A stretch of DNA of 64,000 nt from Streptomyces tateyamensis (GTDB lineage Bacteria; Actinomycetota; Actinomycetes; Streptomycetales; Streptomycetaceae), in the NCBI RefSeq assembly GCF_003205575.1, contig NZ_PYBW01000030.1, positions 38,170-102,169 on the forward strand. Direction: 5' to 3'. Of this stretch, positions 1 through 64,000 are shown in pieces; position 1 is the stretch's first letter, and each line of letters opens with the position of its first letter. The position numbers and the translations under genes are program-made. The notes under the pieces are model-generated. The model made no database searches and was not told where the DNA came from. It was given only the letters and a program-made list of their open reading frames with translations.

Positions 1-123
1 GAGCTGGCCGCCGAGGAGGAGCTGAGCCGGCACCTGGCGATCATCGCGGGTACCGGGTCGGACGACTCGGAGAAGGACTGGGAAGCGATGTACCCCGAGA
101 TCAACGAGGCCATTGCCGCCTAG
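1..123 (+). CDS. C-terminal end of an unknown protein (5' truncated by window)
   Basis: The first frame is open from base 1 and ends at TAG 121-123, giving the last 40 residues of a protein whose start lies outside the window. The tail is acidic (ELAAEEELSRHL at the beginning, then several D/E residues) and ends NEAIAA. No family can be assigned from this fragment. It is on the same strand as the following accessory genes and is separated from the next one by about 100 bases. Confidence 0.6.
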   Translation, partial: ELAAEEELSRHLAIIAGTGSDDSEKDWEAMYPEINEAIAA

Positions 124-220
124 GCCCAAGGGGACGAGAGTCCCAGGCTGAACCGGCCGGGGGGTCCGATGGCACCGGACCTCCCGGCCCTGCTGACCAC
201 ACCACCCCGCCGGAGGACCC

Positions 221-772
221 GTGCACCTGCATCTCGCCACCACCGACCACCGCCCGGCCACCGTCCGCGCCGACCTCGCTGTCCATCTCGCCGGGCACCA
301 CGAAGCCCACGCCGTGCTGATCGCTCGCACCATCCTGCTGACCATGCCGTCCGTCCGCGTCCGCCTGGCCCACCCGCAGCCCTCGTATGAGGCGTACAAG
401 GCGTGGACGAGCCTTGCGGACCGCGCCGACCGCGTGTTCGCCGGGACGGGATGTGGCACGGTTCCCGAGCCCGAGGGAGCCGTGTCCGGAAATCTCCGCC
501 TCGACCGTCCGGTGCCTCCGGCGGTCGTGGAGACGCTGCCCGCGAAGTTGAGCCCGACCCGCGCGCCGCAACTGCGGGTCAGCGTCGGCGGCCTGCTGAC
601 CGTGGTCACCGACAAGGCGGCGTTCGCCAGCCAGCTCAACCTCTGGACCACCGCCTACCGCCACGCCGCGCGCCGGTGGGACAACCTCCCCTCCGTCGAG
701 GAGCTGGCGGCCGGATCGCTGCCCCGCTTCGACGACATCGCGGCTCCGGTGCTCGCCAAGGCGGCGGCATGA
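221..772 (+). CDS. Hypothetical protein, 183 aa
   Basis: An unrecognised 183-residue soluble protein that starts with GTG at 221. It has high third-position GC like its neighbours. The N-terminal part (residues 1-60) is His- and Ala-rich, and the middle contains a possible beta-rich segment (LRVSVGGLLTVVTD). No catalytic motif, signal peptide or membrane segment is visible. Its TGA overlaps the ATG of the next gene by four bases (ATGA), so the two are probably translationally coupled and may work together. The pair lies in accessory DNA of plasmid or integrative-element type. Confidence 0.6.
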   Translation: MHLHLATTDHRPATVRADLAVHLAGHHEAHAVLIARTILLTMPSVRVRLAHPQPSYEAYKAWTSLADRADRVFAGTGCGTVPEPEGAVSGNLRLDRPVPPAVVETLPAKLSPTRAPQLRVSVGGLLTVVTDKAAFASQLNLWTTAYRHAARRWDNLPSVEELAAGSLPRFDDIAAPVLAKAAA

Positions 773-1467
773 GTGACACCCGGCCGACCGGCCCGCAGTA
801 CGTCGCTCTGGTCACCGAAGGCGGCTACCGGATTCACGCCACGATCACCCTGGACTGGGAGATCGGTGCCGCCCTGTATCGAATCCCGGAGCTGGGCGGC
901 ACGATCACCGTGGGGTGGGAGTCCGGCCACTACTACACGCGATGCTGCGACGGGAACGCGATCCAGATCACCTACGGCAAGCCCGACCGGAGCCCGTTCA
1001 CCAAGCACTACCAGGACGCGCCGACCGTCTACGGCGTCCGACTCGCCGACCAGGCCGTTTTCCATCCCGAGTCGATGAGCCCCACCAATCACCGGTGGTT
1101 GATCGTCCGGCGCGAGATCGGTGGCCACTACAGCCCCAGCGCGCCGGAGGGCACCCAGCGCAGGACAGCCGCCATCGTCCACGCGATCACCCAGCACATG
1201 CTGTCCCGCCCGTGGGCCGACGAGCTTCGACGCGCCCACGACGAACAGCAGGCCCCCGCCCGGCACCGTCACCACCAGCGGACCATCACCGAGCTGGAAG
1301 ACGAAGCGGCCAAGCTCCAGGAGAAGATCACGCAGGAGAAGACCCGGGCGGCCGTCCAAGCCATCGTGATCGAGGAAGCGGCCAGCAGAGCGGGCGGAGC
1401 CCAGGCGCCGCCCGCTCTGCTGGCCCAGCACCAGCACCAGCACCAGCACCAGCAGCTCGCTGCCTGA
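769..1467 (+). CDS. Hypothetical protein with coiled coil and His/Gln-repeat tail
   Basis: A protein of 232 residues of unknown function. The ATG at 769 overlaps the stop of the upstream gene (ATGA). Residues 1-140 look globular and contain several aromatic and Cys residues (YYTRCC). Residues about 165-190 form a charged helix likely to be a coiled coil (TELEDEAAKLQEKITQEK). The C-terminus is a low-complexity QHQHQHQHQQ tract encoded by a CAGCAC tandem repeat near 1429-1455, so its length could vary between strains. No known domain was recognised. The long inverted repeat after the stop (1520-1552) probably ends transcription of this two-gene unit. Confidence 0.6.
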   Translation: MSDTRPTGPQYVALVTEGGYRIHATITLDWEIGAALYRIPELGGTITVGWESGHYYTRCCDGNAIQITYGKPDRSPFTKHYQDAPTVYGVRLADQAVFHPESMSPTNHRWLIVRREIGGHYSPSAPEGTQRRTAAIVHAITQHMLSRPWADELRRAHDEQQAPARHRHHQRTITELEDEAAKLQEKITQEKTRAAVQAIVIEEAASRAGGAQAPPALLAQHQHQHQHQQLAA

Positions 1468-1519
1468 GACCGGCCGCCCGATCCGACGACACGGGTCGGG
1501 CGGTCGGGCGGCCGGCACC

Positions 1520-1552
1520 GCTGGGGAGGGGGCATCGAGCCCCCTCCCCAGC
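1520..1552 (+). terminator. Strong hairpin terminator
   Basis: A perfect 14-bp stem (1520-1533 with 1539-1552) closes a 5-base loop (ATCGA), shortly after the stop at 1467. A second imperfect inverted repeat of CCGGCCGCCCGA type lies between the stop and this hairpin. There is no T-run, as is usual in Streptomyces. Confidence 0.7.
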
Positions 1553-1690
1553 GCCCGCCTCCGCCGTCCGGGGCTGACCCCCTGCCGCGACGGACCCGCC
1601 GACCATCCGGGCACCACCGTGCCCACCGCAGGGACGTACGCTGATGAGAGCACCCGCGCCCGCCCGGCGCGAACCCGAGGAGCCAACCCG

Positions 1691-1897
1691 ATGCGCCACC
1701 CCGCCCCCTCCCCGGAGGACCGCCGCCGAGCGGTCTCCTCCGCCACTGGCTCGGTCCGAGCCGAGCGCCTCACCCCCAGCGCGGACTACCTCACCGACGC
1801 GGAGGAGTACGCGGCCGGGCGGATCACCGCCGACGAGCTGGTGCAGCGCGCCGAAGCCCGTCACCGCGTGCCTGACGTCGAGCAGCCGACCCCCTGA
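1691..1897 (+). CDS. VbhA-like antitoxin of a Fic toxin
   Basis: A 68-residue protein immediately upstream of a Fic-domain gene. The ATG at 1691 has a GAGGAG site about 8 bases upstream, so it is preferred over a GTG at 1619 in the same frame. The sequence fits the antitoxin VbhA family: a helical segment with SVRAER followed by the characteristic tail EYAAGRITADELVQRAEAR. In class I Fic systems the antitoxin inserts an alpha-inh helix with the motif (S/T)xxxE(G/N), and its Glu blocks ATP binding in the toxin. Here the Ser and Glu are present, but the last position is Arg instead of Gly or Asn. Only two bases separate its stop from the toxin ATG, so the genes are co-transcribed. Confidence 0.8.
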   Translation: MRHPAPSPEDRRRAVSSATGSVRAERLTPSADYLTDAEEYAAGRITADELVQRAEARHRVPDVEQPTP

Positions 1898-1899
1898 CG

Positions 1900-2577
1900 A
1901 TGGCCGACCCCTACGCCGACTCAGACAGCGGCGTCCTGCGCAACCGGCTGGGCATCACCGACCACCAGGCCCTCGCCGCCGCCGAAGCCGACATCACCGC
2001 TGCCCGCCTCACCCGGATCGCCGAGCAGCCCGTTCCCGGCCGGTACGACCTCGCCCACCTCCAGGCGTTCCACCGCGAGGTCTTCGGCAGCATCTACCCG
2101 TGGGCGGGCGAAGTCCGATCCATCGAGATCGCCAAGGGCAACACCCAGTTCTGCCTCGTCCGAATGATCCCCGCCTTCGCTGACGACACCTTCGGCCGCC
2201 TTGCCCGCCGCCAGGACCACCTCCGCGGCCTCGACCGCGACCAGTTCCTCACCGGCCTGGCGGACCTCTACGGAGACGTCAACGCCCTGCACCCGTTCCG
2301 CGAGGGCAACGGCCGTGCACAACGAGCCTTCCTCGGCCAGCTCGCCGCCGACGCGGGGCACCCGATCGACTGGACCCGACTCGACCCCGACCGCAACGAG
2401 CTCGCGTCCATCGCCTCGTTCAACGGCAACACAGGCCCCCTCCGCGCGATGCTCGCTGACCTCACCGTTGAGCAGCCGGCCCCCAGGACCACGCCGACAG
2501 CCAGGCCCACCGCACCGGTGCAGCTGATTCAGCCGCCGCCGGTCCAGACGGACATACGGCCGACCATCCGCCCCTGA
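1900..2577 (+). CDS. fic: Fic-domain AMP-transferase toxin (VbhT/Doc-like)
   Basis: A 225-residue Fic protein. Fic enzymes transfer AMP from ATP to hydroxyl groups of target proteins; bacterial toxins of this class often modify DNA gyrase and topoisomerase IV, though the target here is unknown. The catalytic loop HPFREGNGRAQR (residues about 130-141) matches HPFx(D/E)GNGRxxR with all key residues, so the enzyme should be active. The N-terminal part includes the usual FHREVFGSIYPWAGEVR segment and a beta-hairpin region before the motif. The last 50 residues are Pro/Thr-rich and look disordered. It forms a toxin-antitoxin operon with the gene ending two bases upstream and probably helps maintain the surrounding mobile DNA. 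Confidence 0.9.
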   Translation: MADPYADSDSGVLRNRLGITDHQALAAAEADITAARLTRIAEQPVPGRYDLAHLQAFHREVFGSIYPWAGEVRSIEIAKGNTQFCLVRMIPAFADDTFGRLARRQDHLRGLDRDQFLTGLADLYGDVNALHPFREGNGRAQRAFLGQLAADAGHPIDWTRLDPDRNELASIASFNGNTGPLRAMLADLTVEQPAPRTTPTARPTAPVQLIQPPPVQTDIRPTIRP

Positions 2578-2592
2578 TCCCCAAATGTGGAC

Positions 2593-2637
2593 GGCCGGTG
2601 GACACCCCCGCGAGCGGGTTGGCACGGTCCACCGGCC
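2593..2637 (+). terminator. Hairpin after fic
   Basis: GGCCGGTGGAC at 2593-2603 pairs perfectly (11 bp) with GTCCACCGGCC at 2627-2637, starting 16 bases after the fic stop. This is a probable terminator of the toxin-antitoxin operon. Confidence 0.6.
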
Positions 2638-2639
2638 AG

Positions 2640-3060
2640 AGACCACAGCACCCCGCAGGCGGGGCGTGCAGAACCTCCAGCGTAGACGAGACGCCACCTG
2701 CCTCGAAACACCGTCCCGGGGGGTTGGTCGCGCCGTTGGCGCGGCGGTGTTGTCGGGGCGGCGTTGCCGCCGGCCGCCTTCGGCGGCGGATGCGGGAGCG
2801 CCTTCGGCGCTGCGTTCCTCTTGCCGGGCGCCCCGCTGCGCGGTTCCCCCGGCCCCCCTCCCGCGGCCCAGTATCCGGAGCCGGCCGCCCGCCTCAAGGG
2901 CGCTCCCGTTGGTCGCGTGGCTGCGCCACCGGCCTGCGGCCGGCCCTTGACCCGGACGACCTCTTTGCCCCGGACCCCAGGCAGCTATCGGGGGGACGGG
3001 GGAGGTGCGCCCGCTGATCTGACGGTCCGTCAGCCGTCCGACCGGCGTGCCGGACCACGC
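2640..3060. other. Non-coding, hairpin-rich spacer
   Basis: About 420 bases with no convincing gene on either strand; the frames that are open lack ribosome sites and family resemblance. The stretch contains several short GC-rich inverted repeats with TTC loops, such as GCCGCC-TTC-GGCGGC and AGCGCC-TTC-GGCGCT near 2776-2815. It could encode structured RNA, be a transfer or partition site, or be decayed sequence. Confidence 0.4.
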
Positions 3061-3068
3061 CTTCAAAC

Positions 3069-3097
3069 TTGACCAGAAACCCCCAGTGAGGTAGTAT
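3069..3097 (+). promoter_or_regulatory. Sigma70 (HrdB)-type promoter
   Basis: A TTGACC -35 (3069-3074) and TAGTAT -10 (3092-3097) are separated by 17 bases, close to the consensus for the principal sigma factor. An almost identical promoter, with the same spacer length and a similar spacer (ending TGAGG), lies at 3684-3712. Confidence 0.8.
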
Positions 3098-3111
3098 TGT
3101 CATTGTTGGGA

Positions 3112-3141
3112 GGGGAGGGCAACCCCGACCGGCGCCCACGA
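3112..3141 (+). promoter_or_regulatory. Leader hairpin with AGGGCAA loop
   Basis: In the 5' leader of the gene at 3167, GGGG (3112-3115) pairs with CCCC (3123-3126) around the loop AGGGCAA. CCCACGA follows at 3135-3141. The same loop and downstream element occur at 3726-3756 and 6659-6697. Confidence 0.5.
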
Positions 3142-3166
3142 TGAACCGAACGAAAGGCGTCATCGC

Positions 3167-3616
3167 ATGACGATCACTCTCGACCGCGCCCGACTCGAAG
3201 AGATCAACGCGGCCAAGCAGGCCGAGTGCGGCCACAGCGGCGGGTCGGGCTGCGCCTGGTGCTGGCTCACTCCCGACGCCATCGCCGAACTCCCCTACGC
3301 CGAACGTCTGGCCGTCGCCGTCGATCTCGACCACCGGCTCACCGGGCTCGGCATCCCCCGCGCGCCCCGCACGGTCGTGATCGTCTCCGCCGCCCACACC
3401 TACGCCGTGCAGGTCATGTGCGAGGAGCTCGGCACGTGGGAGCTGCGCATCCCTGCTTCCGGCGAGGAGTACGCCCTGTTCCGGGGCGCGATGTGGGCCG
3501 ACCCCGACGCCCAGGTCCGCAGCGACGAGGTTCCGACGTGGGTCAGGGGTCAGGACGACCTCGCCGATATCGCCCGCAGCTTCGCGGGTCTGCTCTGGGC
3601 CGCTGGCCTCCGTTGA
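3167..3616 (+). CDS. Hypothetical protein, 149 aa
   Basis: An unrecognised protein that begins MTITLDRARLEE; its first codons resemble those of the DUF932 gene downstream (MTITLARTS), and the promoters and leaders of the two genes are also near-duplicates. Residues 22-32 contain CGHSGGSGCAWC, a Cys/His cluster that could bind a metal. The rest appears globular, with an alpha/beta segment (RTVVIVSAAHTYAVQVM) and no membrane helix. It is transcribed from the strong promoter at 3069-3097 and followed by a hairpin at 3622-3652, so it is probably a single-gene unit. Confidence 0.65.
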   Translation: MTITLDRARLEEINAAKQAECGHSGGSGCAWCWLTPDAIAELPYAERLAVAVDLDHRLTGLGIPRAPRTVVIVSAAHTYAVQVMCEELGTWELRIPASGEEYALFRGAMWADPDAQVRSDEVPTWVRGQDDLADIARSFAGLLWAAGLR

Positions 3617-3621
3617 GCCCA

Positions 3622-3652
3622 GCCCCGGCCTGGCGGTCCGCTGGGCCGGGGC
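3622..3652 (+). terminator. Hairpin terminator
   Basis: GCCCCGGCC (3622-3630) pairs perfectly with GGCCGGGGC (3644-3652), starting six bases after the stop of the upstream gene and before the next promoter. Confidence 0.6.
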
Positions 3653-3683
3653 CACTCCTCACTGATGACCCATGCCCAAGGGT

Positions 3684-3712
3684 TTGACTGAAAACCCCTA
3701 TTGAGGTAGTAT
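3684..3712 (+). promoter_or_regulatory. Sigma70 (HrdB)-type promoter, twin of 3069-3097
   Basis: TTGACT (3684-3689), a 17-base spacer and TAGTAT (3707-3712). The spacer and the bases after the -10 (TGTTCTTGTTGG) closely match the promoter at 3069, so one of the two is a duplication of the other. Confidence 0.8.
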
Positions 3713-3725
3713 TGTTCTTGTTGGA

Positions 3726-3756
3726 CGGGGAGGGCAACCCCGGCCGGCACCCACGA
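3726..3756 (+). promoter_or_regulatory. Leader hairpin with AGGGCAA loop
   Basis: CGGGG (3726-3730) pairs with CCCCG (3738-3742) around AGGGCAA; CCCACGA follows at 3750-3756. This lies in the 5' leader of the DUF932 gene, ending about 30 bases before its ATG. Confidence 0.5.
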
Positions 3757-3785
3757 CAGACGAACCCCCGTGCGAAGGACTTCAC

Positions 3786-4934
3786 ATGACCATCACCCTG
3801 GCCAGGACCTCCACCCGCAACGCAAGCCTGTCCGAGATCGTGGGCATTCTCCGCGAGCAGCACCCCCGCAAGGCGGACGTCGTCGCGCCCGTCCAGAACA
3901 TCCGAGCGGAGGGCGGCCGACTGATCATCGAGGGCGCGGACCACGACCTCACCCCGGACGGAGTCACCAGCAAGCCTGCGGAGTTCCGGCTCACCGACGT
4001 GTGCGAGTCCGGCGTGGCCGAGAAGCTGGGCATCCCCGTCGGCTACCTGCGGAAGACCAGGATCGAGGCCCCGCACCTGTGGGACACCAACGTCAACGGG
4101 TGGCTCGGCCACGAGAGCCGCGCCGACAAGTCGTTCATGGTCCGCACGCTGACCCCCGCCCAGGGCGAGGACACCGGCACCGCTCGCGCCTTCCTGAGCC
4201 CCAGCTACCGGATCATTGACAATCTGGACATCCTGACCGCCGCGCTCCAGGGCGTGCGGGACGCAGGTGTCGAGGTCCGGCTGGACAAGTGCGACCTGAC
4301 CGACCGGAAGATGTACGTCAAGATCACCGCCCCGCAGGTCAGCGCCTACGCGCCGGAGCTGTTGAAGGACTACAAGAGCCCGTTCAGCGGCGCGCGCGGC
4401 GCGGACAACCCGACCGTGTTCGCCGGATTCGAGATCAGCAACTCCGAGACCGGGTGCGGGGCGTTCACCATCGTGCCCCGGCTGGTCGTCCAGGTCTGCG
4501 ACAACGGGATGGTGATCACCAAGGACGTGATGCGGTCCGTACACATCGGCGGCCGACAGCAGGACGGGGTGATCCGGTGGAGCGACACCACCCAGGCCCG
4601 CACGCTCGAACTCATCGCCTCCCAGACCACCGACGCCGTTTCGACGTTCCTTGACCGTGACTACGTCGTCCGACAGCTGCGGTCCATCCAGGAGACCGCC
4701 GCAGCCCGGATCAAGAACCCGGAAGCCACGATCACCACCGTCGCCCAGCGGCTCAAGTTCACCGAGGAGCGCCGGGCCGACATCTTCGCCCACTTCATCC
4801 AGGGCGGGGACCTGTCCGCCGGTGGCGTGATGCACGCCGTCACCTCCGTCGCCCAGACTCTCCCCGACGCCGACGACGCCCACGAGGTCGAGGCGCTCGG
4901 CATCCGCGCCATGGAGCTGGCCGCCGCTCTGTGA
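3786..4934 (+). CDS. DUF932 (phage/plasmid-like) protein
   Basis: A 382-residue protein recognised as a DUF932 family member. This family is common on actinobacterial plasmids and phages, and its molecular role is not established. The ATG at 3786 has GAAGGA six bases upstream. Typical features are the N-terminal segment ending FRLTDVCESGVAEKLGIP, the central RAFLSPSYRIIDN block, and FEISNSETGCGAF followed by VVQVCDNGMVI. No signal peptide or membrane segment is seen. It is transcribed from its own consensus promoter and leader hairpin, and a strong hairpin follows the stop. The high-quality promoter suggests substantial expression. Confidence 0.85.
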   Translation: MTITLARTSTRNASLSEIVGILREQHPRKADVVAPVQNIRAEGGRLIIEGADHDLTPDGVTSKPAEFRLTDVCESGVAEKLGIPVGYLRKTRIEAPHLWDTNVNGWLGHESRADKSFMVRTLTPAQGEDTGTARAFLSPSYRIIDNLDILTAALQGVRDAGVEVRLDKCDLTDRKMYVKITAPQVSAYAPELLKDYKSPFSGARGADNPTVFAGFEISNSETGCGAFTIVPRLVVQVCDNGMVITKDVMRSVHIGGRQQDGVIRWSDTTQARTLELIASQTTDAVSTFLDRDYVVRQLRSIQETAAARIKNPEATITTVAQRLKFTEERRADIFAHFIQGGDLSAGGVMHAVTSVAQTLPDADDAHEVEALGIRAMELAAAL

Positions 4935-4942
4935 CCGGCCCG

Positions 4943-4968
4943 CCGCCCGGCCCACCCGGGCCGGGCGG
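4943..4968 (+). terminator. Hairpin terminator after DUF932 gene
   Basis: CCGCCCGGCCC (4943-4953) and GGGCCGGGCGG (4958-4968) form a perfect 11-bp stem with a 4-base loop (ACCC), nine bases after the stop. Confidence 0.7.
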
Positions 4969-5018
4969 ACCGGCACAGACCGCCACTGCCGCCAGCCCAC
5001 CGCGAGGACCGGAAGCCC

Positions 5019-5291
5019 TTGAACACCACCGTCGAACGCCTGCTCACCCTCGTTGCCGAGGTCACCACCTTCGAAGAGGAGTGGGAGGACAAGTTCCGCG
5101 CGGAGCTGCCGTCCTACGACCCGAACCGCGCAGACTTCCCCGTCGGCCCCGACGAGGAGGAGAGCTACTACACGCTCTGCGCCGACCGCGCGGCCGAGGC
5201 CCGCGACCAGCTCCACCGGGTGACCATCAGCATCGAAGCCCTCGCCCGCGACCTGACGGACACCGTCGCCGAGGCGGACCAGCCCGGCTGA
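5019..5291 (+). CDS. Small acidic hypothetical protein, 90 aa
   Basis: An acidic 90-residue protein that probably starts with TTG at 5019, with a GAGGA site about 13 bases upstream. It reads MNTTVERLLTLVAEVTTFEEEW and then contains runs of D/E residues; it looks mostly helical and soluble. No family was recognised. Small acidic proteins are frequent on mobile DNA, but there is no motif to argue for an inhibitor function. The perfect hairpin at 5302-5328 begins 10 bases after the stop. Confidence 0.55.
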   Translation: MNTTVERLLTLVAEVTTFEEEWEDKFRAELPSYDPNRADFPVGPDEEESYYTLCADRAAEARDQLHRVTISIEALARDLTDTVAEADQPG

Positions 5292-5301
5292 CCGAACCAC
5301 C

Positions 5302-5328
5302 GGCCGCCCAGCGCGAAGCTGGGCGGCC
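5302..5328 (+). terminator. Hairpin terminator
   Basis: GGCCGCCCAGC (5302-5312) and GCTGGGCGGCC (5318-5328) form a perfect 11-bp stem with loop GCGAA. The distal arm overlaps the start of the 61-bp direct repeat. Confidence 0.7.
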
Positions 5329-5381
5329 CCGGCCGGGAGCGCCGAGCTGCGGGGATCGACCCCGCACCACGGCCCAACCCC
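5321..5381 (+). repeat. 61-bp perfect direct repeat, copy 1
   Basis: The 61 bases are identical to 5448-5508, with a start-to-start distance of 127 bases. Each copy contains an internal hairpin, GCGGGG-ATCGA-CCCCGC. No protein is encoded. Confidence 0.85.
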
Positions 5382-5447
5382 TCCCGCAGCCCACCCGCCG
5401 AAGCACCATCCGGCCGCACCGCCCGCCGGCCCCTGCCGCCCGCACCC

Positions 5448-5508
5448 GGGCGGCCCCGGCCGGGAGCGCCGAGCTGCGGGGATCGACCCCGCACCACGGC
5501 CCAACCCC
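5448..5508 (+). repeat. 61-bp perfect direct repeat, copy 2
   Basis: Identical to 5321-5381. The copies flank a 66-base segment rich in C. The second copy ends about 55 bases before the next start codon, so the repeats may act in the leader of the gene at 5564. Confidence 0.85.
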
Positions 5509-5563
5509 GCGCGGCGCCGCCTGCTGCCCACCTTCACCCTTCCCGCACCACCAGGAGAACTAC

Positions 5564-6079
5564 GTGCCGACCCTGCCCCACACCGGGCTCCAGACCCCTG
5601 ACCAGCCCCGCTACGAGGTCACCAGCTGCCAGGAACTGGTGCTGCTCCGGGCGACTCCGTTCTTGGCCACCCTCAGCTGCGGAGGCCGCAAGATCGGCAG
5701 CGCCCAGAACTACGGCGACGGGTACGACACGGAGTTCGTGCCCCACGACGGCTTCGACGTGGCCGACTTCGCCCGCTTCGCCGACGCCTGCCGACGAGAC
5801 GGCCGAACCATCAGCCTCTCCCTGCTGCTGGACCTGCTGATCGAGGAGTTCAACGTCGGCCGCTCGCTGCGCGCCCACGCGCTCCAGGGCCGCACCCTGC
5901 TCCGCGAAGTCGCCCCCGACGGCACCGTCGCCATCAGCGGCACCATCCCGATGCCTGCCACCGCGGACGACCGCCGCCGCGCGCACGCCGCTCTCGGACT
6001 GCCGCTTGCCACCGGTGCCGCGACCCAGTTCTGGAACGGCACCTGCTGGGAGCACCTGGCCGGCACCCCCGCGGCCTGA
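5564..6079 (+). CDS. Hypothetical protein, 171 aa
   Basis: The start is GTG 5564, preceded by AGGAG with six bases of spacing; the frame is open far upstream, but that part overlaps other genes and the repeats. The protein is soluble, with a beta-rich N-terminal half (VLLRATPFLATLSCGGRKIG), a helical middle (LSLLLDLLIEEFNVGRSLRAHAL) and a short C-terminal FWNGTCWEHL segment. No family was recognised and no catalytic motif stands out. It belongs to the series of unlinked small genes of the accessory region. Confidence 0.6.
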   Translation: MPTLPHTGLQTPDQPRYEVTSCQELVLLRATPFLATLSCGGRKIGSAQNYGDGYDTEFVPHDGFDVADFARFADACRRDGRTISLSLLLDLLIEEFNVGRSLRAHALQGRTLLREVAPDGTVAISGTIPMPATADDRRRAHAALGLPLATGAATQFWNGTCWEHLAGTPAA

Positions 6080-6145
6080 CCCGCCCCGGCGCGACCCGGC
6101 CAGACCAGACCCCGGCCCACCCCGACGACCGCAGGAGACATCAGC

Positions 6146-6628
6146 ATGCCCAAGTTCATCGTTCCCGTAGACGTCATCACCGTGCACGTGGTGCCCGTCC
6201 TCGCACCGACCGCCGACGCGGCCAAGGCAGAGGCCGAACGCATCGTCGCCAGTGACCGACGGACCTGGTACGACCGCACCGAGCCGCTGTGCGTCGGCGA
6301 CGCGCACACCGAAGCCGAGTGGGACGCCCACCAGGAAGCCTCCAGCCGTGAGGACCTCGGACGGATGACCGTCCCGTTCCGTGCCCGGCCGCCGAAGGAG
6401 ACCACCCCCGTCGGCCGGTTCCGCGCACCGCGCACCGACCACCACGCCGACGACACCGCGTGCCCGCCCGAGCACCGGCACACCACCTCCGGCAAGCCCC
6501 TGACCCCGGGGTGCCCCGGACGCGCCTACTCCAAGGCCGAGTGCAGTTGCGGCGAGTGGTCGGTCAAGCACGCCGCCAAGGGCTACGTGGACGACGCGCG
6601 CCGCCAGCACCTGAGCACTGCGCACTGA
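6146..6628 (+). CDS. Hypothetical protein with Cys/His cluster, 160 aa
   Basis: A 160-residue protein that starts at ATG 6146, with AGGAGA upstream. Residues 1-50 resemble a small alpha/beta fold (FIVPVDVITVHVVPVLAPT). The C-terminal half contains CPPEHRHTT, GCPG and CSCGEW with nearby His residues, a pattern compatible with zinc binding. No family name can be given. The gene precedes the third copy of the AGGGCAA leader hairpin, which belongs to the next gene. Confidence 0.6.
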   Translation: MPKFIVPVDVITVHVVPVLAPTADAAKAEAERIVASDRRTWYDRTEPLCVGDAHTEAEWDAHQEASSREDLGRMTVPFRARPPKETTPVGRFRAPRTDHHADDTACPPEHRHTTSGKPLTPGCPGRAYSKAECSCGEWSVKHAAKGYVDDARRQHLSTAH

Positions 6629-6658
6629 CGGCTCGCTCCAACCCCGACCGATCAACGG

Positions 6659-6697
6659 GTGCGGCCCGGAGGGCAACCGGGCCGCACCCGCCCACGA
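6659..6697 (+). promoter_or_regulatory. Leader hairpin with AGGGCAA loop (11-bp stem)
   Basis: GTGCGGCCCGG (6659-6669) pairs perfectly with CCGGGCCGCAC (6677-6687) around the loop AGGGCAA, and CCCACGA follows at 6691-6697. Loop and tail match the leaders at 3112 and 3726 although the stem sequence differs, so the loop appears to be what is conserved. Confidence 0.55.
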
Positions 6698-6716
6698 AAC
6701 CCGAGAGAACAAGACC

Positions 6717-7634
6717 GTGACCCCGACCACCACCGACAGGGACGCGCTCACCGCGGACCTCACCGTCGGCATACTCGGCGTCTGCGCGTTCGCCGTCAGC
6801 TTCACCCACGTCGTGCAGACCGCCACCGAGGCCGGCCAGACCGGATGGGTGGCCTACGCCATCGCCGTGTCCGTCGAGCTGATGGCGCTCGGCGCCGTCG
6901 CCGAGATCCGCCGCCGCAAGCGGCACGACCAACCCGCCCGCTGGCCTCGCGGGGTCCTCGTGCTCGGCGTGGCGATGAGCCTCGCCGCCAACCTCGCCGT
7001 CGCCCGGCCCACACCGTGGGGATACGTGATGGCCGCCTGGCCCTCCCTGGCGTTCCTCGCCGCCGCCGGAATCATCGAGTCCCGCCCCTCCGGCCAGCGG
7101 GCCGACCCCGCACTGCCACGGCCCGCCGACGCAGACACCCCCGAGCACCAGGACGTCGCCGCCGACCCGCCGCCGACCGCCCCACTCCCAGCTCAGCCGG
7201 ACGACCGGTCCCGGACCGAAGACCCCGTCGAAGCAGCCGACGAGACCGCAGCCGATGAGCCCGACGAGCAGCCGGCCACCAAGCCGCTGACGGAGCGGCC
7301 GAGCAAGCTGCGCGTCATCACCGACCTGCTCGCCGCGATGCGCGCCGACCCCGACTGGCGCCCCGACTACGACGAGCTGACCACCACCACCGGCTACAGC
7401 CGGTCGTGGTGCGAGAAGAGGGTCTCCGACGCCCGCACGCTCCACGGCGGTACGGAGTCCGGCCCCACCCAGGAGCCACCCGTCCACACGGGAGACCCGC
7501 AGCCCCGCACCCCGATCCGTACAGCCCGGGACGCCGACGACCAGCCCCTCCCGCCCACCTCCCTACCCGCACCGAACCCGTACGAGGAACCCGCACATGA
7601 GCACCACCCTCCACATACCGCCGCAGCTGCATGA
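6717..7634 (+). CDS. DUF2637-like membrane protein with C-terminal HTH-like region
   Basis: A protein of 305 residues that starts with GTG 6717. Residues about 12-120 hold three or four hydrophobic segments (for example TVGILGVCAFAVSFTHVV and GVLVLGVAMSLAANLAVA), in the pattern of DUF2637 membrane proteins common on actinobacterial plasmids (SpdB-like). A Pro/Asp/Glu-rich linker covers about 125-200. The C-terminal part, LRVITDLLAAMRADPDW with TGYSRSWCEKRV, looks like a DNA-binding helix-turn-helix. Such proteins are suspected to act in plasmid spread or regulation; the exact role is unknown. The last 38 bases overlap the next gene, which suggests coupling. Confidence 0.65.
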   Translation: MTPTTTDRDALTADLTVGILGVCAFAVSFTHVVQTATEAGQTGWVAYAIAVSVELMALGAVAEIRRRKRHDQPARWPRGVLVLGVAMSLAANLAVARPTPWGYVMAAWPSLAFLAAAGIIESRPSGQRADPALPRPADADTPEHQDVAADPPPTAPLPAQPDDRSRTEDPVEAADETAADEPDEQPATKPLTERPSKLRVITDLLAAMRADPDWRPDYDELTTTTGYSRSWCEKRVSDARTLHGGTESGPTQEPPVHTGDPQPRTPIRTARDADDQPLPPTSLPAPNPYEEPAHEHHPPHTAAAA

Positions 7635-8445
7635 CGCCGACGCCGTCGTGTGGAACAACAGCGGCGGCAAGGACTCCGCCGCGAGCCTCCACCTGTGGGG
7701 CACCACCGCCCCCGAGCACCTGTTGAAGCGCACCGTCGTCCTCCACCTCGACCTCGGTGACGCGGAGTGGGACGGTGTGCCCGCCCTGGCCGCCCGGCAG
7801 GCCGCCGCGTACGGACTCCGCTTCGAGGTCCGCCGCCGCGAGCGCGGCGGACTCCTCGACCTGGTCCGCGCCCGGGGCCGCTGGCCCGGGCCCAGCACCC
7901 CCTTCTGCCGCAGCTACCTCAAGCGCGACGTCGCCCGGAAGTTCTACACGGAGCTGACCAACGAACTCGGCATCACCGGCCGGCCCGCCCGCATCGTCAC
8001 CGCGCTCGGCCTGCGCGCCGCCGAGAGCACCGTCCGATCCCGCCGCCCCACCCTGGCCCTGGACCGCGCGGCCAGCTCCGGCCGACGCCAGATCACCACC
8101 TGGCTGCCCATCCACCAGTTCAACACCGACACCGTGTGGAAGACCGTACGGGCCAGCGGCATCCCGCCCCACCCCGTCTACCAGCAGCTCGACCGGCTCA
8201 GCTGTCGACTGTGCCCGTTCGCCGGACGCCGCTCCCTCATCACCGCCGCACGGATGGCACCCGACACCGCACTCGACTACGCCCTGGTCGAAGAAGAGAT
8301 CGGCCGGCCCTTCCGCCGCGACCTGTCGATGGCCCAGATCATCGACACAGCCGAGCGTGAGGACCCCGGCCCCGTACAGGCCCTGCGCCCGTGCGGAGCC
8401 GCGCTCCGCACGCTCCCGCACGGTACGGGGGCGTGTGCCGCATGA
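7597..8445 (+). CDS. PP-loop ATP pyrophosphatase, PAPS reductase-like
   Basis: A protein of 282 residues with the PP-loop motif NSGGKDSAASLH near residues 23-34, which binds the pyrophosphate of ATP in the PAPS-reductase/DndC/ThiI superfamily. GLRAAES (about 142-148) corresponds to the G(I/V)RxxES motif of that group. CRLCPF near 205-210 is a CxxC pair that could bind a metal or take part in sulfur chemistry. The family activates a substrate by adenylation, often for thiolation; the substrate here is unknown. It overlaps the upstream membrane-protein gene by 38 bases and the following PP-loop gene by four (ATGA), so the two PP-loop proteins are probably made together. Confidence 0.8.
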   Translation: MSTTLHIPPQLHDADAVVWNNSGGKDSAASLHLWGTTAPEHLLKRTVVLHLDLGDAEWDGVPALAARQAAAYGLRFEVRRRERGGLLDLVRARGRWPGPSTPFCRSYLKRDVARKFYTELTNELGITGRPARIVTALGLRAAESTVRSRRPTLALDRAASSGRRQITTWLPIHQFNTDTVWKTVRASGIPPHPVYQQLDRLSCRLCPFAGRRSLITAARMAPDTALDYALVEEEIGRPFRRDLSMAQIIDTAEREDPGPVQALRPCGAALRTLPHGTGACAA

Positions 8446-9629
8446 CCCGCACCGACTCCGCAGCCCTGCCGGTCGTGCTCAGCTTCGGCATGGGGATCGA
8501 CAGCGCCGCCGTCGCCGCCCGGTGGTTCACCGAGCCGGCCAGCCGGGACTTCCCGCTCGACCGGCTGACCGTGCTGACCGCGATGACGGGAGACGAGCCG
8601 GACGTCACCCGGCGTCTGGTCGAGCAGCACCTTCTGCCGCTGATGCGCGGCAGCGGCGTGCGGTTCGTCCAGATCAGCCGGACCAGCCAGCGCGGCGGGT
8701 ACACCGTGCTGGACGACTCCCGCAGCCCGCGCCGCCTGATCACCCGCGGACCGTGGCGGCTGTCCGACGAACTCCGCGCCAGCGGCACCGTCCCGCAGAT
8801 CGCCGCCAAACGGCGCCTGTGCAGCTTGCACGCGAAGGGCGACGTGCTCGACGGGTGGCTGGGCGACGAATTCCGTGGCAGCCCCTTCCGGCACATCCTC
8901 GGCTTCGCCGGCGAGGAACTGCGCCGAGCGGAGCGGGACGAGCGCTACACCACCCTCGGCCGCATCCCCGAGTACCCGCTGATCAACGACTGGTGGTGGG
9001 ACCGCCAACGGTGCGAGCAGTACCTGCTCGACCGCTTCGGCGAGCCGTGGACGCGCTCCGCCTGCGGGTACTGCCCATTCTCCGCCGGGCGGCGCGGGAG
9101 AGCCGAACTGGTCGAGCGCTGGCGGGCGGAGCCGGCCATCGGTGCCCAGGCCCTCACGCTGGAGTACACCGCGATGGCCCTCAACCCGCGCTCAAAGCTC
9201 TACGGCACCGTCGCCGCCCAGGACCTCGCCCGCACCCACGGCCTGACCGACGTCCTCGCCGCGTTCGAGCACGACCTTCGGCGGCAGCGCTGGAGCGTCT
9301 ACGAGGTCCGGCGGATCATCCACCCCCGACGCGACGACCCCACCGCCAGGGGGACCGCATGGCGCAGCGTGCGCACGGTGTTCACCGGCAGCCGGACCGA
9401 CGCCACCGCCGCGCTGGCGGCCATGGCCGCTGGCGGAGCCGTCACCGACCAGTACGGGATCAGCAGGGCCGAGATCATCCCCCGAACCGGCGGGTTCCCC
9501 GCGCTCGAGATGACCCTGGCCCTGGCACCGGTCGGCGTTGCCGACAAGGAACGGCCCGCGTTCGCGGCGTGGTGGGAACGTCTGCACCACCAGCCCGATC
9601 TCACGCCTCCGGTCGCGCTCGCGGCGTGA
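8442..9629 (+). CDS. Second PP-loop protein, PAPS reductase-like
   Basis: A protein of 395 residues that starts at the ATG overlapping the previous stop. The N-terminal motif LSFGMGIDSAAVAA is a variant PP-loop in which Met-Gly-Ile replaces the usual Gly-Lys region but the final DS is kept. CGYCPFSAGRRGR near residues 208-220 parallels the CRLCPF motif of the neighbour. The C-terminal third (from about 300) is an extra domain lacking a recognised family. The two adjacent, divergent PP-loop proteins could act as a complex or on successive steps. No DndB/D/E, SspB, BREX or queuosine genes are nearby, so membership in a known DNA-modification system is not supported. Confidence 0.75.
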   Translation: MTRTDSAALPVVLSFGMGIDSAAVAARWFTEPASRDFPLDRLTVLTAMTGDEPDVTRRLVEQHLLPLMRGSGVRFVQISRTSQRGGYTVLDDSRSPRRLITRGPWRLSDELRASGTVPQIAAKRRLCSLHAKGDVLDGWLGDEFRGSPFRHILGFAGEELRRAERDERYTTLGRIPEYPLINDWWWDRQRCEQYLLDRFGEPWTRSACGYCPFSAGRRGRAELVERWRAEPAIGAQALTLEYTAMALNPRSKLYGTVAAQDLARTHGLTDVLAAFEHDLRRQRWSVYEVRRIIHPRRDDPTARGTAWRSVRTVFTGSRTDATAALAAMAAGGAVTDQYGISRAEIIPRTGGFPALEMTLALAPVGVADKERPAFAAWWERLHHQPDLTPPVALAA

Positions 9630-9638
9630 ACGGAAGAC

Positions 9639-9705
9639 GGGGGCCAGCAGCACGGCCGAAGCCGTGCCGGCCTCGATGGACCGGCTGGGCAAGCCGCTGG
9701 CCCCC
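9639..9705 (+). other. Branched inverted repeat (possible terminator or structured RNA)
   Basis: An outer perfect 10-bp stem (9639-9648 with 9696-9705) encloses a 7-bp hairpin (GCACGGC-CGAA-GCCGTGC, 9650-9667) and a small CCGG/CCGG hairpin, giving a three-way junction. It starts nine bases after the stop of the second PP-loop gene and has no T-run. Confidence 0.5.
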
Positions 9706-9813
9706 TCCCACGAAGGCCGATCCCGAAAGACCACGGCTCCGCGCCGGTAGATTAGTCCATGTCGAGCCGGGGAGGGTTCTCCCCCTGAACAACCACCCCA
9801 AGGAGACCAGCCG

Positions 9814-10815
9814 ATGGCCCCCGCCCCGACGCTCGCCGAACGGCTGGACGCCGCCCCCTCGGACAGCCTCAGCGTCGCCGACATCGCGACCGCGACCGGC
9901 CTGTCCGAGTCCACCGTCCGCCGCCTGGCCAAGGAACCCGGGTGGCCCGCTGATGCGTCCGGGGACCATCGCGAGCAGCGGTACCCGCGCGAGGCCGTCG
10001 CCGCGTGGATGCGCGACAACCAGGGCACCCGCGTCAACCCCGAGGAACTGCCCGGCGCCGACGACGACCGCGTCACCCTCACCGAGGTCGCCAACCGGAC
10101 CGGCCGACTGCGCGAGACCGTCAGCCGCATGCCCTCCACCTACCGCAACAGCGCGGACCCGTTCCCCACCGCCGATCCGCTCGGCACCTACAGCTGGGGC
10201 GAGGTCAAAGCCTGGCTCGGCCGACGGTCCAGCCGCACCGGCCCCCGCGGAACGGTCCAGCCGCCCGCCGCCGCTGCCGAGGCCGCCACCCAGCCGGTGC
10301 TCGACAAGCTCACCACCGCCATGATCGAGCGCCTGACCGGCAAGAGCAAAGAGGCCGTGAAGACCCTGGTGCGCAGGCCAGAGATCGCCGAACTCAGCAC
10401 CGCCAAGGTCGGTCGGCTCCGGGTGTGGTCGGCCGACACCCTGCTGCCGCTGCTGTGGCAGCTCGGCTACCTGCCGGCCTCCGGCCCGCTCGGCACCGAG
10501 CAGCGCGCCGTCCTGGTCGAGCTCGGCTACCTGCCCGCCACGGGGAAGCCGACCGCCGAGCAGCGCGCCGTGCTGCGCGAGTTCGGCTACGACGAGCAAG
10601 GCAGCGTCGAACACCGTGCCTGGCTGCGAGGGCCCCACCGCACCGCGACCGAGCTGGCCAAGTACTACGGCGTCAGCATCAGCGCGATCAGCAAGCGCAT
10701 CGCCCGCGCCCAGGAAGCCGGCCAGCCCGTACCGCACCCGGCCGACACCGAGGACGGCACGCGCTACGACCCCCGCGCCTTCGACGCCTTCTGGAACCCC
10801 CCGGCCGCCGACTAG
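9814..10815 (+). CDS. Multi-HTH DNA-binding protein with internal repeats
   Basis: A protein of 333 residues that starts at ATG 9814 with AAGGAGA upstream. Residues about 15-45 form an HTH (SVADIATATGLSESTVRRLA). A second HTH-like segment covers about 88-110 (TLTEVANRTGRLRETVSRM), and a third lies near the C-terminus (TATELAKYYGVSISAISKRI). Between them are two and a half copies of a repeat around QLGYLPASG...TEQRAVL, about 22 residues per unit (roughly 215-270). The protein probably binds DNA at several contacts, as a regulator or a replication/partition factor. A hairpin GGGGAG-GGTT-CTCCCC (9769-9784) in the leader recalls the GGGGAGGG leaders upstream. The perfect 17-bp hairpin after the stop ends the unit. 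Confidence 0.7.
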   Translation: MAPAPTLAERLDAAPSDSLSVADIATATGLSESTVRRLAKEPGWPADASGDHREQRYPREAVAAWMRDNQGTRVNPEELPGADDDRVTLTEVANRTGRLRETVSRMPSTYRNSADPFPTADPLGTYSWGEVKAWLGRRSSRTGPRGTVQPPAAAAEAATQPVLDKLTTAMIERLTGKSKEAVKTLVRRPEIAELSTAKVGRLRVWSADTLLPLLWQLGYLPASGPLGTEQRAVLVELGYLPATGKPTAEQRAVLREFGYDEQGSVEHRAWLRGPHRTATELAKYYGVSISAISKRIARAQEAGQPVPHPADTEDGTRYDPRAFDAFWNPPAAD

Positions 10816-10831
10816 CGACCGCCGAACACCA

Positions 10832-10872
10832 CGAAGGCGCTGCCGACCAGCTCATGGTCGGCAGCGCCTTCG
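10832..10872. terminator. Bidirectional terminator
   Basis: A perfect 17-bp stem (10832-10848 with 10856-10872) closes a 7-base loop, between two convergent genes. The + side is followed by TCTCTCC. Confidence 0.85.
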
Positions 10873-10893
10873 TCTCTCCAGGAGCGTCCTCGG

Positions 10894-11772
10894 CTAGCGC
10901 GGCACGGCGTCGCTGCTGCCCGCACCGGCAGGCTCCGGGTAGGACTTGAGGAGCACGCGGTGCCTGGCCCCTCCCTCGATCTCCGCAGTCGCCTCCCGGG
11001 GGATGACCACGACCCCCTCCAAGAGCCCCACGGCGCGGCGGTAGGCGGTCTGACGCTCGGCGTCGGACGCCCCCTCGCCCAGCGCGGTACGCAACAGGCG
11101 CTGAGCCTGCGCGACCGCCGCCCGCTCCCGCTCCGGCAACCGGCCCGTGCCCACCTTGCGAGCGTGGCGATCAGCGACCTGCCAGGCGATCTCCAGGGCC
11201 GTCACCGCTCGCCCGTACTCCGCACCACCCTCCGCACCGGCGGCACGGGCGTCGGACGCCGCAGCGAGCGCGTGCACCAGCTCGGCGGTCTCCCGCACGG
11301 AGACATCCGTCAGCAGCGGACGCTCCAGCACCGCCAGGATGTCGGAGCAGAACGCGCCGTACTGCTCCAGCACGAGGTCGTGCCGATCCTCGATGCGCTG
11401 ACGCCGAAGCTGCGCGGCCCGGCCGGCCGCCCGGCGCCTTCTCGCCGCCAGGGTGACCACGACCGCCCCGGCCACCGCCGCGACCCCGACGGCCACCCAG
11501 CCGACGACGCCCCAAGGCACCTCGAAGCCGTGGTCTGCCTCCACCGGCTCCGCCTGCCGCGAACCGGCCGAGTCCCAAACAGCCGGAAGCACCTTCGCCA
11601 GCAACAACGGGAACCCGGCGACGAACGCGCTCGCAAGGAGGCCGAGAACCGGCGAGGCGTCGCGCCGCCCCGTCAACCCGTTCACGGCTGAGCGGACCAG
11701 CGTGACGAGTGCGATCACAGTGCCGAGCATCAGCCCGACCCACTGGACCCACTGACCAAGGTTCTGGCTCAT
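10894..11772 (-). CDS. Hypothetical membrane protein, 292 aa
   Basis: A 292-residue protein that starts at 11772. Three hydrophobic segments are visible: about 8-27 (VQWVGLMLGTVIALVTLV), about 42-62 (VLGLLASAFVAGFPLLLAKV) and about 88-108 (VVGWVAVGVAAVAGAVVVTL). The remaining 180 residues are a charged, mainly helical cytoplasmic domain beginning with an Arg-rich stretch. No family was recognised. It is convergent with the multi-HTH gene and shares its terminator. Plasmid membrane proteins of this build can act in transfer or entry exclusion, but nothing in the sequence proves it. Confidence 0.65.
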   Translation of the reverse strand: MSQNLGQWVQWVGLMLGTVIALVTLVRSAVNGLTGRRDASPVLGLLASAFVAGFPLLLAKVLPAVWDSAGSRQAEPVEADHGFEVPWGVVGWVAVGVAAVAGAVVVTLAARRRRAAGRAAQLRRQRIEDRHDLVLEQYGAFCSDILAVLERPLLTDVSVRETAELVHALAAASDARAAGAEGGAEYGRAVTALEIAWQVADRHARKVGTGRLPERERAAVAQAQRLLRTALGEGASDAERQTAYRRAVGLLEGVVVIPREATAEIEGGARHRVLLKSYPEPAGAGSSDAVPR

Positions 11773-11866
11773 CCGTCACACGTCCAAGGCACTAGTTCGA
11801 ATACCGTCGCATCTTCTCACGTCACCCCCGCTCGAAGCAGTGGCGAACGACACCGGCACCTGCCTG

Positions 11867-12328
11867 TCACCCCTGGACCGGCTCACCGCCCGCCCCGCCG
11901 TCGGAGCCGGCCACCGCGCGTCCCGGAGCGGCCTCCACGGCCGCCACCGCTACGCTGCCGCCGCCCTCGCTGCCCGCCTTCCCGGCCCCGGCAACTTCCG
12001 CCAGGACCGCCCGCACGTCCGGCAGCGACAGCCCGGTCAGCTCCGCGATCTGATCGCGCGGCTCACCCAGATCGGCGAGCGCCGCCACAGCCTCCCGCGC
12101 CCTGCGCTCCGGCTCCAACGCCGCCGCCTCCGCGTCCGCCAGGACCTTCTCCGCCCGAGCCCGCGCGGTCGCCCGCAGCTGCTCCGCCCTCCCCGTCTGC
12201 TCGTAGAAGTCGACCAACGCCGCCTCCACCTGCCGCTCGCGCCGGAGACGCTCCGCATCCCGCGCTGCCTTCGCCTGCTGCGCCGCTCGAACCGCACTGG
12301 CCCGCGACGCTGAAATTCGTCCGCTCAT
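11867..12328 (-). CDS. Small basic helical protein next to relaxase
   Basis: A protein of 153 residues that starts at ATG 12328. The open frame continues upstream to 12400, but a good promoter (12335-12362) overlaps that part and would place the RNA start almost on this ATG, so translation may be leaderless. The sequence is helical and charged (AAQQAKAARDAERLRRERQV), then has an HTH-like segment near 105-128 (GEPRDQIAELTGLSLPDVRAV). It lies divergently from the MobF relaxase, with the candidate oriT and repeats between them. A role as a relaxase accessory or auto-repressor is plausible, inferred only from position and composition. Confidence 0.6.
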   Translation of the reverse strand: MSGRISASRASAVRAAQQAKAARDAERLRRERQVEAALVDFYEQTGRAEQLRATARARAEKVLADAEAAALEPERRAREAVAALADLGEPRDQIAELTGLSLPDVRAVLAEVAGAGKAGSEGGGSVAVAAVEAAPGRAVAGSDGGAGGEPVQG

Positions 12329-12334
12329 GCATCG

Positions 12335-12362
12335 AACATAGCCGGAAAAGCCTAGGTCGCAA
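12335..12362 (-). promoter_or_regulatory. Promoter of the relaxase-adjacent gene
   Basis: Read on the minus strand, TTGCGA (12362-12357), a 16-base spacer and TATGTT (12340-12335) form a promoter whose start point would fall within a few bases of the ATG at 12328. Confidence 0.5.
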
Positions 12363-12380
12363 ACCCCTTTGAATCCCTCT

Positions 12381-12400
12381 CGATAAACGTCGATAAACAT
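12381..12400. repeat. Tandem CGATAAAC repeats (possible operator)
   Basis: Two copies of CGATAAAC occur with a 10-base period, and a degenerate third CGATAGA follows at 12411. The AT-rich stretch lies upstream of the minus-strand promoter and downstream of nothing coding, so it suits a protein-binding site. Confidence 0.55.
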
Positions 12401-12561
12401 TGAGAGAATTCGATAGAGAAACCGAGGCGCACGTCACACTTCCACTCTCACAGACGCTCTGAGCTGCCCATCTGCCAGCATCGCCAAGCCATCCAGACAC
12501 CTCTTGCAGATATTCTGAGCATGGTCCGCTGCGCGGGGCTAAAGTACTCACATGACATTTG

Positions 12562-12610
12562 ATGAGGTAGGTGAATCGGCGGCTCGAATAGCCGTCGCAC
12601 CCACCCTCAT
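12562..12610. other. Candidate oriT (nested inverted repeat)
   Basis: ATGAGGTAGGTG (12562-12573) is an imperfect complement of CACCCACCCTCAT (12598-12610). Between them CGGCGGCT (12577-12584) pairs with AGCCGTCG (12590-12597), one mismatch, around CGAAT. It lies about 35 bases before the relaxase start. MobF relaxases usually nick beside such repeats near their own gene; the exact nic site cannot be read from sequence alone. Confidence 0.5.
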
Positions 12611-12643
12611 TCGGGATCGGAAAAGCTGGGGGTGGTCGCGTTG

Positions 12644-15600
12644 ATGACCATCCACAAGCTCACCTCCGGCACCGGCTACACCTACCTGACTCGCCAGGTC
12701 GCGGGCGGCGACGTACAGCGTCAGCGGGGACAGTCGGCAGCCGAGTACTACACCCAGAAGGGCAACCCCCCGGGCGTCTGGCTCGGGCGGGGTGCGCCCC
12801 TGCTGGGGCTCGACGGCACCACCGTGACCGAGGAGCAGATGAAGCTCCTGTACGGCCTCGGACAGCACCCCGAGGCCGAGCGGATCATCGCCGGGCACCT
12901 GGCCGCCAACGTGCGCGCCGACATGAACGACGAGCAGCTCAAGGCGACCCGGGCCGCCGCGGTCAAGGCTGCGACTCTCGGCCGCGCCTTCCCCGAGTAC
13001 AAGGCCCTCGACCCCTTCGGCGAGCGCGTCGAGAAGCGCCTGGCCGTCATCGAGAAGCAGGCCCGCCGCGAGCCCACCCGCGCGGAGACCAAGAAGATCC
13101 AGCGCGAGGAGTCCACCCGGCAGCGTGCCGCCGTCGCCGGCTTCGACGCCGTCTTCGCACCCGTGAAGTCCGCCGCCGTGCTGTGGGCGCTGGACGAGCG
13201 CGAGGAAGTGCGCGCCGCCGTGCGCGAGGCCCACGAGGCCGCCCGCGACGCCGCGTTCGCGATGCTCGAAGAGCACGCCGCGTTCACCCGCACCGGCAGC
13301 ACCGGACAGGCCCAGATCGAGACCAAGGGCCTGATCGCGGTGGCCTTCGACCACTTCGACTCCCGGGCCGGCGACCCCAACCTCCACACCCACGTCGCCA
13401 TCTCCAACAAGATCCAGGGCATCGACGGGAAGTGGCGCTCGCTGGACGCCCGCGCCCTCTACTCCATGACTGTGGCGGCCTCCGAGTTCTACAACTCCCG
13501 CTTCGAGACCGAGCTGTCCGCGCGCCTGGGCGTCACCTTCGAGGCCCGCGAGGACGCCGTCACCAAGCGGCAGCCGGTGCGCGAGATCGTCGGCATCCCG
13601 GTCGAGGCGATCACCCACTTCTCCTCCCGCCGGACCGAGATCGAAGCCCGCTACGAGCAGCGGCTGCGCGAGTACCGCCGCGACCACGGCCACGACCCGT
13701 CCCGGGGCATGACCCACCAGCTCGCCCGGCAGGCCAACCTCGACACCCGCGAGGGCAAGAAGGCCGCCCGCTCCCTCCAGGAGATGCGCGCCGACTGGAC
13801 CCAGACCGTCACCGCCGCCCACGGCCAGGACGTCATTGACCGCGTCATGGCGGCCGTCCCGGCCCCCGGAAGCGCCCCCGCCACCGCCGAGAACGAAGAG
13901 CAGAAGCCGGTCGAGATCCCGACCCTGGCCGCTGCCGTGATCACCGCTGTCGCCGAGGAGCGGGCGGTGTGGACGGTGTGGAACCTGCGCGCCCACGCCG
14001 AGCGCCTTGCCCGCTCCGAGCACCCCACCACCGACACCGCCGAGCACCAGGCCCTGGTCGAGGCGATCGTCACCGAAGCCGTCTCCCCGGTCCACAGCAT
14101 CCGCGTGGACGCCTCTGCCCTGCTGACCGAGCCCGAGGAACTGCGGCGGTCCAACGGCGACAGCGTGTTCGTCCAGCACGCCTCCGCCCGCTACACCAGC
14201 CGCGACATCATCGAGGCCGAACGCCGGCTCGTCGTCGCCGCCACCACCCCCACCACCAGCGGCCTGAACGCAGGCTTCGTCGGGGCCGCGCTCGACGGCT
14301 TCGAGGCCCGCAACCGCGCCCTGGACGAGGGGCAGCGGGCCCTGGTCACCGCGTTCGCCACCGACAACCGCCTGCTCGCCGTCGGCCTTGGCCCGGCCGG
14401 CTCCGGCAAGACCACTGCCATGCAGGCATACGTCCACGTCGCCGCCCAGGCCGGCCAGCGCGTCGTCCCGCTCGCCACCTCCGCCGCAGCCGCCGCCGTC
14501 CTCGCAGCCGACCTCCAGCAGCCCGCCGAGAACCTCCACAAGTTCCTCTGGGAGTACACCGGCGGCAAGCACGCCAACGCGCTGCACACCGGCCAGAACG
14601 TGCCCTCCCACCGGGCCTCATTCGCCCTGAACCCCGGCGACGTCGTCCTGGTGGACGAGGCCGGCATGGCGGGCACCTTCAACCTGGACAACCTCACCCG
14701 GATCGCCGCCCACCGCGGAGCGACCGTGCGCCTGCTCGGCGACTACCGCCAGCTCGCCTCCGTCGAATCCGGCGGCGCGCTGCGCCTGATCGCCGCCGAA
14801 GCCGGCGCCGTCGAACTCACCCAGCTCCACCGGTTCAGCAACAAGGCCGAAGCCGACGCCACCCTCAAGATCCGCGTCGGCGACAACGCCGGACTCGACT
14901 TCTACCTCGCCAACCAGCGCGTCGTCGGCGGCTCCCGCACCGCCATGATCGAAGCCGCCTACGACGGCTGGAAGGCCGACATGCTCGCGGGCCGCACCAC
15001 CCTGATCAGCGCCGCCTCCGGCGCCGACGTCACCGCCCTGTCAGCCCGCGCCCGCGACGAGCGCGTGGCCGCCGGCCAGGTCGAGGCCGACGGCGTCATG
15101 CTGCGCGACGGCAACCGCGCCGGCCGGGGTGACTGGATCGTCACCCGCGACAACAACCGCAAGATCACCACCAACCGGGGTCGCGACTTCGTCAAGAACG
15201 GCGACGCCTGGCAGGTCCTCAAGCGCCACGAGGACGGCTCACTCAAGGTCCGCCACATGGGCCACCGCGGACGCGTAACCCTGCCCGCCGAGTACGTCGC
15301 CGCCAACGTCCAGCTGCTCTACGCCTCCACCGTCATGCGCTCCCAGGGCGGCACCGTGGACACCGCCCACCCGCTCGTCACCGAGGACATGACCCGCGAG
15401 GACCTGTACGTCCAGCTCACCCGCGCCCGCCACAAGACCACCATCTACACCGCCACCCACGACCTGCTGCCGTTCGACAACGACGACCAGCTCGCCCAGA
15501 CCAAGCACGACCCCGACACCTTCGCCGCCCGCGAGGTGCTGGAGCGTGTCTTGAACCGCGAGGGCGCCCAGCTCTCCGCCACCGACACCATCCGCAACGC

Positions 15601-17671
15601 CCAGGAGGACGCTGTCTCCCTGGCCACCCTGGCGCCCCGCCACCAGCACGCCACCGAGACCCTCACCACGCCCTACTACCAGCAGCTCGTCCACCGACTC
15701 CTCGGCCCCGCCCTCGCCGAGCAGATCACCACCGACGACGCCTTCACCGCCGTCACCCGCGCCCTGCGCAACGCCGAAGCCAGCGGCTGGCAGCCCGAGC
15801 GGCTCATCGCCGCCGCCACCTGGCGCGGCGACCTGACCACCGCCGACTCCCCAGCCCAAGCCCTCGCCTGGCGCCTCAACACCATCACCGACGACCGCCC
15901 CGCCCCCGCCCACCTCAACGCCCCCACCACCGCAGACACCACCCGCTACGCCGCCCTGGTCGCGCAGATCACCAACCTGCCTGCCCACCGATTCGACCCC
16001 GAGAGCGCGACCGCCCAACCGGCGGCCCTGCACGTGGCACCCGCCGCTGCTCAGGCCCCCGACGCGCACCCGCGCGTCTCCACCGACACCCTCAACCGCT
16101 ACGCCACCGCCGCCGCCAACCTGATCACCACCACCACCGACAAGGTCACCGCGCACCCGCAGTGGCCCCACCTCGCCGGAGCCATGGCCGCGGCCGAGCG
16201 CACCGGCCGCGACACCACCGCCCTGCTCGCCACCGCCGCCACCCAGGCCACCAACGCCAGCGACCCGGTCACCGCCCTGACCCGCGCCGCCCGCACCACC
16301 CTGGCCGCCGACGGCACCCCAGAAGTCCACCAGAACACCCCCGAAGCCCTTCGCCACCAGGCCCTGGCCACCGAGGTCCTCGGCGCCGAGCACGCCACCC
16401 GAGCCCGCAACGAGAACACCTGGTCCGCCCTCACCGCCGCCCTGCGCCGCGCCGAGACCGCCGGTCACGAACCCGCCGCCCTGCTGCGCCAAGTCGCCGA
16501 AAGCCGCCCGCTCACCGGCGCCGACAGCCTCAGCCAGGTCCTCGCCTGGCGGATCGGCCGCCACCTCGCCACCAACGCCCCGGCCACCACCGCCCAGCAG
16601 GGCGACCGCGTCGAAACCGAGCTGTGGCGCACCCTCGCCTGGACCCTGAAGACCATTGAGAACACCGGCGCCACCGTGGAGACCGCCCTCTCCGAGGCGA
16701 CCGGCGGCCCCGCACTGCCCGAACTGCTCCAGCACGCCCAGCAGCAGGCGCTCGCCCACACCCGAGCCGCCTCCGGCCGGCCCGACCTTCCGGCCTGGAT
16801 CAGCGCCGTGCCGCGCTCCACCGCGGCCAACCCGCACCACCACGAGTACCTCACCGACAGCGCCGCACTGATCGCCAACCGCTTCGCTGTGCTCGCCGAC
16901 CGCACCGTGGAGAACCGCCCGGCGTGGAGCCAGACCCTCGGCGAAGCCCCACAGGACCCCACCCAGCGCGCGCAGTGGCAGCACCAGCTCGCCGTCGTCG
17001 CCGCCTACCGCGACCAGTACAAGGTCGCCGACGACAACGCCGCCCAGCCCACCGGCCCCTACATCGAGGAAGGCCGCACCGGCCACCACGCCTACTGGCA
17101 GGCCACCGCAGCCGCCATCAGCGCCCGGCACATCGCCACCGCACCGAACGCCCCGGCGGTCACCACCGCGGACCCCGACCAGCAGGCCCGCGGCCAGTTC
17201 GCTGCCGACATCTACCGGGCCCTGCCCGAGGCCGACCAGGCCGAGATCGTGCGCACCGTCGCCACCCGGACCGGCGCCACCTGGCTCGCCGGCCTCCCGC
17301 GCCTGGACGACGCCGCGCTGGCCCAGCAGCACGTCGCCGAGCAGGTCAGCACGGTGCTCACCGAGCGCCGCCAGCTCACCATCGAGGCCGCTCAGCCCGA
17401 GCAGCAGCCGCAGGCCGAGGAAGGGCGCCAGCCGACCCTCGCCGAACGCCGCCGAGTCGGCCGCCAGGCCGAACGCCAGGCCCACCGCGAACAGCTCCAG
17501 CAGCGCGGCGGACAGCCCACACGCGCCGCTCGGACTGCGCCGACCCGCCGGATCGAGCCCGCCGACCAGCGCCAGAACCAGGCCCCGGCCCAGCGCCCCG
17601 CCGGTCCGCAAACGCAGGTTCAGCAGCCGCCGCTGGTCCGCCAAGACCAGCAGGGCCCGCGCATCCGCTGA
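12644..17671 (+). CDS. MobF-family conjugative relaxase-helicase (TraA/TrwC-like)
   Basis: A protein of about 1675 residues that would nick the transferred strand at oriT, stay covalently attached through a tyrosine, and unwind the DNA. ATG 12644 is preferred; GTG 12632 is in the same frame. The relaxase domain covers about 1-390: candidate catalytic tyrosines are Y12/Y14, and the metal triad is in HFDSRAGDPNLHTH (H237, H248, H250). A SF1 helicase follows, with Walker A GPAGSGKT near 583-590, Walker B VVLVDEAG, GDYRQL and a late VMRSQG motif. The C-terminal 600 residues are Ala/Thr-rich helices with a repeated module (ALRRAETAG...LLRQVAESRPLTG...LAWRI) and a Gln/Arg-rich basic tail. No coupling protein or type IV secretion genes are in view, so transfer machinery must be elsewhere or supplied in trans. 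Confidence 0.93.
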   Translation: MTIHKLTSGTGYTYLTRQVAGGDVQRQRGQSAAEYYTQKGNPPGVWLGRGAPLLGLDGTTVTEEQMKLLYGLGQHPEAERIIAGHLAANVRADMNDEQLKATRAAAVKAATLGRAFPEYKALDPFGERVEKRLAVIEKQARREPTRAETKKIQREESTRQRAAVAGFDAVFAPVKSAAVLWALDEREEVRAAVREAHEAARDAAFAMLEEHAAFTRTGSTGQAQIETKGLIAVAFDHFDSRAGDPNLHTHVAISNKIQGIDGKWRSLDARALYSMTVAASEFYNSRFETELSARLGVTFEAREDAVTKRQPVREIVGIPVEAITHFSSRRTEIEARYEQRLREYRRDHGHDPSRGMTHQLARQANLDTREGKKAARSLQEMRADWTQTVTAAHGQDVIDRVMAAVPAPGSAPATAENEEQKPVEIPTLAAAVITAVAEERAVWTVWNLRAHAERLARSEHPTTDTAEHQALVEAIVTEAVSPVHSIRVDASALLTEPEELRRSNGDSVFVQHASARYTSRDIIEAERRLVVAATTPTTSGLNAGFVGAALDGFEARNRALDEGQRALVTAFATDNRLLAVGLGPAGSGKTTAMQAYVHVAAQAGQRVVPLATSAAAAAVLAADLQQPAENLHKFLWEYTGGKHANALHTGQNVPSHRASFALNPGDVVLVDEAGMAGTFNLDNLTRIAAHRGATVRLLGDYRQLASVESGGALRLIAAEAGAVELTQLHRFSNKAEADATLKIRVGDNAGLDFYLANQRVVGGSRTAMIEAAYDGWKADMLAGRTTLISAASGADVTALSARARDERVAAGQVEADGVMLRDGNRAGRGDWIVTRDNNRKITTNRGRDFVKNGDAWQVLKRHEDGSLKVRHMGHRGRVTLPAEYVAANVQLLYASTVMRSQGGTVDTAHPLVTEDMTREDLYVQLTRARHKTTIYTATHDLLPFDNDDQLAQTKHDPDTFAAREVLERVLNREGAQLSATDTIRNAQEDAVSLATLAPRHQHATETLTTPYYQQLVHRLLGPALAEQITTDDAFTAVTRALRNAEASGWQPERLIAAATWRGDLTTADSPAQALAWRLNTITDDRPAPAHLNAPTTADTTRYAALVAQITNLPAHRFDPESATAQPAALHVAPAAAQAPDAHPRVSTDTLNRYATAAANLITTTTDKVTAHPQWPHLAGAMAAAERTGRDTTALLATAATQATNASDPVTALTRAARTTLAADGTPEVHQNTPEALRHQALATEVLGAEHATRARNENTWSALTAALRRAETAGHEPAALLRQVAESRPLTGADSLSQVLAWRIGRHLATNAPATTAQQGDRVETELWRTLAWTLKTIENTGATVETALSEATGGPALPELLQHAQQQALAHTRAASGRPDLPAWISAVPRSTAANPHHHEYLTDSAALIANRFAVLADRTVENRPAWSQTLGEAPQDPTQRAQWQHQLAVVAAYRDQYKVADDNAAQPTGPYIEEGRTGHHAYWQATAAAISARHIATAPNAPAVTTADPDQQARGQFAADIYRALPEADQAEIVRTVATRTGATWLAGLPRLDDAALAQQHVAEQVSTVLTERRQLTIEAAQPEQQPQAEEGRQPTLAERRRVGRQAERQAHREQLQQRGGQPTRAARTAPTRRIEPADQRQNQAPAQRPAGPQTQVQQPPLVRQDQQGPRIR

Positions 17672-17692
17672 GGTTCTGTGTCCTGGGCGGCC

Positions 17693-17998
17693 CTAGCCTG
17701 CAAGGCTGAGATCGTTCTCCGCATCTCGTCTGTCGTCGGCGTCTGCTGCAAGTGCCGCAGAGGCAGCACCGACCAGCCTTTCGAACTCGGGCCGGTCGAG
17801 GAGGACATGGAGGCCGTACAGGATGGCCCAAGCGACCTTGAGCTCCGGGCTCTCGTCCTCATGCTGCTTGAACAGAGCCAGCCCGATGTATCGGATCTGG
17901 ACCTCTCGGCGGTTGAACCTTGCCCACTTCTCGATGCCTTCTTCGGCGCAGTTGATCAGCTCCGCGTACCGCTCATCGCCGATCAGGTCCCTCAGCTG
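17693..17998 (-). pseudogene. C-terminal remnant of an unknown protein
   Basis: On the minus strand an open stretch of 101 codons ends at TAG (17695-17693) and has protein-like composition (LIGDERYAELINCAEEGIEK, then a Leu-rich VAWAILYGLHVLLDRPEF part). It contains no ATG or GTG, and a TAA stop immediately precedes it (18001-17999), so the N-terminal part is lost. No family was recognised. Confidence 0.5.
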
Positions 17999-18409
17999 TT
18001 ACGGCCCGGCTGCCAGACTCCACCGCCCGCCCGCCGGCCGGTTCCCCTTCTCGCCGGCCGCGCGTTGTAAGTTGTGCTCCGGCCGGGCGGGATCACGGTC
18101 CCGACGTGGCCGGGCCGCTCATGGTGCCGTGCGAGGCGCCGAGGAGCGGGATCCGAAGGGGCCGACCGAGACAGTCCCTCCGGCCGACCCCGCGATCGCC
18201 GGGAGCCGTTCGGGGTGCAGGGTAGTGCCGGCGACTTCACGGACCGTCCGGCCAGGCGAGGGCAGGCACGGCGCCAAGCGTGAGCGCCGGGTCCTTGCGG
18301 AACCCGCCACCCTATTCGGCCAGGCGCCCCCTTTCGGAACGCCCCCGGCGGGCCTCCGGCCGATACCGAGGAGGAGGCACCAGCCTTGTACTGGAGAGGT
18401 CCCGCTGAG

Positions 18410-18800
18410 GTCCCTCGAGGGGCGCGGCGCAGGCGGTGGAGTGCAGGTACATGTGCTTGATGCCGACGGCGGTGAAGTCCTGCTCGGTGGGCACGTCACC
18501 CATCCCGCCCGTGCCGGCCGCGCGGGTGAGCGAGTCGATGTGAGGCCGGCTCCGGAGGCGGGCAGCTTCTCCTTGGCGATCACCATCCGGCCGGGCACCG
18601 GGACCTTTGCGGCCTGGCCAGCGAACCGGGCAGGCATGCCGCCCCTGGCAGGCGGGAAGCCGGTGCCGGTCACCCTGTCCCCAGCGCCGGGCTGCAGCAG
18701 CATCTCCGGGTTGGACGAGTTGCTCGTGGCGGTCTTCTTCGGAGCTTCAGTGAAGGTCGTCTCCAGATGCACGCAGTCGGCGGCCATCACCGGAAGGTCT
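18410..18800 (-). pseudogene. Frameshifted remnant of an unrecognised gene
   Basis: Minus-strand frames here carry fragments that look protein-like. One reads LETTFTEAPKKTATSN and later VPGRMVIAKEKLPASG; a second frame continues with GMGDVPTEQDFTAVGIKHMY. They are in different frames with no ribosome site, so this is best read as one decayed gene with a frameshift near 18520-18550. The product is not identified, and the rest of 18001-18410 holds nothing convincing. Confidence 0.35.
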
Positions 18801-19082
18801 TGGCCGCGCCCGCCGCCCGGTCGCGGCAGGTGTCGCGTCGCCGGCCGCGACACCTCCGCTGCCACAGGCCGTGGCGAACAGGGTCTCCGCAACCGCGGTA
18901 CCGCACAACACGCGAGGACGCCTGCCAACTCTCCTGGAAACCCGGGAGCACGGTGAGCCCGCCGCCGCGGACCCCGGAGTTCCAGGAAAGCTGGACCGAT
19001 CGTCGCAGCAGTTCCCGGGGAGACCGAGATTCTCAAAGGCGGGGCGCCGGCCGGCCGGGCTCTACAAGAGGGTGCGCCAGTA

Positions 19083-19330
19083 TTACCAGACACGCTTGAG
19101 GATCATGAGCGCGATCAGCGGGTACCAGACGACGGGGACCACCCAGTGATATCGCACCGCCAACTCGGTGGCGGGACGCCAGCGCGCGGGCAGCGGGATC
19201 ACCTCGTGCTGGAGGTTGTGCAGGGTGGTGTACCAGAACAGCGGGATCGTGGCGGCCCACACGGCGATGCAGTACGGGCAGAGCGCACCGATCTCGGTGG
19301 CGCCGAGCACCTCCAGCAGATCCCCGAGCA
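19083..19330 (-). pseudogene. C-terminal fragment of a VKOR-family protein
   Basis: About 82 residues ending at TAA 19085-19083 match the end of bacterial vitamin K epoxide reductase homologues, which pass electrons from disulfide-forming partners to quinones. The active-site CPYC lies in EIGALCPYCIAVW, followed by transmembrane segments (ATIPLFWYTTLHNL and VVPVVWYPLIALMIL). The N-terminal half with the other conserved Cys pair is absent: at about 19330 the sequence joins an unrelated plus-strand coding remnant. The piece is therefore truncated and almost certainly non-functional. Confidence 0.7.
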
Positions 19331-19565
19331 CACCTTCGCCCCCCAACTCGCCTACCCATACCGCAGCGACTCCGAATCCGTCCACAACCAGTTCGACCAG
19401 ATCCTGTGGACCCGCCGGATGATCGCAGGAGTCAACCTCCAGAAGATCTTCGTCCTCGGCTTCGCTCTGTCCCAGAACGCCACCAGCCGCCGCGTATTCC
19501 AGGAGGACGAGCGGATCTGCCCAGAGCGATCGTCCTCCTGTCAACTTGCGGGCGCCAGAGTGTGA
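19331..19565 (+). pseudogene. 3' remnant of an unknown gene
   Basis: A plus-strand frame reads LAYPYRSDSESVHNQFDQ, then TRRMIAGVNLQKIFVLGFAL, and ends at TGA 19563-19565. Composition is protein-like, but there is no start codon after the junction with the VKOR remnant. It may be the end of a mobile-element protein, which cannot be confirmed from this fragment. Confidence 0.4.
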
Positions 19566-19660
19566 GCACCGAGCTAGTCTGGCGATCGGGGGAGGCTCAT
19601 GCGGGCGGACTTCGAGGCTCTTGGTTGTTATCTTCCCGCTGCGGTGGTCGGCGGCACGGC

Positions 19661-19674
19661 GGGACCGGCGGCCA
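19661..19674. promoter_or_regulatory. Weak DosR-type box upstream of ldh
   Basis: GGGACCGGCGGCCA is a degenerate match to GGGCCGNNCGGCCC. Its distance to the start codon (about 93 bases) equals that of the strong boxes, which is the main support. Confidence 0.3.
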
Positions 19675-19766
19675 TGGGCCCTCGGCTGACGACATCCGAA
19701 GGCACGGTTGGCCGCGTCGCCGTACGGTTGGCCCGTCGGCGGATTCCACAAGAGAGAAGAACCGCC

Positions 19767-20768
19767 ATGGAGATCCTCGTCTTCGGCGTGCAGGCGGACG
19801 AGAAGCCCCTGCTCGAACAGGCCTTCGCGGCACACCACCAGGTTCGCTGCCTGGACGTCTTCCTCAATGCCGAGACCGCCCCGCTCGCCGCAGGGCACCA
19901 GGTCATCAGCACCAGCGTCAACGCTCAGCTCGACGCTGACACCTTGCGTATCCTGGCCGCCGGCGGCACCCGCATGGTGGCCCAGCGCTCCACCGGCTTC
20001 AACAACATCGACCTCAACATCGCGGCCGAGCTCGGTCTCACGGTCTCCCGTGTCCTCTCGTACTCCCCGCACTCCGTCGCCGAGTTCGCCTGGGCCCTGG
20101 CACTGGCTGTCAATCGCCACGTCATCCGCGCCGCCCACCGCACCCGCGAGTTCGACTTCCGCCTTGACGGGCTCATGGGACGTGACATCCACGGCATGAC
20201 CGTCGGCGTGATCGGCACCGGCAGGATCGGCGCGTGCTTCACCCGGATCGCGCACGGCTTCGGCACCACCCTCCTCGGCTGGGACATCGCCGAGAACCCG
20301 GCCTGCCTGGGCCTCGGCATGACCTACACCGACCTCGACCGGCTGCTCGCCGCCTCTGACCTGATCAGCTTGCACGTCCCGCTGCTGCCCGCCACCCACC
20401 ACCTCATCGACGCCACGGCACTCGTCCGGATGAAGGACCACGCGATCCTTATCAACTCCAGCCGTGGTGGCCTCATCGACACCGCAGCCCTCGTCGAGAC
20501 CCTGCGCGCCGGCCGGCTTGGCGGAGTCGGACTGGACGTCTACGAGGAGGAGACCGGGCTCTTCTTCTTCGACCGTTCCCTCGACGTCGTCACCGACGAC
20601 ACCCTCGCCCGGCTGATGACCTTCCCTCAGGTCCTGGTCACCTCACACCAGGCGTACTTCACCAGCACCGCCGTCCATCAGATCATCGACGCGACGTTGC
20701 GCAACATCGACGACTACCTCGCCGCCCGGACCAGTGAGAACACCCTGGTGCCCAGGCCGACGATCTGA
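19767..20768 (+). CDS. ldhA: D-lactate dehydrogenase (2-hydroxyacid dehydrogenase family)
   Basis: A protein of 333 residues that reduces pyruvate to D-lactate with NADH in the cytoplasm, regenerating NAD without oxygen. Start ATG 19767 has an AGAGAGAAGA purine-rich site upstream. The NAD-binding fold shows VGVIGTGRIGACF (about 149-161). NSSRGGLIDT, GVGLDVYEEE and TSHQAYFT supply the Arg, Glu and His catalytic residues. GLFFFDRS near 268-275 is typical of the LdhA subgroup rather than of phosphoglycerate or formate dehydrogenases. It opens the dormancy cluster, and a fermentative role fits the hypoxia theme. A degenerate DosR-type box lies 93 bases upstream. Confidence 0.9.
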   Translation: MEILVFGVQADEKPLLEQAFAAHHQVRCLDVFLNAETAPLAAGHQVISTSVNAQLDADTLRILAAGGTRMVAQRSTGFNNIDLNIAAELGLTVSRVLSYSPHSVAEFAWALALAVNRHVIRAAHRTREFDFRLDGLMGRDIHGMTVGVIGTGRIGACFTRIAHGFGTTLLGWDIAENPACLGLGMTYTDLDRLLAASDLISLHVPLLPATHHLIDATALVRMKDHAILINSSRGGLIDTAALVETLRAGRLGGVGLDVYEEETGLFFFDRSLDVVTDDTLARLMTFPQVLVTSHQAYFTSTAVHQIIDATLRNIDDYLAARTSENTLVPRPTI

Positions 20769-20783
20769 AGAGTGCGCATTCCA

Positions 20784-20807
20784 CGTCCACGACCGCAGGC
20801 GTGGACG
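20784..20807 (+). terminator. Hairpin after ldhA
   Basis: CGTCCAC (20784-20790) pairs with GTGGACG (20801-20807). A second pairing of GCGTGGA with TCCACGC slightly downstream is possible. The stop is at 20768. Confidence 0.4.
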
Positions 20808-21045
20808 CCGATCGGTCTCCACGCCCCTCGCCCCGCCCCGGGGCCCGACGCCGTCCCGGCACGCTGGAGACCATCAGCCGTGGCCGTGCCGCGCGCGGGC
20901 TTGTCACCTGAAGAGGACGGGAAGGACTTCTTACGTGCGTACGGAGGAGCAGGTGGGTGGCGTGCCCCGTGGCCGACGTCCGTGGGCGGCAGATGGGCGC
21001 CTTCGCGCCACCGGTGACATGCTCGACTGCAGGAGGTGGGCGGTC

Positions 21046-21729
21046 GTGAATGAGAGCAGGACACCATCCGACGGGTCAGCCGGGGCACCGACGCCCCAGC
21101 CCGGCGAGCTTGCCCGCCGCGTCGCGCTGCGGCGTGGGCAGCTCGGGCTCAGCCGCGAGGAGCTGGCGCACCAGGCTGGCATGGCGCCGCGCTACCTCCA
21201 GCTTCTGGAGGAACTCGGAGGCGACTTCGACACCGGCGGTCTCCTGCGGCTGGCGGCCGTCCTGGAGACCACGCCCCGGGAACTGCTCGAAGGCAGCACC
21301 GATGGCCCTCCCGGCCAAGGCGCAGCTGCTCCCCGGCCCATTCTCTGGAAGCTTGAGCCCGAGGAGTGTCGGGACCGGCTCGGAACGCACGGGGTCGGCC
21401 GCGTGGCACTGTCCACGCCCGCAGGGCCCGCTGTACTCCCGGTCAACTACACCGTTCTCGGCGGCGCGATCGTCTACCGCACGGCCCCCGACACCGTGAC
21501 AGCGGCTGCGGCGGGCAGCGAGGTGGCCTTCGAGGTGGACCAGGTGGACGAGGCCCTGAGGCAGGGATGGAGCGTTCTGGTCGTCGGCAGGGCAGAGCGC
21601 GTCACCGAGCCCGACGCAGTTCAGCTGCTCACCGAGCAGGCCGCTGCGGAGCCGTGGGCGGGCGGGAAGCGTGACCTGTGGGTCCGCATCAACCCAACTC
21701 GCGTCACCGGCCGCATCATCCGAACCTGA
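21046..21729 (+). CDS. XRE HTH / PNPOx-like flavin-binding fusion protein
   Basis: A protein of 227 residues that starts with GTG 21046, with AGGAGG nine bases upstream. Residues about 22-80 are a Cro/C1-type HTH (LGLSREELAHQAGMAPRYL). Residues about 100-220 form a pyridoxamine 5'-phosphate oxidase-like split barrel with GVGRVALSTPAGPAVLPVNY and WSVLVVGRAE; family members bind FMN or F420. A DNA-binding domain joined to a flavin-type domain suggests a redox- or cofactor-responsive regulator, but no target is known. A paralogue with the same layout lies at 51734-52414. It has its own leader; no clear DosR-type box was found upstream. Confidence 0.85.
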   Translation: MNESRTPSDGSAGAPTPQPGELARRVALRRGQLGLSREELAHQAGMAPRYLQLLEELGGDFDTGGLLRLAAVLETTPRELLEGSTDGPPGQGAAAPRPILWKLEPEECRDRLGTHGVGRVALSTPAGPAVLPVNYTVLGGAIVYRTAPDTVTAAAAGSEVAFEVDQVDEALRQGWSVLVVGRAERVTEPDAVQLLTEQAAAEPWAGGKRDLWVRINPTRVTGRIIRT

Positions 21730-21851
21730 GCCTCGAGACTGCTGAGCCAGTCGCGCCCGGCGGGCAAGGCCGATTCGCGGAGCAGATCGCCTGTTCTGGC
21801 AGCCGCGCGTCGGAAGCCGCCGCGCGGCCTGCTCTACCAGCGCCCCCGGCA

Positions 21852-21887
21852 TGCCAAGGCCAGCTCTCGGCGAGGCGGGCCTTGGCA
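21852..21887. terminator. Terminator between convergent genes
   Basis: TGCCAAGGCC (21852-21861) pairs perfectly with GGCCTTGGCA (21878-21887), just after the stop region of the minus-strand operon and after the XRE gene. Confidence 0.65.
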
Positions 21888-21895
21888 GCGGTGTG

Positions 21896-22375
21896 TCACT
21901 CGTGAGCGGCCGGCCGCTCAGCCGCGGGTACGCCGTTGGCGGCCAGGAGGGCGGTGCCGGTGTGGATGTTGGCCGGGTCTGCCGCGGCCGTCATCAGGCG
22001 CTCGGCGATGGATGCTTCGGTGTCGGGTGGAATCACCAGCAGTTCCAGGCGCCGCGGGATGAAGGAGCAGACCATCACCTCGTCCGCGTCCTGCTCCTGC
22101 TCGAACCATCCGATCTGGATGACATGGCCGGTGACCGGGACCTCGCGGGGGATGACCGGCCAGTGCGTCGGGTTCACGGTGACGCGGATGATCCGTCCCC
22201 AAGTCGGGTCCATCTCCGCTGCGAGCGCCGGAAGTTCGCGTAGGAGGTCGTGCGAGCGGGGCCACCAGGCGCCGTCCAGCCTGCCTGGAGTGACACCGGT
22301 GGGTGTCAGCGAGACCCGAGCCGGCAGATCGGGGGGCGCGGGGCGGTTGGTCACCGGGTTGAAGGGCATGGCCAT
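21896..22375 (-). CDS. DUF5994 family protein
   Basis: A 159-residue protein of the actinobacterial DUF5994 family, function unknown. Family signs are LDGAWWPRSHDLLRELPALA (about 33-52), the WGRIIRVTVNPTHWP block and VIQIGWFEQEQD. It starts at ATG 22375 and overlaps the 3' end of the CBS-BON gene as annotated by 25 bases. That overlap may be an artefact of a frameshift in the upstream gene. It is the last gene of a minus-strand operon with the CBS-BON, nitroreductase and DUF1876 genes, and so is probably controlled by the tandem boxes at 24796-24841. Confidence 0.85.
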   Translation of the reverse strand: MAMPFNPVTNRPAPPDLPARVSLTPTGVTPGRLDGAWWPRSHDLLRELPALAAEMDPTWGRIIRVTVNPTHWPVIPREVPVTGHVIQIGWFEQEQDADEVMVCSFIPRRLELLVIPPDTEASIAERLMTAAADPANIHTGTALLAANGVPAAERPAAHE

Positions 22376-23220
22376 CTCGAATACCTGCCTCGGACTCGTC
22401 GCGGACTACCCGGTGCCGCCGATGATCGGCGACACCGCATGTCATGAAGAGGCCACGTGAGCCGACCACGACCTCGTTCCAACGTACTGCGCACCCAGTC
22501 GGCGGGCATCCGTACCAGGAGTCTGCCCGGGCCGCACCACCGGATCAGCGCGCAGACTCCTCCACACGGGCAGTCACTCCTCGGTCGGTCGGTGCGGTCG
22601 GTGACGGATACGACCCCGTCGACGGAGCGGCACAGGCGCAGCACGATCGGGACCAGCCGGCGTGGTTCGATGGTGCCGCTGAGGACGACACGTCCCTGCG
22701 CGACCTCGACCCCGATGGCGGCCGGGCTAACGCCCTCGACCTGTCCGAGTACGCCCTGCACGATGTCGTGCCGGATGACCTGGTCGTCGCGCAGGAACAC
22801 CTGGATCAGGTCGCTGCGGCTGACCATTCCCGCAAGTCGGCCGTCCCCGTCGACGACGGGCAGTGGCTTGATGTGATGGCGGGCCATCGAGCGGGCAGCG
22901 GCCACCACGCTGGCGCTCGGCGTGCTGCACACCGCGGGGCTGGTCATCAGCGCCTGCGCCGTGTCGGCGCCGGTCCGGTCCGGGCCTCCGGCTTGCGCGG
23001 GCGTTGGGGGCAGCGGGGAGGACGGGTCCTCCTGGGCTGCCTGGGTGCGCATCAGATCGGCTTCCGAGACGATGCCGACCGGCCGATCGGCATCGTCGAC
23101 GACCGGGACGGCGGTGATGTCGAACTCGGTGAGCAGGGTCAGGATCTCGTGGAAGCAGGTGGCGGGTGCGACGCGGACCACTTGGCGGGTCATCACGTCC
23201 CGGACCGTGCGGTGGCGCAT
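22351..23220 (-). CDS. CBS-pair and BON-domain protein with abnormal C-terminus
   Basis: A protein of 289 residues as read. Two CBS motifs (about 8-60 and 88-145: DVMTRQVVRVAP, ITAVPVVDDADRPVGIVSEADL and KPLPVVDGDGRLAGMVSRSDL) form a Bateman module that usually senses adenosine nucleotides. A BON domain follows (about 150-218). After VVSVTDRTDRP the sequence becomes Arg/Cys-rich and unlike the relatives at 28268 and 29811. The change coincides with a tandem TCGG repeat at 22581-22593 (plus strand). One extra repeat unit would bring a stop codon in at once, so the last 60-70 residues are probably frameshift product. Start ATG 23220; it follows the nitroreductase stop by eight bases in the same operon. 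Confidence 0.85.
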   Translation of the reverse strand: MRHRTVRDVMTRQVVRVAPATCFHEILTLLTEFDITAVPVVDDADRPVGIVSEADLMRTQAAQEDPSSPLPPTPAQAGGPDRTGADTAQALMTSPAVCSTPSASVVAAARSMARHHIKPLPVVDGDGRLAGMVSRSDLIQVFLRDDQVIRHDIVQGVLGQVEGVSPAAIGVEVAQGRVVLSGTIEPRRLVPIVLRLCRSVDGVVSVTDRTDRPRSDCPCGGVCALIRWCGPGRLLVRMPADWVRSTLERGRGRLTWPLHDMRCRRSSAAPGSPRRVRGRYSRWPCPSTR

Positions 23221-23228
23221 GGCTCACC

Positions 23229-24230
23229 TCACTCCGAGACGTTCTGACTGCCGCTCAGGTCCAGCGTCTCCGCGACCGGGCGGCGGGGTGTGGCAGGTCC
23301 GGGCGGACCGTATCCCAGGCGCAGGACGAGCTGGACGTGGCCGGGTCCCTTGGCCGGGTCGCGCAGTCCCCAGCGGGTGTCGGGCCACTCGACGGCCTGG
23401 TGCAGGACCGAGACGCGCACGCCCTGGACCGTCGCCAGCAGCCACACGCGCTCCAGGGCCTGTCCGGCGCGCAGCCAGTCGGCCGGGAGGTCGGCATGGG
23501 TGGTGAGGGTGGCCAGTTGGGGCAGCGCCTCGAAGCGTTGGGACCTTGTGGCGTCCGTCGACGGGCGGCCGGTGAAGCTGCGCATGGGCACCCGGGCTTC
23601 GTGGTCCTGCGGGCCGAGTGCGGTCGGCGGGATGCCGTCCGTCGCTGGCTGCTCCAGTCGCAGCCAGCTGCGGGTCTCGGCCATCCGGGCCAGGTCGGTG
23701 TCGGTGCGCCGTTCGGCCTGGGCGGTCAGTGACAGGACCCGGCGCACTCCGTCCTCCTCCAGCGGGGAGAGCGCAGTGCCTTCGTCGAGCGCCGCCGCCA
23801 TCAGTTCGCCGAGCACCGTCTCGGGGACGTCACGGTTGGCGAACGGCTGGCGGCTGGAGTGGCGCTGCGTGATCGCCGGGTAGAGGTCCCGCCCGTAGGG
23901 GTGCGGGTCGGTGGCGGGCTGGGAGAGGTCCAGTACGGCGACCAGCTGTGGGTCGCCTCCGTCGGGAAGCAGCCGTACGGATGGCTCCCGTCCGAGGTGG
24001 AGGGCGGCGAGGCGCAGGTTGAACAGGGCTGCGCCCAGCGAGATGTGCAGGGCCCTGCCGTCGGGGTCGGTGAGGGGTACGGCCCGCTGTGGATCGGCGG
24101 ACAGGCACAGACCTCGCGCATCGGAGGCCGGTCGGAAGCGCCACGGCTGGCTGTTGTGCAGCGACGGTGCCGCGCCGCCGGCTTCGGCCAGCAGGCGCAG
24201 GTCGTCGGGGGTGAGGGCTTGCATGATCAT
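23229..24230 (-). CDS. Acg-family nitroreductase-like protein
   Basis: A protein of 333 residues resembling mycobacterial Acg/Rv3131-type proteins of the DosR regulon, an FMN-binding nitroreductase offshoot. Motifs are AAPSLHNSQPWRF (about 20-32), the RHSSRQPFANRDVP block and RLGYGPPGPATPRRP at the end. Proteins of this group often bind FMN while lacking normal nitroreductase activity, and may store flavin or protect against redox stress. Start ATG 24230 has GAGCGA upstream. It lies in an operon, 27 bases after the DUF1876 stop and eight before the CBS-BON gene. A second paralogue is at 56918-57913. Confidence 0.88.
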   Translation of the reverse strand: MIMQALTPDDLRLLAEAGGAAPSLHNSQPWRFRPASDARGLCLSADPQRAVPLTDPDGRALHISLGAALFNLRLAALHLGREPSVRLLPDGGDPQLVAVLDLSQPATDPHPYGRDLYPAITQRHSSRQPFANRDVPETVLGELMAAALDEGTALSPLEEDGVRRVLSLTAQAERRTDTDLARMAETRSWLRLEQPATDGIPPTALGPQDHEARVPMRSFTGRPSTDATRSQRFEALPQLATLTTHADLPADWLRAGQALERVWLLATVQGVRVSVLHQAVEWPDTRWGLRDPAKGPGHVQLVLRLGYGPPGPATPRRPVAETLDLSGSQNVSE

Positions 24231-24257
24231 GGTCGTTCGCTCCTGGCCGGCAGGACG

Positions 24258-24548
24258 TCAGTCGTGCGGGGTGGGGTCGTCCGTCCAGGAGTCGGCCCTG
24301 CCGGCGCGCAGCAGTTGCCGGCCGAGGTCGACCAGGGCGCGGCCTGCCGCGTATTCGTCGCCGATCTCGGGGACGGGCGTGTCGTGCGGGTTGCGTCGGG
24401 CGGACGTGTGGCTCTGCAGCGTGTTGTCGCCGGTGTCGAGGACGGCGTGGACCTTGGTGGTGTCGCCTTCCTCGAAGAGGTCCAGTCGCAGCGTCCACTG
24501 CTTGGTGCGTGTCTCGGTTGCGGTGCGCTCGTTCACGGCCAGGTACAT
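24258..24548 (-). CDS. DUF1876 (dsRBD-like) protein
   Basis: A 96-residue protein of the DUF1876 family, found in actinobacterial stress clusters and in mycobacterial DosR regulons (Rv1738-like). KQWTLRLDLFEEGDTTKVHA and the later GDEYAAGRALVDLGRQLL form the compact alpha/beta fold. Rv1738 resembles ribosome hibernation factors in structure, so a similar role is possible but unproven here. ATG 24548 has GGAGGG 11 bases upstream; an internal GTG at about 24536 is an alternative start. It overlaps the end of a small upstream frame by 16 bases. Confidence 0.85.
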   Translation of the reverse strand: MYLAVNERTATETRTKQWTLRLDLFEEGDTTKVHAVLDTGDNTLQSHTSARRNPHDTPVPEIGDEYAAGRALVDLGRQLLRAGRADSWTDDPTPHD

Positions 24549-24733
24549 CCTTCCGTCTGCCCTCCAGGGGCACTGCTGTGCGGGCTGGTGCGGATCGGTG
24601 CCGGGAACTGGTGGCCCGCGATCGCTGAGGGCCGGTTGGCGGCGGTGCGCCGGCTCTCGTAGGTGACGGGTTGGGAGTGCTCGGGCATCCTGCGTTCGCG
24701 CTGCCGCACGATCGTGACTCTCAGGTTCGGCAT
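24533..24733 (-). CDS. Small basic protein, 66 aa, uncertain
   Basis: A short frame with a very good AGGAGG site eight bases before ATG 24733, and third-position GC typical of real genes. The product begins MPNLRVTIVRQRERRMPEHS and is basic and probably unstructured. No family was recognised. It ends inside the first codons of the DUF1876 gene, so it may act as a leader that couples translation. It is the first frame after the tandem DosR-type boxes. Confidence 0.4.
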   Translation of the reverse strand: MPNLRVTIVRQRERRMPEHSQPVTYESRRTAANRPSAIAGHQFPAPIRTSPHSSAPGGQTEGCTWP

Positions 24734-24795
24734 GACAACCGCCTCCTGCGCTCGCAGTCGCCTCCAGCCTGCCCTGTCGGTGTCCTGCCGGGCTT

Positions 24796-24841
24796 GGGCC
24801 CTTCGGCCCTTCGTCGGGTGCCGGACGGGTCCGTTCGGGCT
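24796..24841. promoter_or_regulatory. Two DosR-type boxes
   Basis: GGGCCCTTCGGCCC (24796-24809) differs from GGGCCGNNCGGCCC at one position. GGTCCGTTCGGGC from 24828 is a weaker second site 32 bases on. They lie 63-110 bases upstream of the first frame of the minus-strand operon and just beyond the end of the ATPase gene. Confidence 0.6.
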
Positions 24842-24847
24842 GTTCGT

Positions 24848-27814
24848 TCACGGTGCTCGCCGTCCATGTTCGGCGCCGATCCGGCGGGCGTGGGCGACGA
24901 TGCCGGCGGCCGCGTGTTCGCTCACGCCTAGGGCGCGGGAGAGCTGGCGGGCACTCCAGCCGTGGCGGGCCAGCAGCACGGCCAGCGGGTGGTGGCCGGT
25001 GTCGGCCGCGGGTTCGGGGAGGGCCGGCGCGGTTGGAGCGGGCCGCGGCGCGGTGGGTGGGCTTGTGTGGCGGCGCAGCAGGGCCCGGCGCAGTTCGTCC
25101 GCGCCCCAGACGACGAACGGGAAGGGCAGCACTGTGGCGAGCTGGAGCGGGGTGAGGGCTGCGGTGCCGAAGACGGAGTGCAGCGGCGGCAGGTAGATGA
25201 GGGCGGCGGCGAAGGTGAGCGAGAAGGCGATGCCGCCGAGCAGGTAGTGGTTGCTGAACACTCCCAGGGAGCGCAGCGAGGCGTGCTCGGTCCGTACCGC
25301 GAAGGCGGTGCCGATCTGGCAGGCGACGATGCCGAGCCAGGTGACGGTGGTGGCCTGCTGGTAGGTGAGGTGCAGTGCGGTGCCGGCGCCGGTCGGATCG
25401 CCTGGGTGCCAGCCGCCGCGGCTGAGGGTGAGGAAGTAGCCGCCCATGACGAGGGCGGTCGAGATCAGTCCGAGGAAGCCCCAGGCGCGGGCGAGCATCA
25501 CCGGCTGGATGACGCCTTCGCTGCGCGGGCGGGGCGGGCGGTCCATCAGCCCGGGTTCGGCCCTCTCCCGGCCAAGGGCCAGCGCGGGGAGGGTGTCGGT
25601 CCCCAGGTCGATGGCGAGGATCTGCATCACCGTCAGCGGCAGCGGGATCATGCCGCCGGCCAGGGCGAACACCAGGAACGGGACGACCTCGGGGACGGCG
25701 TGGGTGAAGATGTAGACGATGAACTTGCGGATGTTGTCGTACGTCCGCCGGCCCGCCTCCACGGCGGCGATGATGGTGGCGAAGTTGTCGTCGGTGAGCA
25801 CCATGGTCGCCGCCTCGCGCGCGACGTCCGTGCCGGATCTGCCCATGGCGATGCCGATGTCCGCGCGGCGCAGCGCCGGTGCGTCGTTGACACCGTCTCC
25901 CGTCATGGCGACGGTGTTGCCCGCGGCGCGCAGCGCGTCGGCGATCCGCAGCTTCGCCTCGGGCGAGGAACGGGCGAAGATCACTTCTTCGCCGCGGGCG
26001 AGCAGGATGTCCAGTTCGGGCTCGCTCATCGCCTCCAGTTCGGTGCCGGTGACGATGCGCATGCCGCGGTGGCCGATGCCGACCCGGGCGGCGATGGCGG
26101 CGGCGGTCAGGCCGTTGTCGCCGGTGACCACGTGCACGGTGATCCCGGCCCGGTGCGCCAGTTCGATCGCGTGGGCGACCTCGGGGCGCGCCGGGTCGGC
26201 CATCGCGACCAGCCCGAGGAGGCAGAGGTGCTGCTCGGCATCCTCTCGGCCGCCCGGCGGCGACTGCCCGGGCGCCAGGCGTCGCCGGGCCACGGCGAGC
26301 ACCCGCAACCCCCGTTGGGCCAGCGAGCCGACGGTGCGAAAGACCTCCGCCCGGTCCGCGGAGGTGAGCGGGCGCTCACCCCCGCGGTCGAGGACGGCAT
26401 CCGCGTGGACGAGGAGTTCCTCCGGCGCGCCCTTGGTGTGCAGGACCACGGCATCGCCGTTCTCGGCATCGGCGGTGGTCATCAGTTTGATCCGCGGGTC
26501 GAAGCGGAACATCGCCCGCCGCTGCCGGTCGCGCTCCTCGGGCGGCCGCTGCTCGCCGAGGCGGGCGGCGAGGTCGATCAGCGCGAGCTCGGTGGGGTCA
26601 CCGGTGGGGTGCCCGTCCGGGCCGGCGGCCGGCGTCGCGGTGGTGCAGGCAGCAGCCGCTGCGGCCAGCAGGTGGACCTGCTCCGGCACGGCGGCGGGGA
26701 CGGCATCGCCGAGGTCGCACTCACCCCCGGGAGTCCAGACGGTGGTGACCCGCATCCGGTTCTCGGTCAGAGTCCCGGTCTTGTCCGTGCAGACGACCCT
26801 GGTCGAGCCGAGCGTCTCCACGGCGGACAGCCGCTTCACCACCGCGCCGCGCCGCGCCAGCGCGCGGACCCCCGAGGCGAGGGCGAGGGTGACCGTAGGC
26901 AGCAGGCCCTCCGGCACGTTGGCGACCAGCAGACCGATCGCGAACGCCACCGTAGCCGTCAGCGACAGCCCGGACGCCAGGCCCAGCGGGACGAACGCCA
27001 CACCCACACCGACCGCGATCACCGCGATCAGCCTCGCCACCCGCTTGACCTGGTGCTCCAGCGGGCTCTCCTCACGCTGCGTGCGCTGGCTGAGCGCCGC
27101 GATCCGACCCAGCTCCGTGTGCATCCCGGTGGCAGTGACGACCGCCCGCGCCTGCCCGCCGGTGCACGTCGTACCCGTGAAGAGCAGCTCGCGGGCCTGG
27201 AGCAGCGGGCCGGAGGAGTCGACGAAGTCGGCGGAGCGGAACACCGGGACCGACTCGCCGGTCAGCGCCGACAGGTCCACCTCCACCCCGCCCGACAGCA
27301 GCCGGGCATCGGCACAGATCCGGCTGCCCTCCTCCACCACCAGCACGTCACCGGGCACCAGAGCGGTCGCCTCGACCTCCTGACGCACCCCGCCCCGGAC
27401 CGCCGCCGCCCGGTCGGGCAGGAACGCCGCCAGCGCCTCCACCGCCCGCTCCGCCTGCTGCTCCTGCGCGAAGGCCAGGAGAGCGTTGAGCACGATCACG
27501 GCCAGGATCGCCAGCGCGAGCGCCAGTGCGCCGGTGGCCGCGGCGAGGACGGCGGCCAGGGCCAGCAGCAGGGCCAACGGCTGGGTGAACTGCTGGGCCA
27601 GTTCCCGGGGCCAGCGCCGCCCGCCACGGCGTGCCAGCGTGTTCGGCCCGTAGACCGTCAGCCGGCGTGCCGCCTCGCGCGCCGCCAGCCCCTGCGGGGA
27701 GGTCCGCATGTCGCGCAGGAGCACGGACAGCGGCTCACGCGGGTCGGGAGAACCGGGCTGCTCGGCACTGTCCGTGGAGGCTTGTTGCGGTGGGAGCTGT
27801 TCCGTGCCTGCCAT
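24848..27814 (-). CDS. CtpF-like P-type cation ATPase with extra C-terminal tail
   Basis: A membrane pump of 988 residues of the P2 (Ca2+-ATPase-like) type, close in build to mycobacterial CtpF, itself a DosR-regulon member. The start ATG 27814 has GGAG about 10 bases upstream. Domains: N-terminal cation ATPase domain ([19 protein letters not shown]), actuator with [23 protein letters not shown] in M4, phosphorylation site D344 in CTDKTGTLT, and [11 protein letters not shown] in the P domain, then C-terminal membrane helices. The transported ion is not certain (Ca2+, Mn2+ or other). After the last helix a Pro-rich linker leads to [20 protein letters not shown], an HTH-like tail absent from ordinary family members. 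It is the third gene of an operon with two CBS proteins. Confidence 0.9.
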
Positions 27815-27821
27815 GTCCCGC

Positions 27822-28271
27822 TCACTCCGCCGGCTGTTCCACGGGCCCCGGGTGATCGTCGCGAAGGACGCTCCAGGAGATCGGGCCGAGCAGATCGGCC
27901 AGGCGTTGCAGGACGTCGCGGAAGAGGTCGTCGACGGCGAGCAAGCCGACCGGCCGCTCGCCGTCGAGGACGGGCAGGCGTCGCAGGCCGCTGCGCCGGA
28001 AGAGTCGGTAGGCGGTCTCCAGGTCGTCGGCGACGTCGAGGGTGACCACGGGCGTGGACATGAACTCGCTGACGGGCGTGTCCGGGGCCAGGCCGCGGCC
28101 AAGGGTGAGGATCGCGAGGTCGCGGTCGGTGAGGATGCCGCACAGGTGCTCGCCTTCGGCGACCAGCAGGCATCCGACGGCCTCATCGTCCATCCGCAGG
28201 GCCGCCTGCCGGGCCGCGGTTCGGGGAGCGACGACGACCGGCGGAGTGGTCATCAGGGCGGACACCCTCAT
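27822..28271 (-). CDS. CBS-pair protein
   Basis: A 149-residue protein made almost entirely of two CBS motifs ([20 protein letters not shown] ... [10 protein letters not shown] and [14 protein letters not shown] ... [21 protein letters not shown]). Such modules sense adenine nucleotides or SAM and control a partner. Here the neighbours are a P-type ATPase seven bases downstream and a CBS-BON protein upstream, with which it overlaps by four bases (ATGA). A link between energy state and ion pumping is a reasonable but untested idea. Start ATG 28271; soluble, no signal peptide. Confidence 0.9.
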
Positions 28272-28969
28272 CGCGGTGCTCCGCCGTTGCGCGTGGTCGC
28301 GCTCTGGTCGTCGTCGGCCTGCGGTGTCGGTCCGCCACTGATGAGGGTCCGCACGTCCACGACGCTGGGAACCGCTCGGGCCAGCAGGTCCAGAACGCCG
28401 ATCGGGGCGGGGTCCGGGACCGTGCCGCGCAGGGTGACCAGGCCCTCCTCGACCTCCACATCGATGCCGGTCGCGTCGGCCGGGAGCGGGTGCGCGAGCA
28501 GGGCGCGGCGAACGTCGCCCGCGATGTCCTCGTCCGAGCGCAGGTAGACCTTGAGCAGGTCGCCACGGCTGACGACGCCGATCAGCTGCCCCTCGGCGTC
28601 GACCACGGGAAGGCGCTTGACGCGGGCGTGCACCATGGCCCGGGCAGCCTGGGCCAGGGTGGCATCGGGGTGTACGGTGATCGCGGGGAAGGACATCAGC
28701 TGCCCTGCCGTCACCACGTGGGCCTGCTGCTGGAGGGTCGCATCCGCTGCCCGGTCGGACGGGGGCAGGACGGCGGCCCTGAGTTCCTCCCGTGCCAGCA
28801 GGTCGGCCTCGGACACCACGCCGACCACGCGTCCGTCGCCGCCCAGCACCGGCAGCGCGCTGATCCGCCAGTTGCGCAGGTTCTCCACGATCTCCTCGAA
28901 CGGTGCATCGCGGCCCACCGCGATCACGGCATGGGTCATGACGTCGCCGACGGTGTGCAGATGCTTCAT
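28268..28969 (-). CDS. CBS-BON protein
   Basis: A protein of 233 residues that starts at ATG 28969, with GGAGGA five bases upstream. The CBS pair covers about 8-60 (VGDVMTHAVIAVGRDAPF, ISALPVLGGDGRVVGVVSEAD) and about 85-142 (VKRLPVVDAEGQLIGVVSRGDL). A BON domain follows (about 148-212), ending VRTLISGG. BON domains often bind phospholipid or ligands, CBS modules nucleotides. It is the first gene of the operon CBS-BON, CBS, P-type ATPase. Two further relatives at 22351 and 29811 show that the type has been duplicated in this cluster. Confidence 0.9.
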   Translation of the reverse strand: MKHLHTVGDVMTHAVIAVGRDAPFEEIVENLRNWRISALPVLGGDGRVVGVVSEADLLAREELRAAVLPPSDRAADATLQQQAHVVTAGQLMSFPAITVHPDATLAQAARAMVHARVKRLPVVDAEGQLIGVVSRGDLLKVYLRSDEDIAGDVRRALLAHPLPADATGIDVEVEEGLVTLRGTVPDPAPIGVLDLLARAVPSVVDVRTLISGGPTPQADDDQSATTRNGGAPR

Positions 28970-29392
28970 GGCGTCCTCCGTACGGTGTGGCCGATCACCG
29001 GGACCCCTGTGTGGACTGCGCACTGTAGCCGGGGCGCCCGCCGACCCGTGCACGAGATCGCGGTCAGGCGCTTCAGGCGTCTGCGCCCCGGCCGCGCGGA
29101 CCGCGACATGGCCTGTCCTGAGGCGATACGGTCGGTGCACTCGTCACTCCCATGATCCTCCCGGTGCCGTCCTGCGGCACGCGGGCTCTGCGGTGGCGGC
29201 CACGGCGGGCGGCGGCCACGCTTGAGACACCTGATGCCGGCCGCGATCGAGCTACCTTGCCAGGCGGGCTCACCGAGAGGGTGCCGCGCAGTCACAATCA
29301 GCCTGTCGGGCTGCCCGAAGCCTCGTCCGCCGACCGCTCTGTCGGTCGGCGCGCCGGTGCGACCCTTGTGGAATGCCGCGTGAACCTGAGGC
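28970..29392. other. Divergent intergenic region, nothing definite
   Basis: About 420 bases between the divergent CBS-BON and 117-aa genes. A GGCCGATCACCGGGACC stretch near 28990-29006 is a poor half-match to the DosR-type box and too close to the start codon to be convincing. No gene or RNA was recognised. Confidence 0.4.
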
Positions 29393-29746
29393 ATGGCGAT
29401 GGAACTGACCCCTTCGAGCACATCTCTGCCGGCGCCGACCACGGGCGAATCACGACAGGGGGCCCTGCTGGTGGGGCTTCTGGAACATGCCGGGCTCCCG
29501 CAGGCCCTGCTCGTCCTTCTGGCCGACGGAAGCCGCGTGGTCACCCAGCCGCTGGAGGAGACCGCGGCCCGGCGTCTGCTTGCCGTCGTCTCGCATCGCC
29601 TGCGCGCCGCCCACGGGCAGCACCGCTCACTGGTGCGCTGGCTGGACCCGCCGACGCCGGTGCACGTCGAACTCGCCGCGGTACCCGGCTGTCTGCCCGT
29701 CGTCCGCTCCATCAGACGCGCCGCGTTCGCCGGCTTGGGTCGGTAG
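29393..29746 (+). CDS. Hypothetical protein, 117 aa
   Basis: A small protein of unknown function. Codon usage is strongly GC3-biased throughout, supporting a real gene, although the ribosome site before ATG 29393 (TGAGG) is weak; ATG 29399 is an alternative. The sequence begins MAMELTPSSTSLPAPTTGE and contains ALLVLLADGSRVVTQPLEE and VRWLDPPTPVHVELAAVP, an alpha/beta pattern lacking membrane segments. It is convergent with the next gene. Confidence 0.55.
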   Translation: MAMELTPSSTSLPAPTTGESRQGALLVGLLEHAGLPQALLVLLADGSRVVTQPLEETAARRLLAVVSHRLRAAHGQHRSLVRWLDPPTPVHVELAAVPGCLPVVRSIRRAAFAGLGR

Positions 29747-29810
29747 GTCCGGCGCGAGACGGCCTGCCCCGCGTGATTCGGCGTGCTGTCCGGTGGTGGG
29801 ACGCAGGGTG

Positions 29811-30524
29811 TCAGTGGTGGGGTGTGAACGGGCCGACCATGCCGCGGGTGAGGGACTTTCCGAGGTCGAGGTCGGTGTCGTCGGTGGTGTAGCCGAGGGT
29901 GTGGTGGACGGCGACGACACCGTCGACCGATCGGCAGAGCCGTTCGACGATCGGGATCAGGCTCTTCTGCTCGACGCTGCCGGCCAGGGTGACGACGCCG
30001 TCGTGCACGGTGACCTGCACCGCGGTGGGGGCCAGCCAGAGGGTCTGACCGAGGACGTCGTGAGTGATCTCCTCGCGGATCGCCGAGTCGTGGCGCAGGA
30101 ATAGCTGCAGCAGGTCGCTCCTGCTGACGATGCCGACCAGCCGCCCGGCCTCGTCGACCACCGGCAGTCGCTTGACCTTCTCACGGTCCATGACCCGGGC
30201 CGCCTCGACGATGCTCCAGTCGGGCCGGGCGGTGACGGCGGGGCTGGTCATCAGACCACCGGCGGTTTCGGCTTCGGCGCGGGCTCGGTCGTGCGGGCTC
30301 AACCGAAGCCCGGCGGCGTGGCCCTCGGGGTCCGGCTGGACGGCTTCGTTGCGGAGCAGGTCCGCCTCGGAGACCATCCCGAGCGGGTGGTCCCGGTTGT
30401 CGACGACGGGGACGGCGGTGATGTCGTTGCGGTGGAACAGTCCGGCGACCTCCTTGAACGGGGTGTCAGGCCGGGCGGTGACGACCCCCTGGGTCATCAC
30501 GTCGTGGACGGTGCGGTGTTGCAT
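29811..30524 (-). CDS. CBS-BON protein
   Basis: A protein of 237 residues that starts at ATG 30524, with AGGAGG ten bases upstream. CBS motifs cover about 5-60 (HDVMTQGVVTARPDTPF, ITAVPVVDNRDHPLGMVSEADL) and about 88-145 (KRLPVVDEAGRLVGIVSRSDL). The BON domain runs from about 150 to 218 and ends with VVAVHHTLGYTTDD, the intact C-terminus missing in the gene at 22351. A one-mismatch DosR-type box lies 90 bases upstream. The first seven residues (MQHRTVH) and the leader sequence are shared with the hypE gene at 42102. Confidence 0.92.
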   Translation of the reverse strand: MQHRTVHDVMTQGVVTARPDTPFKEVAGLFHRNDITAVPVVDNRDHPLGMVSEADLLRNEAVQPDPEGHAAGLRLSPHDRARAEAETAGGLMTSPAVTARPDWSIVEAARVMDREKVKRLPVVDEAGRLVGIVSRSDLLQLFLRHDSAIREEITHDVLGQTLWLAPTAVQVTVHDGVVTLAGSVEQKSLIPIVERLCRSVDGVVAVHHTLGYTTDDTDLDLGKSLTRGMVGPFTPHH

Positions 30525-30613
30525 GGCTCTCACGCCTCCTGGGTGCGGATTCCTGCCGGGGGCACGATCGCCCTCCTGCTCCCAGACTGCGCGCATGCCG
30601 CCGCTCCGGAACA

Positions 30614-30627
30614 GGGCCGATCGGTCC
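30614..30627. promoter_or_regulatory. DosR-type box
   Basis: GGGCCGATCGGTCC has one mismatch to GGGCCGNNCGGCCC and lies 90 bases upstream of the CBS-BON start at 30524. The same variant, with the same preceding GAACA, is found at 42198-42211. Confidence 0.7.
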
Positions 30628-30674
30628 CTGCGCAGCTACCGGGCGACCCGGCTTCCTGCGTGGACGGCCACCGG

Positions 30675-30977
30675 TCAGGACGCGCAGTCCCGGCAGATCG
30701 GCTGACCGTTGCCGTCCTCGCCCGCGAGCCGGCTGCGGTGGTGGACCAGGAAGCAGCTCGCGCACGTGAACTCGTCCTGCTGTTTCGGCAGGACACGGAC
30801 CGTGAGCTCCTCACCGGAGAGGTCTGCCCCTGGAAGCTCCAGGCCCTCGGCGGCTTCGAACTCGTCGACCTCGACCGTGTCGCTCGACTTGTCCTTCCGG
30901 CGGCTCTTCAGCTCCTCGATGCTGTCCTCGTTCGAGTCGTCACTGGTCTGGCGTGGGGCGTCGTAATCGGTTGCCAC
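30675..30977 (-). CDS. DUF4193 zinc-ribbon protein
   Basis: A 100-residue protein of the actinobacterial DUF4193 family. The start is GTG 30977 with GAAGG nine bases upstream. The N-terminal half is acidic and disordered (SDDSNEDSIEELKSRRKDKS). The C-terminal half carries CASC and CRDC pairs about 23 residues apart, with HHRSRL between them, a zinc ribbon of the type seen in RNA-polymerase- or ribosome-associated factors. Function is unknown. It is not obviously linked to the DosR-type boxes; the box at 30614 lies beyond its 3' end and serves the CBS-BON gene. Confidence 0.85.
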   Translation of the reverse strand: MATDYDAPRQTSDDSNEDSIEELKSRRKDKSSDTVEVDEFEAAEGLELPGADLSGEELTVRVLPKQQDEFTCASCFLVHHRSRLAGEDGNGQPICRDCAS

Positions 30978-31156
30978 AGCGGTACCTTCTCGTCGGGTGA
31001 GGATTCGGTGCACCAGACTGCCCTGCCGCTTCGGCGGAAGAGCCAGGCAACCCGCGCCCATTCGGATGACGTACACCGACCAGCCCTGGAGTGGCTGCAT
31101 GCCGCTGCTCCGGGCAGGGTGGGAGGCGGGTTTCCGAGCGCCGGAGGCGGTGGACG

Positions 31157-31618
31157 ATGAGTGACGACCTGATGGCCGCGCCGCGGATCGTGGTGGGGGT
31201 CGACGGGTCCGACCCGTCGAAGGCGGCGCTGTGGTGGGCGGTGCGGGAGGCGGGACTGATCGGCGGCGTGGTCGAGGCCGTCGCCGTCTGGGAGTACCCG
31301 TCCGCCTGGTACGGCTGGACGCCTCCGCAGGCGGAGGTCTTCGACTACGAGAAGATCACGAGTAAGACCCTCGTCGAGAGCATCGACCGGGCCATCGGCC
31401 CCGACCGGCCGGTGGAGATCCGCACCCGGGTGGTCCGGGGCCACCCCGCCGCCGTGCTGCTGGATGCCGCTCAAGGGGCACGGCTCCTGGTGGTGGGCAA
31501 CCGCGGCCACGGCGGGTTCACGCAGGCGCTGCTCGGCTCGGTCGCGCAGCACTGTGTGCAACACGCCCCCTGCCCGGTCGTCGTCATCCGCGGTCCGGGA
31601 GACGGCAAGGACGACTGA
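31157..31618 (+). CDS. Universal stress protein (single domain)
   Basis: A protein of 153 residues that starts at ATG 31157 with CGGAGG upstream. The UspA fold shows VVGVDGSDPSKAALWWAV at the N-terminus and the ATP-binding loop GNRGHGGFTQALLGSVAQH with VVVIRG at the end. USPs bind ATP and promote survival under oxygen or energy limitation; several belong to the mycobacterial DosR regulon. The close relative at 38844 shares the same loop. A perfect 12-bp hairpin follows, so this gene is probably not co-transcribed with the kinase downstream. No strong box was found upstream. Confidence 0.92.
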   Translation: MSDDLMAAPRIVVGVDGSDPSKAALWWAVREAGLIGGVVEAVAVWEYPSAWYGWTPPQAEVFDYEKITSKTLVESIDRAIGPDRPVEIRTRVVRGHPAAVLLDAAQGARLLVVGNRGHGGFTQALLGSVAQHCVQHAPCPVVVIRGPGDGKDD

Positions 31619-31631
31619 GGCCTGACCCGCC

Positions 31632-31670
31632 CGGGGCACCGCCTCGGACGCAGGTCGGGGCGGTGCCCCG
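31632..31670 (+). terminator. Hairpin terminator between USP and kinase
   Basis: CGGGGCACCGCC (31632-31643) pairs perfectly with GGCGGTGCCCCG (31659-31670), 14 bases after the USP stop. Confidence 0.7.
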
Positions 31671-31687
31671 TCCCGAGCGCAGAGAGG

Positions 31688-33436
31688 ATGTCAGTGGACC
31701 GTCCATCCGAAGCCGATTCCCCGCACGTGCCGCAACTGGAGCTGGACGACCTGTTGGAGGAACTGCAGGCGAAGCTGGACGTGGCGCGCGGGACTCGGGA
31801 CCGGGTGCACGGCCTGCTGGAAGCGGTGCTGTCGGTGGGCCGGGACCTGGAGCTGGGCCAGGTGCTCCAGCACATCGTGGAGGCCGCGGTGGAGCTGGTG
31901 GACGCCGAGTACGGGGCGCTGGGGGTGATCGGCGAGGACCAGTGGCTGTCGCAGTTCATCCCCGTGGGCCTGAGCGAGGAGCAGATCCGACGGATCGGCC
32001 CGCTGCCGGCCGGGCACGGTCTGCTGGGCGAGCTGATCCGCCACCCCGAGGCGCTGCGCCTGGCAGAGCTGTCCGAACATCCGTCCTCCTACGGAATTCC
32101 GGCCCATCACCCGCCGATGCACAGCTTCCTGGGGGTGCCGATCCGGGTTCGGGACAAGGTCTTCGGCAATCTCTACCTCACCGAGAAGCGCGGGGGTGGG
32201 GCGTTCGAAGCCGAGGACGAGTCGGTGCTCGCGACCCTGGCGGTGGCAGCCGGGGTGGCGATCGACAACGCCCGGCTGTACGCCCAGGCGCGGTTGCGCG
32301 AGCGGTGGCTGCTGGCGACCGGCGAGCTCACCAACAGCCTCATGTCGGGGCATTCGCAGGAGGAGGTGCTGGATCTGCTGGTCGCGCGGGCCGGTGAGAT
32401 CGCCGGCGCCGATCTGACCGTGGTCGCCCTACCGCTTCCAGGCTCCCACGAGCTTGAGGTGCGGTTCGCGGTCGGCCTGGGAGCGGAGGCGCACCGCCGG
32501 TTGGTCCTGCCGGTAGAGGGTTCCTTCGTTGGGGCAGCGGTCCGCAGCGGGGGGCTGGTCACCAGCGTCGATGTGTGCACGGACCCGAGGATCACGGCGG
32601 GTCCGCCGCGGTGGGATGGCCTGGGCCCGGCGGTGGCTGTGCCGATCGGCACGACCGGGGGCGGTGTGCGCGGGGTGCTGATGCTGGCCCGGGCGGCCGG
32701 CCGGCCGGTGTTCGAGTCGCAGGAGTGCGCTCCGCTGCCGGGCTTCGCGGGACAGGCGGCGGTGGCGATGGAGCTGGCCGAGCGTCGCCGGGACTCCGAG
32801 CAGGTGGCCCTGCTGGAGGAGCGCGACCGTATCGCCCGGGATCTTCACGATCTGGCTATCCAGCGGCTCTTCGCGACCGGGATGACCCTGCAGGGCGCGG
32901 CCCGCTTGATCGAGCATCCGGAGGCCGTCGAGCGGGTGCGGCGGGCCATCGACGATCTCGACGACACCGTGAAGACCATCCGGTCCACCATCTTCGGGCT
33001 GCGGGCCAGGCAGGACGGCCCGGCCGGCAGTGGCCTGCGGGCCGGGATGGTGGCGGCGGTCCAACGGGCCGCCGCCACCCTGGGGTTCGCCCCAGCCCTG
33101 CGGATGCAGGGGCTGGTCGACCTCCGGGTGTCTCCGCCGCTGGCCGAGGAGGTCCTGGCAGTTCTGGGGGAGGCGCTGTCGAACGTCGCCAGGCACGCGC
33201 AGGCCCGAGCGGTGGATGTGGTGCTGGCTGTGGACGGGGAGTTGGCGCTGACCGTCACCGACGACGGGGTCGGCCTGCCGGACGGCGGACGTCGCAGCGG
33301 CCTCGACAATCTCGCCGCGCGGGCGGCGAGGCTCGACGGGACCTTTCGCGCCCGCCTGGGCCCGACGGGTGGCACACGTTTGGAATGGCGGGTGCCGCTG
33401 CACGTGCTCGGCGAGCCGGATCGGGGTTCAGGGTGA
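31688..33436 (+). CDS. devS: DevS/DosT (OsdK)-like GAF-GAF sensor histidine kinase
   Basis: A protein of about 582 residues. In mycobacteria DevS/DosS and DosT sense O2, CO or NO through haem in the first GAF domain and phosphorylate DevR; OsdK is the streptomycete counterpart. First GAF about 44-200, containing HHPPMHSFLGVPIRVRDKVF, which holds the candidate haem-ligand histidines (H140, H141, H145; assignment not certain). Second GAF about 220-365. HisKA_3 with H387 in ERDRIARDLHDLAIQRLF, then an HATPase with GEALSNVARHA and DDGVGL. ATG 31688 directly abuts the GAGAGG site; GTG 31694 would have better spacing. The stop overlaps the convergent regulator gene by nine bases, so kinase and regulator are transcribed towards each other. 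Confidence 0.92.
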   Translation: MSVDRPSEADSPHVPQLELDDLLEELQAKLDVARGTRDRVHGLLEAVLSVGRDLELGQVLQHIVEAAVELVDAEYGALGVIGEDQWLSQFIPVGLSEEQIRRIGPLPAGHGLLGELIRHPEALRLAELSEHPSSYGIPAHHPPMHSFLGVPIRVRDKVFGNLYLTEKRGGGAFEAEDESVLATLAVAAGVAIDNARLYAQARLRERWLLATGELTNSLMSGHSQEEVLDLLVARAGEIAGADLTVVALPLPGSHELEVRFAVGLGAEAHRRLVLPVEGSFVGAAVRSGGLVTSVDVCTDPRITAGPPRWDGLGPAVAVPIGTTGGGVRGVLMLARAAGRPVFESQECAPLPGFAGQAAVAMELAERRRDSEQVALLEERDRIARDLHDLAIQRLFATGMTLQGAARLIEHPEAVERVRRAIDDLDDTVKTIRSTIFGLRARQDGPAGSGLRAGMVAAVQRAAATLGFAPALRMQGLVDLRVSPPLAEEVLAVLGEALSNVARHAQARAVDVVLAVDGELALTVTDDGVGLPDGGRRSGLDNLAARAARLDGTFRARLGPTGGTRLEWRVPLHVLGEPDRGSG

Positions 33437-34135
33437 GTGGCGCGGGTGCCACATGCCGTCAGCTCTTGAGGCTGGCGGCTCGAGTCTGGTGGCGAGGACG
33501 GCGGCCTGGATCCGGCGTTCGACGCCCAGTTTGGCGAGGATCCGCGAGATGTGGTTCTTCACCGTCTTCTCGGCCAGGTAGAGCTCCCGGCCGATCTGGC
33601 GGTTGGTCTCGCCCTTGCCGATCAGGGCCAGCACCTCCTGCTCCCTGGGGGTGAGGTCGGCCAGCCCGGGACCGGCGGCGGGTTCGTCGCGGTGGCGCAG
33701 GCTCGCCATCAGGTGGGCGGTGGTCGCCGGGTCGAGCATCGACTGGCCGGCGGCGACAGTGCGCACCGCAGTGACTAGGTCGGCGCCCTTGACCTCCTTG
33801 AGGACGTAACCCGCGGCGCCAGCCATGATCGCGTCCAGTAGCGCGTCGTCGTCGTCGAACGAGGTGAGCATCAGGCAGGTCAGCTCCGGCAGCCGGGAAC
33901 GCAGTTCCCGGCAGATGCTAACGCCGTCCCCGTCGGGCAGCCGGACGTCCAGCACGGCGACCTGGGGCCGCAGCGCGGGCACCCGGGCGAGCGCCTGCGC
34001 GCAGGTCCCGGCCTCGCCGACCACCTCGATGTCCCGCTCCGCTTCCAGCAGGTCGCGCACCCCACGCCGGACCACCTCGTGGTCGTCGAGCAGGAACACG
34101 CGTATGGAATGGTCACAACTCTCGCTCGTGTCCAT
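33428..34135 (-). CDS. devR: DevR/DosR (OsdR)-like LuxR-family response regulator
   Basis: A protein of 235 residues that starts at ATG 34135 with GGGAG upstream. Receiver domain: acidic pair DD (17-18), phospho-acceptor D63 in AVLDVRLPDGDG, K113 in YVLKEVKG. The C-terminal LuxR HTH, LTPREQEVLALIGKGETNRQ followed by LAEKTVKNHISRILAKLGVE, is nearly identical to the DNA-recognition part of mycobacterial DevR. That domain reads GGGACTWWAGTCCC there; the related GGGCCGNNCGGCCC palindromes in this window are the expected targets. Its own upstream region (34136-34477) shows no strong box. Partner kinase: the convergent gene ending at 33436. Confidence 0.93.
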   Translation of the reverse strand: MDTSESCDHSIRVFLLDDHEVVRRGVRDLLEAERDIEVVGEAGTCAQALARVPALRPQVAVLDVRLPDGDGVSICRELRSRLPELTCLMLTSFDDDDALLDAIMAGAAGYVLKEVKGADLVTAVRTVAAGQSMLDPATTAHLMASLRHRDEPAAGPGLADLTPREQEVLALIGKGETNRQIGRELYLAEKTVKNHISRILAKLGVERRIQAAVLATRLEPPASRADGMWHPRHSP

Positions 34136-34477
34136 TGGTGCTCCCACCCGGGCAGATCTGGAAGTGTCATCTTCGAGTGTGCCGGGAAGGCCGACACCTG
34201 GCCCGTCGAGGGGAGCCGTCGGGCGTTGGCGACACGCTTCGTACGGTGGTCCCATAGAAGCAACAGGAACAGCCCGGACGAAGGCACGGGAAGCGGCCGA
34301 CGGACTCCCACCGGTCCCGTGGGAGGCGGCTGGGTCCGTCGACACCGCGCGCCCGCGATGTCGTCGCGGTGTCCTGTCGGCCACGTCGAGCACTGCCCAG
34401 TAGACCTGACCTGATGCACCATCAGTGTTGCTCGATGGCAGGGGCCGTCTATCACTCCCGTATCAGCGGAGGTAGTC
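34136..34477. other. Divergent regulator/ppsA intergenic region
   Basis: 342 bases between the response regulator and the PEP synthase gene. It contains a hairpin CTCCCAC-CGGTCCC-GTGGGAG (34305-34325) and scattered GGCCG half sites, but no good full DosR-type box. No gene was recognised in it. Confidence 0.4.
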
Positions 34478-36847
34478 ATGTCCTCGACCCGTCGTGTCAT
34501 CCGGTTCTCCGGGATCGGCCGCGCGGACGTGAACGTCGTCGGCGGCAAGAACGCCTCGCTCGGGGAGATGGTCGTCAACCTCGGTCCTGCAGGTGTACGG
34601 GTGCCCGACGGCTTCGCGAGCACCGCCGACGCCTACCGGGAGTTCCTCGACACCGGCGGTCTGCGTGGGCGGATCGTCGAGCAGATCGCGCTGCTGCACG
34701 GGGGTGCCCCGCTCGACGAGGTGGGTGCCGTGATCCGTGCCGCGATGCTCAGCACACCGCTACCAGCCGCCCTGGAGCGGGAGCTCGCCGACGCGTACGC
34801 CGGCCTCGCTCGGGAGGCCGGCCGGGTGGACCCGGACGTCGCGGTGCGCAGCAGCGCCACGGCTGAGGACCTGCCGGAGGCCAGCTTCGCCGGGCAGCAG
34901 GACACCTACCTCAACGTGGTGGGCCGCGAGGCGCTGCTGGATGCCTGCCACCGCTGTTACGCGTCGCTGTTCACCGACCGGGCGATCGACTACCGCGAGC
35001 GGATGGGTTTCGACCAGCTCGCGGTGGCGCTCTCGGTCGGCGTGCAGCTGATGGTCCGCTCCGACCTGGCCGGCGCCGGGGTGATGTTCACGCTGGACAC
35101 CGAGAGCGGCTTCCCGGACGCGGTGGTGGTCAGCGCGGCCTGGGGACTGGGCGAGACGGTGGTCAGCGGACAGGTCGACCCCGACGAGTACCTGGTCTTC
35201 AAGCCACTGCTCAAGGACCCCGACCTGAACCCGGTGATCCACGCCGAGACCGGGGCCAAGCGCCGCAAGGCCGTCTACGCCGACGAGGGGCTGACCCGCA
35301 CGGTGGACACCACCGCGCAGGAGCGCAACCGCCGGGTGCTGGACGAGGCGGAGGTGCGCACACTCGCCCGCTGGGGCGTCGCCATCGAGCAGCACTACGG
35401 CTGTCCGATGGACATCGAGTGGGCCAAGGACGGCCGCACCGATGAGATCTTCATCGTGCAGGCCCGACCCGAGACCGTGGTGTCCCAGCGGCGCGCGACA
35501 ATGCTGCACCGCTTCCGGCTGACCGGCACCGGCGAGCTACTCGTCGGCGGGATCGCCGTGGGCGAGGCGATCGGCGCCGGCGCGGTGTGCGCGCTGTCCA
35601 CCCCCGTCGAGCTGGAGCGCTTCCCCACGGGGGCGGTGCTGGTCACCGGGATCACCGACCCGGACTGGGAACCGATCATGAAGCGGGCCGCCGCCATCGT
35701 CACGGACCACGGCGGCCGCACCTCGCACGCGGCCATCGTCAGCCGGGAGTTGGGCGTGCCCGCGATCGTGGGTACGGGCCGGGCGACCGAGCTGCTGCAC
35801 GAGGGCCAGGAGGTCACGGTCTGCTGCGCCGAGGGTGAGGACGGACACGTCTACGCCGGACTGCTCGACTACGAGCAGTCCGAGATCGACCTTGCCGGGC
35901 TGCCGCGGACCCGCACCCGGGTGATGCTCAACCTGGCCGACCCGGCAGCCGCGTTCCGCTGGTGGCAGCTGCCGGCGGACGGCGTGGGGCTGGCCCGGAC
36001 GGAGTTCATCGTCGCCCACCAGGTCAAGGTCCACCCGATGGCGCTGGTACACCCCGAACGCCTCGACCCCGAGGAACGGCGCCAGGTGGACGCGCTCACC
36101 GACGGCTACGCCGACCGCACCCGCTACTTCACGGACCGCCTCGCCCAGGGCGTCGCCCGGATCGCCGCCTCGCGCTGGCCCGACCCAGTCGTGGTGCGCA
36201 CCAGCGACTTCAAGACCAACGAGTACGCCAAACTGGTCGGCGGCCGCCCCTTCGAGCCGGTCGAGGCGAACCCGATGATCGGCTGGCGGGGCGCGAGCCG
36301 CTACTACAGCGAGGGCTACCGGGAGGGCTTCGCGCTCGAGTGCCGGGCGCTGCGCCGGGTCCGCGACGAGATGGGCCTGACGAACGTGGTGGTGATGATC
36401 CCCTTCTGCCGCACGCTGGAGGAGGCTGATCGGGTGCTGACGGTGATGGCCGAGGAGGGGCTGTCGCGGGGTGGGAACGGGTTGAAGGTGTACGCGATGG
36501 CGGAGATCCCGGCGAACGTGATTCTCGCGGCGGAGTTCGCCGAGTGCTTCGACGGCTTTTCCATCGGCAGCAACGACCTCACCCAGCTCACCCTCGGCGT
36601 GGACCGTGACTCCGAAGACCTCGCGCACCTCTTCGACGAGACCAACCCCGCCGTCACGCGGAGCATCGAGACCCTGATCGCCACCGCCCACGCGGTCGGC
36701 CGCCCGGTCGGCCTGTGCGGCCAGCGGCCCAGCGACGACCCGGCGTTCACCCGCTTCCTGGTCCAGGCCGGGATCGACTCGATCTCGGTGGCACCGGACA
36801 GCTTCGTCGCGGTGAAGCAGCACGTGGCCGCCGCCGAGCAGGACTGA
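34478..36847 (+). CDS. ppsA: Phosphoenolpyruvate synthase
   Basis: An enzyme of 789 residues making PEP, AMP and phosphate from pyruvate and ATP; the length and order fit PpsA (about 790) rather than the longer pyruvate phosphate dikinase. An N-terminal ATP-grasp domain (VGGKNASLGEM, DVAVRSSATAEDLPEASFAG) is followed by the swivelling phospho-histidine domain with H417 in GGRTSHAAIVSRELG. The C-terminal PEP/pyruvate barrel has GLARTEF, IGSNDLTQLTLGVDRD and the catalytic C747 in GLCGQRPSDDP. ATG 34478 has GGAGG upstream. PEP synthesis from pyruvate would let cells reuse fermentation carbon when oxygen is low. A member of the same type occurs next to osd genes in streptomycetes. Confidence 0.92.
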   Translation: MSSTRRVIRFSGIGRADVNVVGGKNASLGEMVVNLGPAGVRVPDGFASTADAYREFLDTGGLRGRIVEQIALLHGGAPLDEVGAVIRAAMLSTPLPAALERELADAYAGLAREAGRVDPDVAVRSSATAEDLPEASFAGQQDTYLNVVGREALLDACHRCYASLFTDRAIDYRERMGFDQLAVALSVGVQLMVRSDLAGAGVMFTLDTESGFPDAVVVSAAWGLGETVVSGQVDPDEYLVFKPLLKDPDLNPVIHAETGAKRRKAVYADEGLTRTVDTTAQERNRRVLDEAEVRTLARWGVAIEQHYGCPMDIEWAKDGRTDEIFIVQARPETVVSQRRATMLHRFRLTGTGELLVGGIAVGEAIGAGAVCALSTPVELERFPTGAVLVTGITDPDWEPIMKRAAAIVTDHGGRTSHAAIVSRELGVPAIVGTGRATELLHEGQEVTVCCAEGEDGHVYAGLLDYEQSEIDLAGLPRTRTRVMLNLADPAAAFRWWQLPADGVGLARTEFIVAHQVKVHPMALVHPERLDPEERRQVDALTDGYADRTRYFTDRLAQGVARIAASRWPDPVVVRTSDFKTNEYAKLVGGRPFEPVEANPMIGWRGASRYYSEGYREGFALECRALRRVRDEMGLTNVVVMIPFCRTLEEADRVLTVMAEEGLSRGGNGLKVYAMAEIPANVILAAEFAECFDGFSIGSNDLTQLTLGVDRDSEDLAHLFDETNPAVTRSIETLIATAHAVGRPVGLCGQRPSDDPAFTRFLVQAGIDSISVAPDSFVAVKQHVAAAEQD

Positions 36848-36861
36848 CACCTCCACGGGTT

Positions 36862-36875
36862 CGACCGTTCGGCCC
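36862..36875. promoter_or_regulatory. DosR-type box (one arm degenerate)
   Basis: CGACCGTTCGGCCC keeps the core CCGNNCGG and a full right arm; the left arm is changed at two positions. It lies 71-84 bases upstream of the cytochrome b operon. Confidence 0.5.
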
Positions 36876-36945
36876 CACGTCGGCATGCCGTTCCCCTGAC
36901 GCCGGGGGAGACTGACGCCGTACCTGCCCGGGAAAGGGGCCGACC

Positions 36946-37134
36946 ATGGCGATGGCAGCGGCGTACGGCGAGCGAGCGCTCGCCGCGCCCGTCGATCTCA
37001 ACCACACAGGGCATTATGTCCACTGGGGTGTGGTGCAGATCTCGGTGGCGAACCTGGTCGTCATCGGCCTGATGGTGCTGGTCTTCGCAGCGGCGGTGCT
37101 GCTGCCGTTCCCGAAGGGACGGGGGCGCAGATGA
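36946..37134 (+). CDS. Small membrane protein of the cytochrome b operon
   Basis: A protein of 62 residues that begins at ATG 36946. After a polar N-terminus with His residues (NHTGHYVHWGVVQ) comes a single transmembrane helix, ANLVVIGLMVLVFAAAVLLP, and a basic end (KGRGRR). The last four bases overlap the start of the cytochrome b gene (ATGA). It may be a small subunit that stabilises the complex. No family was recognised. Confidence 0.7.
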   Translation: MAMAAAYGERALAAPVDLNHTGHYVHWGVVQISVANLVVIGLMVLVFAAAVLLPFPKGRGRR

Positions 37135-37790
37135 GCGAGCCCGCGACGCCGCAGGACGTCCGCTCCGGCGGGTGGACCGGGGCGGTACGCCGCTACGCCG
37201 TCCGTACCCTGCCGCCCGAGAAGCTGCTGCCCGACAGCCAGCCCGCGTACATGGCCTCCTGGATCTACGTCTTCGGCGTGCTCACCGTGTCGGCGCTGGT
37301 CGTGGTGGTGGCCACAGGATGCCTGCTCTCGCTGGAGGGCCCCGGCTGGTGGCACGTCTCCGGTGTCGGGAAGTACGTCAACAGCCTGCACCTGTGGAGT
37401 GTGGAGCTGTTCATGTTCTTCATGGTGATCCACCTGTGGGGCAAGTTCTTCATGGCCGCCTGGCGTGGCCGGCGGGCGATGACGTGGATGACCGGGGCGG
37501 TCTGCTTCCTCGCCTCGGTCGGCGCCGCTTTCACCGGCTACCTGACGCAGCAGAACTTCGACTCGCAGTGGATCTCCGGGCAGGCCAAGGACGGCCTCAA
37601 CGCGGTCGGCATCGGCGCCTGGTTCAACGTCCTGGACTTCGGCCAGATGCTGATGTGGCACATCGTGCTGCTCCCCCTCGTGTTGGGCGGGTTGACAGGC
37701 TGGCACGTCCTGCTGGTCCGTCGCCGCGGGATCGTACCGCCGATCGGCGCCGTGGCCCCGGAGCCTGGCGCCGTCCAGGGGCGGCTGTGA
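37131..37790 (+). CDS. Cytochrome b N-terminal-domain protein (orphan)
   Basis: A protein of 219 residues related to the haem-binding half of cytochrome b of bc complexes. Four transmembrane helices are visible, with two His pairs in the positions expected for axial ligands of two b haems: H in NSLHLWSVELF and MVIHLWGKFF, and H in MLMWHIVLLP and GGLTGWHVLLV. A Gly/Ala-rich third helix follows the WMTG segment. The C-terminal cytochrome b domain, a Rieske protein and cytochrome c are not encoded nearby, so this is not a normal bc1 complex. Genes up- and downstream overlap by four bases each. It probably exchanges electrons with the quinone pool; the partner is unknown. Confidence 0.85.
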   Translation: MSEPATPQDVRSGGWTGAVRRYAVRTLPPEKLLPDSQPAYMASWIYVFGVLTVSALVVVVATGCLLSLEGPGWWHVSGVGKYVNSLHLWSVELFMFFMVIHLWGKFFMAAWRGRRAMTWMTGAVCFLASVGAAFTGYLTQQNFDSQWISGQAKDGLNAVGIGAWFNVLDFGQMLMWHIVLLPLVLGGLTGWHVLLVRRRGIVPPIGAVAPEPGAVQGRL

Positions 37791-38731
37791 AACCGCTCTC
37801 CCGCCGTGCGGCGGAGCCCGAGTCCGCCGCGTTCCCGACCCGCCCGTACGACCTGCTCAAGGAGTTCACCGTCGCGCTGGTCGCGGTGGCACTGCTGACG
37901 GCCGGCCTCGCCGCACTGTTCTCCTCCCCGGACGACAAACCGGTCACCCTGGCCGCCTGGTCCGCCGCCGCCCCCAACGACTTCACCGCGACGGCCGTCG
38001 CCGAACTCGGCGCCACCAGCACGACGGCGCAGTACGGCCCGCCGTACAACGACACCCCGGGCGCGGGCCAGAGGATCGGTCCCCTCGGCCTGCAACGGGC
38101 CGCTGGGGTGCGGATCCCGGTCGACACCGCCGAGGACTTCGTGCTGCGCCCGCTGCGCCAAGCCCCCGAACCGGCCGACGTCACCGCGGCTCTGGCCGCC
38201 TGGAGCGCCGCACCGACTGACCAGCAGCAGATGTGGACCGCGGCCTACTCCGACGCGCTCGGCAAGGCCCCGGACGGTGACCCCGCCCAGGTCGCCCACG
38301 GCGACTACGGACCCGTCCCGGTACTGACCGGGCGCCTGCTGACACTCGCCCAGGCCGGTGGCCTGGACGGACAGCTGCTGGCCCAGGGCCACTTCTACCA
38401 GACCGACTACACCAAGCCCTTGCTCTTCCTGGCCGACGGAACCTACCTGGCGGGCCTGGCCGACGGCCAGCACCTGTCCGGCGACCAGTGGGGCATGATG
38501 AACGAGACCGGGAACTACCCCGGGCAGGCATGGCTGTGGCTGTACACCTTCTGGTACCAGGTCGACCCGTTCAAGACCTCGACCAACGCGGACGCCCTGA
38601 TCTGGGCGCTCATGGCGGTGCTCAGCCTCGGTCTCGTCCTGGTGCCGTTCATCCCCGGCGTCCGGTCCGTCCCGCGGTGGACGAAGGTGTACCGCCTGAT
38701 CTGGCGAGACCACTACCGCCAGCAGCGGTAG
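37787..38731 (+). CDS. Membrane subunit of the cytochrome b operon
   Basis: A protein of 314 residues that starts with GTG 37787, overlapping the cytochrome b stop by four bases (GTGA). One helix near 30-50 (FTVALVAVALLTAGLAALF) and one near 268-290 (ALIWALMAVLSLGLVLVPFI) enclose an extracytoplasmic domain of about 210 residues. That domain has few cysteines and no CxxCH, so it does not bind haem c. ETGNYPGQAWLWLYTFWYQV precedes the second helix. Streptomycete clusters contain similar proteins beside the cytochrome b gene; their function is not established. It is probably a scaffold or quinone-site subunit. Confidence 0.75.
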   Translation: MKPLSRRAAEPESAAFPTRPYDLLKEFTVALVAVALLTAGLAALFSSPDDKPVTLAAWSAAAPNDFTATAVAELGATSTTAQYGPPYNDTPGAGQRIGPLGLQRAAGVRIPVDTAEDFVLRPLRQAPEPADVTAALAAWSAAPTDQQQMWTAAYSDALGKAPDGDPAQVAHGDYGPVPVLTGRLLTLAQAGGLDGQLLAQGHFYQTDYTKPLLFLADGTYLAGLADGQHLSGDQWGMMNETGNYPGQAWLWLYTFWYQVDPFKTSTNADALIWALMAVLSLGLVLVPFIPGVRSVPRWTKVYRLIWRDHYRQQR

Positions 38732-38843
38732 CGACTCGGGCCTCGTACGGGGGGCACCACCGGCTCGGAAGGCTGCCGATGCTCCGCGCGGCGGCTGCGA
38801 GTCCGCCTTCCGTCGGGCCGGAACCGCAGGGGGAGCTGGTCGG

Positions 38844-39287
38844 TCAGCTCTCGCCATCGCGGACGACGACGACGGAGCAGTGCGCGTGCTGCACGCAGTG
38901 CTGGCCCACCGAGCCCAACAGGGCGCCGGAGAACCCGCCGTGGCCCCGGTTGCCGACCACCAGCCGTTCGGCCCCGTGAGCCCTGTCCAGCAGCACCTCT
39001 GCTGCGTTGCCGAGCACGACGCTCTCGCGGATCTCCACCGGTGGGTCGTCGCCGACCACTTCGGCCACCGCCTGGGCGAGCATCTTCCCGGTGATGTCGG
39101 GGAGTTCGGGATCCACTCCCGTCATCCCCCACCCGTACACCGTCGGGTACGCCCAGCAGGCGACCGCCTCCACGACGGCACCGGTCCGCTCAGCCTGATC
39201 GACCGCCCACCGCAGTGCCTGCTTCAACGACGGCGAACCGTCGACCCCGACCACGATCCGGCTTCCCGCCGACTGTTCTGTACTCAT
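38844..39287 (-). CDS. Universal stress protein (single domain)
   Basis: A protein of 147 residues that starts at ATG 39287 with GAGGTG upstream. The N-terminal VVGVDGSPSLKQALRWAVDQ and the ATP loop GNRGHGGFSGALLGSVGQHC with VVVVRDGES at the end are typical UspA features. It is closest in layout to the protein at 31157. A perfect DosR-type box (39348-39361) lies 61 bases upstream, the clearest one-gene example of the proposed control. Confidence 0.92.
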   Translation of the reverse strand: MSTEQSAGSRIVVGVDGSPSLKQALRWAVDQAERTGAVVEAVACWAYPTVYGWGMTGVDPELPDITGKMLAQAVAEVVGDDPPVEIRESVVLGNAAEVLLDRAHGAERLVVGNRGHGGFSGALLGSVGQHCVQHAHCSVVVVRDGES

Positions 39288-39347
39288 CTCGCACCTCGCA
39301 CCTCGGTTGACAGCCCCACACTGCTCTCTCCGCGCCCGAGCCGCCCA

Positions 39348-39361
39348 GGGCCGTACGGCCC
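39348..39361. promoter_or_regulatory. DosR-type box (perfect)
   Basis: GGGCCGTACGGCCC, a perfect palindrome, 61 bases upstream of the USP start at 39287. Confidence 0.8.
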
Positions 39362-39472
39362 CCAGCTTGGCGCTTTCGGGCCCGACAGCCCGGCTGGTCG
39401 AACGGTTGCGGGCGGTCGTTCGCCCGCCCGAGGACTGCCGGACCATGGCAATGAGCGGCAGTAGGCCGCCGG

Positions 39473-39613
39473 TCAGGAATGGGGAACCACCGCGACCGGA
39501 CGCTGTGTGTGGTGCATCAGCGCGTGGGTGGTGGGCCCGATGCGTGGGGTGCCGTGACGGCGGGTCCGGCGTCCGAGGACGAGCAGGTCGGCTCCGCGTG
39601 CCCGGGGAGCCAT
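39473..39613 (-). pseudogene. C-terminal remnant of a USP
   Basis: A 46-codon frame begins at an ATG without ribosome site and reads GADLLVLGRRTRRHGTP, then IGPTTHALMHHTQRPVAVVP and ends. This is the last 40 residues of a universal stress protein with the ATP loop degenerate. Further upstream the reading frame changes (a different frame carries DVDARISALAARDGS up to about 39690), so the gene has lost its N-terminal part and carries a frameshift. Confidence 0.6.
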
Positions 39614-39719
39614 GGGAACCGCCACCGGCCAGAGCCGTCACGTGCTGCCAGTGCGCTGATCCGCGCGTCAACATCCTCACGCAGCGCACCGGGCCCCGCA
39701 CCGCAAATGAACGGGCGGG

Positions 39720-40865
39720 TCAGCCGATCGCCCGGGCCCGCGCCGCATGCGGCCCGGGCAGGCGTTGCCGCGCGATGCGGGCGATGTCGTGGCCGGTGAC
39801 GATGCCGACCAGCTGCGCGCCGTCGAGCACCAGGATCCGCAGCGGCACTGTCACACCCGGGCGCTCCAGCACATCGACGAGGGTGTCCTCGGGCGAGGCC
39901 AGCACGCATCGGGTGAGGGGAGCGGCCACGTCGCGGGCCCGTAGGTCGGCCCGCCGCGCGGGCGGGACTGCAGAGAGTCGGCGCAGTTCGACGATTCCGC
40001 TCGGGTGTCCGTTGAAGTCGAGCACAGGAATGGCCGAGTGGTGGCCCTTAGTCGCGAACTCGTCCAGGAGGTGGTCCACGGTCAGCCAGTCGGCCCCGGT
40101 GACGACCGGTGAGGACATCACCTGGGCGACCAGTACGCCGCGCAGCGCGGTCTCCAGCGTGGCGCGGCGCACCTCGGCCAGGGCGGACAGCGAGACGAAG
40201 ACACCGACGAGCACGAGCCACAGGCCGGAACTCGCGCCGTGGGTCAGCTCGAACCAGCCGGCCACGGCCACCAGTGCTCCGACCACCTGCCCGGTGCGTC
40301 CGGCGATCCGCTGCGCCTGCTCGCGGTCGCCCCGGCGCCACCAGAGCGCCGCTTGGAGGATCCGTCCGCCGTCCAGCGGCGCGGCGGGCAAGAGGTTGAA
40401 CGCCCCGAGGAGCAGATTGGCCCAGCCGGTCCAGAGCAGCACGGCCGAGGGCACCGCCCAGTGCAGCACGTGCTGCGTTGCGAAACCGCCTGCGAGCGCG
40501 AGCCCGCCGAGCGCCAGGCTGGTCAGAGGCCCGATCGCCGAGACGGCGAGGTGGACCAGGGGGGTTTTGGCGCGTCCCATCCGGGTGACTCCGCCCAGCC
40601 CCCAGACCGTCACGTCCTCGACCTTGATGCCGGCCCGTCGTGCGGTGACCGCGTGTGCCGCCTCGTGCGCGAGCAGGCTCGCCACCAGCAGCAGCGCGCC
40701 GATCAGGCCGGCCGCCGAGTAGACGGTGCTGGAGTGCCCCGGCGCCCAGGCGGGGAGGGTGCTGCTGCTGAGGCTGCTGCTCAGGAGGAGGATCAGCAGG
40801 GGGGCACTCCAGTGGATGCGCAGGGGCACGCCGAAGATCCGTCCCAGTGGTACGGAGCCGTTCAT
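39720..40865 (-). CDS. M50 site-2 protease with CBS pair (Rip3-like)
   Basis: A protein of 381 residues. Six hydrophobic stretches cover about 20-210. The zinc site is HEAAH (H67, E68, H71) plus NLLPAAPLDGGRILQ, which supplies the Asp ligand. Intramembrane proteases of this type cut regulatory membrane proteins. After a helix near 210-230 comes a CBS pair (about 245-375: LVAQVMSSPVVTGADW, HSAIPVLDFNGHPSGIVELR, LRILVLDGAQLVGIVTGHDI), which may sense nucleotides. Rv2625c, a similar M50-CBS protein, belongs to the mycobacterial DosR regulon. ATG 40865. The upstream 160 bases contain imperfect box-like repeats only. Confidence 0.9.
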   Translation of the reverse strand: MNGSVPLGRIFGVPLRIHWSAPLLILLLSSSLSSSTLPAWAPGHSSTVYSAAGLIGALLLVASLLAHEAAHAVTARRAGIKVEDVTVWGLGGVTRMGRAKTPLVHLAVSAIGPLTSLALGGLALAGGFATQHVLHWAVPSAVLLWTGWANLLLGAFNLLPAAPLDGGRILQAALWWRRGDREQAQRIAGRTGQVVGALVAVAGWFELTHGASSGLWLVLVGVFVSLSALAEVRRATLETALRGVLVAQVMSSPVVTGADWLTVDHLLDEFATKGHHSAIPVLDFNGHPSGIVELRRLSAVPPARRADLRARDVAAPLTRCVLASPEDTLVDVLERPGVTVPLRILVLDGAQLVGIVTGHDIARIARQRLPGPHAARARAIG

Positions 40866-41025
40866 GGTTGTCCCTGCCTTCTGGCGCCACCGTGCCGCCC
40901 ACCGGGCCGATTGCTTGCCCGGGCGGCGCGGAGGCCACTTCCATCGTCGATCCTTGAGACCGTCGCCGGGGAGGCCCGAAGGTCCCGGGCCCAGGGGCCC
41001 GACGGTCCAGGAACCGGTGTGGGGC

Positions 41026-42102
41026 TCAGCAGATCCGTGGTGATTGCTCGGCTGCAGGCATGTCCACCACCCGGCTGGCGGCTGTCAGAGTGACTCGGCC
41101 GGGCGGCCAGTCGGTGACTCGGCCAATGGGTACGGCGGCTTCGCCCTCGCGGGTGGCTCTCATGGCGGCGAGTACGTTCTCGGCCTGCGAGGCGGCGACG
41201 AAGGCGACCAGGCAGCCCGCGCTGGCGATCTCCAGGACGTCCAGGCCGAGCTGGTCGCAGGCGGCAGCCACCGGTTCGGGTACCGGGATCGCCGCTTCCT
41301 GGACCTCGACGCTGACGGCAGAGTCCCGGGCGATCTCGTTGAGCGCCGTCGCCAGACCACCCCGGGTCGGGTCGCGCAGCGTGTGGACAGCGGTGCCCCC
41401 GGCCGCGCCCATCACCCTGACCAGGCCGTGCAGGGGGCGTGTGTCGGAGGCGATCCGGCTTCCGAAGCCGTGTTCCTTCCGGGCGCCGAGCACCGCGGTG
41501 CCGTGCAGGCCGATCGGCCCGGATAGCAGGACCGCGTCGCCGGGTTGGGTGTGGGCGGCGGCGGTGTGCATCCCGGGGAGGCGGGTGCCGAGCGCTGTGG
41601 TGGTGATGAACAGTCGGTCGACGGCACCCTGGTTGACGACTTGGGTGTCCCCCGTCACCACGGCGACCCCGGCCTCGCGTGCGGCCCAGCCGATGGAGCG
41701 AGCCACCTGGTCCAGGATCGTGAGCGGCAGGCCCTCCTCCAGGATGAGTGCGACGGCGAGTGCGGTCGGCCGGGCACCCATCATCGCGATGTCGTTGATG
41801 ATGCCGTGCACGGCGAGTGAGCCGATGTCGCCGCCGGGGAAGAAGAGCGGGCTGACCACGAAGGAGTCGGTGGTGAAGAGCAGTTCGGCGTCACCGGTCC
41901 CGGGGAGGACCGCCGCGTCCTCCATCGGCACCGCGCGCCGGCCAGGTCCGCTGGTGCCGCTCAGGGCGGGCAGCAGCAGGTCGTCCAGCAGTTCGGCGGA
42001 GAGGCCGCCGCCGGCGCCGTGGCCCAGCCGCACAAGGTTGCTCTTCGCTGGAGGCGGGAACTGCACCGAAGGCACATCGGCGTGGACGGTGCGATGCTGC
42101 AT
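41026..42102 (-). CDS. hypE: Hydrogenase maturation protein HypE with a foreign leader
   Basis: A protein of 358 residues that dehydrates the carbamoylated C-terminal Cys made by HypF to a thiocyanate, the source of CN ligands for [NiFe] hydrogenase. LGHGAGGGLSAELL starts the HypE body (about 25); GDIGSLAVHGIINDIAMMGA and TRGGLATALNEIA follow. It ends PRIC with the essential terminal Cys (C358). ATG 42102 has GAGGAGG ten bases upstream. The first residues, MQHRTVHADVPS, resemble the CBS-BON start MQHRTVHDVMT and are not usual in HypE; the upstream DNA is also shared. No hydrogenase or other hyp genes are in the window, so partners must be elsewhere. A box lies 96 bases upstream. Confidence 0.92.
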   Translation of the reverse strand: MQHRTVHADVPSVQFPPPAKSNLVRLGHGAGGGLSAELLDDLLLPALSGTSGPGRRAVPMEDAAVLPGTGDAELLFTTDSFVVSPLFFPGGDIGSLAVHGIINDIAMMGARPTALAVALILEEGLPLTILDQVARSIGWAAREAGVAVVTGDTQVVNQGAVDRLFITTTALGTRLPGMHTAAAHTQPGDAVLLSGPIGLHGTAVLGARKEHGFGSRIASDTRPLHGLVRVMGAAGGTAVHTLRDPTRGGLATALNEIARDSAVSVEVQEAAIPVPEPVAAACDQLGLDVLEIASAGCLVAFVAASQAENVLAAMRATREGEAAVPIGRVTDWPPGRVTLTAASRVVDMPAAEQSPRIC

Positions 42103-42197
42103 GGTCCATACGCCTCCTCGGAGCGTGTCGGCACGGCCGGGCACAGAGCCCGGACGGTCTCATGGCCACTCTTCGCCTCGTCCCGGGCCGTTGAACA

Positions 42198-42211
42198 GGG
42201 CCGATCGGTCC
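42198..42211. promoter_or_regulatory. DosR-type box, shared by divergent genes
   Basis: GGGCCGATCGGTCC is identical to 30614-30627, including the preceding GAACA. It lies 96 bases before hypE on one side and 108 before the beta-CASP gene on the other. Confidence 0.75.
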
Positions 42212-42318
42212 CCACCCGGGGCCGGTGCGGCCCGTGCCGGGTGCGCGCCGTGGTGTGACAGTGGACTGGCAGGGATCTCGTCCGCGCGCGGCGCGGCGTG
42301 CCAGGAGAGGCGGTCACC

Positions 42319-43758
42319 ATGGTCGGCGCAGGCGAGAGTGGCACGGAGGCCCGGAGCGGCCCGAAGCTCCGGCCGGGTCTGCTGACCTTCCTCGGCGGGG
42401 TCGGTACCGTCACTGGCAGCAAGTTCATGGTCGAGACGGATCACGCGCGGGTTCTGGTGGACTGCGGCATGTTCCAGGGCATGGCCGAGCTGCGGCGGCG
42501 CAACTGGCGCCCGCTGCCTCTGGACCCCGCCGACGTGCACGCCGTCGTCCTCACCCACGCGCACCTGGACCACTGCGGCTACCTGCCGCGCCTGGTCAAG
42601 GACGGCTTCCACGGCCGGGTGGTGTGCACGCCCAACACAGCCCGCCTCGCCGAGATCGTGCTGCGCGACAGCGCACACCTGCAGCAGGAGCAGGCCGAGC
42701 ACGCCAACTCCCACGGCTGGTCCAAACACCGCCCCGCGCAGCCGCTCTACGACGATGGGGACGTCGACCGGGCCCTGAGCCTCTTCGAACCCGCTCCTGT
42801 CGGCGCCGAGACCGAGATCACCACCGGCACGGTGCTGCGCCTGCACCACGCCGGCCACATCCTCGGCTCCTCCTGGGCCCACCTCACCCTGGAGGACGGC
42901 CACACCCTCGCCTCCAGCGGCGACCTCGGCCGCCCCGTCCACCCCTTGCTGCGGCCGCCCGACCCGTTCACGGGCGCGGACGTGCTGCTGGTGGAGTCCA
43001 CCTACGGCAACCGCCACCACGACGAGCGCGGCGCCCGGGCGCGCTTCGCGGACGCGCTGTCGCATACCCTGGCTCGCGGCGGCACCGTCGTCATCCCGTC
43101 CTTCGCGGTGGACCGCACTGAGGTCGTGCTGCACGAACTCGCCGAACTGCGCCGCTCGGGCCAGCTGCCCGCCGGCGTGCCGGTCTACGTGGACAGCCCG
43201 ATGGCGCTCGCAGCTTTGCAGGTCTACCGCGATGCCTTCGTTGAGAACGCCCCGGAGCTTCGGTCCGATGTGGCGGGCGACGGCGGAGCGGCCCTGGACC
43301 CCGCGCCGTTCACGGCGGCGCGGTCGGTGCAGGAGTCGGGCGCGATCCAGCGCTCGGTGATGCCGTCGGTCATCGTCTCCGCCTCGGGCATGGCCACCGG
43401 CGGACGGGTCGTCCACCATCTGCGCAGGCTGCTGCCCGACCCCCGCAACACCGTGATGATCGTCGGCTTCGCCGCGATCGGCACCCGGGCCCGTGACCTG
43501 GTGGACGGGGCGCGCACGCTGAAGATGTTCGGCACCTACGTGCCGGTGCGCGCGGAGATCGTGAGCGTCCCCGGGTTCTCCGCGCACGCCGACGCCGGCG
43601 AGATCCTTGACTGGCTGGGCGGCGCCCTGCCGCCGAGCGCGACCTACCTGGTGCACGGCGAGCCGGAGGGTTCCCAGGCGCTGCGCGACCGGATCGACCG
43701 CGAGTTGGGCTGGACGGCCGTGGTGCCGCGCTCGGGTGAGCGGGTGCTGGTCAAGTGA
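42319..43758 (+). CDS. MBL-fold beta-CASP hydrolase (RNA-processing type)
   Basis: A protein of 479 residues that starts at ATG 42319, with AGGAGAGG eight bases upstream. Metal ligands are in [11 protein letters not shown] (H80, H82, D84, H85), with further His in [11 protein letters not shown]. The beta-CASP insert has [34 protein letters not shown] and [10 protein letters not shown], the pattern of exoribonuclease/CPSF73-like enzymes. It probably processes RNA, a role that fits slowing translation during stress; DNA repair members of the fold exist too. Close homologues occur beside stress genes in other actinobacteria. A strong hairpin follows the gene. Confidence 0.88.
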
Positions 43759-43770
43759 GGTGAGCCGCGA

Positions 43771-43800
43771 CCGGGGCGTGGCGTTGTCGCCACGCCCCGG
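43771..43800. terminator. Bidirectional terminator
   Basis: A perfect 13-bp stem (43771-43783 with 43788-43800) and a 4-base loop (TTGT) between two convergent genes. Confidence 0.85.
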
Positions 43801-43830
43801 GTTCGGCCCGTCCGTCGAGATTCCTCGCGC

Positions 43831-46557
43831 TCAGTCCTCCACCGGGCGTCGTAGGCGGCGCAGGTACGGGTCGAAGGGGTGCCGCGGCTCCAGCCGTACT
43901 CGGGCGTCGACGCAGAGCAGGGCGTCCGGAGTTGCGATGACCGGATTGAGGTCGGCCTCGGCGAGCTGGGGCACGTCGTCGGCCAGCCGGGAGAGCCTGG
44001 CGAGCAGATCCTGGACGGCGGTCAGGTCGACGGCCGGGTGGCCGTGGTACCCGAAGAGCAGCGGGGCGCAGCGCAGTTCGGTGGTCATGGTGTGGAGGTC
44101 GTTCTCGGTGAGCGGGGTGAGGCGGGCGGTGCGGTCGTCCAGCAGGTCGGTGGCGGTGCCCCCGAGGCCGAAGACGGTCAGCGGGCCGAAGACCTGGTCC
44201 TGCACGATCCCGGCGAACAACTCGGTGCCCGGCGCGGCCATCGGCTGGACGACCACGCCGGCCAGGCGCTCGCCGAAGCGGTTCTCGAAGTCCCGGAAGG
44301 TGGACCGGACCGACGCGTCGTCACCGGGGCCGAGGTACACCGCGCCGACGTCGCTCTTGTGGACCTGGCCGGGCCAGTAGGCCTTGAGCGCGATCTTGCC
44401 CTCGTGCCCGAGCTGACGCATGGACCGGGCGGCGAGCACCATGCCGTGCTCGTCGGGGGCCCAGACCGAGGTGGTGAGCGGCAGGCTGTAGCAGCCGAGG
44501 AGGTCTGCGGTGAGGGAGGGGTTGAGCCAGCCGCCGTCGGGATGCGCGTCCAGGAATCGCGCCACCAGGTCCTTGGCGGCTTCCGGGTCGCAGTCGGTGA
44601 GGGCCGGTTCGGCTCCGGGGGGCTCGGCCAGCCAGGCGGCCCGGTCGCGGGCGTGGGCGAGGGCACGGGCGGCTGACTGCGGGTCCGCGTAGATGGGAAT
44701 GCGCGCGCCGTCTGCGCAGTCGAGATACTGCACCGGGACCTCCTGGCCGAGGAGTACGGCCACGACCGGGATACGGCGCCGCCCGGGCGAGTCCCGCAGG
44801 GCGCGCAACGGGTCCTGCTCGGGGCTGGTGGTGAGCGCGGTCGGGACCAGGCAGACCAGCAGGGCCTCGACGGACCGGCTGCGCTCCAACAGGTCCAGGC
44901 AGGAGCGGAGTTCGTCCGGCCCGACGGCGGCGGTGGTGTCGACCGGGTTGGCAGCCGTCGCACCCGGTGGGAGAAGGTCGACCAGATCGATCGCCAGGTG
45001 GGCGGGGAGTTCGGGGAGTGTGAGCCCGTAGTCCACGCAGGCGTCGGCTGCCAGGATGCCCACGCCGCCGGCGTTGGAGACCACGGCGACCGAGGACCGC
45101 GCGGTCGGCAGCGGCTGGGCGTGCAGCAGGGCGGCGGTCTCGACGAGTTCGCCGATGCCGCGGGTGGCGGTGATGCCGGCCTGGCTGAACAGGGCCTGGC
45201 GGGTCACGGTCGAGGTGGCGGCGGCAGCGGTGTGCGAGGCGGCTCCCCGGCGGCCTGCGGCGGAGCGTCCGGCGTCCACGGTGAGTACCGGGATTTTGCG
45301 GGTGACGCGGCGGGCGGTGCGGGAGAAGGCGCGGGGGTTGCCGAAGGACTCCAGGTGCAGCAGGGCCAGGTTGGTGCGGCCGTCGCTCTCCCACCACTGC
45401 AGGAGGTCGTTGCCGCTGACGTCGTACTTGTCGCCGAGCGAGACGAAGTCGGACACCCCGATGCCCAGCCAGGTCAGCCGCTCCAGCAGCGCGATCCCGA
45501 CGCCGCCGGACTGCACGGCCACCCCGGCGGTGCCCGGCAGCGGCCAGGCCGCGCCGAACTCGGCGTCCAGGCGGACGGCGTCGTTGGTCACCGCGATGCC
45601 CAGACAGTTCGGACCGACCAGTCGCATGCTGTGCCGACGGCAGCTGTGCAGCAGCTGCTGCGCGTCGGCGCCGCTCAGGCCGGAGGTGAGCACGACCAGG
45701 GCACGGACACCCGCCTGCCCGCACTCCTCGGCTGCGCTGGACACCACACCGGGTGGCACTGCGAGCACCGCCAGATCGGGGGTACCGGGCAGTTCGCTCA
45801 GCCCGGGGTACGCCGGCTCGCCCCCGATCCTCTCCGCGTACGGGTTGACGGCCCACAGCTCGCCCTTGAAACCGCCCTGCCGGATCTTCTCCAGGACCGT
45901 CCGCCCGACCGACCCCGGCCGCCGCGAGGCGCCGACCACCGCGACCGACCGGGGCCGCAGCAGCGGCACCAGGCTCGCGACGTCCGCGCTGCGCCCCCGC
46001 TCCTCCACGGCGCTGCGGTAGTGCTCGTCCCTCTCGTCCAGGGGGACCTGGACCCGGATTTCACCGTGGTCGAGGTGGCGGTGCACCCGCAGCCCGAGGT
46101 CGGTGAAGACCTTGTGGACGGCCCGGTTCCCGGCGAGGGTGTCGGCCTCGATGGCGAGCACGCCCTGCTCGCGCGCCGCGTGCAGCAGGTGCTCCAGCAG
46201 CAGGGTGGCCACGCCGTGGCGCTGCCACTCGTCGGCGACGGCGAGCGCGATCTCGGCGGTGTCGGGGCGGCCGCACACGGTCTCGTAGTCCGCGGCGCCG
46301 ACGAGCTCCCGGTCCACCCAGGCGCCCAGCGCCAGGAATCCCGGGCGCGGCGGCGCGCACAACCGGTCTGCGGCCAGCTGCGGGGCCAGGCGGCTGGCGC
46401 CGAAGAAGCGCTGCCGCCGGCTCTCGTCGGACATCCGCACGGCATGCAGGTCGTAGGCGGCCTCCCGGTCGGCGGGCCCCAGCGGTCGGATGGTGGCCGT
46501 GGTGCCGTCGGAGAGCAGGGCCTCGACGGTCGACGGGAAAGGCTGGGCGGTGGGCAT
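43831..46557 (-). CDS. GNAT acetyltransferase fused to ADP-forming acyl-CoA synthetase-like domains (Pat-like)
   Basis: A protein of 908 residues. An N-terminal GNAT domain (about 10-165: IRPLGPADREAAYDLHA, VADEWQRHGVATLLLEHLL) precedes a CoA-binding domain (LRPRSVAVVGASRRPGSVG), succinyl-CoA-ligase-like domains (LVGPNCLGI, AASHTAAAATSTV) and an ATP-grasp domain (KIALKAYWPGQVHKSDVGAV). This layout matches the Pat/PatZ lysine acetyltransferases that control acetyl-CoA synthetase; in streptomycete relatives the GNAT part is likewise N-terminal. SHT in the ligase part suggests that the phosphohistidine is kept, so synthetase activity cannot be ruled out. ATG 46557 has GGAG upstream. It is divergent from the GH65 gene, with a perfect box between them. 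Confidence 0.88.
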   Translation of the reverse strand: MPTAQPFPSTVEALLSDGTTATIRPLGPADREAAYDLHAVRMSDESRRQRFFGASRLAPQLAADRLCAPPRPGFLALGAWVDRELVGAADYETVCGRPDTAEIALAVADEWQRHGVATLLLEHLLHAAREQGVLAIEADTLAGNRAVHKVFTDLGLRVHRHLDHGEIRVQVPLDERDEHYRSAVEERGRSADVASLVPLLRPRSVAVVGASRRPGSVGRTVLEKIRQGGFKGELWAVNPYAERIGGEPAYPGLSELPGTPDLAVLAVPPGVVSSAAEECGQAGVRALVVLTSGLSGADAQQLLHSCRRHSMRLVGPNCLGIAVTNDAVRLDAEFGAAWPLPGTAGVAVQSGGVGIALLERLTWLGIGVSDFVSLGDKYDVSGNDLLQWWESDGRTNLALLHLESFGNPRAFSRTARRVTRKIPVLTVDAGRSAAGRRGAASHTAAAATSTVTRQALFSQAGITATRGIGELVETAALLHAQPLPTARSSVAVVSNAGGVGILAADACVDYGLTLPELPAHLAIDLVDLLPPGATAANPVDTTAAVGPDELRSCLDLLERSRSVEALLVCLVPTALTTSPEQDPLRALRDSPGRRRIPVVAVLLGQEVPVQYLDCADGARIPIYADPQSAARALAHARDRAAWLAEPPGAEPALTDCDPEAAKDLVARFLDAHPDGGWLNPSLTADLLGCYSLPLTTSVWAPDEHGMVLAARSMRQLGHEGKIALKAYWPGQVHKSDVGAVYLGPGDDASVRSTFRDFENRFGERLAGVVVQPMAAPGTELFAGIVQDQVFGPLTVFGLGGTATDLLDDRTARLTPLTENDLHTMTTELRCAPLLFGYHGHPAVDLTAVQDLLARLSRLADDVPQLAEADLNPVIATPDALLCVDARVRLEPRHPFDPYLRRLRRPVED

Positions 46558-46698
46558 GGAAACTCCGTGAGGTGTCGACAGCCGTGCCGCAGTACCCCGG
46601 CCGGGCGGGCACGGAAGCCGTGCCATACCTGGTGCCCCGGGCGTGGCACACCCAGCCGGTCACCCCCCAGCCTCGGCCCGGACCGAAGCAGCCGCACA

Positions 46699-46712
46699 GG
46701 GCCGGTCGGCCC
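46699..46712. promoter_or_regulatory. DosR-type box (perfect), divergent genes
   Basis: GGGCCGGTCGGCCC is 95 bases before the GH65 start (46807) and 142 before the Pat-like start (46557). A partial second site, GGGCCGGTGAGG, follows at 46721. Confidence 0.8.
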
Positions 46713-46806
46713 ATACCGCAGGGCCGGTGAGGTTATCTGCGGCCGAGGCCTCTGACCGGCAGACTGGGCTGAGGGCGTGCGGTGCCGCGCCCGGCGAGGA
46801 GGCCCT

Positions 46807-49257
46807 GTGGACACCGAGGCCCAGCCGGACGGACAGGCCGCGCGGCGGGTCGACCAGCCCCCCACGGCGGACCCGTGGGTCCTCGCTTTCGACGGCTTCG
46901 ATCCCGCCGACGAGGGCCGCCGGGAGGCGCTGTGCGCGGTGGGCAACGGGTACCTGGTGACCCGGGGAGCCGCTCCTGAGTCCCGGGCCGACGGGATCCA
47001 CTACCCCGGGACCTACCTGGCGGGCTGCTACGACCGGGCCGCCTCCGTCCTGGACGGTCGCGAGGTGGAGAACGAGGACCTGGTCAACTGTCCCAACTGG
47101 CTGCCCTTGACCTTCCGGGTCGCGGGTACGGAGGACTGGTTCGGCGCTGACGCGACGACGGAGGTCACATCGCAGCGGCTGGACCTCGACCTGCGGCGCG
47201 GCGTGCTGACGCGGCGGGCCCTGGCCGTCGACGCCCTGGGCCACCGCACCCGCCTGGTGCAACGGCGGCTCGCCAGCCTCGCCCAGCCCCACCTGGTGGC
47301 CCTGGAGACCGTTCTGGTCCCGGAGAACTGGTCCGGCCGGCTGGAGGTCCGCTCCGCGCTCGACGCCACGGTCACCAACACCGGGGTGGCCCGGTACCGG
47401 GGCCTGACCAGTCGTCATCTCGACCCTGTCGGTCAGGGAACGGACGGTGAGGAGCTGCTCTGGCTCCGGGCCCGCACCATCGGCTCGCCCCTGCACCTCG
47501 CGCTGGCGGCCCGGACCCGACTGCACCGCGGCGGTATCCGGCTGGCGGCTGACCGTCAGAACGAGCTCCGGGATAGCTGGGCCGCCCAGACCATCACCGT
47601 GGACGCCGCCATCGGCCAGGCCGTGACGGTCGAGAAGACCGTGGCCGTGTACACCTCCCGCGACCCCGCTGTCGACGATCCGCTGCGCGCCGCCCGACGC
47701 CTGGTGTCCCGTGCAGACGGGTTCGAGACCCTGGTGCGCGCGCACGCGCAGCGTTGGGAGGAGCTGTGGCGCCGCTGCCGCACGGACGTGGATTTCGCCG
47801 ATGTCGGCGCGCTGCACCTGCACCTGTTCCACCTGCTGCAGACCTACTCCGAACACACCGCCGACCTGGACGCCGGGATCCCGGCCCGGGGCTGGCACGG
47901 CGAGGCCTACCGGGGCCACATCTTCTGGGACGAGCTGTTCGTGCTCCGGACCCTCAACCTGCGCCTGCCGGAACTCAGCCGCGCTGTCCTGCGCTACCGA
48001 TATCGGCGCCTGGAAGCGGCGCGCCAGGCTGCCCGCGACGCCGGGTACCGAGGGGCGATGTACCCGTGGCAGAGCGCGAGCGACGGCACCGAGATGGCAC
48101 CGCGCCTGCACCTCAACCCGCTGTCGGGCCGCTGGCTTGCGGATCGCAGCCACCTTCAGCGTCACGTCGGCTCGGCGGTCGCCTACAACGTCTGGCAGTA
48201 CTACCAGGCCACCGGTGACCTCGACTTCCTGGCCACCACCGGGGCTGAAATGCTGCTCGAGATCGCCCGCTTCTGGGCCGACACCGCCACCTACGACCCC
48301 GAGCGGCAGCGGTACACGATCCGGGGCGTGATGGGCCCGGACGAGTACCACGACGCCTACCCGCAGTCCGAGCGGCCCGGCATCGACGACAACACGTACA
48401 CCAACGTCCTCGCCTCCTGGGTGCTCGCCCGAGCGCTCGACTCCCTGGACGTCCTCCCCGGCTACCGCCGCGACGAACTCCGCGAGCGCCTGGCCCTCGA
48501 CTCCACCGAACTCGACCGCTGGCAGGACGTCAGCCGCCGCGTGCACGTGCCCTTCCACGACGGCGTCCTCAGCCAGTTCGCCGGCTACGAGCAACTGGCC
48601 GAGCTCGACTGGGACGGCTATCACAACCGTTACCCGGACATCCGCCGCCTCGACCGCATCCTGGAAGCCGAGGGCGACAGCGTCAACCGCTACAAGGCGT
48701 CCAAACAGGCCGACGTCCTGATGCTCTACTACCTCTTCTCCCCCCGGGAGATGCGTGACCTGCTGCGCAGGCTCGGCTACCGGGCCGGACACGATCTGCT
48801 CCACCGGACGGTGGCCTACTACCTGCCACGCACCGTGCACGGGTCGACCCTCAGCTCGGTCGTGCACGCGTGGGTTCTGGCCCGCTCGGACCGCCGAGCC
48901 TCCTGGCGCTTCTTCCGCGATGCCCTCGCGAGCGACTTCCAGGACGTCCAGGGCGGGACAACCGCTGAGGGCATCCACCTCGGCGCCATGGCGGGCACCG
49001 TGGACCTGATGCAACGCTGCTACACCGGCCTTGAGACCCGGCAGGACGCGCTCTGGCTCGACCCGCACCTGCCCGCACCCCTCGGCCGCCTTGAGGTCGA
49101 GCTGCGCTACCGGGGTCACTGGGGCGTGGTCGTCACGGTGACCCGCCGCCAGATGACCGTGAGCTTGCGACCGGGGCAGCAAGTCCCCGTCCAGATCGGC
49201 TTCCGGGGCTCCCTCACCACCGTACGGCCCGGCGAGAGCCACACTTTCACGCTCTGA
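46807..49257 (+). CDS. Glycoside hydrolase family 65 (disaccharide phosphorylase-like)
   Basis: A protein of 816 residues that starts with GTG 46807, with GAGGAGG a few bases upstream. GH65 enzymes mostly split maltose, trehalose or kojibiose with phosphate, saving ATP. NGYLVTRGAAPES in the N-terminal domain and the catalytic-domain segments HGEAYRGHIFWDELFVLRTL, YPWQSASDGTE and E513 in GVMGPDEYHDA (catalytic acid) are present, followed by KQADVLMLYYLF and the phosphate-site HGSTLSSVVHA. The substrate cannot be fixed from sequence. Phosphorolysis of stored sugar would suit oxygen-limited cells; a GH65 protein is also in the mycobacterial DosR regulon (Rv2006 fusion). Confidence 0.9.
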   Translation: MDTEAQPDGQAARRVDQPPTADPWVLAFDGFDPADEGRREALCAVGNGYLVTRGAAPESRADGIHYPGTYLAGCYDRAASVLDGREVENEDLVNCPNWLPLTFRVAGTEDWFGADATTEVTSQRLDLDLRRGVLTRRALAVDALGHRTRLVQRRLASLAQPHLVALETVLVPENWSGRLEVRSALDATVTNTGVARYRGLTSRHLDPVGQGTDGEELLWLRARTIGSPLHLALAARTRLHRGGIRLAADRQNELRDSWAAQTITVDAAIGQAVTVEKTVAVYTSRDPAVDDPLRAARRLVSRADGFETLVRAHAQRWEELWRRCRTDVDFADVGALHLHLFHLLQTYSEHTADLDAGIPARGWHGEAYRGHIFWDELFVLRTLNLRLPELSRAVLRYRYRRLEAARQAARDAGYRGAMYPWQSASDGTEMAPRLHLNPLSGRWLADRSHLQRHVGSAVAYNVWQYYQATGDLDFLATTGAEMLLEIARFWADTATYDPERQRYTIRGVMGPDEYHDAYPQSERPGIDDNTYTNVLASWVLARALDSLDVLPGYRRDELRERLALDSTELDRWQDVSRRVHVPFHDGVLSQFAGYEQLAELDWDGYHNRYPDIRRLDRILEAEGDSVNRYKASKQADVLMLYYLFSPREMRDLLRRLGYRAGHDLLHRTVAYYLPRTVHGSTLSSVVHAWVLARSDRRASWRFFRDALASDFQDVQGGTTAEGIHLGAMAGTVDLMQRCYTGLETRQDALWLDPHLPAPLGRLEVELRYRGHWGVVVTVTRRQMTVSLRPGQQVPVQIGFRGSLTTVRPGESHTFTL

Positions 49258-49264
49258 CGCGGCG

Positions 49265-50314
49265 TCACTCGGCGAGCAGGACGGCGACCCCGGTGACCCG
49301 GTCGGCCGCGAGGTCCGCCAGCGCGGTGTCAGCCCGGCTCATGGCGTAGCGCTGTACGTGGACGGTGGGGCGGTGCCGGGCCGCCTCGGCCAGGTAGGCG
49401 CGGCCGTCCTCGCGGGTGTTGGCGGTGACACTGCGCAGGGTGCGCTCCTGGAACAGATGCCGGTCGTAGTTCAGGCTGGGGATGTCGGTGAGGTGGATGC
49501 CCGCCACAGCAAGCGTGCCGCCCCTGTCCAAGGCGGCCAGCGCCACCGGCACCAGCTCGCCGACCGGCGCGAAGAGGATCGCCGAGTCGAGGGGCTCGGG
49601 CGGGGCATCGTAGGCGCCGCGGGCGGAGGTCGCGCCGAGCTCCAGGGCCAGCCGCCGGGCTTCCTCGGCCCGGGTGAGGACGTGCACGGTGGCACCCCGG
49701 GAGAGCGCGAGCTGGGCGGTCAGGTGAGCCGACGCCCCGAAGCCGTAGATGCCCAGTCGGCCGCCCGGCGGCAGTTCGGCACGTGCAAGGGCCCGGAAGC
49801 CGATGATGCCCGCGCACAGCAGCGGTGCGAGTTCCTCGTCGGGCGGGCCCTCGGGCAGGTGGTAGGCGAACGAAGCTTTCACCACGGTGTGCCCGGCGTA
49901 GCCGCCGTTGATGTCCCAGCCGGTGTAACGGGAGCGCGGGCAGAGGTTCTCACGCCTCGCCCGGCAGTACTCGCAGATCCCGCACGTGCTCGCCAGCCAC
50001 GCCGCGCCGACGCGGTCACCGGGAGCGAAGCCCCCGACCCCGGGGCCCGCGGACAGCACCCGGCCCACGATCTCGTGGCCTGGAGTGCAGCGGCGCACAC
50101 GGGGCGGCAGATCGCCCTCGGCCAGCTGCAGGTCGGTGCGGCACACTCCGCAGGCCGCGACCTCGACCAGGATCTCCCCCGGCCCCGGCCCCGGCCCCGG
50201 CCCCGGCTCCGCGACCGGCCGCTCCACCCTGCGTAACGGGGACGAGTCAACCGGGCCGGGCCGCTCCACCACCCAGGCGGTCGTGCTGAGCAGATCGGAT
50301 CGAGACGTGGCCAT
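49265..50314 (-). CDS. Zinc-dependent alcohol dehydrogenase (AdhA-like)
   Basis: A protein of 349 residues that starts at ATG 50314. The N-terminal [10 protein letters not shown] stretch is encoded by a GGGGCC-type repeat (about 50178-50211). Catalytic zinc ligands are in [11 protein letters not shown] and GHEIVG; the structural zinc loop is [15 protein letters not shown]. The Rossmann fold has [17 protein letters not shown]. It reduces aldehydes or oxidises alcohols with NAD(P); the fermentative direction fits the cluster. The stop is seven bases from the convergent GH65 stop. It shares a divergent upstream region and a perfect DosR-type box with the hsp20 gene. Confidence 0.9.
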
Positions 50315-50436
50315 GTCCGGCCCTTCCTGGAGCACTCGCGCTATCCGCTGCGAGGCTGCGACCCGCGTCGAGGCGCCGGCGGCGCGGGGATCGCCCACCC
50401 ATCCCATCGTCCACCGCGACCGGGCTCGGCGGATGA

Positions 50437-50450
50437 GGGCCGAACGGCCC
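50437..50450. promoter_or_regulatory. DosR-type box (perfect), divergent genes
   Basis: GGGCCGAACGGCCC lies 106 bases before the hsp20 start and 123 before the alcohol dehydrogenase start. Confidence 0.8.
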
Positions 50451-50555
50451 CGGAACGGGACTGAACGCCCCATGACATCGACTGCCCGGCGAGAGACGGT
50501 GACAGCGCAAGGACCCGTATCCGTCCCACGGTGCCTCAGCGCCGAAGAGGAGGCC

Positions 50556-50989
50556 ATGATGGCTGGATCTCTGCTCCCTCGGCACCGGGTGACGCGGCCG
50601 GACCTGATCGACTGGCTCGGGTCGGGCTTCCCCCCCTCCTGGCGCGCGGCGGTCCCGACCTCCACCCGATCCCGATCGAGGTGACCGAGGAGGACGAGAA
50701 GTACATCGTGCACGCCGAGCTGCCGGGCATGGACCCCGACCACGAGATCGAGATCACGGCCGAGGGCGATGTCCTCACTGTCCGGGCCGAACACACCGAG
50801 AGCAAGCAGGACAAGCAGCACTCGGAGTTCCGCTACGGCTCCTTCCAACGGTCCGTGCGGCTCCCCGTCCCGATCCCCGAGGAGGGCGTCGAAGCTGACT
50901 ACCAGGACGGCATCCTCACCATCCGCGTCCTGCTGGCCGAACAGGCCAAGGAGACGGCTCGCAGCATCCGGGTCAAGCCGCCCCAGTAG
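50556..50989 (+). pseudogene. Hsp20 small heat-shock protein, frameshifted
   Basis: GAGGAGG precedes ATG 50556, whose frame reads [20 protein letters not shown] and runs out at 50684 after 42 codons. The alpha-crystallin domain ([20 protein letters not shown], then [10 protein letters not shown] and [10 protein letters not shown]) is in another frame, continuing to 50989. The two can be joined at a run of seven C at 50630-50636: one more C would give a continuous protein of about 144 residues. Either the gene is inactivated, the run varies in length, or a sequencing error removed a base. Hsp20 chaperones (Acr/HspX) are the hallmark of the DosR response, so an intact form is expected. It shares a box with the divergent dehydrogenase gene. 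Confidence 0.75.
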
Positions 50990-51063
50990 CCGCACCTTGC
51001 GGCCGGGCCTCGCGGCTCCGGCCGCGCAACCCGTCGCCCCCGCACAGTCAGGAGAACCGACCA

Positions 51064-51597
51064 ATGAAGACGAAGCGGATACTCGTGGCCTACGGCAGCA
51101 AGCACGGTGCCACGGCCGGTATCGCCGAGGAAATCGGCAAATCGCTGCGCGAGGACGGCTTCGACACGGCCGTGGTCCCCGCCGGAGACGTCCAGGACGT
51201 CACCGACTTCGACGCCGTGGTGCTCGGCAGCTCCCTGTACGCGGGCCACTGGAACCGTGACGCCCTGCGCTGCGCCCACCGCAACGCCGAGGCCCTGAGC
51301 GAGCGCCCCGTGTGGCTGTTCAGCAGCGGCCCGGTGGACAGCTCGGCCGAACAGCACGACATCCCTCCGGTGCCCGGTGCGGTCAAGGAGATGGAGCGTC
51401 TGCACGCCCGTGGGCACGTCACGTTCGGAGGCAGTATCACCGCCGCGACGCCTGGCTGGATCGCCCGCACCCTGGTGCGGCACGGCAAGGCCGGCGACTT
51501 CCGCAACCCGGAGCACATCCAGCACTGGGCCCACGAAATCGGCGCCGAGCTACGAGAGCAGGACGCCGCACCAATGGAGGGGAACGGTGGCCGGTAG
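51064..51597 (+). CDS. Flavodoxin-domain protein (HemG-like)
   Basis: A protein of 177 residues that starts at ATG 51064 with AGGAGA upstream. The FMN-binding phosphate loop is in [18 protein letters not shown] (about 9-26); [13 protein letters not shown] and [13 protein letters not shown] give the other loops. The fold matches the menaquinone-dependent protoporphyrinogen oxidase/flavodoxin group. The substrate is unknown: it could be a small electron carrier or use menaquinone. It lies 74 bases after the hsp20 gene on the same strand and is probably in its operon, under the box at 50437. Confidence 0.85.
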
Positions 51598-51733
51598 TCC
51601 GGCCCCGGCGTGGGTATCCGGTCCGCCGAACGCATTATCACGCGTGGTGGTAGCCGGCCCACCGGCCCGGGATCGGCTCCCCATGCAGGACGTGATCCCA
51701 AGGCCGGGCAACGAGAGGACGCAAGGAGGAGTC

Positions 51734-52414
51734 ATGTCTGAGAACACCTCGAGCGAGCCGGTCGGGGCACTCGCTGCGGACCCTGGCGATGTCGGCAGAC
51801 GAGTGGCACTGCGGCGCCGAGAGCTGGGACTCACCCGCGAGGAGACAGCGGCGCGTGCCGGCATGGCACCCAACTACCTGGAATACCTGGAGACACGGCC
51901 CGCAGAGGTCGACACCGGCAGTCTGCTGCGGCTTGCGGGCGCGCTGGAGACGTCGGAGTCGCAGTTGCTGGGCGGTGGAGTCGATCTGCCACCTGGCCGG
52001 GGGGACGCCGCCGCCAGGCCCGTCCTGGAAACGCTCGACCCGGCGGAGTGCTGGGCCCGGCTGTCCGAACACGGCATCGGCAGGGTGGCATTCTCGACTC
52101 CGCTGGACCCGGTGGTCCTTCCCGTCAACTACCAGGTGCTGGACGGGGCGATCGTCTACCGCACGGCTGCCGGCAGCGTGCCGGCCACCGCCGTCGGCCA
52201 TCGGGTCGCGTTCGAGGTCGACCACATGGACGAGGCCCTCAGCCAGGGCTGGAGCGTGCTCATGACCGGCCCCGCCGAGCTCGTCACGAGGCCTGCCGGG
52301 AGCGGTCGCCCGGCGCACGGAACCGGTCCGACGCCTTGGGCCGGCGGGCAACGCGACGTATGGGTACGGATAGCGCCAGACGCGATCACCGGCCGCGTCA
52401 TCCGGGTGCACTGA
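51734..52414 (+). CDS. XRE HTH / PNPOx-like fusion protein, second copy
   Basis: A protein of 226 residues that starts at ATG 51734 with AAGGAGG upstream. HTH about 24-80 (LGLTREETAARAGMAPNYLE), then a PNPOx-like split barrel about 95-220 (GIGRVAFSTPLDPVVLPVNY, WSVLMTGPAELV, RVIRVH). It is a paralogue of the protein at 21046, with the same domain order and close motifs, so the cluster has duplicated this type. The barrel probably binds a flavin or F420; the HTH may target DNA or only mediate contacts. It stands between flavodoxin and DUF1918 genes. Confidence 0.85.
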   Translation: MSENTSSEPVGALAADPGDVGRRVALRRRELGLTREETAARAGMAPNYLEYLETRPAEVDTGSLLRLAGALETSESQLLGGGVDLPPGRGDAAARPVLETLDPAECWARLSEHGIGRVAFSTPLDPVVLPVNYQVLDGAIVYRTAAGSVPATAVGHRVAFEVDHMDEALSQGWSVLMTGPAELVTRPAGSGRPAHGTGPTPWAGGQRDVWVRIAPDAITGRVIRVH

Positions 52415-52466
52415 GACATGCCGCGCAGAGGGTTCCTGCCCGGTGCCAGGACGGAAGGAGGCCGTA

Positions 52467-52751
52467 ATGAGAGCGACCGTAGGGGACCGGCTCATTGTGG
52501 AGGGCCCCACCACCGGAGCGCCGCGCCGGGACGGCGAGATCGTCGCCCTGCACCACGAAGACGGCAGCCCGCCCTACGACGTGCGCTGGTCGGACACCGG
52601 GAGGACCACGCTCCTGTTCCCCGGCCCAGGCGCGCACATCCACCACTTCGTCCACCTCGAGCACGCGGAGCCCGCCCGGACGCCGGGCACGAACCCTCCG
52701 CTGGGGCGCCCTGGCAGGTTGGGCAGGCCCGGCGAAGACCTGGGCGTTTGA
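52467..52751 (+). CDS. DUF1918 protein
   Basis: A protein of 94 residues that starts at ATG 52467 with GGAGG upstream. The DUF1918 core is VGDRLIVEGP ... GEIVALHHEDGSPPYDVRW and LLFPGPGAHIHHF, a small SH3-like barrel. Its function is not known, though it is frequent in stress clusters. Beyond residue 65 it has a Pro/Gly-rich extension longer than usual in the family. It is followed on the same strand by two tandem two-domain USPs. Confidence 0.85.
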   Translation: MRATVGDRLIVEGPTTGAPRRDGEIVALHHEDGSPPYDVRWSDTGRTTLLFPGPGAHIHHFVHLEHAEPARTPGTNPPLGRPGRLGRPGEDLGV

Positions 52752-52870
52752 CGGCGCGAAGCCGCCGTTCGACGATCGAAACCGGGGCAGGCGGCTGCCA
52801 GCCCCGGTCCGGAGGAGCTCGGACCCGCAGCCACGGCGCGGCCCGCGCATCCGGGGAAGAGGAGCATGCC

Positions 52871-53743
52871 ATGACACATCCCGTGATAGCCGGAGTCGAC
52901 GACCCTGCCGGCGCCGGTGATGCCGTCGACTGGGCCGCCGATGAAGCCCAGCTCAGAGGTGTGCGGCTGCACCTTGTCCATGCATGGCTGTGGGAACCGC
53001 ACCAGGCACCGGAGTCACTCGACGCCCAGCTCCTCAGACGCTCGGGCGGGGAGGCGCTCGCAGCGCTGGCGGAGCGGGCCGCGAGCCGCCACCCGGACCT
53101 GGAGGTCAGCAGCGGGGTCGTGGACGCGAGCCCGCGCGAGGCGCTGGTCGCCCTCAGCGCGGCGGCCGGGCTGCTCATTGTCGGCTCGCGCGGCTCGGGA
53201 GGATTCCCCGGACTGCTCGTCGGCTCGACGAGCCTGCACGTCGCCGCCCATGCCGCCTGCCCGGTTGTCGTATTCCGCGGCCCTGGAGGCCAATTCGAGG
53301 CTGCCAGCGGCTCACGAGGCGGCGTGGCGGTGGGTGTGCACGGCCGCGAACCGTGTGACGGGCTGCTCTCCTTCGCCTTCGAGACCGCCCAGCGGCGGCA
53401 GCTTCCGCTGCGCGTCGTGCATGCCTGGAGCTACCCGCTGGTCCTCGGCCCCGGGCACGCGTTCCCGCCCGTGTACGAGGAGGGCCACGTGGCGGCGGAG
53501 GAGAACCGGCTGCTCTCCGAAGTCCTGTCCGGATGGCGTGAGAAGTACCCGGAGGTCCCCGTCACCGAGGGCATCGTCCGCTCCGGGCCCGCGAAACACC
53601 TGGTGGAGCTGTCCCAGACGCACCAGCTCGTCGTGGTCGGCCGCCACGGAGAGCCGCAGGGGCCCTTCCGCCGGCTCGGATCCGTCAGCCAGGCGATCGT
53701 CCACCACGCACACTGCCCGGTCGCAGTCATACCCGTCGAATGA
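52871..53743 (+). CDS. Universal stress protein, two domains
   Basis: A protein of 290 residues that starts at ATG 52871 with AGAGGAG upstream. Two USP domains cover about 4-140 (VIAGVDDPAGAGDAVDWAAD ... GSRGSGGFPGLLVGSTSLHV) and about 150-290 (VAVGVHGREPCDGLLSFAFE ... GRHGEPQGPFRRLGSVSQAI). The first domain keeps the ATP loop pattern G-2x-G-9x-G(S/T); the second is degenerate near its loop. Two-domain USPs are typical of actinobacterial DosR clusters. Confidence 0.9.
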   Translation: MTHPVIAGVDDPAGAGDAVDWAADEAQLRGVRLHLVHAWLWEPHQAPESLDAQLLRRSGGEALAALAERAASRHPDLEVSSGVVDASPREALVALSAAAGLLIVGSRGSGGFPGLLVGSTSLHVAAHAACPVVVFRGPGGQFEAASGSRGGVAVGVHGREPCDGLLSFAFETAQRRQLPLRVVHAWSYPLVLGPGHAFPPVYEEGHVAAEENRLLSEVLSGWREKYPEVPVTEGIVRSGPAKHLVELSQTHQLVVVGRHGEPQGPFRRLGSVSQAIVHHAHCPVAVIPVE

Positions 53744-53842
53744 CCCTCCGGACGACGGGAACGTCGGCGGTGGCGAAGCCGCCCGAGGCTCGACGTTCCA
53801 ACGGTCTGCAGACGGGGCGGTTCCCAGCTGCCTGGAGGAGAC

Positions 53843-54754
53843 ATGATGAGTTCTGGCGGGCAACGTCCCGTACTGGTCGGCGTCGATCCCGAACACCCCA
53901 GCCGCATGGTGCTCGTCTGGGCCGCTGACGAGGCGAAACGTCGCCACCTGCCGTTGCACGTCCTGCAAGCCTTCAAACCCCTCACCCGCAACGGAGCATG
54001 GCCCCGGACCTGGCCCGACCTGCAGCAACGTGCCCGACTGCTCCGCACCGCCGGGGAGGAGGCGCTCGACGAGGCGACCCGCTTCATCCGCGAACGCCAC
54101 CCTGGCCTGCCCGTGTCGGCCACGCTCGCCGACGGGGACCCCGTCGATGTCCTGCACCGGCAGGCCGAGGGGTCCGCTCTGCTCGTCCTGGGCTCCCGGC
54201 ACCTGTCTGCGGCGCGTGAGCTGTTCACCGCCGGATCGGTGGCCCTGCCGCTGATCGCGCACGCAAGCTGCCCTGTGGTGGTCGTCCGGGACCCCGAGCA
54301 CATCACCCAGCAGCCCGCGTACCTCGTCGTCGGAGTGGACGGCAGCCCGGCGTCGCAGTCAGCAGTGGATTATGCCTTCGAAGCCGCGGCGCTGCGGGGC
54401 GCGCAGCTGCGCGCGCTGTTCGCCTGGCAGCCCTCGCACCTCCCGGCGGCCGAGGAGTACCGGGTGGAGCAGGAGTCCCGCCGAGTGCTCGCGGAGACCG
54501 CTGCCGGGCGGCGGGAGTCCCACCCCGACGTGACGCTGACGCACGAGGTGGTGCGCGGCCACCCGGTGGCCGTCCTGAGCGAGGCCTCCGCCCACGCCCT
54601 GGCACTGGTCGTCGGGACACGAGGCCTCGGCGGTTTCACCGGCATGCTCCTCGGATCCGTCGGCCAAGGCGTCCTGCACCACGCCCGGTGCCCGGTCATC
54701 ACCGTGCCGGGCCCGGTCGGCCTCGGGGGCGAGACGCGAAGGGCCTCGGGCTGA
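53843..54754 (+). CDS. Universal stress protein, two domains
   Basis: A protein of 303 residues that starts at ATG 53843 with GGAGGA upstream. First USP domain about 9-150 (VLVGVDPEHPSRMVLVWAAD ... GSRHLSAARELFTAGSVALP; ATP loop degenerate), second about 158-295 (LVVGVDGSPASQSAVDYAFE ... GTRGLGGFTGMLLGSVGQGV; loop intact). The arrangement is the reverse of the neighbour, where the first domain has the intact loop. A frame just behind it shows no sign of a further gene before 55019. Confidence 0.9.
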   Translation: MMSSGGQRPVLVGVDPEHPSRMVLVWAADEAKRRHLPLHVLQAFKPLTRNGAWPRTWPDLQQRARLLRTAGEEALDEATRFIRERHPGLPVSATLADGDPVDVLHRQAEGSALLVLGSRHLSAARELFTAGSVALPLIAHASCPVVVVRDPEHITQQPAYLVVGVDGSPASQSAVDYAFEAAALRGAQLRALFAWQPSHLPAAEEYRVEQESRRVLAETAAGRRESHPDVTLTHEVVRGHPVAVLSEASAHALALVVGTRGLGGFTGMLLGSVGQGVLHHARCPVITVPGPVGLGGETRRASG

Positions 54755-54934
54755 GCAGCGGAGTGACAGCGGCTGCACCCGCCGACGTGGGGCCGGGCAC
54801 CAGCGAACCGCTGATGGTCCGTGCGGTCTCCAGGCACGACTGCTCGCCGTGGCGCCCTCGTGCCCTCACACGCCCCCGTGCCGGAGGGCATCCGATGGCA
54901 TGGCAGAGGAGTGGCCTGGCTGTCCCCGGGGACC

Positions 54935-54948
54935 GGGCCGACCGGCCC
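54935..54948. promoter_or_regulatory. DosR-type box (perfect)
   Basis: GGGCCGACCGGCCC, 71 bases upstream of the alcohol dehydrogenase start at 55019. The leader between them has CAGGAGGAGAG before the ATG. Confidence 0.8.
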
Positions 54949-55018
54949 TGTGCACGGCCTCCTGCCGGCGAAAGGCTGGGGGACAGTGTGACCGCGAGCA
55001 GGAGGAGAGTGATCGGAC

Positions 55019-56062
55019 ATGAAGGCGCTGACCTACCACGGTCCCGGACGCCGCAGTTGGGGCGAGGTGCCCGACCCGGTCATCCTCGATCCCGAGGACG
55101 CGGTGGTCCGGGTGGACGCGGTGACCATCTGCGGCACCGACCTGCACATCCTCAAGGGCGACGTCCCCGAGGTGACCGACGGCCGCATCCTGGGCCACGA
55201 GGCCGTCGGGACGGTCATCGAGACCGGGCCGGGTGTCCGCACCCTGGCGCCCGGCGACCGTGTGCTCGTCTCCTGCATCTCCGCGTGCGGACGCTGCGCC
55301 TACTGCCGGACGGGGACATACGGCCAGTGCACGGGAGGCGGCGGCTGGATCCTCGGACACCTGACCGACGGCACCCAGGCCGAGTACGTCCGCACGCCCT
55401 TCGCCGACAACTCCCTGCACAAGCTGCCCCAAGGCCTCAACGACGAGACCGCCCTGCTGCTCGCCGACATCCTGCCCACCGCCTTCGAGGTCGGGGTCCG
55501 CAACGGCCACGTCAGCCCCGGGGACACCGTGGTGATCGTCGGAGCCGGACCGATCGGCCTCGCCGCCATCACCACCGCCCGGCTCTACAGCCCGGCCAAG
55601 ATCATCGCCATCGACCTCGCGACGACCCGCCTGGACGCCGCGAGACGAGCCGGCGCCGACGCGGTCCTCACCGTAGCCGACGCCACCGACGACGCCATCC
55701 GCGCCCTGAGCCCCGACGGCCTGGGCGCAGACGTGGCCATCGAAGCCGTCGGCCTCCCCGACTCCTTCGAACAGTGCACCCGCATAGTGCGCCCCGGCGG
55801 CCGGGTCGCCAACGTCGGCGTCCACGGCAAGCCCGCCACCCTCCACCTCGAATCACTCTGGATCAGAAACGTCACCATCACCACCGGCCTGGTCGACACC
55901 AGCAGCACACCGCTGCTCCTCGACATGCTCGCAGCCGGCCAGCTGGACGTCGCGGGGCTGGTCACCCACCGGTTCGGCCTCGACGAGATGCAGGACGCCT
56001 ACGACGTCTTCGCCGACGCCGGGCAGAACGGCGCCCTGAAGGTGGCGCTGTTCCGCACCTGA
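55019..56062 (+). CDS. Zinc-dependent alcohol dehydrogenase (second type)
   Basis: A protein of 347 residues that starts at ATG 55019. Catalytic zinc residues are in ICGTDLHILKG and GHEAVGTV; the structural zinc cluster is CGRCAYCRTGTYGQC. The nucleotide-binding fold has VVIVGAGPIGLAAITTARLY, and the acidic end of the second strand (IAIDLA) favours NAD(H). It differs from the one at 49265 and groups with the threonine/butanediol dehydrogenase type in layout. It probably disposes of reducing equivalents on aldehydes or ketones. A perfect DosR-type box is upstream. Confidence 0.9.
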   Translation: MKALTYHGPGRRSWGEVPDPVILDPEDAVVRVDAVTICGTDLHILKGDVPEVTDGRILGHEAVGTVIETGPGVRTLAPGDRVLVSCISACGRCAYCRTGTYGQCTGGGGWILGHLTDGTQAEYVRTPFADNSLHKLPQGLNDETALLLADILPTAFEVGVRNGHVSPGDTVVIVGAGPIGLAAITTARLYSPAKIIAIDLATTRLDAARRAGADAVLTVADATDDAIRALSPDGLGADVAIEAVGLPDSFEQCTRIVRPGGRVANVGVHGKPATLHLESLWIRNVTITTGLVDTSSTPLLLDMLAAGQLDVAGLVTHRFGLDEMQDAYDVFADAGQNGALKVALFRT

Positions 56063-56315
56063 GCCGGCACGACGGCCGCTCCCGAAGATCGATATCGATA
56101 CGGGCGCGGCACGAACGACCTGCGGATCGACCGCGGCGACCTGTCCGGTGCGTGAGGCCGCCCCGGGAAAGCCACTCGCGGTGCCCGTGCGCGCCGGGCG
56201 GATCCCCGGGAGCCCGATCGTGAACGTGCCCGCGTTCTCGGTACCGCCAACGGGCTTGGGCCGTCTGAGCAGCGAAGGTACTCGCCGCTCGTCTCTGTTC
56301 CTGCCCGCGCGCGGG

Positions 56316-56591
56316 TCAGGCGTGATCCCGCAGGACCTTCAACCGACGTTGGTATTCGTCGTCGTCGATCTCGCCGTGTGCGTACCGCTCGGCGAGCAGC
56401 CGTTCCGGGTCGGGATGGTGAGCGTCCGGCCGGCCGCTGGTGACCTGGCGGTCAGAGGGATGCCGGTCACCGAGTCGGTGGTAGGCCAGCAGTGCGACCA
56501 GGACGATCAGGCATATCAGGATCAGGATGATCAGCGTCATCAGTCCGTACCCCCAGCCGTTCATGCCCCCGTGGTCGAAGTTGTGGATCAT
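56316..56591 (-). CDS. SHOCT-domain small membrane protein
   Basis: A protein of 91 residues that starts at ATG 56591 with GGGAGG upstream. After a Gly/His-rich N-terminus comes one helix (LMTLIILILICLIVLVALLA), a polar linker, and the SHOCT motif at the end (DPERLLAERYAHGEIDDDEY followed by QRRLKVL). SHOCT domains are thought to help oligomerisation; function is unknown. Boxes at 56665-56699 lie 74-108 bases upstream. The convergent stretch 56063-56315 shows no gene. Confidence 0.85.
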   Translation of the reverse strand: MIHNFDHGGMNGWGYGLMTLIILILICLIVLVALLAYHRLGDRHPSDRQVTSGRPDAHHPDPERLLAERYAHGEIDDDEYQRRLKVLRDHA

Positions 56592-56664
56592 CGTTTGCCT
56601 CCCGGGCTGTGCCTGCGCAGGCGTTCCTCTGACCACCTTGCGCTCCCGGCCGGGGCGGTGGACA

Positions 56665-56699
56665 GGGCCGGTCGGTGGGGAGACGGGCCCGAGCGGCCC
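56665..56699. promoter_or_regulatory. Tandem DosR-type boxes, 21 bp apart
   Basis: GGGCCGGTCGGTGG (56665-56678) and GGCCCGAGCGGCCC (56686-56699) start 21 bases apart, two helical turns, upstream of the SHOCT gene. Confidence 0.65.
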
Positions 56700-56826
56700 T
56701 CGCTTCGATGCCGGCTCGGCCGGTGGCAGACGGCCAGGGCTTGAAGACACTGCACCGAACAGTCAACGGATGGGCCCCCGAGGCTCTCCGTCGGTTGGGG
56801 GAGGGTGCCAGGCGGCCTGGACATGA

Positions 56827-56840
56827 GGGCCGGTCGGCCC
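56827..56840. promoter_or_regulatory. DosR-type box (perfect)
   Basis: GGGCCGGTCGGCCC, 78 bases upstream of the nitroreductase start at 56918. Confidence 0.8.
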
Positions 56841-56917
56841 CTCCTCCCACGGCCCGCCGCGCGCACGATGGGCAGTGGGAGGAGGATCTCCCTCCCCGGA
56901 CGGCGGAGGAGGCCCTC

Positions 56918-57913
56918 ATGCTTACTTCGGCTCTCGACGCCGCAACCTTGGAGCGACTGGTCTCCGCCGCGGTCGCGGCACCGTCCATGCACAACGGGCA
57001 GCCCTGGCGCTTCCGGTTCCGTCCCGAGACCACCACGCTGGAGGTCCGGGCTGTTCCCCAGGGGACGCTGCGGGTCACCGATCCCGCGGACCGCGGGATG
57101 CACATCTCTGTCGGTGCGGCAGTGTTCAATCTCCGCGTTGCCGTCCGCCACCTGGACCGGGAGCCCGTCGTACGGCTCCTGCCGCATCCGGCGGAGCCGG
57201 ACCTGTTGGCCGCCGTCCGGCTCGCGGGCCCGTCCCGCACTTTCGCCGATGACCGGCCGGACCTCTACGCGGCGATGTGGCGTCGGCACAGCAGCCGCCT
57301 GCCCTTCTCCGACCACCCGGTCCCCGCCGCCGTCCTCACCGAACTCGCCGAGGCCGCCCGCACGGAGGGCGCCGAGCTTGACCTGCCGGACGAGTCGGAG
57401 GCCCACCGGCTGCTGGAGGTGACTGCGGAAGCCGAGCGGCGCAACACGACCGATCCCCGGCGCAGTGCTGAAAGTCGCCACGCGATCCAGGGAGCAGCCG
57501 ACGACCCGTACGGGATTCCTGCTGCGGCCCTCGGCCCGCAGGACGCCCACGGCCGGCCGTCGGTACGGGACTTCTCCGCCATCCGGCCCGCCGAGCACCT
57601 GCCCCCGGCCTCCTTCGAGGCACATCCGCGCATCACCCTGCTCTCCACCGCGCGCGATGAGCCCGCCGACTGGCTGCGCGCAGGCCAGGCACTCCAACAC
57701 GTCCTGCTCCTGGCCACCGCGCGAGGCCAACAGGCGTCCCTGCTGCACCAGGCCATGGAATGGCCGGATCTGAGGTGGTCCCTGCGTGACCCGCGCCACG
57801 GCCCCGGCCACCCACAGATGCTGATCCGCCTGGGATACGGGCCCCAAGGGGCCGCGACGCCCCGCAGGCCGGTGGCCGATGTCCTGGAAGGCGGACCCGA
57901 TGACCCCGCCTGA
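56918..57913 (+). CDS. Acg-family nitroreductase-like protein, second copy
   Basis: A protein of 331 residues that starts at ATG 56918 with GGAGGAGG upstream. Motifs match the relative at 23229: VAAPSMHNGQPWRF, RHSSRLPFSDHPVP and RLGYGPQGAATPRRP. The product probably binds FMN; in mycobacteria such proteins are strongly DosR-dependent. The frame extends upstream to 56675, but the ribosome site and box fix the start. It overlaps the next gene by 14 bases. Confidence 0.9.
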   Translation: MLTSALDAATLERLVSAAVAAPSMHNGQPWRFRFRPETTTLEVRAVPQGTLRVTDPADRGMHISVGAAVFNLRVAVRHLDREPVVRLLPHPAEPDLLAAVRLAGPSRTFADDRPDLYAAMWRRHSSRLPFSDHPVPAAVLTELAEAARTEGAELDLPDESEAHRLLEVTAEAERRNTTDPRRSAESRHAIQGAADDPYGIPAAALGPQDAHGRPSVRDFSAIRPAEHLPPASFEAHPRITLLSTARDEPADWLRAGQALQHVLLLATARGQQASLLHQAMEWPDLRWSLRDPRHGPGHPQMLIRLGYGPQGAATPRRPVADVLEGGPDDPA

Positions 57914-58364
57914 CGCACCGGAGCCGGCACCGGTCCTTACAGGGCTACGGAGTGAACTGGCGGGCAGCCGGACCGGGGACGCCTGCACCCGTGCGCAGAG
58001 TCTGGACCTGCTGCGTCAACTGGCGGTCGGACGTCTCATCCACACCGAGGACGCGCTGCCCGCCGTCACCCCGACCTGTTACGTCCTGGACTCCGCCGAC
58101 GCGGTGGTCATCCCGCTGCCCGCCGGATCCAGGCTGGCCACCTCGCTGGAGAACGCGGTGGTGGGCTTCCAGGCGGACCTACTCGACGGACAGACCCGCC
58201 GGGGCTGGACGGTACTGGTCATCGGCCGGTCCCACCTGCTCACGGAGCCCGCCCGGCTCGCCGACCTGCACCAGCACGGCCCGCACCCCTGGGGCCACAG
58301 CGATGCGCACTCGTACCTGCGCATCGACCCCGAACTGGTCACTGGCACACGGCTCGGAGCCTGA
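57900..58364 (+). CDS. PNPOx-like flavin-binding protein
   Basis: A protein of 154 residues that starts at ATG 57900, inside the end of the nitroreductase gene. After an N-terminal helix (SLDLLRQLAVGRLIHTEDAL) comes a split barrel with TPTCYVLDSADAVVIPLP and GWTVLVIGRSHLLTE, as in pyridoxamine-phosphate-oxidase-like proteins that bind FMN or F420. It resembles the barrel half of the XRE fusion proteins in this window but lacks the HTH. It is probably co-expressed with the nitroreductase. Confidence 0.85.
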   Translation: MTPPDAPEPAPVLTGLRSELAGSRTGDACTRAQSLDLLRQLAVGRLIHTEDALPAVTPTCYVLDSADAVVIPLPAGSRLATSLENAVVGFQADLLDGQTRRGWTVLVIGRSHLLTEPARLADLHQHGPHPWGHSDAHSYLRIDPELVTGTRLGA

Positions 58365-58536
58365 GATGAACCGACACGCAGTCGCCGCACCCGAAAGCCT
58401 TGCCCCGGAGGACGCCGTCGCCCTTCCGACACTGGGCCCCGTGAGGCTGCTCGGCACGTGACAGCACCACGGGTACTCCCCGCCACCGAGCACAGCCACC
58501 CAGCGTCCTGAGCTCCTGACCGAGGAGACACGCACC

Positions 58537-59190
58537 ATGCCCCCCGCATCCGCACCACACGGGCGTCCTGCCACTCGGACGACCCTGCGGCACCACCTGC
58601 GCCGTGCCCTCGGCAGGGAGACTAACGCGCTGTGCCGCCGCAGCGACCGGGCTCGCAGCCGACTCGTCCTGACTCTGGCGCTCTCGCTCGTCGGATCGCT
58701 CGTACTCGCTCTGCTGGCCGCCCTGCTGGTGCTGCACCGCGAGCAGGTCGGTGCGCTGCACGACGCACAGCACCGCCACCACCTCACCGCGACCACCCTC
58801 ACCCCGGCAACGCAGGACAACACCCGGGGCGTCGGCGACCCCAACAGTGCCCAGGCGCAGGCGACCTGGGAGTACCCACCGAAGGTCCACGACACTGGCC
58901 AGGTCGACGTCCCACCCACCACAGGAGCCAGCGCGACCGTGGCCATCTGGGTGGACGACACCGGCCGGCCTGTCGCCCCGCCCCGCCCGGGCACCGCCAT
59001 CATGGCGAACGCCGCCTTCGCCGGACTCGGAAGCCTGGCCGCCCTGTCCACGACCACCCTCACCCTCTACACCCTTCGACGCCGCACCCTCGACCGCCGG
59101 GCCGATCGGGCCTGGGAGCCGGCCTGGGAGCGGGTGGAGCCACTGTGGTCCGGACGGACCGGCCACCGGCCCGGCGGCGGGGACCAATGA
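58537..59190 (+). CDS. Rv1733c-like membrane protein
   Basis: A protein of 217 residues of the type of Rv1733c, a mycobacterial DosR-regulon membrane antigen. Start ATG 58537 has GAGGAGA upstream. Two helices, about 43-66 (LVLTLALSLVGSLVLALLAA) and about 152-175 (AFAGLGSLAALSTTTLTLY), flank an extracytoplasmic domain of about 85 residues with TGASATVAIWVDDTGRPVAP. The role is unknown. Its stop overlaps the P-type ATPase start by four bases, so it is probably co-made with the pump. No box was found in the 170 bases upstream, so the nearest candidate is that at 56827, through the nitroreductase and PNPOx genes. Confidence 0.85.
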   Translation: MPPASAPHGRPATRTTLRHHLRRALGRETNALCRRSDRARSRLVLTLALSLVGSLVLALLAALLVLHREQVGALHDAQHRHHLTATTLTPATQDNTRGVGDPNSAQAQATWEYPPKVHDTGQVDVPPTTGASATVAIWVDDTGRPVAPPRPGTAIMANAAFAGLGSLAALSTTTLTLYTLRRRTLDRRADRAWEPAWERVEPLWSGRTGHRPGGGDQ

Positions 59191-61484
59191 GAACCGCCCC
59201 CCGACCGGCCACCAGACGTCTTGAGCCGGCGCTACTCATCACCACCTCCGCCGCCCTGGTCGCAGGAGGGATTTCATTCCTCCTCGGATCCCGCAGCACA
59301 GCGGACCTCTGCTGGGCGCTCGGGACTGCGGCCGGAATCGGACCGGCCGCGGTCTGGGTCATCGCCGCGCTGCGCCGCAAGCACGCCGGAGTCGATCTGA
59401 TCGCCGTACTGGCCCTGGTCGGCACGCTCGCCGTGGGCGAGTACCTGGCCGGGGCACTGATCTCCGTCATGCTCGCCAGCGGCAGAACCCTGGAATCGGC
59501 CGCCCAGCGCCGCGCCTCGCACGACCTGCGCGCCCTACTGGAACGCGCGCCGCACTCCGCCCGCCGCCGCGAAGGCGGGAGCGTCCTGACCGTCCCGCTG
59601 GAGGAGATCACGCCGGGCGACCTGCTCGTGATCGGCCCCGGCGAGGTGGTCCCGGTCGATGGCCAGGCCGCCGGCACCGCGACGCTGGACGAGTCCGCCC
59701 TCACCGGCGAGCCCGAGGACGTGGAGCGGGCGGCCGGGGAGGACGTACGCAGCGGCGTGCTCAACGCGGGCCCCGCCTTCGAACTCCGCGCCACCGCGAC
59801 CGCGGAGAACAGCACGTATGCGGCGATCGTCCGCCTGGCCCGCGAGGCGGGTGCCGAGAACGCGCCACTCGTCCGGATCGCCGACCGAGCGGCCGCCTGG
59901 TTCCTGCCGCTCTCCCTTGCCACTGCCGTGCTGGGCTGGGCGATCGGCGGCACGCCCGAGAGGGCGGTCGCAGTCCTGGTCGTCGCGACCCCCTGCCCCC
60001 TGCTGCTGGCGGCCCCCGTGGCCATCGTCTCGGGCCTCGCCCGGGCCGCCCGCAATGGCGTGGTGATCCGCGACGGCCGGGCGTTGGAGGTCCTCGGGCG
60101 GGCCCGGACCTTGGTGCTCGACAAGACCGGCACCCTCACGGCAGGTAGGCCCCGAGTACTGTCCGTGTCGGCCGCCCCCGGCCGTACCTCGGCCGAGTTG
60201 CTGCGCCTGGCCGCCTCCCTGGACCAGGTGTCCCCCCACGTGCTGGCCGAGGCCCTGGTCCGCGAGGCCCACGCACGCGGCCTGTCGCTGATCGCACCAC
60301 TGGACGCGGCCGAGGAGCCGGGGCGGGGCATCACGGGCCTGGTCGACGGACACCGGCTGGGGGTCGGCCGGGTGGAGCTACCGGGCGATCTGCCGGCCTG
60401 GGCACGCGCCGCGTCCAACCGGGCGGCCCTGGATGGCGCGGCGATCGTCTGGCTGACCGTGGACGGCGAGCTGTCCGGCGTCGTGCTGCTGCGCGACCCC
60501 GTGCGCCACGACGCACCGCGCACCCTGACGCGCCTTCACGAGGCGGGCCTGACCCGGCTGGTCATGCTCACCGGCGACCACGAGGGGGCAGCCCGGGAGG
60601 TCGCCGCGGTCCTGGGCCTCGACGACGTCGCGTCCCGGCAGAGTCCCTCGGACAAGGTCACCGCAGTGCGCGCCGAGCGGGCCCGCGCCGTCACCGTGAT
60701 GGTGGGCGACGGCGTCAACGACGCCCCCGCGCTCGCAGCCGCGAACGTCGGAGTGGCCATGGGCGCGCGCGGCTCGACCGCCTCCTCCGAAGCTGCCGAC
60801 ATCGTGCTGACGACCGACCGGCTGGACCGCCTCGCCGACGCCATGGAAATCGCCGTCCGGTCACGCAAGATCGCAGTACAGAGCGCAGCAGGCGGAATCG
60901 CCCTCTCCCTGGCCGCCATGGCCGTAGCCGCCCTCGGCTACCTCCCGCCGGCCGCCGGCGCACTACTGCAGGAAGCGATCGACGTCACCGTGATCCTCAA
61001 CGCGCTGCGCGCGCTCGGCGCAGGCCGGGCCGCCCGCCAGGCACTGAAGCCCGACACAGAGGACCTACTGAACCGATTCTCGGCCGAGCACGACGACCTG
61101 CGAGACGCCCTCGACATCCTGCGCGACGCCGCCGACCAGGTCGCCACCGGCGACCGCACCCAGGCACTCGCCACCGTACGGCGGGCGCACCACTTCCTTA
61201 CCGACCGGATCCTGCCGCACGAGGACGCGGAGGAGCACCAGCTCTACCCCGCACTGAGCGAACCACTGGGCAGCACCGAGGCCACCGCCACCATGAGCAG
61301 AACCCACGCCGAGATCGGACGCCTCGCCCGCCGGGTGGCCACCCACCTCGAGCAGGCCGACGCGGGCGGGGGCCTGCAACCGGACCAGATCGACGACCTA
61401 CTGGGCAGCCTCTACGGCCTGCACACCGTGCTGCGCCTGCACTTCACCCAGGAAGAAGAGAACTACTTCTCGCTCGTGCGGTGA
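59187..61484 (+). CDS. P1B-type metal ATPase with C-terminal hemerythrin domain
   Basis: A protein of 765 residues that starts at the ATG overlapping the previous stop. The pump has DESALTGEPEDVERAAGED, the M4 metal motif TPCPLL (T268-P269-C270-P271), phosphorylation site D312 in LDKTGTLTAGRP and [18 protein letters not shown] in a late helix is a further expected metal-site motif. From about 628 a hemerythrin domain follows (EHDDLRDAL with H635, LPHEDAEEHQLYP, MSRTHAEIGRL, LHFTQEEENYF), which could hold a di-iron centre. TPC with a C-terminal hemerythrin is the signature of P1B-5 ATPases (Nia-like, Ni/Fe linked), as I recall the literature. A pump with a built-in O2 or iron sensor fits this regulon. 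Confidence 0.92.
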   Translation: MRTAPRPATRRLEPALLITTSAALVAGGISFLLGSRSTADLCWALGTAAGIGPAAVWVIAALRRKHAGVDLIAVLALVGTLAVGEYLAGALISVMLASGRTLESAAQRRASHDLRALLERAPHSARRREGGSVLTVPLEEITPGDLLVIGPGEVVPVDGQAAGTATLDESALTGEPEDVERAAGEDVRSGVLNAGPAFELRATATAENSTYAAIVRLAREAGAENAPLVRIADRAAAWFLPLSLATAVLGWAIGGTPERAVAVLVVATPCPLLLAAPVAIVSGLARAARNGVVIRDGRALEVLGRARTLVLDKTGTLTAGRPRVLSVSAAPGRTSAELLRLAASLDQVSPHVLAEALVREAHARGLSLIAPLDAAEEPGRGITGLVDGHRLGVGRVELPGDLPAWARAASNRAALDGAAIVWLTVDGELSGVVLLRDPVRHDAPRTLTRLHEAGLTRLVMLTGDHEGAAREVAAVLGLDDVASRQSPSDKVTAVRAERARAVTVMVGDGVNDAPALAAANVGVAMGARGSTASSEAADIVLTTDRLDRLADAMEIAVRSRKIAVQSAAGGIALSLAAMAVAALGYLPPAAGALLQEAIDVTVILNALRALGAGRAARQALKPDTEDLLNRFSAEHDDLRDALDILRDAADQVATGDRTQALATVRRAHHFLTDRILPHEDAEEHQLYPALSEPLGSTEATATMSRTHAEIGRLARRVATHLEQADAGGGLQPDQIDDLLGSLYGLHTVLRLHFTQEEENYFSLVR

Positions 61485-61643
61485 GAACCAGGTGGGACAC
61501 GGTTCCGGTACGGCGCGGCCACCGCCTCGCACTCCGCCGCGCCACGGCGGGGCCGTCGGACGACCGTACCGGCAGGCAGGTACGGCCCTACAGGGAAACA
61601 ATCATGCGTACCCGTACGGGCAAGGATCGATCAAGGAGGAACC

Positions 61644-62036
61644 ATGGAGTACGGCCGGACGGTGACGGTGGCGACATCCTTCGAGGACACGGTGACGCGA
61701 GTGCGTCAGGCTCTCGCCGGGCACGGGTTCGGCGTGTTGACGGAGATCGATGTGCAGGCGACGTTGAAGGTGAAACTAGGCGAGGAGATGGAGCCGTACC
61801 TGATCCTCGGCGCGTGCAATCCTGCTCTGGCGAAGCGGGCGCTGGCCGAAGACCGGTCGATCGGGTTGCTGCTGCCGTGCAACGTGGTGGTCCGAGGCAG
61901 CGAAGGCCGCACGGTAGTGCAGGTGCTGGATCCACAGACGATGGTGCAGCTGACCGGCCTGTCTACCTTGCAGGTGGTGGCGGACGAGGCCGCTGAGCGG
62001 CTTGACGCGGTGCTGGCCTCCCTGCCACAACACTAG
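61644..62036 (+). CDS. DUF302 protein
   Basis: A protein of 130 residues that starts at ATG 61644 with AAGGAGGA upstream. The DUF302 fold is represented by FEDTVTRVRQALAGHGFGVL (about 13-32), the YLILGACNPALAKRALAED loop and IGLLLPCNVVV. DUF302 proteins may bind metals or small ligands, and the conserved Cys residues in ACNP and PCNV are typical of the family. It ends just before the tandem DosR-type boxes that serve the slipin gene. Confidence 0.88.
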   Translation: MEYGRTVTVATSFEDTVTRVRQALAGHGFGVLTEIDVQATLKVKLGEEMEPYLILGACNPALAKRALAEDRSIGLLLPCNVVVRGSEGRTVVQVLDPQTMVQLTGLSTLQVVADEAAERLDAVLASLPQH

Positions 62037-62039
62037 CGG

Positions 62040-62074
62040 GGGCCGTTCGGCGCACTCAAGGGGCCGCTCGGCCC
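62040..62074. promoter_or_regulatory. Tandem DosR-type boxes, 21 bp apart
   Basis: GGGCCGTTCGGCGC (62040-62053, one mismatch) and GGGCCGCTCGGCCC (62061-62074, perfect) start 21 bases apart, directly after the DUF302 stop. The slipin start is about 200 bases on, a longer leader than elsewhere. Confidence 0.75.
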
Positions 62075-62275
62075 CTGCCGCCCAGCCTGACGTCGAGCCA
62101 TGCTCGATATCAGGCATGGCCTACGTCCTCGAAGTCGTTCCAGCGACCCGCTCCGGCAGATACGGGACGTTGCATCAGGCCACATACAGAGCCCGGCAAG
62201 CGGAACCGGTGCTCCGCCGGCGCATAACTGGACCGCGCGCGGGAGCGGCGGGGTCATCATCCCGAGGAGCAGCAC

Positions 62276-63181
62276 ATGAAACTTCTGATCATCCTCTTGG
62301 TCATCTTCGTCATCCTGGGCCTGTTGGTATTCGCCATGGCAGTCAGGGTTGTCAAGCAGTACGAAAAAGGGGTGCTGTTCCGGTTCGGTCGGCTCGTCGG
62401 AGAACGGCCCCCGGGGTTGCGGATCATTATCCCGGTGGTTGATGTCCTGCATCGGGTGTCGTTGCGGATCGTCACGATGCCGATCCAGTCCCAGGGCATC
62501 ATCACCCGCGACAACGTGAGCGTCGATGTTTCGGCGGTCGCCTACTTCCGGGTCGTCGACGCGGTGAAATCGGTCATCGCGATCGAGAACGTGTACGCCG
62601 CGACCGACCAGATCGCACAGACCACCCTGCGGAAGGTCGTCGGCCAGCACACGCTCGACGAGACGCTGTCGGAGACCGACCGCATCAATCTGGACATCCG
62701 CGAGATTCTCGATGTCGCGACTGTCGAGTGGGGCGTTGAGGTCACGCTGGTCGAGCTCAAGGACATCCAGTTGCCCGAGAGCATGAAACGCGCGATGGCC
62801 CGCCAGGCCGAGGCGGAGCGGGAGAAGAGGGCGAAGATCATCAACGCTGAAGGGGAATCGCTCGCCGCCGCTGCACTCGGCGACGCCTCGGACACCATGA
62901 TGGCCCACCCGCTGGCACTGCAGCTCCGCAATCTGCAGAGCCTGGTGGAGATCGGTGTGGACAAGAACACCACGGTCGTCTTCCCCGCTCCCCTCATGAG
63001 CACCATCGGCGAACTCGGTTCCTTCCTCGCCCGGGAAACGGCAGCGGCCACATCCTCGGCAGCGCCGATCGACCTCGCCAAGGTGACTGCCGGCCCGGTG
63101 CCGAACGGAGCAGCCGAGCCCGCCGAAATCGCCAAGCTGCTCTCCCGATCGGTGGAGAACGGAGCAACCGAGCCCGTCTGA
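62276..63181 (+). CDS. Slipin (SPFH/band 7 membrane protein)
   Basis: A protein of 301 residues that starts at ATG 62276 with GAGGAG upstream. An N-terminal helix (LIILLVIFVILGLLVFAMAV) anchors an SPFH domain: VKQYEKGVLFRFGRL, PGLRIIIP, ITRDNVSVDVSAVAYFRV and VVGQHTLDETLS. A helical stretch with RQAEAEREKRAKIINAEGE follows (about 175-200), and then a Ser/Ala/Pro-rich tail. Slipins form large ring assemblies in detergent-resistant membrane and may work with NfeD proteases; no nfeD is in the window. In stress clusters a membrane-protective role is probable. Confidence 0.9.
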   Translation: MKLLIILLVIFVILGLLVFAMAVRVVKQYEKGVLFRFGRLVGERPPGLRIIIPVVDVLHRVSLRIVTMPIQSQGIITRDNVSVDVSAVAYFRVVDAVKSVIAIENVYAATDQIAQTTLRKVVGQHTLDETLSETDRINLDIREILDVATVEWGVEVTLVELKDIQLPESMKRAMARQAEAEREKRAKIINAEGESLAAAALGDASDTMMAHPLALQLRNLQSLVEIGVDKNTTVVFPAPLMSTIGELGSFLARETAAATSSAAPIDLAKVTAGPVPNGAAEPAEIAKLLSRSVENGATEPV

Positions 63182-63644
63182 TCAGCGTCCGCCCGTCGTG
63201 GCCTGCCCGTCCAATGGGCGGGCCAGGACCAGCTGCAGGAGATGCCGACCGTGATCGCCAGTGAGCACAGCAGTCAGTGGTCGGCTTGTGCAGTGGCACG
63301 TTGATCACGAAGATCGAGGCGGTCAGCGCTCCGGCGAGGTAGACCAGGCGTAGCGAGAAGCGGCGCGACCTGGAACTCGGTTGCGAGCTGGTGGGTGCTC
63401 AGCCCGGCGGCGATCTCGCCTAACGCGGTACGAGCTCCGGTGGCCACCCGGCCGCCTGGTGCCGGGGAGGATCGGTAGGCTGGAGAGGTGCCCCGAAGGG
63501 GGCGCGTGCAGCTTGGGACACCCGGATTTCGCCCGTATGAGGCTGAGAAATGATGGGCGTCGGTGAGATCCACGGAGAGTGATTTTCGCAGCTCAGCGAT
63601 CATGGCGCCGCATCGTTGCAGGTCAGCGGCCCGGCCGAGGAAAA
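63182..63644. other. Non-coding stretch with possible gene remnant
   Basis: About 460 bases with no convincing gene. On the minus strand near 63250-63350 a short hydrophobic reading (LVYLAGALTASIFVINVPLH) looks like a piece of a membrane protein with no start or stop context. Nothing else was recognised; the tRNA fragment follows at once. Confidence 0.4.
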
Positions 63645-63686
63645 CTCCTAAAGCTGGTGTCGCAGGTTCGAATCCTGCCTGGGGCA
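63645..63686 (+). other. 3' fragment of tRNA-Arg(CCT), putative att site
   Basis: The sequence begins with an anticodon loop CTCCTAA (63645-63651; anticodon CCT), then has a complete T-arm GCAGG-TTCGAAT-CCTGC (63662-63678), the 3' acceptor strand CTGGGGC (63679-63685) and discriminator A. The D-arm, 5' acceptor strand (expected GCCCCAG) and a pairing 5' anticodon stem are missing upstream. Such 3' ends are what site-specific integration into a tRNA gene leaves at the far end of an element. Confidence 0.7.
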
Positions 63687-63696
63687 CGTCGCACCG

Positions 63697-63729
63697 GAGG
63701 CCCCCTCGGAGATCGTCCGAGGGGGCCTC
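63697..63729 (+). terminator. Strong hairpin after the tRNA fragment
   Basis: GAGGCCCCCTCGGA (63697-63710) pairs perfectly with TCCGAGGGGGCCTC (63716-63729) around GATCG. It probably ended transcription of the original tRNA gene. Confidence 0.75.
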
Positions 63730-63823
63730 AGACGTCTTCCCGGACAACCCTCTCCGGCTCCGGACGTCCCCCGGTCGGGTCGGCCGGCGGGCGGGCGGCG
63801 GTGGGGCGGGTTAGACCTGGGAC

Positions 63824-64000
63824 ATGGACCATCCCTTGCTGAACGCGTTCTGGATGATGCTCTGGTTCTTCCTCTGGATCATGTGGCTCTTCCTGCTCTT
63901 CAAGATCGTCATGGACATCTTCCGCAGCCACGACATGGGCGGCTGGGGGAAGGCCGGGTGGCTGGTCTTCGTGATCGTGCTGCCGTTCCTGGGCGTGCTG
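63824..64000 (+). CDS. Small membrane protein, 3' truncated by window
   Basis: From ATG 63824 the frame stays open to the last base (59 codons). It reads MDHPLLNAFWMMLWFFLWIM, then KIVMDIFRSHDMGGWGKAG and a second hydrophobic stretch (WLVFVIVLPFLGVL). This is the beginning of the small PLDc_N/SHOCT-type membrane proteins common in actinomycetes. No clear ribosome site is seen, and the 3' end is missing, so the exact family is uncertain. Confidence 0.6.
   Translation, partial: MDHPLLNAFWMMLWFFLWIMWLFLLFKIVMDIFRSHDMGGWGKAGWLVFVIVLPFLGVL

Follow-up and report, generated by a model that had tools for sequence, protein, structure and literature searches.

Sequence comparison indicated that a T4SS-type ICE of ~106 kb very probably interrupts the host tRNA-Arg(CCT) gene of Streptomyces tateyamensis at its anticodon loop, carrying its own tRNA-Arg(CCT) gene and a dormancy gene cluster as cargo. 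The window, which is the whole stretch of 64,000 nucleotides analysed, belongs to contig C212, and the left end (attL) was located on a second contig, C269; positions without a contig prefix refer to the window. In order from attL, the element would comprise the integrase, tRNA-Arg and excisionase-like genes, the T4SS (C212:4-15 kb), a mostly unshared stretch (15-34 kb), ParB, further backbone genes, the MobF relaxase, the 46-kb DevSR/OsdKR-type cluster and the right end (attR).

The right end was located at 63645..63687 on the forward strand. The initial annotation had described a tRNA-Arg(CCT) fragment from the anticodon loop to the discriminator at this place, and comparison with the intact genes of relatives bore this out: over all 43 nt it agreed with the 3′ half of that gene in strains G005 (E 1.5e-15) and G003 (E 1.7e-15). 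The sequence runs from CTCCTAAAGC to GGGGCAC; its first base is the start of the anticodon loop (CTCCTAA), and it spans the loop, the T-arm and the acceptor strand, with the discriminator A at 63686. It was considered a fragment because the Rfam tRNA model reached only 15.6 bits against a cut-off of 29 and ARAGORN called no tRNA in the window. Rfam matches to YrlA and Plastid-ycf2 at the same place were below cut-off and were rejected. On the chromosomal side, 3′ of the original tRNA gene, a hairpin with a 14-bp stem was predicted by folding at 63697..63729 (forward strand); the 58-nt stretch had a folding energy of -35.3 kcal/mol (z -3.4), and 2 of 200 shuffles were equally good. Of the strong terminator proposed earlier, the hairpin was thus confirmed; no T-run follows it.

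The 5′ part of the tRNA, correctly reported as absent at the fragment, was found on C269 at 4172-4132 on the minus strand, where a 23-base pattern of the 5′ half matched with no mismatches. This attL sequence reads GCCCCAG...CAGCT and then CTCCTAAAGC, and the likeness to a tRNA was lost beyond that point. The identity between attL and attR is confined to this 10-bp core, at C269:4141-4132 and at 63645-63654, and no other copy of the core was found in C212:1-170000 or C269:1-15000. When joined, the 5′ half and the 3′ half gave the G005 tRNA at 74 of 74 bases. A tyrosine integrase gene (C269:2774-4006; Phage_integrase Pfam 4.5e-25) points at attL and ends ~125 bp from the core, as expected of an integrase beside its att site. 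The far end foreseen in the initial annotation, an intact tRNA with the same 40-bp 3′ end next to an integrase, was therefore found in part only: the integrase and an end adjoining the core were present, whereas no intact tRNA with that 3′ end was found in the assembly. What lies there is a broken 5′ half, the shared 10-bp core and, within the element, a complete tRNA-Arg(CCT) of different sequence. An intact tRNA gene is missing from both ends, and the usual reconstitution of the tRNA was thus not seen.

Both ends also carried two arm-type repeats, which follow each other alike on moving away from the core: GCAGGTCAG[C/A]GGCC first and then CCCGGATTTCGCCC. The first is represented by GCAGGTCAGCGGCC at 63618..63631 (forward strand) and by GCAGGTCAGAGGCC at C269:4089 (minus strand); the second, CCCGGATTTCGCCCG at 63521..63535 (forward strand), is paired with C269:4038 (minus strand) in a 15-nt match. 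The 9-mer GCAGGTCAG had eight copies in C212:1-170000, of which the attR-side copy alone continued with NGGCC, and the 14-mer CCCGGATTTCGCCC was restricted to these two places in C212:1-170000 and C269:1-15000. At attL, the first of the two repeats lies 52 bp from the start of the anticodon loop, both here and in a related element of strain G009. The putatively active tyrosine integrase would have recombined the core and split the host tRNA gene, leaving its 5′ half at attL and its 3′ half at attR after integration, and precise excision would restore the host tRNA-Arg(CCT).

Comparison with relatives that lack the insertion, as suggested at the outset, revealed empty sites with an intact tRNA. 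The fragment was matched in all 36 same-genus relatives searched, and the best matches outside G005 and G003 had identities of 85-100% over 43-63 nt. A complete tRNA-Arg(CCT) was present in all 28 of these relatives whose loci were read with ARAGORN, including G025 and G018. In strains G005, G003, G010 and G025, C269 from ~5.3 kb formed one flank of the intact tRNA and C212 from ~102.4 kb the other, and no match of at least 300 bp to C212:1-101813 was found in the stretches of these four relatives. The flanks in G018 gave little support for this neighbourhood. An ICE is indicated by this combination of a site occupied between attL and attR and an empty site in relatives.

Strains G025 and G018 each had an extra fragment starting from the same anticodon-loop base (CTCCTAA), 19,468 and 10,151 bp away, respectively. 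These belong to elements of 19.5 kb (G025; L054-L056) and 10.2 kb (G018; L057-L058) that restore tRNA-Arg(CCT), with direct repeats of 44 and 47 nt. To judge from these repeats, conventional insertions also occur at the tRNA-Arg(CCT) locus. ARAGORN further called a tRNA-Thr(CGT) in G018 (L119), which looked like a false call and was set aside.

The complete tRNA-Arg(CCT) of the element is located beside the integrase gene at C269:2463-2390 on the minus strand (ARAGORN). When the 69 tRNA places that exceeded the Rfam cut-off were re-read by ARAGORN, it was the only tRNA-Arg(CCT); the other tRNA-Arg genes of the assembly were TCT, CCG and two ACG. It has a GCGCCCG acceptor and shares 58 of 74 positions with the host gene. 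Its exact sequence occurred in one of the 70 genus genomes, this one, and matches of 81-88% in the other genus genomes would fit the resident tRNA-Arg(TCT), as judged from the case of its own genome. Within 394 genomes of the class, 20 others matched it at 1e-21 or better; five of these were read with ARAGORN and comprised three CCT copies (one genus) and two CCG copies (another family) with 92-94% identity. Two of the three CCT copies, which come from a family of the class other than that of the host, were identical at 68 of 74 positions, and the third, L192, was cut one base off, which makes its value of 21/74 an artefact. A Tsukamurella plasmid record with a 92% tRNA match was set aside; the match adjoins argS, and there was no integrase in the 8 kb seen. 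Nor is the replacement tRNA common to the sister elements, as its stretch, which separates the integrase from the backbone, was unaligned in G001, G009 and G018.

The att sequence of the element supplies no working 3′ half, and the carried tRNA-Arg(CCT), if expressed, would replace the broken gene and supply its function to the host. AGG was used at 2.8 per 1000 codons in C212:101814-170000 and at 3.7 in the element, which indicated that a tRNA-Arg(CCT) has work to do. tRNA-Arg(TCT) might read AGG as well. No sigma-70-like promoter was found before the element tRNA, in a scan ill-suited to high-GC actinobacteria.

Another explanation of this end is that attL once restored the tRNA, that its 3′ half decayed later and that the extra tRNA is incidental. 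In G009, an integrase with 58% identity to the present one adjoins an intact tRNA-Val, and the distance from loop to arm is again 52 bp, which makes a restoring ancestor likely, and the conventional elements of G025 and G018 restore tRNA-Arg(CCT) itself. Against this, a T-arm was unrecognisable by eye in the 43 nt at attL, and the only tRNA-Arg(CCT) found is that of the element, in a stretch foreign to the alignments with the sister elements. We consider decay of a restoring end to be possible, though rather doubtful. It could describe the history of the element and not its present anatomy, and could then be compatible with a non-restoring, tRNA-carrying ICE: with an extra tRNA on board, a restoring half could have been free to drift.

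The gene content of the backbone, as called by a simple in-house script, was that of a T4SS-type ICE. Inward of the integrase, a 64-aa excisionase-domain protein was encoded (29.7 bits; cut-off 28.8). C212:4.4-15 kb encoded TrbL-like (below the Pfam cut-off), SCO6880-family, VirB4/HerA-like, VirD4-like and DnaB-N proteins, and was followed by a ParB gene before the relaxase. The VirD4-like protein was identified as a type IV coupling protein (T4CP) by T4SS-DNA_transf (6.4e-22) and TraG-D_C (2.9e-26), and the VirB4-like ATPase matched VirB4_CagE at 4.4e-12, its 45 bits being well under the curated cut-off of 643. The relaxase noticed earlier to the left of the fragment was confirmed as a MobF (TrwC) relaxase-helicase of 1679 aa at 12632..17671 on the forward strand (TrwC 1.5e-81; NCBIfam MobF 255 bits, cut-off 100), of the MOBF type known from T4SS-type ICEs of actinobacteria. 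It is the last gene of the right part of the backbone (1..17671), which was collinear with G018 at 86-93% DNA identity; K. phosalacinea L092 was also collinear with the backbone from 2785 on. A Fic-domain protein was encoded at 1900..2577 on the forward strand (PF02661 2.4e-12; PADLOC candidate PDC-S04). It is what was left of the toxin-antitoxin genes initially annotated, as no antitoxin was present among the genes scanned. A segment of ~220-400 bp was repeated at C212:36073-36294 and at window positions 2785-3019, and several copies of it existed in G018.

Relatives of the T4CP at E 1e-80 or better occurred in 4 of the 70 genus genomes and relatives of the integrase at 1e-60 or better in 8 of the 70, this genome being included in both counts; in G001 both were found on one 49-kb contig. 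The closest named relatives of the relaxase were from Kitasatospora (91% and 83%), by which the host genus would most likely be Kitasatospora. In the flanks of up to 10 kb at 13 named loci with relaxase relatives, nothing resembled at the DNA level the part of the window that lies to the right of the relaxase, and L091, the 91% relative, shared the relaxase and ~140 bp before it, and nothing else.

The weak VirB4-like match would allow the element to be an integrated remnant that can no longer be excised or transferred. The integrase, the excisionase-like gene, the T4CP and the relaxase are nevertheless all open frames, both ends are recognisable, and most genes of the backbone up to the relaxase had amino acid identities of 70-95% to G018. 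A remnant therefore appeared unlikely, and conjugative transfer of the ~106-kb ICE may still be predicted from its genes.

The extent of the element was deduced across a draft assembly of 439 contigs, in which the joint of C269 and C212 was drawn from relatives. In G001, G009 and G018, the counterparts of C269:1-2.2 kb adjoin those of C212 from 0.46 kb on, and the implied gap between C269:1 and C212:1 was ~0.65, 1.6 and 0.02 kb, respectively. This neighbourhood in three relatives indicated one element of ~4.1 plus 101.8 kb and a small gap, ~106 kb in all, with window positions 1-63644 inside it. Collinearity extended from C269:1 through the T4SS of C212, to ~15 kb in G001 and G018 and to ~10.4 kb in G009, and G018 was also collinear with C212:36-55.8 kb. 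A search for the other end of the element in G018 did not locate it. A gap of 186 N (C212:37984-38169) lies directly to the left of the window, and both of its sides were collinear in G018 and G001.

One could suppose instead that the left part of C212 is chromosomal and was placed at attR by rearrangement, so that the real element would be much smaller. The draft state of the assembly and the 186-N gap would permit this, homologues of the cargo exist outside this ICE in relatives, and C212:15-34 kb was mostly unshared with G001, G009 and G018. Within the latter stretch, C212:15202-23440 contains nine genes with a core-like GC3 of 0.90-0.97, among them an APH-type phosphotransferase, and looks like a second, separate cargo block. 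On the other side stand the backbone neighbourhood in three relatives and the collinear C212:36-55.8 kb of G018, the absence of any att core in C212:1-170000 besides attR, and the flanks from C269 and C212 that are neighbours in four relatives. In addition, the median GC3 was 0.90 in the backbone and 0.89 in the cargo, in comparison with 0.96 in the core. A much smaller element was accordingly judged very improbable. The proposal that one integrated element takes in everything in the window as far as 63644, dormancy cluster included, was upheld by the matched ends and the backbone collinear in relatives. A chance tRNA-like sequence or a pseudogene without any element, which the shortness of the fragment alone might suggest, was refuted by the 43/43 identity, the other half beside an integrase and the empty sites in relatives.

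Between the relaxase and attR, the ICE would carry a dormancy/hypoxia-type cluster of 46 kb (17672..63644) with 41 called genes, recognised by homologous clusters and by OsdR-like boxes. Pfam domains were scanned in 28 of the 41 genes. A DevS/OsdK-type sensor kinase with two GAF domains and HisKA_3 is encoded at 31694..33436 on the forward strand, and its five best solved relatives were the GAF domains of DevS and a like one. It adjoins a DevR/OsdR-type response regulator at 33428..34099 on the minus strand (best solved relative DevR 3c3w, 5.9e-74), so that a DevS-type GAF kinase is paired with a DevR-type regulator, as in a DevR/OsdR dormancy regulon. The forward-strand gene at 34478..36847, PPDK-like, encodes phosphoenolpyruvate synthase; a classical PPDK was rejected here, as it was the NCBIfam model of phosphoenolpyruvate synthase that scored over its cut-off. 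Domain scans further identified CBS/BON proteins, a nitroreductase-family protein and a P-type cation ATPase (22351..28969, minus strand), HSP20 and two double universal-stress proteins (50681..54754, forward strand), a P-type ATPase with a hemerythrin domain (59187..61484, forward strand), and an SPFH/Band 7 protein (62276..63181, forward strand), which is the last called gene before attR. GH65, two alcohol dehydrogenases and a CoA ligase/GNAT protein were also encoded in the cargo. No nitrate reductase gene was present among the 28 scanned genes.

A scoring matrix was derived from six OsdR sequences given in PMC5069765. With a threshold of 13.9 bits, 10 OsdR-like boxes were found in the cargo, while the 55.8-kb backbone had none, nor had the 68.2 kb of core sequence; the reversed controls had 0, 1 and 0, and six first-order shuffles had 0, 2, 0, 0, 0 and 0 in the cargo and 2, 1, 1, 0, 1 and 1 in the core. 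Eight of the ten strong boxes were intergenic, 77-255 bp before genes, so that strong predicted sites lie upstream of regulon genes as in a dormancy regulon. At 9 bits, hits and reversed controls numbered 18 and 11 in the cargo, 9 and 8 in the backbone, and 9 and 23 in the core, which indicated that only the strong sites are informative. In the clusters of relatives, strong sites were fewer than in the cargo, with 3 in G003, 7 in G033 and 4 in G080 (80 kb) and 2 in G085 (40 kb), and the reversed controls were 1, 0, 0 and 0, respectively. The M. tuberculosis-type palindrome GGGACNNNNGTCCC was not enriched (4 copies, against 7 upon reversal). From the strong boxes, it may be predicted that the OsdKR-type pair controls the cargo in response to oxygen.

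The origin of the cargo was examined with the sensor kinase, which had a match at 1e-90 in all 70 genus genomes; in 10 of the 69 others this was a paralogue of 45-48% only. A closer kinase existed in the remaining 59, with a best E of 1e-195 or better and 60-91% identity in the rows listed. The matches listed for the present genome were two, the copy on the ICE and a paralogue of 45%. Four clusters of relatives were compared, on contigs of 8.5 Mb (G003) and 8.8 Mb (G080), both chromosome-sized, 1.6 Mb (G033) and 0.42 Mb (G085). At least one of them matched 34 of the 41 cargo genes over at least 70% of the length, with identities of at least 70% for 27 of these 34; the HSP20 and SPFH genes had no match there, and the gene order was partly different. 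No match to C212:1-56000 (filters of >250 bases and >72%) was found near the four clusters, and thus they do not lie in this ICE within the stretches read. No relative was found that combines this cargo with this ICE, and joint movement of the cargo genes was accordingly not observed. The cargo is not claimed to be younger than the species split, since its identities to G003 overlapped with those of the core. As to the mobile hypoxia-survival regulon proposed at first, transfer genes and matching ends were found, and the transfer itself may be predicted from them. Whether the host's only tRNA-Arg(CCT) was destroyed and a foreign-looking one brought in while an OsdKR-type regulon moved between Kitasatospora-like hosts appeared to us an even call.

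T4SS-type ICEs with a MOBF relaxase are known in actinobacteria (PMC3218068, PMC6722414, PMC9513070), and 17 putative ones were reported in 275 genomes (Ghinet et al., 2011; PMC3218068). As described there, they share with the present element a tyrosine integrase, a VirD4-like T4CP, a TrwC relaxase and, on a match well under the cut-off, a putative VirB4-like ATPase; the present element differs from that description in the unrestored tRNA, the carried replacement tRNA and the dormancy cargo. The words "dormancy," "anticodon" and "restore" do not occur (0 counts each) in the main text of PMC3218068. According to the same paper, a tRNA-Arg gene is also the site of the S. avermitilis AICEs Sav3708/Sav3728. 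Whereas AICEs have an FtsK/SpoIIIE-type TraB as their sole transfer protein, T4SS-type proteins were encoded in the present element. Targeting of the anticodon loop of tRNA genes is known, with the tRNA normally reconstituted, as far as described in PMC8371274. The repeats of the conventional elements in G025 and G018 start at the same loop base as the present core, but these have an intact tRNA and 44-/47-nt repeats, in contrast to 10 bp and a broken gene here. Tycheposons and some other elements bring whole tRNA genes, and the likeness to them is one of description. The open-licence literature searched contained no report of an actinobacterial ICE that breaks and replaces its tRNA, and none of a dormancy regulon on an ICE.

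PMC5069765 places the OsdR regulon in a region of the Streptomyces coelicolor chromosome (SCO0167-SCO0219). According to that description, the S. coelicolor OsdKR regulon and the present cluster have in common the sensor kinase, the DevR-type regulator, universal stress proteins, a nitroreductase, a PEP-synthase/PPDK-like gene, an alcohol dehydrogenase and a palindrome of the GGGCC-GGCCC type; here, in contrast, the cluster is part of an ICE, in the slot from the relaxase to attR. The best reading is that a non-restoring tRNA swap, with a dormancy cluster as ICE cargo, makes this element an unusual variant of the T4SS-type ICE.

It provides a clear case that runs against the reconstitution rule: a core in the anticodon loop is all that the integrase leaves, the tRNA is broken, and a substitute comes with the element. 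If the tRNA swap is true, any loss of the element except by precise excision would deprive the host of the tRNA that reads AGG. With a dormancy cluster as its cargo, the ICE makes it testable whether soil actinobacteria can gain low-oxygen survival by conjugation, and if both the tRNA swap and the mobility of the regulon are true, hypoxia survival would be a transferable trait.
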